A stretch of 34,468 nucleotides of DNA. Source: Deltaproteobacteria bacterium (GTDB lineage Bacteria > Desulfobacterota > Dissulfuribacteria > Dissulfuribacterales > QOAL01). This document shows, piece by piece, positions 1 through 34,468 of the stretch. Both the position numbers and the translations under genes were made by a program. Each line of letters opens with the position of its first letter. The first letter of the stretch is position 1. The stretch lies in NCBI GenBank assembly GCA_026992735.1, contig JALWYO010000125.1:1-34468 (forward strand), given 5' to 3'. Under the pieces are notes generated by a model, which saw only the letters and a list, made by a program, of their open reading frames with translations, was not told the DNA's origin and did not search any database.

Positions 1-1
1 G

Positions 2-226
2 GATGTTATTATGGACAGAGCAAAAGGTGCCCGGTACATTGGTATAGTTGCGGGATATTTTTCTCTTTATAAAGACAGGACAGTCCGCTTGCTGGATATA
101 CCGGTAGTTGTTGAAAGCAAGGGGTTCATAATGAAAACAAAGATCCAGAAGCCCGGGAAATTGGCAGTGAAGCTATACCTTGGCCCAATGGGCATCAGGG
201 AGACTGGAGTGGACAGTGAATTCTAA
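2..226 (+). CDS. tssJ: T6SS outer-membrane lipoprotein TssJ, 3' part only
   Basis: This frame is open to the left edge of the window and ends with TAA at 224-226, so only the last ~74 residues of a longer gene are present. The visible part has a TssJ/SciN/VasD C-terminal pattern: an Ala-Arg-Tyr-Ile-Gly-Ile-Val-Ala-Gly-Tyr strand, then an Ile-Pro strand, then a final Leu-Ala-Val-Lys-Leu-Tyr-Leu-Gly strand. TssJ is the lipoprotein that anchors the periplasmic part of TssM to the outer membrane. The lipobox and N-terminal strands would lie upstream and cannot be seen. The reading frame overlaps the tssK GTG start by 11 bp. The order tssJ-tssK-tssL-tssM is the usual one and supports the call. The Met at codon 11-13 is probably internal. 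Confidence 0.68.
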   Translation, partial: DVIMDRAKGARYIGIVAGYFSLYKDRTVRLLDIPVVVESKGFIMKTKIQKPGKLAVKLYLGPMGIRETGVDSEF

Positions 227-1607
227 CAGACCTCTCTTCTGGCACCAGGGGCTTTTTCTTCAGCCCCAGCATTTTCAAGTCTCGGACCTGTACCATCACG
301 CTTGTCTCAATGCCATCAGGCAGGCGGCTGGGCCGTTCATGTGGGGCGTCAAGGCCCTGGAGATAGAAAAGGCCGCACTCGGAAACAGGACGATGTCCAT
401 CGTGTCCGGTGAAATAATATTTCCTGACGGCACCTGGGTTTCCATGCCTCAAAATGCCCTGGTGCAGTCCAGGTCCCTGGACCAGGACTGGGGCGGAGAC
501 GGTGCTCCTCTCGTGGTTTACGCAGGGATAAAAAAGATTGACACCAACAATCCCAATGTCACAGTTCTCGACAATCTTGATGACTTGTCGCAGGTTGCCA
601 CCAGGTTCGTGTCCGTACATGAGCCAGAATCAGTAAATGATTTGCACGGAGAGGGGCCGCCAGGCAAGGTAAAGATGCTCTATCATATAGTAAGGCTGTT
701 CTTCGGGCATGAAAAGGAACAGCTGGGAGATTATGTCTTTCTGCCTATTGCCGAGATAGTTCGCGACGGGGATGACATTGCCCTGTCTCAGTCATTCGTG
801 CCGCCGCTGCTTTTTATCCAGGCTGACGAGGTTCTGCTCAAGCTTGTTAAAGAAATAAGGGATCTTCTTGCAGCCAGGGGTTACCAATTAGAGGAATACA
901 AGACGCAGAGGGGGGTACATTCCGCAGAATTCGGCTCCAGGGACATGGTCTATCTCCTTGCCCTCAGGTCCCTGAACAAGTACATACCCGCCCTGTTTCA
1001 CATTACTGATGCAGGTGATGTGCATCCCTGGCAGGTGTACGGCATCCTGAGGCAGCTTGTGGGCGAGCTTTCCTCTTTTTCAGAAGGATACAATGCGCTT
1101 GGCAGGGCTCCCGGCATTGATACCGGCATGCCCTCTTATGATCACTGGAATATATTCAATTGTTTTTCCAGCGCACTTGAGACAGTAGCCGCACTGATAG
1201 AAGAGATTACAGCCGGTCCGGAGTACATCATCACTCTGGATTTTGATGGTACATATTATGCTGCCGAACTCAAACCGGGCATATTTCATACAGGCAACAG
1301 GTATTATCTCGCAATCAGAACCAGTGAAGATCCCGAGAAAATCATGAAATCCATGGAGACGTCAGCCAAGATGAGTTCCAGGGAGTATCTTCCCATCCTG
1401 ATAGCGCGTGCCCTGCCAGGCATCAAACTCCAGTATCTCCCGGTTCCTCCGCAGGAGCTTCCAAGAAGAGCGAATACCCATTATTTCCAGATAGACACCC
1501 ATGGCGACCAGTGGGCTGCAATTGAACAGGGCAGGAACATGGCCCTTTACTGGGATACCGCTCCCGATGACGTGGAGGCGGAACTCATGGTAGTGGAGGT
1601 GAGTTGA
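216..1607 (+). CDS. tssK: T6SS baseplate subunit TssK
   Basis: This 463-residue protein matches TssK (ImpJ/VasE, about 445-460 aa), the trimeric adaptor that links the cytoplasmic baseplate to the TssL-TssM membrane complex. The family signature lies at the very N-terminus: Pro-Leu-Phe-Trp-His-Gln-Gly-Leu-Phe-Leu-Gln-Pro-Gln-His-Phe-Gln. I chose GTG at 216 because a GGAG at 206-209 sits six bases upstream and the family motif begins five residues later. A TTG at 180 in the same frame would add 12 residues with no family match. The gene overlaps tssJ by 11 bp and its TGA overlaps the tssL ATG, so translation is probably coupled. No signal peptide or membrane segment is visible, as expected for a cytoplasmic protein. 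Confidence 0.97.
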   Translation: MNSNRPLFWHQGLFLQPQHFQVSDLYHHACLNAIRQAAGPFMWGVKALEIEKAALGNRTMSIVSGEIIFPDGTWVSMPQNALVQSRSLDQDWGGDGAPLVVYAGIKKIDTNNPNVTVLDNLDDLSQVATRFVSVHEPESVNDLHGEGPPGKVKMLYHIVRLFFGHEKEQLGDYVFLPIAEIVRDGDDIALSQSFVPPLLFIQADEVLLKLVKEIRDLLAARGYQLEEYKTQRGVHSAEFGSRDMVYLLALRSLNKYIPALFHITDAGDVHPWQVYGILRQLVGELSSFSEGYNALGRAPGIDTGMPSYDHWNIFNCFSSALETVAALIEEITAGPEYIITLDFDGTYYAAELKPGIFHTGNRYYLAIRTSEDPEKIMKSMETSAKMSSREYLPILIARALPGIKLQYLPVPPQELPRRANTHYFQIDTHGDQWAAIEQGRNMALYWDTAPDDVEAELMVVEVS

Positions 1608-2284
1608 TGCGTCTCAGTGACTGCTTTATGGAGATAATCGCCTATGTGGACTGCCTGCTTGAAGACGGAGGCCAGCAAAACGGCAGTTTTGAGAGGGTTC
1701 AGGCCGATATGGACAGGCTGTTTTCCAAAAGCAGGGAATGCGCCACAAGTGGAGGTTTCACCGGGGAAGATTTCGACCTTGCCATGTTCGCCGTATGCGC
1801 ATGGGTGGATGAGCGTATCCTGTCATCAGGTTGGCCTCACAAGGCCCTGTGGCAGAGAGAGCAACTGCAACGGAAATACTTCAATACTACCAATGCAGGA
1901 GAAGAGTTTTTTGAAAAGATGAATTCCCTGGGCCCTCACCAAAGAGATGTCAGGGAGATATATTTTATGTGCCTTTGTCTTGGTTTTGCAGGGCGTTACT
2001 GTCATGAAGGGGATGAATACCTGTTGGAGCAGGTGAAGATATCGAATCTCAAGTTGCTGACCGGTGCATCTGTAGCCGTGCCATCACTTCAGAATGAAAC
2101 ACTCTTTCCCAGCGCATACCCGGCTGTCCAGGTATCTGCTGCAGCACATAAACCTAAAAGGCTATTTTCAACAGGTCATCTACTGGCCCTGATAGCGCCT
2201 GTTACACTTTTCGGTGCCCTGTTTGCCATATATTCCTTCATCCTGAAGGGCGTGGGAGATAGCATCGTGGACCTTATGCGTTGA
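1607..2284 (+). CDS. tssL: T6SS inner-membrane protein TssL (DotU/IcmH family)
   Basis: This 225-residue protein is the short form of TssL: a helical cytoplasmic DotU domain (about residues 1-160) and one C-terminal transmembrane helix (about 193-212) before a short periplasmic tail. Family hallmarks include the Ala-Val-Cys-Ala-Trp-Val-Asp-Glu-Arg-Ile stretch and the Gly-Phe-Ala-Gly-Arg-Tyr motif. It lacks the C-terminal OmpA-like peptidoglycan-binding domain found in some TssL proteins, so wall anchoring must come from elsewhere. ATG at 1607 is preferred over TTG at 1604: a strong GGAGGTGAG (about 1596-1603) precedes it and TGATG couples it to tssK. tssM follows after 4 bp. Confidence 0.95.
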   Translation: MRLSDCFMEIIAYVDCLLEDGGQQNGSFERVQADMDRLFSKSRECATSGGFTGEDFDLAMFAVCAWVDERILSSGWPHKALWQREQLQRKYFNTTNAGEEFFEKMNSLGPHQRDVREIYFMCLCLGFAGRYCHEGDEYLLEQVKISNLKLLTGASVAVPSLQNETLFPSAYPAVQVSAAAHKPKRLFSTGHLLALIAPVTLFGALFAIYSFILKGVGDSIVDLMR

Positions 2285-2288
2285 TGCC

Positions 2289-5200
2289 ATGAAAGACTTC
2301 CTTATAAAGATACTGAAGGTGGTTCTGGTCATTGCGGCAGTTGCACTGTTTGCACTGCTGGTTTTCGGTGTGGTCCTGTTCATGGACTGGCCCTGGTGGA
2401 CAGGCATCTTTATATTGCTCGGCCTTGCGGGTTTGTGGGCAGGTATCCTGTTCACCAGGAAAATCCTGCTGCGCAGGCGCGAACAGCACTTTGTGCAACA
2501 GATCATTGCCCAGGATCAGGCTTATCTTGAACATGCGCCAGACAGTGAAAAAGATCAGCTCAGGGAACTTCAACAGAGCTGGAAGGAAGCGATCAGGACC
2601 CTCAAAAAATCGCATCTGAGGAAATTGGGCAACCCGCTGTATGTACTTCCCTGGTACATGGTAATCGGCGAAAGCGGCTCTGGAAAGACCACAGCCATCA
2701 AGGGCGCACGCCTTTCTTCCTCTTTTGCAGATACAGTGAAGATTTCCGGCATATCGGGCACACGCAATTGTGACTGGTGGTTTTTCGAGCAGGCTGTCAT
2801 TCTGGATACTGCAGGCCGTTACGCAATCCCGGTGGAGCCGGGAAGAGACCGCGAGGAATGGCAGAAGTTTCTGAGTCTCCTGGCAAAGTACCGCAAGAAA
2901 GAGCCGATAAATGGCCTTGTGGTAAGCGTGTCTGCTGACAAGCTGCTGACCGGATCGCGTGATGCCCTTGAAAGAGACGGAGCGGAGATACGCAAGAGAA
3001 TAGATGAGCTCATGCGTGCCCTTGGGGTCAAGTTTCCAATCTATATCATGGTGACCAAATGCGACCTTATACAGGGTATGTCGGCCTTTTGTGAGAAGTT
3101 GCCGGAGTCTGTCCTGGACCAGGCGATGGGCCTGCGCAATGAGGACGGTGCTGAAACGGCAGATAGTTTTGCTGCAAAGGCTGTAGAGTACACCAGTGAG
3201 CGCCTCCGGGACCTGCGGCTACTGCTGCTCGGCTCCATGCGCAGCAAGGAGACAGCCTCCGGATTCCTTCTGTTTCCAGAGGAATTTGAGGGCATTAAGC
3301 CGGGTCTCCAAGCCTTTGCCAGGGGCGCATTTGCTCCCAATCCATATCAGGAGACGCCTGTACTCAAGGGTATATATTTCAGCAGTGGCAGGCAGGAAGG
3401 CACTCCCTATTCCCATTTCCTGCATTCTCTCGGGCTGATAAAGAAACAAGAGGTGCTTCCTGGCACCAGCAGAGGCCTGTTTCTGCATGATTTCTTCGCA
3501 AAGGTACTGCCTGCGGATCGTTCTTTGCTTGCGCCTACAAGAAAAAACCTGGAATGGCAAAGCATCACCAGAAATCTGGGTCTTGCTTCATGGGTTGCGC
3601 TTGGTATAGCGCTCTGCGGCCTGTTGAGTTTCTCCTTTGTAAAAAATCTCTGGTCTCTCAGGGAGGTCTCCAGGGAGTTTTCTTCTCCGCCTGCCATAAC
3701 TGGCGAGGCATTACAGGATATTATGACCCTGAGCCATTTCAGGGCGGCGCTGACAAGGGTTGAAAATGATAACAGGGGATGGTGGATACCAAGATTTGGC
3801 CTGAACGAGAGCCTTCAGGTAGAGGAAAAGCTGAAGGAAAGATACTGCTCCTGGTTTCATGACCTGTTTCTCAAGCCGACCGACAGTAAAATCGCCCTTG
3901 AGCTTTCGGGATTTTCCAGCCAGACCCCTGACGATATCCTTGCGGCCTATCTGCCATATGTTGTGCGCAGGATAAACCTTTCCCAGGCTTGGCTTTCAGG
4001 GAAAAGCGCAGATGAGCTGGCAGACATGCCGCTGCCTGGCATTACTCCCGGGCTTCCAGGGCTTGAGAACGTGCCTGTAGAGGAAATACAGGACAGGCTG
4101 AACCAGCTCTTCGTGTACTACCTGGCCTGGAATGGCAACAGGGATCAGGTGTCAAAGGAGACAGCAGCCCTTAAGGCATGGCTGCGTCATCTCTTCTCGC
4201 AAAACAGGTTGCATCTTCACTGGATAGTTACATGGATAAACGGTTACAGTGGTATTCAGCCGGTTACCCTTGGTAAATTTTGGGGAGGCACATCCCCGGA
4301 AGGCCAGGAACCGGTTGTTATGCCAGCCTTCACGAAAAAAGGTAATGAGTTGCGCCTGGCTTTTCTCAGAGAGCTTTCCCATGCCCTGGAAGATCCTCTG
4401 CTGATAGCACAGCAGGAGAAGGAACTGGATGACTGGTATGTAGAACAGTATCAGATCTCATGGCTGGATTTTGCCAGCCATTTTTCCCAGGGGGCCTACA
4501 GGCTCAAAACCAGGGAGGACTGGCAGCAGACCGCCATGCGCATGGCCCAGAACAGCAATCCTTATCTGGATTTTCTCCAGGAACTCGCCGTGCAGATAGA
4601 ACCAGTGCTGCACAGCGGAAATAGACAGGCATGGACAAATGTTGTGTTCAGGATAGCTGCCATGAGGCAGATGGCAGCCCAGCAGGCAGGCATTGCCAAG
4701 GCCAAAGGGGCTATTTCCTGTATAACCAAGAAAGGTCAGAAACTTCTCGGGGTTATCAACAAGGAGGCCTCAAAGAGAGCCGTCTCAGGCACTGAGGAAC
4801 AACTCAAGGCGGTGAAGGCCTTCAGGGAATACATGAAGCACCTTGCAGATGCAGCCTCTATCATTACGTCCAGGAGCAAGGCCTTTAAGACATCTGCTGA
4901 GATATTTTCAGGCGGGGATGCCGATGAGAATAATGAGATCCTTTCCGCCCTTAACAGCGTGCTGCAGATAAAGACACTCCTGGGCAGAGGCGGCATATCG
5001 GAGGAGTCAGTATGGCGCCTGCTCCAGGGTCCGGCGGATTTTATCTGGAGCTATGTATGCCTGGAGGCAGCCTGCTATCTCCAGGGGCGCTGGGAGCAGG
5101 ATATACTTTCCGAAATGCAGGGCCCTGCTGACTGGATGAATCTCAAGGGCATGCTTTTGGGCGAACAGGGAAAGGTCTGGAGGTTTGTAAAGGGCATTGC

Positions 5201-5771
5201 AGGGCCGTTTATCGGCTGGCAGCCTGGCAAGGGCTATTTTGCCAGGGAGGTCATGGGTGCACAGATACCTTTCAGGGCAGAGTTTTTCACGTTTCTCAAT
5301 AAAAGCGCTGCAGGGAAATCTTCCGCCAGGGATAGCTATGATGTGTATATAAAGGCACTGCCAACTGATGTGAATGTGGATGCCTCCTTCAAGCCTCACG
5401 AGACCAGGCTTGAACTTCAATGTTCCAGCGGTACCCAGAAACTTGTGAATCTCAATTATCCCGTTGACAGAAGATTCAAATGGCAACCCAGCAGCTGTGG
5501 TGACGTGATGTTGAAGATAAGTATAGGCAACCTGGTACTTACCAAGATCTATCAGGGATACGATGGTTTCCCCAGGTTCCTGAATGATTTCAGAGATGGG
5601 CAGCACGTTTTCTACCCTGGAGATTTTCCTGAACAGGAAGAGGCCTTGAAGAGGATGAATATACAGTTCATCAAGGTTCAGTACCAGTTCAATGGCAGTA
5701 TGCCTGTGTTAAGGTTGCTGCAGGGTACTCCAGGCAAAATACCCGAGAAGATAGTCATTTGCTGGGACTGA
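2289..5771 (+). CDS. tssM: T6SS membrane core component TssM (IcmF)
   Basis: At 1160 residues this is a full-length TssM/IcmF, the protein that crosses the inner membrane and reaches the outer-membrane lipoprotein TssJ. Two transmembrane helices (about 7-31 and 38-56) are followed by a cytoplasmic NTPase-like domain with an intact Walker A, Gly-Glu-Ser-Gly-Ser-Gly-Lys-Thr, at residues 127-134. A Walker B-like Ile-Leu-Asp-Thr-Ala-Gly is near 171-176 and Thr-Lys-Cys-Asp is at 256-259. A third helix near 431-451 leads to the long helical periplasmic region and the C-terminal beta domain that binds TssJ. Walker A is degenerate in many TssM proteins but intact here, so nucleotide binding is plausible. 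The stop codon lies inside tagF. Confidence 0.97.
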   Translation: MKDFLIKILKVVLVIAAVALFALLVFGVVLFMDWPWWTGIFILLGLAGLWAGILFTRKILLRRREQHFVQQIIAQDQAYLEHAPDSEKDQLRELQQSWKEAIRTLKKSHLRKLGNPLYVLPWYMVIGESGSGKTTAIKGARLSSSFADTVKISGISGTRNCDWWFFEQAVILDTAGRYAIPVEPGRDREEWQKFLSLLAKYRKKEPINGLVVSVSADKLLTGSRDALERDGAEIRKRIDELMRALGVKFPIYIMVTKCDLIQGMSAFCEKLPESVLDQAMGLRNEDGAETADSFAAKAVEYTSERLRDLRLLLLGSMRSKETASGFLLFPEEFEGIKPGLQAFARGAFAPNPYQETPVLKGIYFSSGRQEGTPYSHFLHSLGLIKKQEVLPGTSRGLFLHDFFAKVLPADRSLLAPTRKNLEWQSITRNLGLASWVALGIALCGLLSFSFVKNLWSLREVSREFSSPPAITGEALQDIMTLSHFRAALTRVENDNRGWWIPRFGLNESLQVEEKLKERYCSWFHDLFLKPTDSKIALELSGFSSQTPDDILAAYLPYVVRRINLSQAWLSGKSADELADMPLPGITPGLPGLENVPVEEIQDRLNQLFVYYLAWNGNRDQVSKETAALKAWLRHLFSQNRLHLHWIVTWINGYSGIQPVTLGKFWGGTSPEGQEPVVMPAFTKKGNELRLAFLRELSHALEDPLLIAQQEKELDDWYVEQYQISWLDFASHFSQGAYRLKTREDWQQTAMRMAQNSNPYLDFLQELAVQIEPVLHSGNRQAWTNVVFRIAAMRQMAAQQAGIAKAKGAISCITKKGQKLLGVINKEASKRAVSGTEEQLKAVKAFREYMKHLADAASIITSRSKAFKTSAEIFSGGDADENNEILSALNSVLQIKTLLGRGGISEESVWRLLQGPADFIWSYVCLEAACYLQGRWEQDILSEMQGPADWMNLKGMLLGEQGKVWRFVKGIAGPFIGWQPGKGYFAREVMGAQIPFRAEFFTFLNKSAAGKSSARDSYDVYIKALPTDVNVDASFKPHETRLELQCSSGTQKLVNLNYPVDRRFKWQPSSCGDVMLKISIGNLVLTKIYQGYDGFPRFLNDFRDGQHVFYPGDFPEQEEALKRMNIQFIKVQYQFNGSMPVLRLLQGTPGKIPEKIVICWD

Positions 5772-6580
5772 GAGGCAAGAGAGACAGGAAGGTAAGCATA
5801 TACCTGGATGGTAAGCATCCCTCATTCAGGGATTTCATTCATGTTGGCATTGAAGGTCTCCTGGCACAGGCCCTCAGGCAGTGGGCAAGGAGCGGCTATG
5901 CAGAATGGCTGGAACGCAGAGACAGTGGCCATGAAGCCGAATCCTGGAGATTCTGGACGAACGGTCCTGCCAGGGGCCAGGTGGCCTGGGGAATCCTCAG
6001 GGACAGCAGTGATTCCATAGGCCGGCCCCATCCCCTGCTTATCCTTGCCTGCTGTTATGCCAGGGGATGGGAAAAGGCATGGGAGCAGCTTCCCAGGGTC
6101 CTGGATGAAAGCTGGAAGGGCATGGAATACCTCGCAGCCCGGCGTTTTCATGCGGCAGACGAACTTCAGCGTGAGATGGCGGCATTGGCATTAAAGAGAC
6201 CGGGCCTTGGAGCAGATGACAGCAAACAAGGTGTAACTTCCTTACGGGATAATGCAGGATGCGCAGGCATGGAATCAATGGAACAGGAGCTTGGCAGGCA
6301 GCGCATAAAGAGGTGCCGGGTCCTTAGGTTTTTTCTAGGCGGCGATGCATCTGCCAGCGCCATTGATAACGTATTGTCATGGCACATGCTTTTGAAGCAG
6401 CAGATCAGCATGGTGCCCAGAGCTGTATTTGCAGGTGGGCCTGCTGTGCAGCCATATCTCTATGTATTTTACAGGCCCCTGGTACAGCAGGATTTCGTAG
6501 ACATGTGGTCTATTTCCATGCACGGGAACGGAGAAAAATATGGACATATCCAGCCTCGGCAAGATCCCGATACCTGGTGA
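5759..6580 (+). CDS. tagF: T6SS-associated regulator TagF
   Basis: The N-terminal ~150 residues match the TagF family: a Gly-Lys-x-Pro-x-x-x-Asp-Phe-Ile motif (usually GKxPxxGDF), a Trp-rich stretch, and Asp-Ser-Ile-Gly-Arg-Pro-His-Pro-Leu (usually D-x-x-GR-x-FPL). TagF represses T6SS assembly after translation, in Pseudomonas by binding Fha. That fits a locus with several FHA proteins but without PpkA/PppA. The TTG start at 5759 overlaps the tssM stop by 13 bp. Its ribosome site is weak, so expression probably depends on coupling. The last ~120 residues are not recognised. The gene overlaps tssA by 41 bp. Confidence 0.85.
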   Translation: MLGLRGKRDRKVSIYLDGKHPSFRDFIHVGIEGLLAQALRQWARSGYAEWLERRDSGHEAESWRFWTNGPARGQVAWGILRDSSDSIGRPHPLLILACCYARGWEKAWEQLPRVLDESWKGMEYLAARRFHAADELQREMAALALKRPGLGADDSKQGVTSLRDNAGCAGMESMEQELGRQRIKRCRVLRFFLGGDASASAIDNVLSWHMLLKQQISMVPRAVFAGGPAVQPYLYVFYRPLVQQDFVDMWSISMHGNGEKYGHIQPRQDPDTW

Positions 6581-8114
6581 TTCACCTTGCGGAGAAAACA
6601 TCAGGTATGAGCCGGAGTTCGAGGAACTTCAACAGGAGATAGATAAGCTTTCCAGCCCGTCTGCCTCAGGTGCCGTGGACTGGAAAAAGGTGGAGGATGC
6701 CAGTATAGCCATCCTGTCCACAAGGTCCAAGGACCTGCTGGTGGCCGGTTATCTTGCAGTGGCCCTGTTGCAGAATCACCGTGAGGAAGGGCTTGTCCAG
6801 GGCACTCACCTGATTCTGGACCTGCTCGAGAATTTCTGGGATGGCATGTTTCCCCCTAAGAAGCGGGCCAAGGGCAGGCTGCGCATAATAGAGTGGTGGA
6901 GAGACAGGACAGAGGCCCTGCTGGAGCGCCTGGCACCCCTTTCATTTTCTGCTGCCGAATACGACAGCCTCCTGAAGTATCTTTCCGACATAGATGAATT
7001 TCTTGCCCAGAACCTTAAGGATGCTCCCTCGACCATGACCATCAAGAGGGTCCTGGAGAAGGTTGCCTCGGTCAAACAGGAGGCAAGTCCAGAATCAGGG
7101 TCCATGCCAGAGGAAGACGCAGGTGCAGCAGCTGGCAAGGCTCCCGGGGCGCCTTCCCCATCTGCTTCTCAGGACCTGGCCTCTATTGAGATAGAGAGCA
7201 TGGAGCAGTTCAGGAAGGTGCTGAATTCGCTTCGTGGCGGTCTCAGGAAGGCAGCTTCGTTTTTAAGGGAAAACGAACCTTCAAACCCCCTTGGATACAG
7301 GCTATGGCGGGCAGCTATCTGGCTTCCTGTGCTGGATCTGCCGCCTGCCGATAATGGCAAGACCAAGATACCGGGTCCACAGTCCCAGGTTGTTGCCAGC
7401 CTGGAAGACATGGCTGCCAAAGAAGACTGGAAGCCCCTGCGTGATGCTGCAGAGTCCAGGCTTGCGCAGTTTCCGTTCTGGCTGGACCTGAATTACTACA
7501 CTGCAAAGGCCTTGAGGGGAATGGGTGAAGAATATCTCAGGGCCGCTGAGGTGGTTGAAAAAGAGACGGTATCATTTGTTTCCCTGCTGCCAGGCATACA
7601 GAGGCTCGCTTTTGCTGATGGAAGGCTGTTTGCCAGCCAGGAGACAACCGCATGGATGGATGCTCTTGTTGTATTGCCGGATGAGGAGCGGCAACCTGTG
7701 CAAGAGGCTGTCGGCCTGTCTGAAACCCATGATGCAGTCAGCGACATTTGCGCTGATGCAGGCCAGGCGGCACGGTCAGGGGACCTGGCAAAGGCTGCAA
7801 GGCTGTTGCAGGACGGCATGGATTCCGGCAGGTCTGGCAGGGACCGTTTTCGGCTGATGGTATGCCTGCTGGAGCTTTTCGCCGACACGAAAAACACCAC
7901 CCTTTTGTATGCTCACTGCGAGGAGGTGTTGCATGATATATCACGCCTTAAGATGGAAGAATGGGAGCCTGTTCTTGCATTCCAGGGTCTGCAGGCAGTG
8001 TGGCGCTGTTACAGCAAGTCAAGGCTGACTGAAAAGAAAAAACAGGCCAATGAGGTCCTTATGCGCATGGCCAGGATCAATATACCGCTTGCCATGTCTT
8101 TGATAAAAGAGTGA
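6540..8114 (+). CDS. tssA: T6SS sheath-assembly coordinator TssA
   Basis: This 524-residue protein begins with an ImpA_N domain. The diagnostic stretch Ile-Pro-Gly-Asp-Ser-Pro-Cys-Gly-Glu-Asn-Ile-Arg-Tyr is at about residues 11-23, and Leu-Glu-Asn-Phe-Trp-Asp-Gly-Met-Phe-Pro-Pro is near 95-105. A low-complexity Pro/Ala/Ser linker follows (about 180-210), then a long helical C-terminal region of the VasJ (VC_A0119) type. TssA organises sheath/tube polymerisation from the baseplate or at the distal end. The start lies 41 bp inside tagF. It is the last gene of the first operon: the next 129 bp are AT-rich and hold a promoter for tssB. Confidence 0.93.
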   Translation: MDISSLGKIPIPGDSPCGENIRYEPEFEELQQEIDKLSSPSASGAVDWKKVEDASIAILSTRSKDLLVAGYLAVALLQNHREEGLVQGTHLILDLLENFWDGMFPPKKRAKGRLRIIEWWRDRTEALLERLAPLSFSAAEYDSLLKYLSDIDEFLAQNLKDAPSTMTIKRVLEKVASVKQEASPESGSMPEEDAGAAAGKAPGAPSPSASQDLASIEIESMEQFRKVLNSLRGGLRKAASFLRENEPSNPLGYRLWRAAIWLPVLDLPPADNGKTKIPGPQSQVVASLEDMAAKEDWKPLRDAAESRLAQFPFWLDLNYYTAKALRGMGEEYLRAAEVVEKETVSFVSLLPGIQRLAFADGRLFASQETTAWMDALVVLPDEERQPVQEAVGLSETHDAVSDICADAGQAARSGDLAKAARLLQDGMDSGRSGRDRFRLMVCLLELFADTKNTTLLYAHCEEVLHDISRLKMEEWEPVLAFQGLQAVWRCYSKSRLTEKKKQANEVLMRMARINIPLAMSLIKE

Positions 8115-8183
8115 TGAAATTGTTGCACAAGCCATGAATATACACCCTGTTATGAATGATAGAAATTTTATTTTGCTGAAAAT

Positions 8184-8211
8184 TTTACTATTTTAGATAA
8201 TTCTGTATAAT
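8184..8211 (+). promoter_or_regulatory. Predicted sigma-70-type promoter upstream of tssB
   Basis: In the AT-rich 129-bp gap between tssA and tssB, a perfect -10 hexamer TATAAT (8206-8211) is preceded by TTTACT (8184-8189, four of six matches to TTGACA) at a 16-bp spacing. The tssB ATG follows 32 bp after the -10, with AGGAGG at 8229-8234 as ribosome site. This would give the sheath/tube/baseplate block its own transcript. It is sequence inspection only. Confidence 0.55.
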
Positions 8212-8243
8212 AATTGCAATAGAAGATCAGGAGGTAGCACCAG

Positions 8244-8732
8244 ATGGCCAAGGAAGCTTCAGTAGCACCCAGGGAAAGGGTTAATATAGTTTATCGTCCG
8301 GCAACAGGAGATGCCCAGGAAGAGGTTGAACTTCCTCTCAAGGTGCTGGTAATGGGAGATTTCACATTGAGAGAGGATGAAAGGACCCTGGAAGAAAGGA
8401 CACCTTTAAATATAGACAAGGATAATTTTAACGAAGTATTGCGGGGTCAGGAGTTATCTTTGAAGTTAAATGTAAAGGATAGGTTGTCCGGCGATGAAGA
8501 TGCCCAGATGGCTGTGGACCTGAGATTCAATAGCCTGAAGGATTTTGGACCGGAATCAGTTGTGCAGCAGGTGCCTGAGCTAAAGAAGCTGCTGGAGCTG
8601 CGAAATGCCCTTACGTCTCTAAAGGGGCCGCTTAGCAACTTGCCGGAGTTTAGAAAGAAACTTCAGGAGCTCGTTAAGGATGATGCTACCAGGCAGAAGG
8701 TCCTTAAAGAGCTGGGGATAGAAGAGGAATAG
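8244..8732 (+). CDS. tssB: T6SS contractile sheath small subunit TssB (VipA)
   Basis: This 162-residue protein has the size and motifs of TssB/VipA: an N-terminal Arg-Val-Asn-Ile-Val-Tyr strand, the Leu-Pro-Leu-Lys-Val-Leu-Val-Met-Gly-Asp-Phe block near residue 30, and a Leu-x-Phe-x-Ser-Leu-Lys-Asp-Phe-like block (Leu-Arg-Phe-Asn-Ser-Leu-Lys-Asp-Phe) near residue 92. TssB pairs with TssC to build the contractile sheath in the cytoplasm. The start has a textbook AGGAGG nine bases upstream and is the first gene after the predicted promoter. tssC follows after 111 bp. Confidence 0.97.
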   Translation: MAKEASVAPRERVNIVYRPATGDAQEEVELPLKVLVMGDFTLREDERTLEERTPLNIDKDNFNEVLRGQELSLKLNVKDRLSGDEDAQMAVDLRFNSLKDFGPESVVQQVPELKKLLELRNALTSLKGPLSNLPEFRKKLQELVKDDATRQKVLKELGIEEE

Positions 8733-8843
8733 CACTGGCTGTACACTTTGGGGCTGGTCATCTGGCAGGTATTCCGCAGATGTGCAGGAATTTTCAAATA
8801 TAGCAGATATGACATACAGAAAAATATGAGGGAGAGTCCAAAG

Positions 8844-10334
8844 ATGGCTGAACAACAGGAAAAGAGTTCTGCTCCGGTTGAGGAACAACAGGTTGCTGAA
8901 CAGGCTTCTTTGCTTGATGAGATAGTGCAGGCAACCAAGCTGAAACCCACAGATGAGGCCTATTCCATAACCAAGAAGGGGGTCGAAGCCCTGATTTCTC
9001 AGCTGTTGGAACCGGGCAGGGAGGTCTCCAAGATCTCGCAGGCAGTCGTGGACGACATGATAGCCGAGATAGACAGGAAACTGAGTATGCAGGTAGATGA
9101 GATCATGCATCACCCGCAGTTTCAGGAGCTGGAATCTGCCTGGAGGTCTCTGAAATTCCTGGTTGACCGTACGAATTTCCGGGAAAACATAAAGGTGGAG
9201 ATACTCAATGTAAACAAGGAAGATCTTCTGGATGATTTCGAGGATGCCCCGGAGATCCCGAAGTCAGGACTTTACAAGCTGGTCTATACCAATGAGTATG
9301 GCCAGTTCGGCGGGCAGCCCTATGCAGCCATGGTGGGAAATTACCAGTTCGGGCCAGGGCCCCAGGACATAAAGCTCCTGCAGTACGTGGCCAGCGTGGC
9401 CTCCATGGCACATGCGCCGTTTGTTGCCTCTGCCGGGCCTGAGATGTTTGGCATAGATGATTTCACCGAGCTGCCCAGGCTCAAGGATCTCAAGTCCATA
9501 TTCGAGGGCCCCCAATATATCAAGTGGCAGTCTTTCAGGGAATCGGAAGATTCCCGTTACGTGGGGCTTACGGTCCCGCGTTTCCTGTTGAGGCTTCCAT
9601 ATGGTCCTGATACGCAGCCGGTCAAGGCCTTCAACTACCATGAAGAGGTGACGGATAATCATCAGCACTATCTCTGGGGAAACACGGCCTTTGCCTTTGC
9701 CACCAGGCTTACGGACAGCTTTGCAAAGTACCGCTGGTGTGCGAATATCATTGGTCCCAAGGGAGGAGGCGCTGTGGAAGATCTTCTCCTGCACCAGTAC
9801 GAGGCAATGGGAGAGATACAGACCAAGATACCCACGGAGGTCCTTATCTCTGAGCGCCGTGAATACGAGTTGGCAGAGGAAGGTTTCATTGCGCTGACCA
9901 TGAGGAAGGGCTCGGACAATGCCTGTTTCTTCTCTGCCAATTCCGTGCAGAAGCCCAAGTACTTCGGCATCAGCAAGGAAGGCAAGGAGGCAGAACTCAA
10001 CTACAAACTCGGTACCCAGCTTCCATATATATTCATCATCAGCCGCCTTGCCCACTATATCAAGGTGATACAGCGAGAGAACATAGGGACATGGAAGGAG
10101 AGGGTTGACCTGGAACGTGAGCTGAACAACTGGATAAGGCAATATGTTGCTGACATGGACAATCCTGCACCCGGTGTCAGGAGCAGAAGGCCCCTTCGCC
10201 AGGCAGAGATAAAAGTGGAAGATGTTGAAGGTGAACCCGGCTGGTACAGGGTCTCCATGAAGGTCAGGCCTCATTTCAAGTACATGGGTGCTTTTTTTAC
10301 ACTTTCTCTGGTTGGAAAACTGGATAAGGAATAG
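8844..10334 (+). CDS. tssC: T6SS contractile sheath large subunit TssC (VipB)
   Basis: The 496-residue product is a TssC/VipB/EvpB sheath subunit. Characteristic stretches are Trp-Arg-Ser-Leu-Lys-Phe-Leu-Val-Asp-Arg-Thr near residue 100, Met-Val-Gly-Asn-Tyr-Gln-Phe-Gly near 165, and the Tyr-Arg-Trp-Cys-Ala-Asn-Ile-Ile-Gly-Pro-Lys-Gly-Gly-Gly block near 295. The N-terminus contains a short helix, Ala-Ser-Leu-Leu-Asp-Glu-Ile-Val, of the kind that VipB offers to the ClpV N-domain after contraction. ATG at 8844 is preferred because a GAGGGAGA ribosome site lies eight bases upstream. In-frame starts up to 8748 would add about 32 residues of non-family sequence. Confidence 0.97.
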   Translation: MAEQQEKSSAPVEEQQVAEQASLLDEIVQATKLKPTDEAYSITKKGVEALISQLLEPGREVSKISQAVVDDMIAEIDRKLSMQVDEIMHHPQFQELESAWRSLKFLVDRTNFRENIKVEILNVNKEDLLDDFEDAPEIPKSGLYKLVYTNEYGQFGGQPYAAMVGNYQFGPGPQDIKLLQYVASVASMAHAPFVASAGPEMFGIDDFTELPRLKDLKSIFEGPQYIKWQSFRESEDSRYVGLTVPRFLLRLPYGPDTQPVKAFNYHEEVTDNHQHYLWGNTAFAFATRLTDSFAKYRWCANIIGPKGGGAVEDLLLHQYEAMGEIQTKIPTEVLISERREYELAEEGFIALTMRKGSDNACFFSANSVQKPKYFGISKEGKEAELNYKLGTQLPYIFIISRLAHYIKVIQRENIGTWKERVDLERELNNWIRQYVADMDNPAPGVRSRRPLRQAEIKVEDVEGEPGWYRVSMKVRPHFKYMGAFFTLSLVGKLDKE

Positions 10335-10349
10335 ATGCGTTTACATGCA

Positions 10350-10374
10350 GCCGGATTGTCTGCAGCGATTCGGC
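10350..10374 (+). other. Small hairpin between tssC and hcp
   Basis: A seven-pair stem (GCCGGAT at 10350-10356 with ATTCGGC at 10368-10374, one G-T pair) encloses an 11-base loop in the 101-bp gap before hcp. No T run follows, so it is not a classical terminator. A processing or stability element that lets hcp accumulate above its neighbours is possible, but this is inference and the stem could be chance. Confidence 0.3.
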
Positions 10375-10435
10375 ATAATCTTGTCTGCCTGTTGGGCGAC
10401 AAATATTTTTTCAGAAAAGGAAGGAGGAACAAGCC

Positions 10436-10924
10436 ATGCCTATGCCAGCCCATCTTGAATTGGAAGGTGCGAATCAGGGAAAGATAGAAGGGTCCTGTGA
10501 ACTACAGGGGAGAGAAGGTACCATCATGGTCTGGGCATTTAACCATGATGTCCATATCCCCAGGCACCCGCAGACCGGCCTTCCCACCGGGAAACGGATA
10601 CACGGGTCCATGACCATTACCAAGGAGTTTGACAAGAGCTCCCCGAAGCTTTACCAGGCCCTGTGTCACGGTGAGACATTTACCAATGTTACCATCAAGT
10701 GGTACAGGATAGATCCAACAGGTGTAGAGGAACATTATTTTACCACCAAGCTGGAAGATGCCATAGTAGTAGGTATAAAGGCTTGGATGCCCTCTGCCCT
10801 GGATGAAAAAAATGATCCCTATAAGCACATGGAAGATGTGTCTTTCAGCTATAAGAAGATTATCTGGACTTGGGAACCTGACGGGATCGAGACAGAGGAT
10901 GACTGGACTGCTCCTGCATCGTAA
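10436..10924 (+). CDS. hcp: T6SS tube protein Hcp (TssD)
   Basis: This 162-residue protein is Hcp, which stacks as hexameric rings into the inner tube and can carry small effectors in its lumen. Typical features are the N-terminal Gln-Gly-Lys-Ile-Glu-Gly-Ser-Cys strand, the Phe-x-His-Asp-Val/Pro-Thr-Gly-Lys-Arg-Ile-His-Gly loop-strand near residues 35-58, the Lys-Leu-Tyr-Gln-Ala-Leu-Cys helix, and a C-terminal Val-Ser-Phe-Ser-Tyr-Lys-Lys-Ile strand. An AAGGAGG ribosome site before the ATG is among the strongest in the window, fitting a protein needed in many copies. There is no toxin extension. tssE follows after 16 bp. Confidence 0.97.
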   Translation: MPMPAHLELEGANQGKIEGSCELQGREGTIMVWAFNHDVHIPRHPQTGLPTGKRIHGSMTITKEFDKSSPKLYQALCHGETFTNVTIKWYRIDPTGVEEHYFTTKLEDAIVVGIKAWMPSALDEKNDPYKHMEDVSFSYKKIIWTWEPDGIETEDDWTAPAS

Positions 10925-10940
10925 TGATCCTGGTGTCTGA

Positions 10941-11354
10941 ATGAGCATACAGCGGCTCCTTGTACGGCTCAGGGCCATGGAGGATGATCCCGAAAGGCGT
11001 TCTTCAGACAGGGATCAGGACATAATAAGCGGCATTACTGAACATCTTCAGAAATTGTTAAACACCAGGCAGGGGTCTGCGCTTATTGCGCCTGACTACG
11101 GCATCCCTGACTTTACGGAACTTCTGCATTCGTATCCAGAATCTGTAAGGGACATGGAGCGTGCGCTAAAGTCTGCCATCAGCAAGTACGAGCCCAGGCT
11201 GAAAGGGGTAAGGGTACGGTTCATACCTGATGAAGATGATCCCCTGAATCTCAGGTTTGAGATCATGGCAAGGCTTGCAAACCTCCGGGATGCCCCCTCT
11301 GTCTTTTTTGAATCCATTGTTGATGCAGATGGCAAGGTCAGCATAAGGAGATAG
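10941..11354 (+). CDS. tssE: T6SS baseplate protein TssE (gp25-like)
   Basis: At 137 residues this matches TssE, a homologue of phage T4 gp25 that starts sheath polymerisation from the baseplate. The gp25 signature appears as Ile-Thr-Glu-His-Leu-Gln-Lys-Leu-Leu-Asn-Thr-Arg-Gln-Gly-Ser followed by Asp-Tyr-Gly-Ile-Pro-Asp-Phe (residues ~32-55). The Glu/Arg-rich helix and the C-terminal beta strands are present. It sits between hcp and tssF. The following 172-bp gap carries a structured repeat that separates it from tssF. Confidence 0.94.
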   Translation: MSIQRLLVRLRAMEDDPERRSSDRDQDIISGITEHLQKLLNTRQGSALIAPDYGIPDFTELLHSYPESVRDMERALKSAISKYEPRLKGVRVRFIPDEDDPLNLRFEIMARLANLRDAPSVFFESIVDADGKVSIRR

Positions 11355-11402
11355 TAACTGATCACAGGGTTATGTCGAGTTTTGTTGCACATTTTCCCCA
11401 TT

Positions 11403-11515
11403 CTATAAGCGTTCACAGGATGCCGCAGATGCAAGGCGGCGGGTGCGCAGTCGTACTCCCTGTACTTCAAGCGCCCGCCAACACAGCAGATGTGGTGTCC
11501 TGTGAACGCTTACAG
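11403..11515. repeat. Structured palindromic repeat, copy 1 (tssE-tssF gap)
   Basis: An 18-base arm at 11403-11420 is complementary to 11498-11515 at 17 of 18 positions; the inner part TAAGCGTTCACAGGA / TCCTGTGAACGCTTA is perfect. Between the arms is a 77-base core (11421-11497) that is itself imperfectly palindromic. It begins TGCCGCAGATGCAAGGCGG, has a central GTAC/GTAC stem (11453-11456 with 11462-11465) and ends with CAACACAGCAGAT and GTGGTG. The core closely matches a second copy at 34363-34438, but the outer arms do not. I see no coding potential in it. It is likely a dispersed intergenic element; its family name is not known to me. Confidence 0.9.
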
Positions 11516-11518
11516 GAG
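11514..11518 (+). promoter_or_regulatory. tssF ribosome-binding site abutting the repeat arm
   Basis: AGGAG at 11514-11518 lies eight bases before the TTG start of tssF. It begins within the last two bases of the long inverted repeat (arm ends at 11515). If the transcript folds along the repeat, the site would sit at the foot of a long stem, which could reduce or modulate tssF translation. Confidence 0.6.
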
Positions 11519-11526
11519 ATAGTGTC

Positions 11527-13260
11527 TTGTTGAGCAGATACTACCAGGAAGAGCTTGCAAATCTCAGGGACCTTGCAAGGGAATTTTCCGAGTTACATCC
11601 GGCCTTGGCCCCGTACCTGAGCGGTCCTTCCGCCGATCCTGACGTGGAAAGGCTGCTGGAGGGCGTGGCTTTCCTGACGGGTATGCTCAGGCAGAAGCTG
11701 GACGACGAGTTTCCAGAGATTATCAACGAGCTCATGGACCTTATCTGGCCTCATTACCTGAGGCCGATTCCTTCTACGTCCATAGTGGCCTTTTCTCTCA
11801 AGCCTGGCCTGAAACAGGTCCTGAGGGTGCCCAGGGGGACAGGCCTGGCATCCCTTCCTGTAGATGGCACCAGCTGCATCTTCAGGACTTGCCGGGATGT
11901 GGCAGTGCAGCCCTGCCGGGTGGTTGATGCAGCCTATAGAGAACATCCGGGCAGGCCCATAGAACTTTGCATTACCCTGGAGCTTGAAGGTATTGCACTG
12001 TCTGATTGGGATGTCACCTGTCTGGATTTTTATCTCGGGGGTGACTATGCTTCTGCGAGTGACCTGTACTGCCTCATGTGCTCAGATGTCACGCAGGTGA
12101 AACTTCATCCACTTGACAGCGGCAGTGATACAGTGCTGCCAGCCTCTGCTGTCCTTCCTGGAGGCTTTGGCGATGAAGAGGCATTATTGCCCTATCCATC
12201 CAATACATTCCCAGGCTACAGGATTATCCAGGAGTATTTTATAAATCCGAGGAAATTTCTCTTTGTATCTCTGCAGGGCCTTGATGCCTGGACAGGCAGG
12301 GGAGACGGCTCCAGGCTGGAGATCATTTTCCAGTTAAGCTCTGGAAGAGACACCCTGCCTGCCGTGACCAGTGACAGCATTGTCCTTTCGGCAGTGCCGG
12401 TGATCAACATATTCTCAAGCCAGGCCGAGCCTGTGCGCATGGATCACCGGCGTTTCAAGTATCCTGTGCGCGCTTCCGCTGCCAATCCGGATCATTACCA
12501 GGTCTATTCAGTGGAAAAGGTCACGGGTTTCGTGCAGGGTACAGCAGTGGAAAGGGAATACATGCCGTTTGATCTTTTAGGCTCAGACAGCAAAGACACA
12601 TATTTTTATAATGTAATAAAACAGCCATCTGTCTCTGGAGTTGGCCTGGACTGGTACGTTTCTGTCGTTCATCAGGACATTGAACAAATATCAGGTATGG
12701 AGACACTTTCCATTGACCTGCTGTGTACCAATGGTTTCCTGCCCGAGCAGCTCCAGCTTGGAGATATATGCAGGCCCACAAGCACCACTCCGGAGCTGGT
12801 GGAATTCAGAAATATAACGCCTGCATCTCCCAGCTCCGTGCCGTCGCTTGGCAGGGACCTGCTCTGGAGGCTCATATCGCACCTGAATCTGAATTATATG
12901 TCTTTGGTCAGTGCGGATAATCTCAAGGCCCTGTTGAAGCTCTACATATTTACCGAGACGAGAAACAAGAAACAGGCTGCAGTCAACCTGAGGAGAGTTC
13001 AAGGTGTTGAGAAGCTGGATTGCCATGTCACCGACCGCCTTATCTCCGGGTTGGTGTTCAGGGGTCAGGATATAACCCTGCAGGCCAGGCGGGACCATTT
13101 TGCTTCCCGCGGGGACATGTACCTTTTCGGTTCTATATTGGAGCGTTTTCTGGGGTGTTATGCAGCCATAAATTCATTTATCCGTTTTACGTTACAGGAA
13201 AGCTTTACAGGAGAACAATTCAAATGGGCTCCAAGGACAGGCGACCGGCCTCTGCTCTGA
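11527..13260 (+). CDS. tssF: T6SS baseplate subunit TssF
   Basis: This 577-residue protein matches TssF (ImpG/VasA, about 580-620 aa), which forms the baseplate wedge with TssG, TssE and TssK. The N-terminal signature is clear: Tyr-Tyr-Gln-Glu-Glu-Leu-Ala-Asn-Leu-Arg with Phe-Ser-Glu-Leu-His-Pro-Ala-Leu-Ala, then Asp-Pro-Asp-Val-Glu-Arg-Leu-Leu-Glu-Gly and Leu-Trp-Pro-His-Tyr-Leu-Arg-Pro-like text (Ile-Trp-Pro-His-Tyr). Translation probably starts at TTG 11527, or TTG 11530, after an AGGAG; the family motif begins at once. The 3' end overlaps tssG by 37 bp. Confidence 0.95.
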   Translation: MLSRYYQEELANLRDLAREFSELHPALAPYLSGPSADPDVERLLEGVAFLTGMLRQKLDDEFPEIINELMDLIWPHYLRPIPSTSIVAFSLKPGLKQVLRVPRGTGLASLPVDGTSCIFRTCRDVAVQPCRVVDAAYREHPGRPIELCITLELEGIALSDWDVTCLDFYLGGDYASASDLYCLMCSDVTQVKLHPLDSGSDTVLPASAVLPGGFGDEEALLPYPSNTFPGYRIIQEYFINPRKFLFVSLQGLDAWTGRGDGSRLEIIFQLSSGRDTLPAVTSDSIVLSAVPVINIFSSQAEPVRMDHRRFKYPVRASAANPDHYQVYSVEKVTGFVQGTAVEREYMPFDLLGSDSKDTYFYNVIKQPSVSGVGLDWYVSVVHQDIEQISGMETLSIDLLCTNGFLPEQLQLGDICRPTSTTPELVEFRNITPASPSSVPSLGRDLLWRLISHLNLNYMSLVSADNLKALLKLYIFTETRNKKQAAVNLRRVQGVEKLDCHVTDRLISGLVFRGQDITLQARRDHFASRGDMYLFGSILERFLGCYAAINSFIRFTLQESFTGEQFKWAPRTGDRPLL

Positions 13261-14210
13261 GAGAAGACCTGCTGAAATCCGGCAGCCGGTATTCATATTT
13301 CCAGGCCATGCGTCTGCTGTACCGGCTTGTTGCCTCCAGCAGTCATGACAGGATAAGGACAAGGCCGGAGCTTTCCTTTTCCTTTCCCAGTTCAGACATA
13401 TCAGACATCAAGTATATCCAGGGCAATGGTGAAGGGAAGTATGATATAACCGCGACTTTTTTAGGGCTTTACGGGGTTAGTTCACCGCTTCCCAACTTCT
13501 ACACAGAGGACCTGTTTCTTGAGGCCTCTGAAGACAGGAGTACTTGCAGGGATTTCCTGGATATATTCAACGAGCGGCTCTATGAGCTGTTGTTCAGGTG
13601 CTGGAGAAAATATCACCTCTTTCTGGAGATAACAGAAGACCGGAACAGGTCCTACCTTCAGAGGCTTTTTTGCCTGCTTGGAATCGGAGAGCCGGAATTC
13701 CAGGGCGGTGAACAAGACCCGGGGACTCTTTTGAGATACATCGGGCTGCTGACCCAGCATCCGCGTTCAGCTCAGGGGCTTATAACCATGCTTCGGGATG
13801 CCACAGACGAGGATTCGCTAACAATAGAACCCTGTGTTTTCAGAAAGGTCCAGATACCCACGGATCAACGTACCTGCCTTGGGCAGGCCTGTTCAAGCCT
13901 TGGGATGGATACAGTCATAGGTTCAGAGATACCTGACAGGCAGGGAAAATTCAGGATACAAACCGGACCGCTATCTGCTGAAAAATTCCAGGAGTTTGTT
14001 CCAGGAGGCAGGTGCTACAGGCAGTTATGCAGCCTGACCAGGTTTTATATGCTGGTACCCATGGAATACGAGATGAGCGTGAAATTGAAGGCGGGCGATG
14101 TTCAGAACACCTGCCTTGGTGCTGGAAGCTGGTCGAAGCTTGGAACAGATACGTGGCTGTTTACCGGAGACATGACCCAGGATGGAACAGTCACCTTTTA
14201 CCCACAATAG
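13224..14210 (+). CDS. tssG: T6SS baseplate subunit TssG
   Basis: The 328-residue product fits TssG (ImpH/VasB, about 330 aa), partner of TssF in the baseplate wedge. Family features are Tyr-Ser-Tyr-Phe-Gln-Ala-Met-Arg-Leu-Leu near the N-terminus, Arg-x-Arg-Pro-Glu-Leu-Ser-Phe-Ser-Phe-Pro, and Leu-Tyr-Gly-Val-Ser-Ser-Pro-Leu-Pro-x-Phe-Tyr-Thr-Glu near residue 90. ATG at 13224 is chosen because AGGAG lies about 11 bases upstream, within the end of tssF, and the family pattern starts shortly after. An in-frame upstream ATG at 13020 would add 68 residues of tssF shadow sequence. clpV starts 8 bp downstream. Confidence 0.94.
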   Translation: MGSKDRRPASALREDLLKSGSRYSYFQAMRLLYRLVASSSHDRIRTRPELSFSFPSSDISDIKYIQGNGEGKYDITATFLGLYGVSSPLPNFYTEDLFLEASEDRSTCRDFLDIFNERLYELLFRCWRKYHLFLEITEDRNRSYLQRLFCLLGIGEPEFQGGEQDPGTLLRYIGLLTQHPRSAQGLITMLRDATDEDSLTIEPCVFRKVQIPTDQRTCLGQACSSLGMDTVIGSEIPDRQGKFRIQTGPLSAEKFQEFVPGGRCYRQLCSLTRFYMLVPMEYEMSVKLKAGDVQNTCLGAGSWSKLGTDTWLFTGDMTQDGTVTFYPQ

Positions 14211-14218
14211 GGGGAGTT

Positions 14219-16924
14219 ATGGTAACCGTTGATATCAAGGCGCTTTTGAACAGGCTGAATCCTTTGTGTCTCAAGGCCCTGGAAGGGGCTGCCGGCCTGT
14301 GCGTTTCCAGGAGTCACTACGAGGTTGGCGTGGAACACTTCATTGCAAAACTGCTGGAGGAGCCACAGGATGATTTTGTAATGATCCTCAGGCATTTTGA
14401 CCAGGACCCTGGCAGGGTCAGGAAGGATCTGGAGTTTGCCCTCGAGGACTACCAGACAGGAAATCCCGGGAAGCCGGTATTTTCACCTCGTCTCCTGGAC
14501 TGGTTCCAGGAGGCCTGGCTTCTGTCATCCATAGACTTTGGAGAGAGAAAGATTCGTTCAGGCGCCCTGTTCATGGCAATACTTGCCAGGCCCGGCCAGT
14601 TTGCGGTGGGAAGCTATGCTGACATGCTGGGAAAGGTGAGCCTGGAGACTGTAAGGGACCAGTTCTGGACCATTGTCAAGGGCTCTGTTGAAGAGACAGC
14701 TCCTGAAGAGGCGGCAACTGAGGAAGGGGAGGGGGTATCTTCAGAGCAGACGGCCCTTGGACGGTTTTGCGAGGATTTTACAGCCAAGGCCAGGGAAGGC
14801 GGTATCGATCCGGTGTTCGGCCGTAACAGCGAGATCCGCCAGATGGTGGATATCCTGGCAAGGCGCAGAAAGAACAATCCCATGGTAGTAGGCGAGGCCG
14901 GTGTAGGGAAGACCGCAGTGGTTGAGGGGCTGGCCCTGCGGATAGTCGAGGGAGACGTGCCCGAGCTCCTCAGGGACGTGACTATCTTAGGCCTGGACAT
15001 GGGCCTTCTCCAGGCAGGGGCAGGCATGAAGGGCGAGTTCGAAAACCGTCTCAAGTCCGTGATAAACGAGATAAAGGCATCACCTGTGCCCATTATCCTG
15101 TTTATCGACGAGGCCCACACCCTCATAGGAGCAGGGGGGCAGGCAGGTGGAAGCGATGCGGCAAACCTCTTGAAACCCGCCCTTGCAAGGGGGGAACTCC
15201 GTACCATTGCGGCCACAACCTGGTCTGAATACAAGAAGTACTTTGAAAAGGACGCGGCCCTGGCCAGGCGTTTCCAGCTTGTCAAGCTGGACGAGCCTTC
15301 TGTTGAAACCACCACGCTGATCCTCAGGGGACTCAAGCCAAGATACGAACAGGCTCATGGGGTGATGGTAAGGGATGATTCCCTTGAGGCCGCCTCGGAA
15401 CTGTCCAGCAGGTACATATCCGGCAGACAGCTTCCTGACAAGGCAGTGGATCTCCTGGACACGAGCTGTGCCAGGATAAAGATAAACCTGACATCCAAGC
15501 CTGATCTCCTGGAAGACAGGGAACGCCAGATCCAGGCAATGGAGAGAGAAAAGAAGGCCCTTGAACGGGACCTGGCACATGGCATAAAGATAGAGGAAAC
15601 GCGCCTGCAGGAGCTTGAGCAGGAACTGGATTCCCTCAGGCAGGAAGTTCAGGAGCTTTCGAACCGCTGGCTCAGGGAACAGGAGCTGGCTGGCAGGATC
15701 ATAGAGCTGCGCAGGGCCATTTACGGGCCTGAGCAATCCAGTGAAGAGACCGAAGGCGCACAGGCCCCTGAATTCCCTGAAGGTCCGGAAAAAAATGCCG
15801 GCCCGGAGCAGGAAGATATCAAGGAGGACATGCCGAACAGGGAGGAGCTGGAACTGGAGTTGCGCCAGGCCATGCAGGAGCTTGATGCCCTGCAGCAGGA
15901 GGAGGCACTGGTACGCACTGACGTGGACCCGGACATGGTGGCCAAGGTGGTCTCTGACTGGACCGGCATTCCCCTGGGCAAGGTGCTGAAGGACGAGGCC
16001 CAAATCATTCTGCACCTGGAAGAAAATCTCCGGAACAGGGTAAAAGGCCAGGATCAGGCCCTTGAAGTAATCAGTGAAACCATAAAGGCCGCAAAGGCCG
16101 GCCTCACGGATCCGAATCAGCCACTGGGCGTATTTCTACTGGCAGGTCCAAGCGGCACCGGAAAGACTGAAACAGGCCTTGCCATAGCCGATCTCCTCTT
16201 TGGCGGCGAACGCTTCATGGTCACAATAAATATGAGCGAATTCCAGGAGCGCCACACTGTCAGCCGCCTCATAGGATCACCCCCCGGCTACGTGGGTTAC
16301 GGCGAAGGCGGGGTGCTTACAGAGGCAGTGCGCCAGAGGCCCTATTCAGTAGTCCTCCTTGACGAGGTGGAAAAGGCCGACCTGGAGGTCATGAACCTGT
16401 TTTACCAGGTCTTTGACAAGGGGATGCTCTCTGACGGCGAGGGCAGGATAATAGATTTCAGGAACACGGTTATCATCCTGACCTCCAACCTGGCGTCGGA
16501 TGTGATCACCGAGCTGTGCCGTGAAGAAAGACCCCCTGTGGACGTGTTGACATCGGCCATAAGGCCCATACTGAGCAACCACTTCCGGCCGGCGCTCCTG
16601 GCGCGCATGACAGTTGTCCCGTATTACACCCTTGATCCCGATACACTCAGGGAGATAGTTGCCCTCAAGCTCAACAAGCTTGGAAAGAGGCTTGAAGAGA
16701 GTCACAGGATCGGCTTCGAATTCACACCTGATGTCGTGGAGCAGATAACTGCCCGCTGCACCGAGGTGGAGACAGGGGCCAGGAACATAGACCACATCCT
16801 CAAGGGGACCGTGCTCCCGCAGATGTCCAGGGAAATCCTTGCAAGGATGGGCGAGGAGAGCATGCCCTCTGCAGTAAGGCTCGGTCTGAATGAAGACGGT
16901 ACATTCCAGATAAGTTTTGACTGA
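14219..16924 (+). CDS. clpV: T6SS sheath-recycling AAA+ ATPase ClpV (TssH)
   Basis: This 901-residue protein is a ClpV/TssH unfoldase that disassembles contracted TssB-TssC sheath. It has an N-domain (about 1-150), a first AAA+ module with Walker A Gly-Glu-Ala-Gly-Val-Gly-Lys-Thr at 225-232 and Walker B ending Phe-Ile-Asp-Glu-Ala-His, a coiled-coil middle domain, and a second AAA+ module with Walker A Gly-Pro-Ser-Gly-Thr-Gly-Lys-Thr at 643-650 and Leu-Leu-Asp-Glu-Val-Glu-Lys. The start at 14219 follows GGGGGAG. An upstream in-frame start at 14012 would add 69 residues lying wholly in tssG. The middle domain carries an unusual Glu/Pro-rich insertion at about residues 503-540. Confidence 0.97.
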   Translation: MVTVDIKALLNRLNPLCLKALEGAAGLCVSRSHYEVGVEHFIAKLLEEPQDDFVMILRHFDQDPGRVRKDLEFALEDYQTGNPGKPVFSPRLLDWFQEAWLLSSIDFGERKIRSGALFMAILARPGQFAVGSYADMLGKVSLETVRDQFWTIVKGSVEETAPEEAATEEGEGVSSEQTALGRFCEDFTAKAREGGIDPVFGRNSEIRQMVDILARRRKNNPMVVGEAGVGKTAVVEGLALRIVEGDVPELLRDVTILGLDMGLLQAGAGMKGEFENRLKSVINEIKASPVPIILFIDEAHTLIGAGGQAGGSDAANLLKPALARGELRTIAATTWSEYKKYFEKDAALARRFQLVKLDEPSVETTTLILRGLKPRYEQAHGVMVRDDSLEAASELSSRYISGRQLPDKAVDLLDTSCARIKINLTSKPDLLEDRERQIQAMEREKKALERDLAHGIKIEETRLQELEQELDSLRQEVQELSNRWLREQELAGRIIELRRAIYGPEQSSEETEGAQAPEFPEGPEKNAGPEQEDIKEDMPNREELELELRQAMQELDALQQEEALVRTDVDPDMVAKVVSDWTGIPLGKVLKDEAQIILHLEENLRNRVKGQDQALEVISETIKAAKAGLTDPNQPLGVFLLAGPSGTGKTETGLAIADLLFGGERFMVTINMSEFQERHTVSRLIGSPPGYVGYGEGGVLTEAVRQRPYSVVLLDEVEKADLEVMNLFYQVFDKGMLSDGEGRIIDFRNTVIILTSNLASDVITELCREERPPVDVLTSAIRPILSNHFRPALLARMTVVPYYTLDPDTLREIVALKLNKLGKRLEESHRIGFEFTPDVVEQITARCTEVETGARNIDHILKGTVLPQMSREILARMGEESMPSAVRLGLNEDGTFQISFD

Positions 16925-16956
16925 AATGGGCAGGAGTTCAATCAAGGAGTAAGAAC

Positions 16957-19179
16957 ATGGCGTACATAGAAGAAAGACGTTTTTCTTTCACATCTTCCGC
17001 ATTGCCCGAAGACACCTTTTCGGTTGTAAACTTCAAAGGCATAGAGGGGATCTCCAGGCTGTACGAGTTCGAGATAACCCTGGTATCCAGCGATTCAGAC
17101 ATAGACATAGACACTGTCCTCAGGAACAGCGTGACCTTCAGCATCCACAGGGAGGAAAAGGACACGGTGTTTCACGGCATAGCCGCCTATTTTGAGCAGC
17201 TTCACGAGGTTGATGAGCAGGTCTTTTACAGGACTCTCCTGGTTCCCAGGCTGTGGCTCTCTGACCAGCAGCACGAAAACCAGCTGTTTCTGGACAAAAC
17301 CGTGCCCGATATAATAGAAGAGATACTTCAACAGGCCGGTCTTACCTCTTTTGATTACGAGTTCAAGCTGACCCGCAATTACAGGCCATGGGAATACATC
17401 TGCCAGTACAGGGAAACGGATTTCGACTTCATATCCAGATGGATGGAGCGCGAGGGCATCTACTATTTCTTTGAACAGACAGACACTGGGGAAAAGATCA
17501 TCATCACTGACAATTCCACTGTCCATCAGGAACTGCCGGACGATTCCACCATATATTATTCTCCGCCTTCTGCTCTTGTCTCTACCGAAGAGGAAGAGAT
17601 ACGGGAATTCATATGCAGGCAGACCAGGCTGCCCCAGAAGGTGCTCCTCAAGGACTACAACTACAGGAAACCATCCCTGGAGATCAGGGGAGAGGCCATG
17701 GTGGACCCGAATTCCAGGGGGATAGTCTATCTCTACGGTGAGCACTTCAAGACCCCTGAGGAGGGGAACGAGCTGGCCAGGATCAGGGCAGAGGAGATCC
17801 TCTGCAGGGAGAAGGTCTTTTTCGGCGAGGGAACGGCAACGTCCATGAGGGCAGGCTATCTCTTTGAGCTAGCAGATCACTACAGGGATAGCTGCAACCA
17901 GCAGTACCTGATAGTAGAGGTGGAGCACGAAGGCAGCCAGGCAGGTTTTTTTATTTCAGGCGTACAGGAAGAGTCCAGCGAGGAAGAGGGAGAGATCGTT
18001 TACAGGAACAAGTTCATGGTGATCCCTGCAGATGTGCAGTTCAGGCCTGAAAGAAAGACTGAAAAACCACGTTTCCACGGGACAATAAATGCAAAGATAG
18101 ACGCTGCAGGCGATGGCCAGTACGCAGAGATAGACGAATGGGGCAGGTACAAGGTGGTGTTGCCATTCGACATGACCGGCAAGGGAGGAGGCAGGGCCTC
18201 TCGCTGGATACGAATGGCCCAGCCCTATTCCGGCCAGGGGTTCGGGATGCACTTTCCCCTGCACAAGGGAACAGAGGTGCTCCTGACCTTCGTGGACGGA
18301 GACCCGGACAGGCCCATTATCGCAGGTTCCGTGCCCAATCCCGAGACCATGAGTCCTGTGACAGGGGATAATCACAGCCAGTGCGTGATCAGGACAGGTG
18401 GAGGGAACGAGTTTCAACTGGAGGATTCTTCAGGAGGCCAGAGGATTAGAATAAGTACGCCGCATTCTGGTACAACTTTGTCTATGGGTGCCCCAAATAG
18501 TCCGGGAGCTGGTTTTTCTTTAAACACAACTGCAGATCTTTTAAATAGGATCGGTGGAGATACAATTTATTTTATAGATGGTTCTAAAAATATTAAGATT
18601 CAAAAAGATAAATCAGAAACCATTGTAGGGTGTGAAAGAAAAACGACCATTGGTGCTTGCTCCGAAAATTTTTACGGGAACAAAGTTTCCAAAAAACTTG
18701 CTACTGAATATGAAGTGACAGTTGGGACCAAGACTTCTGTTTGTGCTGCTCTGAGTTTTGATTTGAAATTTGGACATTTTGCTACAAGGGCGCCTACTGA
18801 GTATGAACTTAAATGGTTCCAAATGGAGAAGAAAGCAGATCTAAAGAAAGACATAGGCAAATTACAAGAGAAAATTGGATCTGTTGACAAAAAGATAGAG
18901 CTTCTGAAAAAAGATGTGACTAGCTGGAATCTCAAAATAACAAGTGCAAAGGAAAAAATTGATCAACTTGATATGGATATCGGTTCACTCAGGCAAAAGA
19001 TAAACAGCGCAAGGGTTCAGGTGTCGGGAACCTATCAACTGAAGGCTTCAACAGTATCCATAAAGGGTAGCAGCGCAAGGCTTGCGTTGGGAGGCGAAGG
19101 TGCGACTCTCCAGGGAAATCCAGTAAGAATAAAGGGTAGCCAGGTAAAGGTCAAAGGCAATGCTCTTAAGATTACATGA
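16957..19179 (+). CDS. vgrG: T6SS spike protein VgrG (TssI) with coiled-coil and beta-repeat tail
   Basis: This 740-residue protein forms the trimeric spike at the tip of the Hcp tube. The gp27-like part is at the N-terminus (Phe-Lys-Gly-Ile-Glu-Gly-Ile-Ser-Arg-Leu-Tyr-Glu-Phe near residues 27-39). The gp5-like OB fold includes Asp-Glu-Trp-Gly-Arg-Tyr-Lys-Val and Val-Asp-Gly-Asp-Pro-Asp-Arg-Pro (about 385-460). Residues ~490-740 form a tail with short beta repeats, a Lys/Glu-rich predicted coiled coil at about 625-685, and a final Ile-Lys-Gly/Val-Lys-Gly repeat. DNA for about residues 495-685 (roughly 18440-19010) is much richer in A+T than the rest, suggesting module exchange. AAGGAG (16944-16949) precedes the ATG. 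No enzymatic C-terminal effector domain is recognised. Confidence 0.95.
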   Translation: MAYIEERRFSFTSSALPEDTFSVVNFKGIEGISRLYEFEITLVSSDSDIDIDTVLRNSVTFSIHREEKDTVFHGIAAYFEQLHEVDEQVFYRTLLVPRLWLSDQQHENQLFLDKTVPDIIEEILQQAGLTSFDYEFKLTRNYRPWEYICQYRETDFDFISRWMEREGIYYFFEQTDTGEKIIITDNSTVHQELPDDSTIYYSPPSALVSTEEEEIREFICRQTRLPQKVLLKDYNYRKPSLEIRGEAMVDPNSRGIVYLYGEHFKTPEEGNELARIRAEEILCREKVFFGEGTATSMRAGYLFELADHYRDSCNQQYLIVEVEHEGSQAGFFISGVQEESSEEEGEIVYRNKFMVIPADVQFRPERKTEKPRFHGTINAKIDAAGDGQYAEIDEWGRYKVVLPFDMTGKGGGRASRWIRMAQPYSGQGFGMHFPLHKGTEVLLTFVDGDPDRPIIAGSVPNPETMSPVTGDNHSQCVIRTGGGNEFQLEDSSGGQRIRISTPHSGTTLSMGAPNSPGAGFSLNTTADLLNRIGGDTIYFIDGSKNIKIQKDKSETIVGCERKTTIGACSENFYGNKVSKKLATEYEVTVGTKTSVCAALSFDLKFGHFATRAPTEYELKWFQMEKKADLKKDIGKLQEKIGSVDKKIELLKKDVTSWNLKITSAKEKIDQLDMDIGSLRQKINSARVQVSGTYQLKASTVSIKGSSARLALGGEGATLQGNPVRIKGSQVKVKGNALKIT

Positions 19180-19195
19180 GAGTAGTTCCCAGTAG

Positions 19196-21598
19196 ATGGA
19201 AATAATAAATCTAACCCAATTTTCTACTGCCTCCTTCGGGATAAAGATAGACCCTCCCGATTATGCGGCGGTTTTCATGGTTAAAGGATCTTTTTCCCTT
19301 GAGCTTGATAGGAGGGCTTCAGCGCTCGATGAATCGGATCCCCTTACAGGAGACGTATTTGTTGACGACGATCCGGACAAGAGCTGCATATGTGAATCTG
19401 ATTTTGCACCTTACAAGCCCAAGGCAGATTTGATCTTTTCAGGAAAATGCTATTCTCCAGGCAGGAAACCTGTAACCGTGTGTGATGCAGTTTTCCAGGT
19501 AGGCACTTTTAGCAAGACCGTATTCGTTTTTGGAAACCGCTGGTGGCGGAAAAACTCCATGGGCTTTTGGTCCATGTCTGAACCAGAGCCTTTCCGCGAG
19601 ATGGATCTTATCTATGAAAACAGTTTTGGCGGAGAAGGATTTAAGAATAACCCCTTTGGCAAAGGTATCAAAGAAGTAATAGAGGAGGATGGTGCCAAAT
19701 CATGGCCCCTTCCGAACCTTGAAGATCCTGAAAACCTCATTGCCAGCATCAAGGACAGGCCCATGCCTGCCGGTTTCGGTCCCATTGGACGGACTTGGCC
19801 AATAAGGATGTCAGGCAAGGTGGGAACCTATGATGACGAGTGGCTTAAGACCAGGTGGCCATGGTTTCCTGTGGATTTCGACTGGAGCTACTTCAATTGC
19901 GCTCCTCAAGGCTTGCAGGCGGATGGTTATTTGAGTGGCCATGAATCTATCTTTTTGAAGAATCTCCATCCTGATTATCCTGAGTTTCGCTGTCAGCTTC
20001 CATGCGTAAGGCCGAGGCTGTTTGTCTGTGAATTTACGGAATTCAGCAAAGAAGGCCCGCTTGATGAAGTGAGATTAGTTCTGGATACCCTATGGCTGGA
20101 TATGAACAATGACAAACTCCATCTCGTGTGGCGTGGCGCAAGAAGGGCAAAGACGGAAAAGCTCGATGAACTTGCCAGCTGTTTCCTGGTTTCAGAAGAT
20201 TTGGAGCAGGACCCCCTTCCTGTGGAGCATTACCAGCAGCTTTTCCTCAAAAGCCGGGAATTGGCGGATGAAGACGAGGCGTTTTTGAACGAACTCGATA
20301 AAGAAGAATTGTTTACCTTGGATGATCAATGGCTTCAGGAGATGGAGGCAGATTTTGCCATCATGGACAAGGAGCTCAAAAAGATGGAAGCTGTTGCTGC
20401 TGAAGCGGAAAAGAAGGCGGAAGATCTTCTCAAGGAAGCTGGCATTGATCCCGTAAAGTTTAAAGAGGCTGAGAAAGAGGCGCAGAAACTTTCTCTGAAG
20501 GATATTCTTATCAGGGAGGCACAGCTTCTGAAAGAGCTCGTAAGGGATCATCCTGAACTCGCCGACAAACTGCCTCCGCCTATGAGTCCCGAGGAAATTG
20601 ATGAGCTCTCAAAAGATTTAACTCCTGAATTGGAAGAAACAAAGTTCGAGCCTTTGCCAGAGCCCCTTGATAGAGAGGCCTGTTGCAGAAGGCTGGAGAC
20701 TGGAGAGGGATTCAATGGAGAGGATCTCACAGGTCTTGACCTCTCGGGACTTGATTTTTCAGGTACAGATTGTAGTAACGCGGTTTTTACAGGAGCTGAT
20801 TTGACCTCTGCAGTCTTTCAAGAGGCTGATCTTTCAGGTGCATCATTTGCCGGATGCATCCTTTCCGGATTAAATTTTCAAGGAGCAAGGCTTTTTCAGG
20901 CAGATTTTTCAGGTGCAAACCTTTCGGGTTCTGATCTGGCGGAAGCGGTTCTCGATGATGCAGATTTGTCATCGGCCAATCTTAGGGGAGCAAGATTGGA
21001 TAAAGTGCAGGCAAAAGGGACGCTTTTCGTGGATGCCGATTTAACCAATGCCGTCTTGAAATCAGCCATGCTGCAAGAGGCAGACCTTGAAGGAGCCATA
21101 CTTGCCGGTGCCGACTTCCAAGGCGCCTTCATGAGGGAGGCTTCTGTGGAAAGATGTGCAGGAAGCGATGTCAATATGTCCGGAGCCGATCTGGCCGGTC
21201 TGCATGCAGGGGAAGGCCCTGATTTTACCAACGGGGTATTCAGGGGCTGTATGGCCCCGGGCTCCATATGGGAAGAATCCATACTTGCGGGGGCGGATTT
21301 CTCAGGAGCCATGCTCCAGGAAGCCAACTTTATGTCCGCCAATCTCAGTGGAGCGGTTTTTACAGGCGCCGATCTTGCGAAGGCCCGTCTTGACTGGGCT
21401 GATTTGACAAATACTGTCATGTTTTATGTCAATCTTTTCAAAGGCTGCCTTGAAGGTGCATGCTTGATGAATACGGACTTTCGGGGTGCAAACATGTATG
21501 AGGTTGAGTTCTATCAGGCTGAAATGAGAGATGTCCTTTTCCGTGACACAAATCTGAAGATGACCAAGCTTGAATTCATGCAGAAGCATAATGATTGA
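19196..21598 (+). CDS. DUF2169 T6SS adaptor fused to pentapeptide repeats
   Basis: The N-terminal ~300 residues match DUF2169, found next to vgrG and PAAR genes and thought to help load effectors onto the spike. Markers include Phe-Gly-Asn-Arg-Trp-Trp, Tyr-Glu-Asn-Ser-Phe-Gly-Gly (about residues 140-146) and the Phe-Asn-Cys-Ala-Pro-Gln-Gly-Leu-Gln motif near 240. Residues ~365-475 form a charged, Glu/Lys-rich helical linker. From about residue 500 to 790 the protein is pentapeptide repeats of the A-D/N-L-S/T-G type, expected to fold as a right-handed quadrilateral beta-helix. The gene follows vgrG by 16 bp with a weak ribosome site. Its end overlaps the next gene by 8 bp. There is no signal peptide, so it acts in the cytoplasm or as spike-borne cargo. 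Confidence 0.9.
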   Translation: MEIINLTQFSTASFGIKIDPPDYAAVFMVKGSFSLELDRRASALDESDPLTGDVFVDDDPDKSCICESDFAPYKPKADLIFSGKCYSPGRKPVTVCDAVFQVGTFSKTVFVFGNRWWRKNSMGFWSMSEPEPFREMDLIYENSFGGEGFKNNPFGKGIKEVIEEDGAKSWPLPNLEDPENLIASIKDRPMPAGFGPIGRTWPIRMSGKVGTYDDEWLKTRWPWFPVDFDWSYFNCAPQGLQADGYLSGHESIFLKNLHPDYPEFRCQLPCVRPRLFVCEFTEFSKEGPLDEVRLVLDTLWLDMNNDKLHLVWRGARRAKTEKLDELASCFLVSEDLEQDPLPVEHYQQLFLKSRELADEDEAFLNELDKEELFTLDDQWLQEMEADFAIMDKELKKMEAVAAEAEKKAEDLLKEAGIDPVKFKEAEKEAQKLSLKDILIREAQLLKELVRDHPELADKLPPPMSPEEIDELSKDLTPELEETKFEPLPEPLDREACCRRLETGEGFNGEDLTGLDLSGLDFSGTDCSNAVFTGADLTSAVFQEADLSGASFAGCILSGLNFQGARLFQADFSGANLSGSDLAEAVLDDADLSSANLRGARLDKVQAKGTLFVDADLTNAVLKSAMLQEADLEGAILAGADFQGAFMREASVERCAGSDVNMSGADLAGLHAGEGPDFTNGVFRGCMAPGSIWEESILAGADFSGAMLQEANFMSANLSGAVFTGADLAKARLDWADLTNTVMFYVNLFKGCLEGACLMNTDFRGANMYEVEFYQAEMRDVLFRDTNLKMTKLEFMQKHND

Positions 21599-23597
21599 AG
21601 AACTAAGTCGTCAGGAAGTACTGGATCGGCTGGCCTCAGGCAGGGAACTGATTGAAAAGATATTGATGGATATGGACCTTGCCGGGACAGATTTTAAAGG
21701 GGTAAGCCTCAAGGGCTCTTTCCTGAATAATGTGGATCTTTCTGGTGCGGATTTTTCAGGATGCGAGCTTTCAAAGGCTACATTTTCCAGTTGTGTGCTT
21801 GAAGGGGCCAGGTTGTCCGGCTGCACTATGAAAGAGGCCAATTTTATCCAGTGCAGTATGGACAGAACCGATTTCTCAAGGGCACAATTCGATTGGACAT
21901 ACATGAGAGAGAACAGTTTAAAAGGAGCATATTTAACTGGCGCTCACATCGTTGATTCCGTTATAGGAAAGCTCTGCATGGATGGCGCGGATTTTTCAGG
22001 GGCGGTTTTTAAAAGCTCCATGGTGGATGACACCACTTTCATCAATGCGAAGTTCAAAGGATGCCGTATGAATAAGATGCTGTGGGGGAAGTGTGACTTT
22101 TCATCCTCACTATTTTGTCCTGAGCTTTACGATTCCTCTTGTTTTGAATGCCTGTTCAATGATGTGAATTTTAAGGGTGCTGCCATAAGGGATACCAGTT
22201 TCCACAACGCCGTTTTTGAGGGTGCCATTTTGGCCGGTGCCATTTTTGAGAATGTAGTCTTCAAAAAGTGTGAAATGTCGGCGGTTCTATCCATGCCAAG
22301 CAATTGCGCCAATATGGATTTTAACGGCTCTAACCTGGAGGCCGTCGATCTTTCGGGCCTCGATATGGAATGTACTGATTTGTCAGAGACCAATCTCAAG
22401 AATGTCTCTCTGAGAGGTGCATGTCTTAAGGAGGCCAACCTGTCCCTGGCCGTTCTTGTAAACGCTGATCTTGAAGACGCGGATCTGAGCAATGCCGATC
22501 TCTTGCAAGCCCGCTTGGAGGACACAAATTTTTCAGGTGCAGATCTGACTGGTGCGCGGCTTTCAGGTGTGAATCTTGAAACATGCCGACTTGAAGGAGC
22601 CCGCTTTTATGCCACTGATCTTTCAAACACAGAGATAACTTCTTCTATATTGAGATTGATAAAATTTAAAGCCCTTAATCTAAGTGGATGCCGGTTTTCA
22701 GGAGCCAATCTTTCAGGGCTTGATTTTTCCGAGTCCGATTTATCCGGAACGGACCTTTCAAAGGCAGTGTTGAGAAGGGCCTTCTTCAGGGATGCCGATC
22801 TTTCAGGAGCCAATCTTTCAGGAGCTGACCTCTCCAGTTGCGAATTTAATGAAGCTGTCCTTGAAGAGGCTAATCTGTCGGGAGTCTTGTTCAGAAATGC
22901 CAAGATAGAGTATTCTACATTTACGAACTGTGTTTTTTCAGGCGCTGATCTTTCAGGCGCATATTTTTTCGGATCTGATCTGGAGAATACAGAATTTTTA
23001 AATGTGAATTTTTCAGGCATATGCCTGAAGGAGTGTGATTTTACAGGCTCTCGTCTGACCAGGGCTGACTTCTCCGGGTGTATCTTGACAGACAGTGATT
23101 TTACCAGCTGCGATCTTACAGAAGCGTCCTTAAAGGGCGCAGATATTCACCAGGTAGATTTTACATCTTCGGAACTTTCCGGTGCCGATTTGGACGGTGT
23201 ATTTGGAAGGGCAGTTGATTTTACTGACTGTAATATGAAAGGGGCTCAACTGAACGGAGCAAAGCTAAAGGATGCCTGCCTGGAAGAGGCTGTTCTATTT
23301 GGATTGACGGCTGAAAAAGCCCTTTTCAAAGGGGCAATATTTGCAGGCGCTGACTGCAGAGCCGCTTCTTTTATAGGCAGCGACTTGCAATATGCAAATT
23401 TCTCCAGGGCAGATTTGACCGGAGCTGACTTTTCAAGGGCTGATTTCACTGGAGCAGTACTTCACAGGATCAAGGCGGATGGAATGTTCCTGGAACACGC
23501 AGATATCTCAGGTGCAAAGGGAACTGACAAGGACTTGGCAGAGGCAGAAGATTGGCATCCACCGCCAATTGAGATCTTAGAAAAACGACAGGGATAA
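21591..23597 (+). CDS. Large pentapeptide-repeat protein of the T6SS spike module
   Basis: The 668-residue product is almost entirely pentapeptide repeats, running from about residue 25 to 640: roughly 120 repeats, or about 30 coils of a quadrilateral beta-helix. Short interruptions with Cys, Met and aromatic residues occur (for example about 150-200), as in other long members. ATG at 21591 is chosen because it overlaps the upstream stop by 8 bp (coupled translation) and the following Met-Ile-Glu-Glu-Leu-Ser reads as a normal N-terminal helix; an upstream in-frame start at 21570 adds seven residues. Paired DUF2169 and pentapeptide genes are common in this type of T6SS accessory cluster. Its role (cargo, scaffold or spike extension) is not established. 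Confidence 0.88.
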   Translation: MIEELSRQEVLDRLASGRELIEKILMDMDLAGTDFKGVSLKGSFLNNVDLSGADFSGCELSKATFSSCVLEGARLSGCTMKEANFIQCSMDRTDFSRAQFDWTYMRENSLKGAYLTGAHIVDSVIGKLCMDGADFSGAVFKSSMVDDTTFINAKFKGCRMNKMLWGKCDFSSSLFCPELYDSSCFECLFNDVNFKGAAIRDTSFHNAVFEGAILAGAIFENVVFKKCEMSAVLSMPSNCANMDFNGSNLEAVDLSGLDMECTDLSETNLKNVSLRGACLKEANLSLAVLVNADLEDADLSNADLLQARLEDTNFSGADLTGARLSGVNLETCRLEGARFYATDLSNTEITSSILRLIKFKALNLSGCRFSGANLSGLDFSESDLSGTDLSKAVLRRAFFRDADLSGANLSGADLSSCEFNEAVLEEANLSGVLFRNAKIEYSTFTNCVFSGADLSGAYFFGSDLENTEFLNVNFSGICLKECDFTGSRLTRADFSGCILTDSDFTSCDLTEASLKGADIHQVDFTSSELSGADLDGVFGRAVDFTDCNMKGAQLNGAKLKDACLEEAVLFGLTAEKALFKGAIFAGADCRAASFIGSDLQYANFSRADLTGADFSRADFTGAVLHRIKADGMFLEHADISGAKGTDKDLAEAEDWHPPPIEILEKRQG

Positions 23598-23600
23598 GAA

Positions 23601-24320
23601 ATGTTTGAAACAGGTTTGTCTGATCCAATAAGTGCAGAGAAATCGGGTGTTGGTTATGCATCAGATCAAGTAGCAGTTGAGCAAACTAAAACCATTATAG
23701 CCTCTGATGGTACTAAGGCTAGTCTTGTTTTGTTGCAAGGCCAGGAAAAGATTACCATCACGAGCAGGCAAGGGGAAATTTTCTTCGAGTATTTCCCTGA
23801 GACAGGTAAATGCTCTTTTCATGTCTCCAATGGTGGTCTCCAGGTTAATGTTCCCCATGGAGATATTGCCTTTTCTTCCGGCAGGAATATATCCTTATCT
23901 TGTGCAGGCAGATTAGGTTTAAAGGGTTGCAACGGGATTGATATATCATCAGGATTTAATCTTGGCACCAGAGTTCCAAGAATAAGTATGAATGATCAAC
24001 AGATACAGTTTTCCGCTGACAGAGTTTCTTCGAATTGCTTTAAAGCCGATTTATCATCTGTGAATACCCGGTTTAGAGGTAAAAGATTATCGGCACGTGT
24101 TGGTTCTGCAAAGCTTCATTTGGGTTTGTTAGAAGTACTTTCAGATACCATCCGCCACAAAAGCCGCAAAGTTTATCAGTACGTGGAAGATATTATTCAA
24201 ACCAGGTCAGGTCGAATGAGGACCTTTGTTTCCGGTCTTTTACATCTCAAAGGACAACGTACTTATATAAAGGCCGAGAAGGATGTAAAGGTTAAGGGAG
24301 ATAGAATTCATCTGCGTTGA
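23601..24320 (+). CDS. DUF3540 T6SS spike-accessory protein
   Basis: This 239-residue protein matches the DUF3540 family, which occurs between DUF2169/pentapeptide genes and DUF4150 PAAR-like genes. It is beta-rich. The middle (about residues 40-120) reads as alternating strands similar to the VgrG gp5-like needle, and it ends with Ile-Lys-Ala-Glu-Lys-Asp-Val-Lys-Val-Lys-Gly-Asp, which resembles the end of the VgrG in this window. It is probably a needle-like protein that sits between VgrG and the PAAR tip or holds cargo; that role is inference. An AGGGA lies before the ATG, only 3 bp after the upstream stop. Base composition is more A+T-rich than in the core genes. Confidence 0.85.
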   Translation: MFETGLSDPISAEKSGVGYASDQVAVEQTKTIIASDGTKASLVLLQGQEKITITSRQGEIFFEYFPETGKCSFHVSNGGLQVNVPHGDIAFSSGRNISLSCAGRLGLKGCNGIDISSGFNLGTRVPRISMNDQQIQFSADRVSSNCFKADLSSVNTRFRGKRLSARVGSAKLHLGLLEVLSDTIRHKSRKVYQYVEDIIQTRSGRMRTFVSGLLHLKGQRTYIKAEKDVKVKGDRIHLR

Positions 24321-24349
24321 TGGTAGTTTTTTATAAGGAGGCATGAACA

Positions 24350-24766
24350 ATGTTCGGAATTACAACTAAGTCCATGGGGCAATGCCTGGCCTTTCCAGAC
24401 GTGTGTAAGACGCCTGCCCCTCCATCGCCATCACCTGTTCCTATTCCGTATCCCAATATAGCCATGCCAAGCAATGCCAGGGGAAATACTTGTGCTAAAA
24501 AGGTAAAAATTTGTAACAAGAAGGTCCTAACCAAGAAGTCTGTAATAGGATCTTCTACAGGTGACGAGGCTGGTGTAAATAATGGCGTGGTTTCCAATAA
24601 AATTCGTGGAGAAGCTAAATATAGAACTGGTAGCTCCAAGGTAAAAGTAGAGGGACAAGGTGTTGTTTATCATACCTGTATGACAGCGCAAAATGGTGGT
24701 AGTGCTAACATGCCTGCTGGGACTCAGGTTTCACCTACCCAGGTTCGAGTGACAGTGATGATGTGA
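24350..24766 (+). CDS. DUF4150 PAAR-like spike-tip protein
   Basis: The 138-residue protein carries the DUF4150 (PAAR-like) signature: Phe-Pro-Asp-Val-Cys-Lys-Thr-Pro-Ala-Pro-Pro at about residues 15-25 and Pro-Ile-Pro-Tyr-Pro-Asn-Ile-Ala at about 31-38. PAAR proteins cap the VgrG trimer as a sharp, metal-bound cone and often carry toxins. Here no toxin domain is fused: the protein ends shortly after the cone-like region. A strong AAGGAGG (about 24335-24341) precedes the ATG. It is the last gene of the spike module and is followed by 204 bp without a gene. Confidence 0.9.
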   Translation: MFGITTKSMGQCLAFPDVCKTPAPPSPSPVPIPYPNIAMPSNARGNTCAKKVKICNKKVLTKKSVIGSSTGDEAGVNNGVVSNKIRGEAKYRTGSSKVKVEGQGVVYHTCMTAQNGGSANMPAGTQVSPTQVRVTVMM

Positions 24767-24970
24767 GGCAGTAACAATTAATGTCAATAATACAAATATA
24801 TCAATAGACAATCAGATAGTATCATAAATGTTTATAAAGCATGGGGCTGCAAGTGCCAGACAAAACTTAAGATCTTCGATCCATGCTCGAAGATTGGGGG
24901 AATGACTCCAGCAAACCTCTAAGGCTCGTTAAGATGCCATTTTGCTGCATAACTCTTGAGGAAAATATAA
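24767..24970. other. 204-bp non-coding gap after the PAAR-like gene
   Basis: No credible reading frame is visible here. The first ~80 bases are A+T-rich. The middle holds an eight-pair hairpin (24872-24894, listed separately). A GAGGA at 24958-24962 serves as ribosome site for the following gene. A promoter for the exported protein is likely somewhere here, but I cannot place one with confidence. Confidence 0.6.
24872..24894. other. Eight-bp perfect hairpin downstream of the spike module
   Basis: ATCTTCGA (24872-24879) and TCGAAGAT (24887-24894) form a perfect stem around the loop TCCATGC. TGGGGG follows instead of a T run, so it is not a typical intrinsic terminator. It may mark the end of the vgrG transcript, act as an operator, or be the remnant of something larger. 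Confidence 0.45.
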
Positions 24971-26449
24971 ATGCTTAAAAAATTATGGTTTTTTATGATT
25001 TTTTCCTGTTTTTTTGTATCAGTCGCTTGCGCAGACAGCCCCTACGATGGCTGGTGGTTTGACAGTGCGAGGTCAGGTACAGGCACCTCTGTTGAAGTCC
25101 AGGGGAATACTCTTTTTTCAGCAACATATACATACTTAGACGGAGTGCCGATCTGGTACACCTCGGTTTGTGAATACGATGCCGGTACCAGAGCGTATGT
25201 CGGCAAGATACAGTTATGGACCAATGGAGCAGATTCAATGCTGCCAGCCAACCCTGTTTCAATCGAAGCCGGCAGTACATCCATAAAATTTATAACAACA
25301 AATCAGGCCGAGCTGACCATTGACTTTACGGTTTTGGGCGCTACTGAGACAACGTCTGTGGACCTTGTTAAATTCATGCCGGTTGTTTCCCCGGGACTTC
25401 CTGATAACCGGGTTCTTGGTTGGTGGTACGACACTTCTTACAACGGGATGGGTTTTTTCCTTGAGGCGTATGGAGATACCCTTTTCGGCGCCTGGTATCT
25501 GTACCCTGAGAACGGAAATTCCACGGATTATGGTACCTGGCTGACATTTACCGGGCAATTCCAGGGCAATTCCAAGACATTTTCCGCTCCTCTCCTGAAA
25601 TGGACCGGGGGAACGGGATGGGAAGGTGCTGTTTATTCTTCTCCAACGTCTGAAGAGACCAATTCAACAATCTCATTCAGCCTTGAGGATGATGGCACGT
25701 TAAGCACGGTTGTTTCCCAGGCAGGGAGTCCTGCTTCTGCACAGGCTGCTGTTTCACATGATACGGCCATAAAATCCGGGTGTTCTGCCAGTTCTGATGG
25801 AGATCCGTATATTTATCCCTGGGTTGAAACACGTAATATCCTTGTGACCTTTCTTTCTGACAGGGAGATCGAGATTACCGGAGAAGTCCAGTTTTTTAAT
25901 CTTTTCAGTGAAGCACTCTGCAATAACAAGAACGATGTTGATTGGGCAGAAGGGGACATCATATTTGAATACACTGTTGATGATGGCAAGTTTAATGACT
26001 TCTGGCTTGAGCGTCAATGTTCTTATAGCGATGGGCCTAATGATTATCTTTACTCGGATGGTAAATTTTATAATCAACCCCAGCCAATTCCTCACCCTTC
26101 GAACTATTATTTGTATCCTGTAACCGATGTCAATCGTGGTGCCTGGTTTCTTGAAGAGCCTTCTTATAACTTTGATGATTCCGGCCACTGTCAGGACCAG
26201 TATGATCCTGGAGACAACGGGAGAGTTTTTACCTTTACGAAACGTTTTTCAATTCCCGATGCATATCCCACGCCCAATGCACAGTACCGGGTTACAATTC
26301 TTTTAGACTGGGGGGTTAATGACCGGCACGGACATGGATGTGAGTATTATTTCCGGGCTATCTGTGATCCGCAACCAGTGCCCGGCTCTACGGAAGGGCC
26401 TGGAATGAAATTGAACTTGAAACTTCAACGATTCCGGTTTGGTAAGTGA
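24971..26449 (+). CDS. Exported protein with two GWWxD-type beta repeats, function unknown
   Basis: The 492-residue product starts with a clear signal peptide (Lys-Lys, then a hydrophobic Phe-rich core), with likely cleavage after Ala-Cys-Ala at residue 21. A lipoprotein site at Cys20 is less likely because Ser occupies -3. Two copies of a beta motif are visible: Gly-Trp-Trp-Phe-Asp near residue 27 and Gly-Trp-Trp-Tyr-Asp near 150, each followed by a Ser/Asn-Gly-x-Gly turn, Leu-Phe and a Trp-Tyr/Trp-Leu strand. This is a pattern known from exported proteobacterial proteins of unknown role. Residues ~270-480 are Cys-, Asp- and Tyr-rich and not recognised. It follows the PAAR-like gene where effector/immunity genes often sit, but Sec export argues against its being cytosolic T6SS cargo. 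A periplasmic or surface role, possibly immunity, is conceivable. Confidence 0.75.
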   Translation: MLKKLWFFMIFSCFFVSVACADSPYDGWWFDSARSGTGTSVEVQGNTLFSATYTYLDGVPIWYTSVCEYDAGTRAYVGKIQLWTNGADSMLPANPVSIEAGSTSIKFITTNQAELTIDFTVLGATETTSVDLVKFMPVVSPGLPDNRVLGWWYDTSYNGMGFFLEAYGDTLFGAWYLYPENGNSTDYGTWLTFTGQFQGNSKTFSAPLLKWTGGTGWEGAVYSSPTSEETNSTISFSLEDDGTLSTVVSQAGSPASAQAAVSHDTAIKSGCSASSDGDPYIYPWVETRNILVTFLSDREIEITGEVQFFNLFSEALCNNKNDVDWAEGDIIFEYTVDDGKFNDFWLERQCSYSDGPNDYLYSDGKFYNQPQPIPHPSNYYLYPVTDVNRGAWFLEEPSYNFDDSGHCQDQYDPGDNGRVFTFTKRFSIPDAYPTPNAQYRVTILLDWGVNDRHGHGCEYYFRAICDPQPVPGSTEGPGMKLNLKLQRFRFGK

Positions 26450-26540
26450 TCTGATTTTCGCAGACCCCCCAGCCATCATTTGCTTGTCGCATGTTGGACA
26501 GAAATTGTATTAGGTCAATCAAATAAGAGGAGAAAATTTC

Positions 26541-27149
26541 ATGCCAGACAGATTGTATTTGCCAATCATCCCGATATTCGCCATCCTGGTTTTGGCCCTC
26601 TCAGCCTGTTCATCTTCTGAAAACGAGAAGCCTTCTCCAACGTCAGAAAACAAGGCAGTTACATCGTCATCAACTTCATCCAGGCCTTTCAATTCCTGCG
26701 ACCTGCTGGACAAGGCAGAGATAGAGCAGTTCTTTCCAGGCGTGACGGTCAAGATTACCCAGCAGGGGGACAAGGCCACGGAGGGAGTAGGCATGAGGAT
26801 CTGTTTTTACAACCTGTCTCCTAATGACATGAAATTTGTCCAGACGATCCTGTTCAGGACTGCCGACCTGACACCTGAGCTTATCAAGGCAGGCAGGACT
26901 GCCGGAAAAATATTTTCCCTTAACAAGAACTTTGTTGAAGATCGGCTTCCTGTCAAGGGTCTCGGCCAGGAGGCCTGGTATGGAGGAAGCGGTCTCAAGG
27001 CCGGGGCCGGGCTTCACGTGCTCGTTGACGAAAACACGGCTTTCGATGTGAACGTGGGGCTTGGAATGGGCAATGACGACCAGGCAGCCCATATCGAGAA
27101 GGAAAAGGCCATTGCACGCTTGATAATTGCCAAGCTGGCGAAGATGTAA
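26541..27149 (+). CDS. Putative DUF3558-like lipoprotein
   Basis: A 202-residue lipoprotein with a hydrophobic signal and lipobox Leu-Ser-Ala-Cys (Cys at residue 23); Ser at +2 predicts outer-membrane sorting. A Ser/Thr/Glu-rich linker (about 24-47) precedes a compact domain beginning Asn-Ser-Cys-Asp-Leu-Leu-Asp-Lys-Ala-Glu-Ile and ending in a helix. The Cys-Asp-Leu-Leu start and the paired later Cys are reminiscent of DUF3558-type lipoproteins; I rate that match as moderate. It is separated from the FHA-transglycosylase gene by only 12 bp, so the two are probably co-transcribed. AGAGGAGA lies eight bases before the ATG. It is not TssJ: that gene lies at the left edge. Confidence 0.8.
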   Translation: MPDRLYLPIIPIFAILVLALSACSSSENEKPSPTSENKAVTSSSTSSRPFNSCDLLDKAEIEQFFPGVTVKITQQGDKATEGVGMRICFYNLSPNDMKFVQTILFRTADLTPELIKAGRTAGKIFSLNKNFVEDRLPVKGLGQEAWYGGSGLKAGAGLHVLVDENTAFDVNVGLGMGNDDQAAHIEKEKAIARLIIAKLAKM

Positions 27150-27161
27150 AGAAGTCAAGGG

Positions 27162-28634
27162 ATGCCCCTGCATGTCAAGATACTGAGTGGCAACGCAGAA
27201 CCCGGGACTGCCGTATTCCAGCAGGATTTTACGCTTGGCAGGCACGGTAGCTGCGATATACGGTTTCAGGACAATGTGGTCAGCAGGTTCCATGCAGAGG
27301 TCTCCTTTGACGGCCAGTGGTGGTGGCTGAAGGACCTGCACAGCAGGAACGGGACGTTCCTGAACGGCCAGAAAATATCCCTTGAAAAGCTGCCTGACAG
27401 GTCTTCGGTGCAGCTTGGCCAGGGAGGGCCTGTCCTCGAGTTCCTGGTCCAGGATGAACGGCCTGCACGGGATGAAAATGAATCCGGGCCTGAGCCTGGA
27501 GAGCTGGAGTCAGAAACCCAGATAATAAGGCATTTCTTTGAAGGGGCAGACGGAGAGCAGGCTGGCGAAAAGACCCTGATGTTCCGCAGGGCCTTCAGGA
27601 AGGCCCACAAGAAGAAATCCAGGAAATACCTGGCGTTTATTGCTGTCAGCGTGCTTCTCCTTTCCGCAGCCGCAGGGGTAATCTACTACCAGAAGGACAG
27701 GATCAGCAGGCTCAGGGCCACTGCCATTGATATATTTTATTCCATGAAGGTCCTGGAGCTGCAGATTGCTCATCTTGAAGACCTCCTGGCCAGGGAAAAG
27801 GCCGCAGGGGCCAGGGTAGCAGCCCTCAGGGTCAAGAAAGACAAGTTTCACGAGCTGGAGCAGACCTACGAGAGGTTTGTTAAAGACCTTGGAGTGTACC
27901 AGGGCCTGCCTCCCCAGGACAGAGTGATACTTAAAGTGGCCAGGATATTCGGCGAGTGCGATGTGAATGTCCCCAAGGGGTTTTCCATGGAGGTCAAGAA
28001 GTACATAGACAAGTGGAGACGCACCGGCAGGCTCAAGAGGGCCATGGACAGGGCCATCAGGAAGGGATATGACCGGGTCGTCACAGAGATATTCAGCGAG
28101 TACGGGGTAACGCCCTACTTTCTTTTCCTTGGCCTGCAGGAAAGCGGTTTCAACGAAAAGGCCATCGGGCCGAAAACACGGTACGGCTATGCAAAGGGCG
28201 CATGGCAGTTCATTCCAATGACTGCCAAACAATACGGGCTCAAGCTCGGCCCCCTTTACAAGAAGAGGAAGTACGACCCGCTTGACCAGAGATTTAACTT
28301 CGTCCTGGCCACCAGGGCGGCTGCAAGATACATCCGGGACCTCTACAACACAGAGGCGCAGGCATCCGGCCTGCTGGTTATGGCAGCCTACAACTGGGGG
28401 CACAACAGGGTCAGGAAGATCATAAGGCGGATGCCGGAGGACCCTAGAAAGAGAAATTTCTGGCATCTCCTGCAATTTACCAGGATACCCAAGGAGACCT
28501 ACGATTACATATTTTATATCTTTTCCGCAGCCGTTGTGTGCGAGGACCCGGCCCTTTTCGGCTTTGACATGCAGTGCGGTTCCGTGCCGGGGATGGAAGG
28601 AGATGGCGTCAATGTCCAGGGCAGGGGAGTATGA
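27162..28634 (+). CDS. FHA domain-transmembrane-lytic transglycosylase fusion
   Basis: This 490-residue protein joins three parts. Residues ~20-95 are an FHA phosphothreonine-binding domain with Leu-Gly-Arg-His (25-27 region), Ser-Arg-Phe-His (41-44) and Ser-Arg-Asn-Gly-Thr (61-65). A single transmembrane helix is at about 156-175. Residues ~310-465 are an SLT/MltD-like lytic transglycosylase with the catalytic-type Leu-Gln-Glu-Ser (Glu327), Gly-Ala-Trp-Gln-Phe-Ile-Pro and Ala-Tyr-Asn-Trp-Gly. A helical spacer (about 180-300) separates membrane and enzyme. FHA would lie in the cytoplasm and the enzyme in the periplasm. Peptidoglycan cutting is needed to fit the TssJLM complex through the wall, so local recruitment through FHA is a reasonable inference. 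It overlaps the next gene by ATGA. Confidence 0.92.
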   Translation: MPLHVKILSGNAEPGTAVFQQDFTLGRHGSCDIRFQDNVVSRFHAEVSFDGQWWWLKDLHSRNGTFLNGQKISLEKLPDRSSVQLGQGGPVLEFLVQDERPARDENESGPEPGELESETQIIRHFFEGADGEQAGEKTLMFRRAFRKAHKKKSRKYLAFIAVSVLLLSAAAGVIYYQKDRISRLRATAIDIFYSMKVLELQIAHLEDLLAREKAAGARVAALRVKKDKFHELEQTYERFVKDLGVYQGLPPQDRVILKVARIFGECDVNVPKGFSMEVKKYIDKWRRTGRLKRAMDRAIRKGYDRVVTEIFSEYGVTPYFLFLGLQESGFNEKAIGPKTRYGYAKGAWQFIPMTAKQYGLKLGPLYKKRKYDPLDQRFNFVLATRAAARYIRDLYNTEAQASGLLVMAAYNWGHNRVRKIIRRMPEDPRKRNFWHLLQFTRIPKETYDYIFYIFSAAVVCEDPALFGFDMQCGSVPGMEGDGVNVQGRGV

Positions 28635-30322
28635 TACAGGCAAGGCTGTTTTTCAAGGATAATCCCGCAAGAGAGTTCCGGCTTTCAGGCCCCACTGTTC
28701 TCGTAGGGCGCTCCCCGGATTGCAATATCGTGATCCCTGATCCATACGTCTCCCGGAAACAGCTCCTGATCATCCTGTCTGAAAACGGGGCATCCCTGAA
28801 GAACGTGGGCAGTAACCCTGTGAAGCTGGGAGGGCGTGGTTTGCCGCCAGGGCAGTCGGCAGGCCTGAAAAATCGGGACGAGATAGAGGTTGGCAGGACC
28901 AGTCTGGTCTTTTCCATTGAAGGGCCGGCCAGTGCTGCCACCGCAGGGTCACCCAGGAAGGCCGATGTTGTCCAGGATGAAAAGACCGTCCTGCTGTCAA
29001 CCCCCGGCAAGGCCCGCGGCCCGGCCATCCTGGTGTCTCCCCCGTCTGGTGCGGACTGGACAGTTGAGCTTGACCACTCTCCCGTGACCATAGGCAGGGC
29101 AGGGGATGCTGACATAAGGCTTTCGGACAGAACGGTATCCAGGCACCACGCGGTAATAGAACGACGTGACGGCGGTTTTTACATAAAGGGAGTCAGCAAG
29201 GTAAACCCGGTGCTGATAAACGGCCGGAAGGCAGGAGAAGCAAGGCTCTATTCCGGGGACCAGATCAAGATAGGGGTCTTCTCCCTCTCGTTTTTATCCG
29301 ATGACCGCAGGGATTTGCGTCCCAGGCCAGGCTCCCATGGCGTTTCCACTGGCCGCCTTGTATTCTTATGGGTCCTTGCAGCCCTGCTTGTACTGGCAGC
29401 AGGTTCCTACCTCTTCTATTTCCAGGTTTACAGGCCCTGGACGATACGCAACAACCTGAAAGAGGCTGAACAGAGTATCCAGCTTGGAGACACTGGCAGG
29501 GCTGACAGGATTCTGGAAAAGATGCTCTCTGGCGAACTTCCCGGGGAATATTCTGCACGGGCCCGCAAGCTGCTTTCACAGTCCATTCTGGTTCAGGCGG
29601 AAAAATTATCCCGTGCTGGAGACCCTTCTGCCGCAGAAAGGCTCTTGATTTCTTTTCTAAAGCGATACGGGGCAGGTCCGGATACCCAGGTTGTATGGGA
29701 TAATCTTGACAGGTACAGGATAGAGGCTGCGAAAAAACTTGAGCATGACGGGAAACTCCTTGCAGCCATGAAGAAGTATTCCATGGTGGAAAAAGAAAGC
29801 CCCTACTATGACGACGCCCAGAAGCAGATCAGCCGGATCTGGCTGGCATACCAGAAGGAAAAGCTCAGGAAACAGACTGTCTACCAGCTCATGCAGGAGG
29901 CCGAGCAGGCATTCAGGGAAGGCCGCTACCTTGCTCCTGTGAACCATAATGCCTATGCCGCATACCAGGCCATCCTCTCCATAGATCCTTCAAATCAACT
30001 GGCCAGGAAGAGAATCCAGGAGATTCTGGATATCTTCAGGAAAAAGGGAGAAGAGGCGCTTTCACGCCGGGATTATCAGGAGGCCCTTGGATATTTCGAA
30101 CGCTACCTTCTTGTTAACCCTGATGATCAAGAAGTAAAGGAACAGGCGTCCCTATGCCGGGAACAACTCGCAGGAAGTAGCAAGACCTCGGAAACAAGGC
30201 AAAAGGAACGGGTAAGAAAGCTTTTAAAGGAATCAGGGGCAGAATCCTCCTGGATAATGAAGTACCTGTTCGAAGATGAAAAAAAGAAGGATGAAAAAAA
30301 CAAGACGGAAACACCGTGGTAA
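28631..30322 (+). CDS. Double-FHA, transmembrane, TPR-like protein
   Basis: The 563-residue product has two FHA domains in tandem. FHA1 is at about 22-95 (Val-Gly-Arg-Ser, Ser-Arg-Lys at 41-43; the usual His is replaced). FHA2 is at about 142-218 (Ile-Gly-Arg-Ala, a complete Ser-Arg-His-His at 170-173). A transmembrane helix at ~243-263 is followed by ~300 residues of helical repeats resembling TPRs in the periplasm. FHA1 lacks the classical SRxH and may not bind phosphothreonine well. A linker motif Glu-Lys-Thr-Val-Leu-Leu (Thr119) lies between the FHA domains. ATG at 28631 overlaps the upstream TGA (ATGA), so it is translationally coupled to the FHA-transglycosylase. A likely scaffold for a phospho-dependent envelope complex. 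Confidence 0.88.
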   Translation: MIQARLFFKDNPAREFRLSGPTVLVGRSPDCNIVIPDPYVSRKQLLIILSENGASLKNVGSNPVKLGGRGLPPGQSAGLKNRDEIEVGRTSLVFSIEGPASAATAGSPRKADVVQDEKTVLLSTPGKARGPAILVSPPSGADWTVELDHSPVTIGRAGDADIRLSDRTVSRHHAVIERRDGGFYIKGVSKVNPVLINGRKAGEARLYSGDQIKIGVFSLSFLSDDRRDLRPRPGSHGVSTGRLVFLWVLAALLVLAAGSYLFYFQVYRPWTIRNNLKEAEQSIQLGDTGRADRILEKMLSGELPGEYSARARKLLSQSILVQAEKLSRAGDPSAAERLLISFLKRYGAGPDTQVVWDNLDRYRIEAAKKLEHDGKLLAAMKKYSMVEKESPYYDDAQKQISRIWLAYQKEKLRKQTVYQLMQEAEQAFREGRYLAPVNHNAYAAYQAILSIDPSNQLARKRIQEILDIFRKKGEEALSRRDYQEALGYFERYLLVNPDDQEVKEQASLCREQLAGSSKTSETRQKERVRKLLKESGAESSWIMKYLFEDEKKKDEKNKTETPW

Positions 30323-31959
30323 CCCGCCTGATTAATTATTGCTATTTGTTCTTGTTTGTTCTTGCCTTTCTTGCGTCCTGTGCAAGGGAAAAGCCTGCTG
30401 AGCTTTTCCACGTATCTGGCAGTGAGCTGCCCAGAAGGGTTGCCATTATGCCGTTTTCCAATCACAGCCAGTCAGAGCAGGCTGGTCCCATCGTGCGGAA
30501 GATGTTCTATAATTTTTTCAGCTCTCTCAATTATGTTGACGTGGAGCCCAGTGAAGTTGACGATATCCTCAGGCAGGCAGGCATCTACGACGACATAGTA
30601 AAAGGCAGGGCAGTGGATATTCAACAGGCCTGTCAGGTTCTGGGTGCGGATGCCCTGATCTTTGGAGATGTTACCACCTTTGGAAAGATATACGCTGTGC
30701 TCTATTCAGAAGTGCGGGCTGGCATGAAGGCCAGGATGCTGGCCTGTCCGTCCGGCAATCCTGTCTGGTCATACGAGCATACTTCCCATATCGGCGAGGG
30801 CGGGATATCCATCAGCCCTCTTGGCCTGGCTTCTACTGCCGCAAAAGTGCTTCTTAACCTGCGCCAGACCATTGGAATGCGCGTGGTCTCTGATCTCTGC
30901 ATGCAGATGACCTCTACAATCCCCAATCCTCCGGGCATAACCAGGACGGGACCCAGGATCAAGGTGCTGGTGCATAACGGTGCTAACCGGCTCCTGGTCC
31001 CTGGTGACAGGTTGAAGGTAGTGATGGTAGGTGAACCCGGCATGTCCGCATCATGGGCCATATCTCCAGGCAGGGAAGGGCTAAGGATGGAGGAAAAGGA
31101 ACCCGGTGTCTATGTTGGTGTTTACCAGGTCCAGCAGGGGGACAGGATAATGTCCGGCCAGGTCATAGGCTATCTTCAAGGGCGGGATGGCGGCATGAGC
31201 AGGTGGCTGGATGTACTGGGGCCGGTTACCATGGCAATGCCTACAGTGTTGCCTGTCAGGGTTAAGGGCCAGCTCGTCCTTGACAGGCACGGCAGTCCCT
31301 ATGTCATACAGGACACTCTGGTGGTTGGCAGTGGAGACCGGCTTGTCATTGATCCTGGAGTGCAGGTCTGGGTCAAGGGGCTTGGCATAGTGGTCATGGG
31401 AAGCCTTTCGGTTACTGGCAGCCAGGCAGAACCTGTGCGTATCAAAGGCCAGGCAGATTCGATATGGAAGGGTATAATTATGGATTCCCCGCAAGGTGTT
31501 GCGAAGTTAAGGTATCTTGCTGTCAGCGGTGCCGAAAGGGGCATCGCAGCAAAAGATGCTGTAATATTACTGGACCATTGCATCCTCTCCGGAAATACCT
31601 GGGGAATTGTGATTGATGAATCCAATGCCACCATAACCGCCTCGGTCATCAGCCAGTCTGCCAAGACCGGCATAAGTCTCAGGAATGCAAAGGCAGTGAT
31701 AACGGGTTCTGCCATGGTGGAAAATGCTTCGGGTGGTGTCCTGGTCAAGGCATCTGAAGTGGAGATTCATCAAAGCGACATATTCAATAACGGAAAATGG
31801 AATCTCAAGGTGATGGACAGTGATTCCAGGGTGGATGCAAGGCAAAACTGGTGGGGCATTTCAGGGCCTGGCCTGAATGGCCTTGGCATAGAAGGGCCGG
31901 TTAAAGTGCAGCCTGTTCTCAAGGCGAGCAGCCGGTCTGCATTCAAGACAAGCAAATAG
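30316..31959 (+). CDS. GNA1162-like lipoprotein with C-terminal beta-helix
   Basis: A 547-residue lipoprotein with lipobox Leu-Ala-Ser-Cys (Cys22). Residues ~38-205 resemble the GNA1162/DUF799 lipoprotein fold: Arg-Arg-Val-Ala-Ile-Met-Pro-Phe, Tyr-Val-Asp-Val-Glu-Pro, Leu-Gly-Ala-Asp-Ala-Leu-Ile-Phe-Gly-Asp-Val. A middle beta region (about 210-320) follows. Residues ~325-530 look like a right-handed parallel beta-helix of the pectate-lyase type, with repeated short strands and an Asn-Trp-Trp-Gly near the end, as in other periplasmic copper/NosD-like repeats. It starts at GTG 30316, 7 bp inside the upstream gene. Ala at +2 predicts the outer membrane. It is probably the outer-membrane partner of the FHA membrane proteins; that is inference. 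Confidence 0.8.
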   Translation: MVTRLINYCYLFLFVLAFLASCAREKPAELFHVSGSELPRRVAIMPFSNHSQSEQAGPIVRKMFYNFFSSLNYVDVEPSEVDDILRQAGIYDDIVKGRAVDIQQACQVLGADALIFGDVTTFGKIYAVLYSEVRAGMKARMLACPSGNPVWSYEHTSHIGEGGISISPLGLASTAAKVLLNLRQTIGMRVVSDLCMQMTSTIPNPPGITRTGPRIKVLVHNGANRLLVPGDRLKVVMVGEPGMSASWAISPGREGLRMEEKEPGVYVGVYQVQQGDRIMSGQVIGYLQGRDGGMSRWLDVLGPVTMAMPTVLPVRVKGQLVLDRHGSPYVIQDTLVVGSGDRLVIDPGVQVWVKGLGIVVMGSLSVTGSQAEPVRIKGQADSIWKGIIMDSPQGVAKLRYLAVSGAERGIAAKDAVILLDHCILSGNTWGIVIDESNATITASVISQSAKTGISLRNAKAVITGSAMVENASGGVLVKASEVEIHQSDIFNNGKWNLKVMDSDSRVDARQNWWGISGPGLNGLGIEGPVKVQPVLKASSRSAFKTSK

Positions 31960-32018
31960 GCATAGCAAAGGCAAATATACCCGGGATGCCCGGCAGGCTG
32001 TGCCATGTGGGGGGCTAA

Positions 32019-32801
32019 ATGAAACAGGTATGGTTGACTTCACTTTCCAAGGATGAAAAGGAAGTGCAGCAGGTCATGAAAAGTTTAAAGGGTTATGGTC
32101 TCGGCGTGGATGGCCACTTCTGGGAAGATGACCTGGAAAAGATGGCCTGGATGGGGCCAAGGGATATGCTGCTCAGCAAGGATATTGCGGCCTGGCTGCT
32201 CTACATAAGGGGTGATGCCTTTATTAAAAAGGAAAGCGTGAGGTATGGCCTGTCTCTGCTGGCCATGACTGTTACAGCGGCCCGTGGGCTGGACTTCCCT
32301 ATACTGGCACTGCTTGACGGTGCAGAGCTGGATGCGGAATCACTTTCCACTCCTCTGGCGGGCATGGAACTCATGGATGTAAGTAACCCTGCCTCAATGG
32401 CAAAGATAGTTGCTGCCGTGCACAAAACACGCGGGAAGGGTGTGCAGGCTCCCGGATACCGTATAGATGTGTATGGGAATCCCCAGATAGGGCAGTGGTT
32501 TGAGACAGGGTCAGGTGATGGCGGCTGGAAAGGTGCAGTGTTTGGCGTGTCCGGAGGCAACATAGTATTTCAGGCAGTGGGTCCCAAGGGAAGGCTTCCT
32601 GAACGATCGGTGCTCCATTATCCAGTGCAGGGGATGGATATCGAGATGGGAGGCCAGAAATTCACTGCCTGGGGTGTTCAGAATGAACTTACGGAAGCTG
32701 ATTCCTATTTTGTAAAAGTAGAAGGCCAGCCCGATGCCATTATATTCGGCCCGTATCCCCATACAGACGAGGCAGAGGTCTATAAAATTAGGCTTAAATA
32801 G
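32019..32801 (+). CDS. Uncharacterised protein, possible TIR-like N-terminal domain
   Basis: This 260-residue protein has no signal peptide or membrane helix. Residues 1-110 follow a TIR-like layout: Gln-Val-Trp-Leu-Thr-Ser-Leu-Ser-Lys-Asp-Glu-Lys, a helix, Gly-Leu-Gly-Val-Asp, then Asp-Ile-Ala-Ala-Trp-Leu-Leu-Tyr-Ile, Lys-Lys-Glu-Ser and Phe-Pro-Ile-Leu-Ala-Leu-Leu-Asp. The resemblance is in pattern only. Residues ~145-260 are beta-rich with Gly-Gly turns and no known family. GGGGGGCT precedes the ATG. It is the last + strand gene, 59 bp after the lipoprotein, and its 3' end overlaps the convergent broken kinase gene by 8 bp. Base composition matches its neighbours. Candidates are a T6SS-linked effector, a signalling protein or an unrelated accessory. 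Confidence 0.6.
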   Translation: MKQVWLTSLSKDEKEVQQVMKSLKGYGLGVDGHFWEDDLEKMAWMGPRDMLLSKDIAAWLLYIRGDAFIKKESVRYGLSLLAMTVTAARGLDFPILALLDGAELDAESLSTPLAGMELMDVSNPASMAKIVAAVHKTRGKGVQAPGYRIDVYGNPQIGQWFETGSGDGGWKGAVFGVSGGNIVFQAVGPKGRLPERSVLHYPVQGMDIEMGGQKFTAWGVQNELTEADSYFVKVEGQPDAIIFGPYPHTDEAEVYKIRLK

Positions 32802-34323
32802 TCCCGGTCAAGTTGTCTGGGCCTTGCTGCAGCCCAATTTTCAGGGGAAGCATGCTGTTGTCAGTCCTATTGACAAATATTTTTGCCCCATGATCCGCCA
32901 TGATTTTATTATAGGCCATGGTGAGAAATAGACCGAAACGCCAAGGGGCATGAGCGGTTTCCTGGCTGAATGGTTCTGTAAACCGTGTTTCCTTGTCCGG
33001 CTCTCCGAACATTATTTCAATAACACTGTCTTTTCTGCCTACTGATACGTGCATTTTCGTGCCGGCAGGAACTCTTTCCATTATCTCTTTCAATATGAAG
33101 CTGATACCTTTTTCAAATAATTTTTTATCAATAAGGACCAGGTTGTTGCCTTTTGAAATAGAGAGTTCATATTCAAGCCCCTTTCTTTTTCATGTCTGGT
33201 CCCATCTTGTTCAGGCATTCCTGCATGGTTAGTCCCATGTCCTCTATCTTGGGCCTGGGGGCCTGAAGGGTCACAAAGGAATCCACTTCCTTCAGCACAC
33301 TTGCGATTCCATCAAGTGCTTCCATCACTGCACTGAGTTTTTCAGCATTCGTTCTATCTTCCTGGATCTTGACCCTCTTCAACAGTCCTCCGGCTATCAT
33401 GACCGGATTCCTGATCTCATGAGCTATTGCCTGGGCAAGCCGGGCAAATGCGGCAAGCCTTTCCGCGTCTATGAGCCGGGCTTCCACCTTGCGCAGGTGC
33501 GCAACAGTCTTCTGGTAGCTTTCCTCTACTTCCTACCGCAGTCTGGCATTTTCTATTATAGGACCTGTAATGAAGGCGATTGCCCTTAACAGCTCCATGT
33601 CATCTTTGCTGAATGCGCCTTCCCTGTCTCTTTCCAGATAGATGAGGCCAAATATTTTTCCCCGGAAACGCAGGTGCGCTGCCATGGCAGAGTGTATCTG
33701 CATGGCCATTATGCTCTCCTGCATCGAAAATGCCTTGTCAGACATGGCGTCCTGCAAGAGAAGGCTTTCACCTGTCAAGAGCACCTTTCGAGCAATGCTG
33801 CTGCTTATTGGCAGGCCCCGGAATCATCCAGTGTTACGAGAAAATGCCTGTCAAAGCGTATGATCTTTGAAATGGAACCGAAGAAGCCCTCCAAGAGCTC
33901 ATCTACTGATTGGTGTTCGGAGATAGTCACCGCCATTTCATAGAGGACCTGGAGTCTTTGAGCATCCACGTGCAATTTGTCTTCCAGGGGAGTGGAGTGA
34001 AGAATTACTGTTTCGGTTCCGTTTCCGGCCTGCTGTTTATCCCCGGTTATTTTCAGCCTGGAATTGCCCAGGCCCAGGATATCTCCTGTATTTACTATTG
34101 CTGCACTGCTTATGCGCTGGCCGTTGACAAACACGCCGTTCGAGCTGTTGAGATCAACGATTTTGCAGGCATTGTCCCATGCCTCTATCCTTGCGTGCCG
34201 CCTGGAAACACCTGGATCATTCAGAAGGATATCTGCATTTCTGCTCCTGCCAATCACTGCAGGTAATACAGCCTGGTACTGTTTGCCTGTATGCAGATCG
34301 AGGAGTGTAATGGACTGTTTCAT
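32794..34323 (-). pseudogene. Broken FHA-GAF-histidine-kinase-like gene
   Basis: Read from 34323 leftward, the pieces form one protein of about 509 residues. These are an FHA domain (about 22-93: Ile-Gly-Arg-Ser, Ser-Arg-Arg-His, Ser-Ser-Asn-Gly), a GAF domain, a HisKA-type helix with Ala-His-Glu-Ile-Arg-Asn-Pro, and a HATPase-like end. Three lesions break it. A frame change near the CCCC at 33816-33819 (one G too few on the coding strand) leads to a stop at 33805. An in-frame TAG is at 33535-33533. One extra G in the CCCC at 33178-33181 leads to a stop at 33173. The text continues in family-like fashion after each lesion. The ATPase part also lacks the N-box Asn and clear glycine-rich boxes. 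It is either a decaying gene or a sequence with homopolymer errors. Confidence 0.88.
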
Positions 34324-34351
34324 ATATTATTATTTCTACCTAAATCCTGCA

Positions 34352-34449
34352 ATTGCCGAGTTTGCCGAAGATGCAAGGCGGAAGGGGCGCAGACGTATTT
34401 TGATACTTCAAGTCCCTGACAACGCGGCAGATTCGGTAAACTCGGCAAT
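34352..34449. repeat. Structured palindromic repeat, copy 2 (upstream of the broken kinase gene)
   Basis: A 76-base core (34363-34438) matches the core at 11421-11497. It has TGCCGAAGATGCAAGGCGG at the left, GGGGCGCAG, a central stem GTAT/ATAC (34395-34398 with 34403-34406), ACTTCAAG, and CAACGCGGCAGATTCGGTA at the right. It is flanked by perfectly complementary 11-base arms ATTGCCGAGTT (34352-34362) and AACTCGGCAAT (34439-34449), unrelated in sequence to the arms of copy 1. It lies 29 bp upstream of the ATG of the - strand gene, so it may separate that gene from its promoter or carry regulatory structure. Confidence 0.9.
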
Positions 34450-34468
34450 CCCGAAGGGTGGCGAATGC

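Follow-up and report, generated by a model that had tools for sequence, protein, structure and literature searches.

T6SS assembly needs the peptidoglycan to be opened locally, and only in a few systems is it known how producers do this to their own wall with the right placement and timing: TagX cuts peptidoglycan for T6SS assembly (PMC5061870), and so does MltE, according to a review (PMC10433429, which cites Santin and Cascales 2017). The way in which the threonine-phosphorylation pathway sets assembly going is likewise not fully understood, though phosphothreonine reading by Fha promotes it, as described for PpkA/Fha and for FHA-pThr-TssL binding (PMC3953482, PMC12607579). The locus described here brings the two together in one chain: it contains a gene in which an FHA domain is joined through a transmembrane (TM) helix to an SLT domain (hereafter FHA-SLT). 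FHA-SLT is probably a lytic transglycosylase that sits in the inner membrane, is dedicated to the T6SS and is controlled through phosphothreonine; we infer from sequence its activity, the phosphorylation of Thr138, the recruitment to the T6SS and the direction of control.

The window, i.e., the whole stretch of DNA that was analysed (34,468 nucleotides), is the entire contig C125 of genome G000, and carries a near-complete T6SS locus with the following features around the FHA-SLT gene:

180 to 19179, forward strand: T6SS core genes in the order TssK, TssL, TssM, TagF, TssA, B, C, Hcp, TssE, F, G, ClpV, VgrG (domain matches).
19196 to 24766, forward strand: tip genes in the order DUF2169-pentapeptide, pentapeptide, DUF3540, PAAR-like (Pfam).
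28631 to 30322, forward strand: FHA-FHA-TM-TPR protein (Pfam; same order in genome G013).
32019 to 32801, forward strand: 260-aa protein, function not assigned (conserved near FHA-SLT in G294, G365 and G568).

After the PAAR-like gene come, again all on the forward strand, a 492-aa ORF, a lipoprotein-like ORF, FHA-SLT, the FHA-FHA-TM-TPR gene, a GNA1162/beta-helix gene and the gene for the 260-aa protein. The T6SS setting that had been proposed from the letters is therefore real, with TssK to VgrG and a PAAR-like protein preceding FHA-SLT on the same strand. The same proposal took 20 kb from tssM as its distance; tssM (2289-5771) is 21.4 kb from the gene and falls just outside it in the window, although the T6SS locus itself is confirmed. 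FHA-SLT starts 12 bp downstream of the preceding gene and its stop overlaps the ATG of the FHA-FHA gene (ATGA, 28631-28634), so translational coupling of these two genes is likely. A TssJ match begins at base 20 of contig C88 of the window genome and, since TssJ directly precedes TssK in G397, this edge position fits a contig break upstream of TssK.

Several neighbours are worth recording in their own right. The 492-aa ORF (24971-26449) has no Pfam match, and its position fits a putative T6SS cargo or tip accessory. Between the two FHA domains of the protein at 28631-30322 lies a DEKTV motif, which the G013 copy shares and which resembles the GEKT motif of FHA-SLT described below. The protein at 30316-31959, encoded where the run of T6SS genes ends, combines a GNA1162-like lipoprotein domain and then a right-handed beta-helix in one chain. 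The 260-aa protein is without a Pfam match and has counterparts near FHA-SLT in G294, G365 and G568 at E about 1e-70 to 1e-76.

The FHA-SLT gene is an intact ORF with an ATG start, exactly as the sequence-only reading gave it, and its parts are as follows:

27162 to 28634, forward strand: FHA-TM-SLT fusion protein, 490 aa (ORF, Pfam and orthologues).
27231 to 27419, forward strand: FHA domain, residues 24-86 (Pfam E 3e-18; alignment).
27564 to 27596, forward strand: juxtamembrane linker motif GEKTLMFRRAF, residues 135-145, with the Thr138 codon at 27573-27575 (Thr in 24/24 sequences).
27630 to 27686, forward strand: predicted single TM helix, residues 157-175 (N-in by the positive-inside rule).
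27687 to 28091, forward strand: putative periplasmic helical stalk and conserved pre-SLT region, residues 176-310 (alignment; helical in a low-confidence model).
28092 to 28571, forward strand: MltD-type lytic transglycosylase domain, residues 311-470 (Pfam SLT, NCBIfam, PDB 8rhe profile, Glu in 24/24).

Profile searches and a hydropathy scan bear out the features that had been named from the letters, namely an FHA domain with SRxH and RNG, one TM helix, and an SLT/MltD-like domain with Glu327. The FHA domain (PF00498) scores 66.4 bits against a Pfam cut-off of 20.7, with SRFH at residues 41-44 and RNG at residues 62-64, and SLT (PF01464) scores 56.6 bits (E 2.3e-15) against a cut-off of 21.3 at residues 319-427. 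Glu327 (codon 28140-28142) opens the ES motif (QESGF from residue 326) at the catalytic ES position, and the domain also has the motifs GAWQFIP, AYNWG and IPKETYDY. The MltD-type affinity is indicated by NCBIfam PRK10783 (E 1e-13), and PDB 8rhe is matched by the family profile across the SLT-domain residues (E 6e-14). Residues 176-310 are without a Pfam match, and the AlphaFold model, made from two sequences, is of low confidence (pLDDT 39.8).

The sole strong hydrophobic segment is 157-175 (Kyte-Doolittle 2.38), with a net charge of +10 in the preceding 20 aa and +2 after it, and a hydropathy scan of the protein found no signal-like hydrophobic segment at the N-terminus. Given this basic N-side of the helix and the lack of a signal peptide, the FHA domain should be cytoplasmic and the SLT domain periplasmic, an arrangement that the protein fits.

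Trivial origins for the fusion were considered. A frame error or chimera was ruled out by a 64% identical copy with the same gene order in another genus (G013), and chance domain calls by the finding of both domains over the Pfam cut-off in ten orthologues; the fusion is not an assembly artefact, as it recurs in 25 genomes.

The spread of the family was assessed with a two-sequence profile searched against 395 genomes of the phylum and the window genome. Five matches were found at E <= 1e-147, followed by a gap to 1e-31, where ordinary MltD-like proteins begin, and the latter align from residue ~230 or later only. Carriers make up 19 of 291 genomes in the class of G365, 3 of 42 in the class of G397 and 1 of 23 in the class of G294, with a total of 25 genomes, from at least 11 families of the phylum, having an FHA-SLT orthologue, and all ten orthologues checked have both FHA and SLT over the Pfam cut-off. 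The nearest relative, in G013 (64% identity), shares the gene order from TssA to PAAR, FHA-SLT and FHA-FHA. One copy (L155, G647:C176:526-1943) is broken by in-frame stops, in a draft genome that is 77% complete and in which no T6SS was found, which fits either decay of the gene once the T6SS had been lost or an error in sequencing. A tblastn search of plasmids returned 41 records that matched the SLT part only, none covering 80% of the query; a contig search with patterns drawn from one protein returned the G013 copy alone and is too weak to speak for other phyla. Both halves of the protein and the threonine-phosphorylation pathway are already known. No description of FHA and SLT in one protein was found in the literature searched, and nothing in it appears to describe the architecture, how widely it occurs or the juxtamembrane Thr that never varies.

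Conservation was examined in an alignment of the 24 intact sequences, leaving out the broken G647 copy, with pairwise identities of 38-84% (median 48%). The FHA residues that contact phosphothreonine (R27, S41, R42, H44 and N63), plus G64, are invariant (24/24), as are the SLT residues E327, W348, Q349, Y410 and N411. Thr138 is equally invariant (24/24) within the motif G[EQ]xT[MLI]M.R.A[FY], while the rest of the linker between the FHA domain and the TM helix is variable; the commonest residue reaches a mean frequency of 0.77 in the linker motif, as against 0.24 in the post-FHA linker (98-117) and 0.55 in the FHA domain. This pattern makes Thr138 a candidate phospho-acceptor site.

The association with the T6SS extends beyond the window. 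TssK is present in 95 of the 291 genomes in the class of G365, being found in 17 of the 19 carriers vs 78 of the 272 non-carriers (Fisher p 1.7e-7, odds ratio 21, with shared ancestry among the 291 genomes not corrected). The two carriers lacking TssK are G537 (96% complete, no TssK or VipB found) and G647, which has the broken gene. The sequence-only reading had held that homologues mainly away from T6SS loci would count against it, and here the outcome is mixed. On contigs of at least 18 kb, T6SS core genes are within ~25 kb of FHA-SLT in 9 of 17 (G000, G013, G397, G365, G676, G589, G603, G720 and G568) but not in the other eight (G294, G452, G512, G537, G671, G561, G473 and G634), though most genomes with unlinked copies have a T6SS elsewhere, e.g., with TssK ~400 kb from FHA-SLT on the complete chromosomes of G634 and G671. 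Furthermore, 78 of the 95 T6SS genomes in the class of G365 are without the fusion, making FHA-SLT an accessory rather than a core T6SS part.

These unlinked copies, some of them hundreds of kb off on complete chromosomes, could also be read as belonging to a kinase-regulated general enzyme of wall remodelling (growth, division or envelope stress), whose proximity to the T6SS in some lineages would be due to chance or to kinases used in common. G537, which has the gene and an adjacent PP2C without a detectable T6SS, agrees with such a role and, together with the eight unlinked copies, means that service to the T6SS may not be exclusive. Even so, a general enzyme seems to us a rather unlikely explanation, as FHA-SLT is sporadic (19/291), unlike the housekeeping MltD, and TssK accompanies it in nearly all carriers of that class (17/19). 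The sole broken copy is, moreover, in the draft genome without a T6SS found, and several unlinked copies (G634, G512) occur together with FHA-FHA relatives of proteins from the T6SS-linked loci.

The phosphothreonine signalling context, also anticipated from the letters, is seen in the kinase and phosphatase genes next to many orthologues. Ser/Thr kinase (STPK) or PP2C genes are within 20 kb in 14 of the 25 carrier genomes; in G452, G537, G555 and G642 the gene immediately upstream, in the same orientation, encodes PP2C, in G568 and G294 the immediate neighbour encodes a kinase, and G365 has one co-directional run of kinase, PP2C, cyclase-FHA and FHA-SLT. The same search found T6SS, kinase and PP2C genes in none of 14 ordinary MltD-like SLT loci, which were shorter on average (5-19 kb). 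An accessory module of STPK, PP2C, FHA-FHA and a TssB-TssC fusion travels with FHA-SLT. Kinase and phosphatase are thus encoded with an FHA protein, as in the threonine-phosphorylation pathway, and in the window genome the set (kinase, PP2C, FHA-FHA and a TssB-TssC-like module) is on another contig, C22.

Two further observations concern these accessory genes. Single proteins that match both TssB (VipA) and TssC (VipB) are found near FHA-SLT, extra to the normal sheath genes, at G397:C15:81693-83222 (L071:17694-19220), where the gene is directly upstream, at G365:C58:80175-81794 and at G294:C58:25528-27111; a brief literature search found no paper describing them. The TssB-TssC-like gene of the window genome (G000:C22:6894-7910, L039), beside the kinase, PP2C and FHA-FHA genes, is interrupted by unknown bases and an in-frame TAG. 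In addition, PF20232, which is the C-terminal domain in canonical Fha, weakly matches short frames of 250-282 aa (G365:C58:114633, G634:C1:2170562, G603:C1:5456643, G589:C18:21952, G568:C3:3635 and G000:C42:1351), five of the six adjoining TssK, and the similar G397 protein, the one checked, has no FHA domain. Fha is perhaps split in these systems, with the FHA domains supplied by separate proteins.

Phosphothreonine need not be involved if the FHA domain is merely an anchor, whose phospho-independent binding to a baseplate or membrane protein of the T6SS places a constitutively active enzyme with no phospho-switch. FHA domains of the GarA/OdhI type also bind partners without phosphothreonine, to judge from the title of Nott et al. 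2009 (cited in PMC12321487). We regard such an anchor as unlikely, however, in view of the invariance of every canonical phosphothreonine-contact position in all 24 sequences and of the kinase and PP2C phosphatase genes as neighbours.

A secreted effector, with its peptidoglycan-cutting domain fired into prey, was considered as well, since T6SS effectors include SLT-type enzymes and FHA-SLT comes after VgrG, DUF2169 and PAAR-like genes in the window. This reading is highly improbable and was rejected, as an internal TM helix and a cytoplasmic phosphothreonine-reading domain would be useless to such a protein, the sequence shows conservation instead of variability, and no recurring immunity gene was found beside FHA-SLT when the orthologue loci were compared.

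A T6SS-dedicated transglycosylase under phosphothreonine control would work as follows. The FHA domain would face the cytoplasm, with the basic linker, the TM helix and the helical stalk holding the MltD-type SLT domain in the periplasm. The Ser/Thr kinase and PP2C of the T6SS threonine-phosphorylation pathway would determine how far partner proteins, and probably also Thr138 in the enzyme's own linker, are phosphorylated. Binding of FHA to phosphothreonine would then gather or release FHA-SLT at the assembling membrane complex, so that the producer's peptidoglycan would be opened only where TssJLM and the tail must pass. Most likely, kinase-dependent phosphothreonine marks would concentrate FHA-SLT at the assembling complex and the SLT domain would open the wall there. 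The mark may be carried by TssL or another T6SS protein, by the FHA-FHA partner or by Thr138 itself. We also put forward, tentatively, a transmembrane phospho-switch, in which the neighbouring kinase would phosphorylate Thr138, the protein's own FHA domain or that of a partner would capture it, and this capture, or a release, would alter oligomerisation and thereby switch the periplasmic enzyme on or off from the cytoplasmic side, so that T6SS assembly would begin with a licensed cut in the wall.

The family matters as a physical link between wall opening and threonine phosphorylation, found in at least 25 genomes and with its key residues conserved in all 24 intact copies. This link is directly testable by the single-residue variants R27A, T138A and E327Q. 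It suggests that the cell licenses the cutting of its own wall so that the T6SS can assemble and, if true, would be a case in which a wall-cutting enzyme is under inside-out phospho-control across just one TM helix.

Among known systems, GarA and OdhI are turned off by phosphorylation of a conserved phospho-Thr motif (ETTS) that lies outside the FHA fold (PMC12321487, PMC5448819). FHA-SLT likewise pairs an FHA domain with a conserved, putative phospho-Thr motif outside the fold, which in GarA/OdhI forms an intramolecular switch. However, the ETTS motif is N-terminal and those proteins are soluble metabolic regulators, whereas the motif of FHA-SLT is C-terminal to the FHA domain and beside the membrane, and the resemblance is suggestive only. 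MltE of enteroaggregative E. coli is a lytic transglycosylase that opens the producer's wall for the T6SS membrane complex, a role that FHA-SLT may share, but according to the review (PMC10433429) MltE does housekeeping work, its gene lies elsewhere and TssM stimulates it, whereas FHA-SLT is of the MltD type, carries an FHA domain in the same chain and often has its gene among T6SS or kinase genes. In Acinetobacter, TagX (PMC5061870) is an inner-membrane peptidoglycan hydrolase, as FHA-SLT is predicted to be; it is encoded in a T6SS cluster and required for the T6SS, yet it belongs to the L,D-endopeptidases of the LAS family and has no FHA domain, while the Pfam scan of FHA-SLT gives SLT and no peptidase domain.

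A regulatory parallel in gene content is the pathway of Fha/TagH with PpkA-PppA, where an FHA protein is likewise encoded with Ser/Thr kinase and PP2C genes and controls T6SS assembly. Canonical Fha differs in having a T6SS_FHA_C tail and no enzyme, and FHA-SLT scores 34.5 bits against a cut-off of 120.25 for TIGR03354, with no PF20232 in its Pfam scan. With MltD of family 1D (PDB 8rhe) it shares an SLT core with the ES, WQF, AYN and PxET motifs, but it is without the LysM (by Pfam), the lipobox and the signal peptide, scores 50.1 bits against a cut-off of 508 for PRK10783 and is anchored by its internal TM helix. Judged by these profile scores and domain contents, FHA-SLT is a family outside both canonical Fha/TagH and MltD proper.
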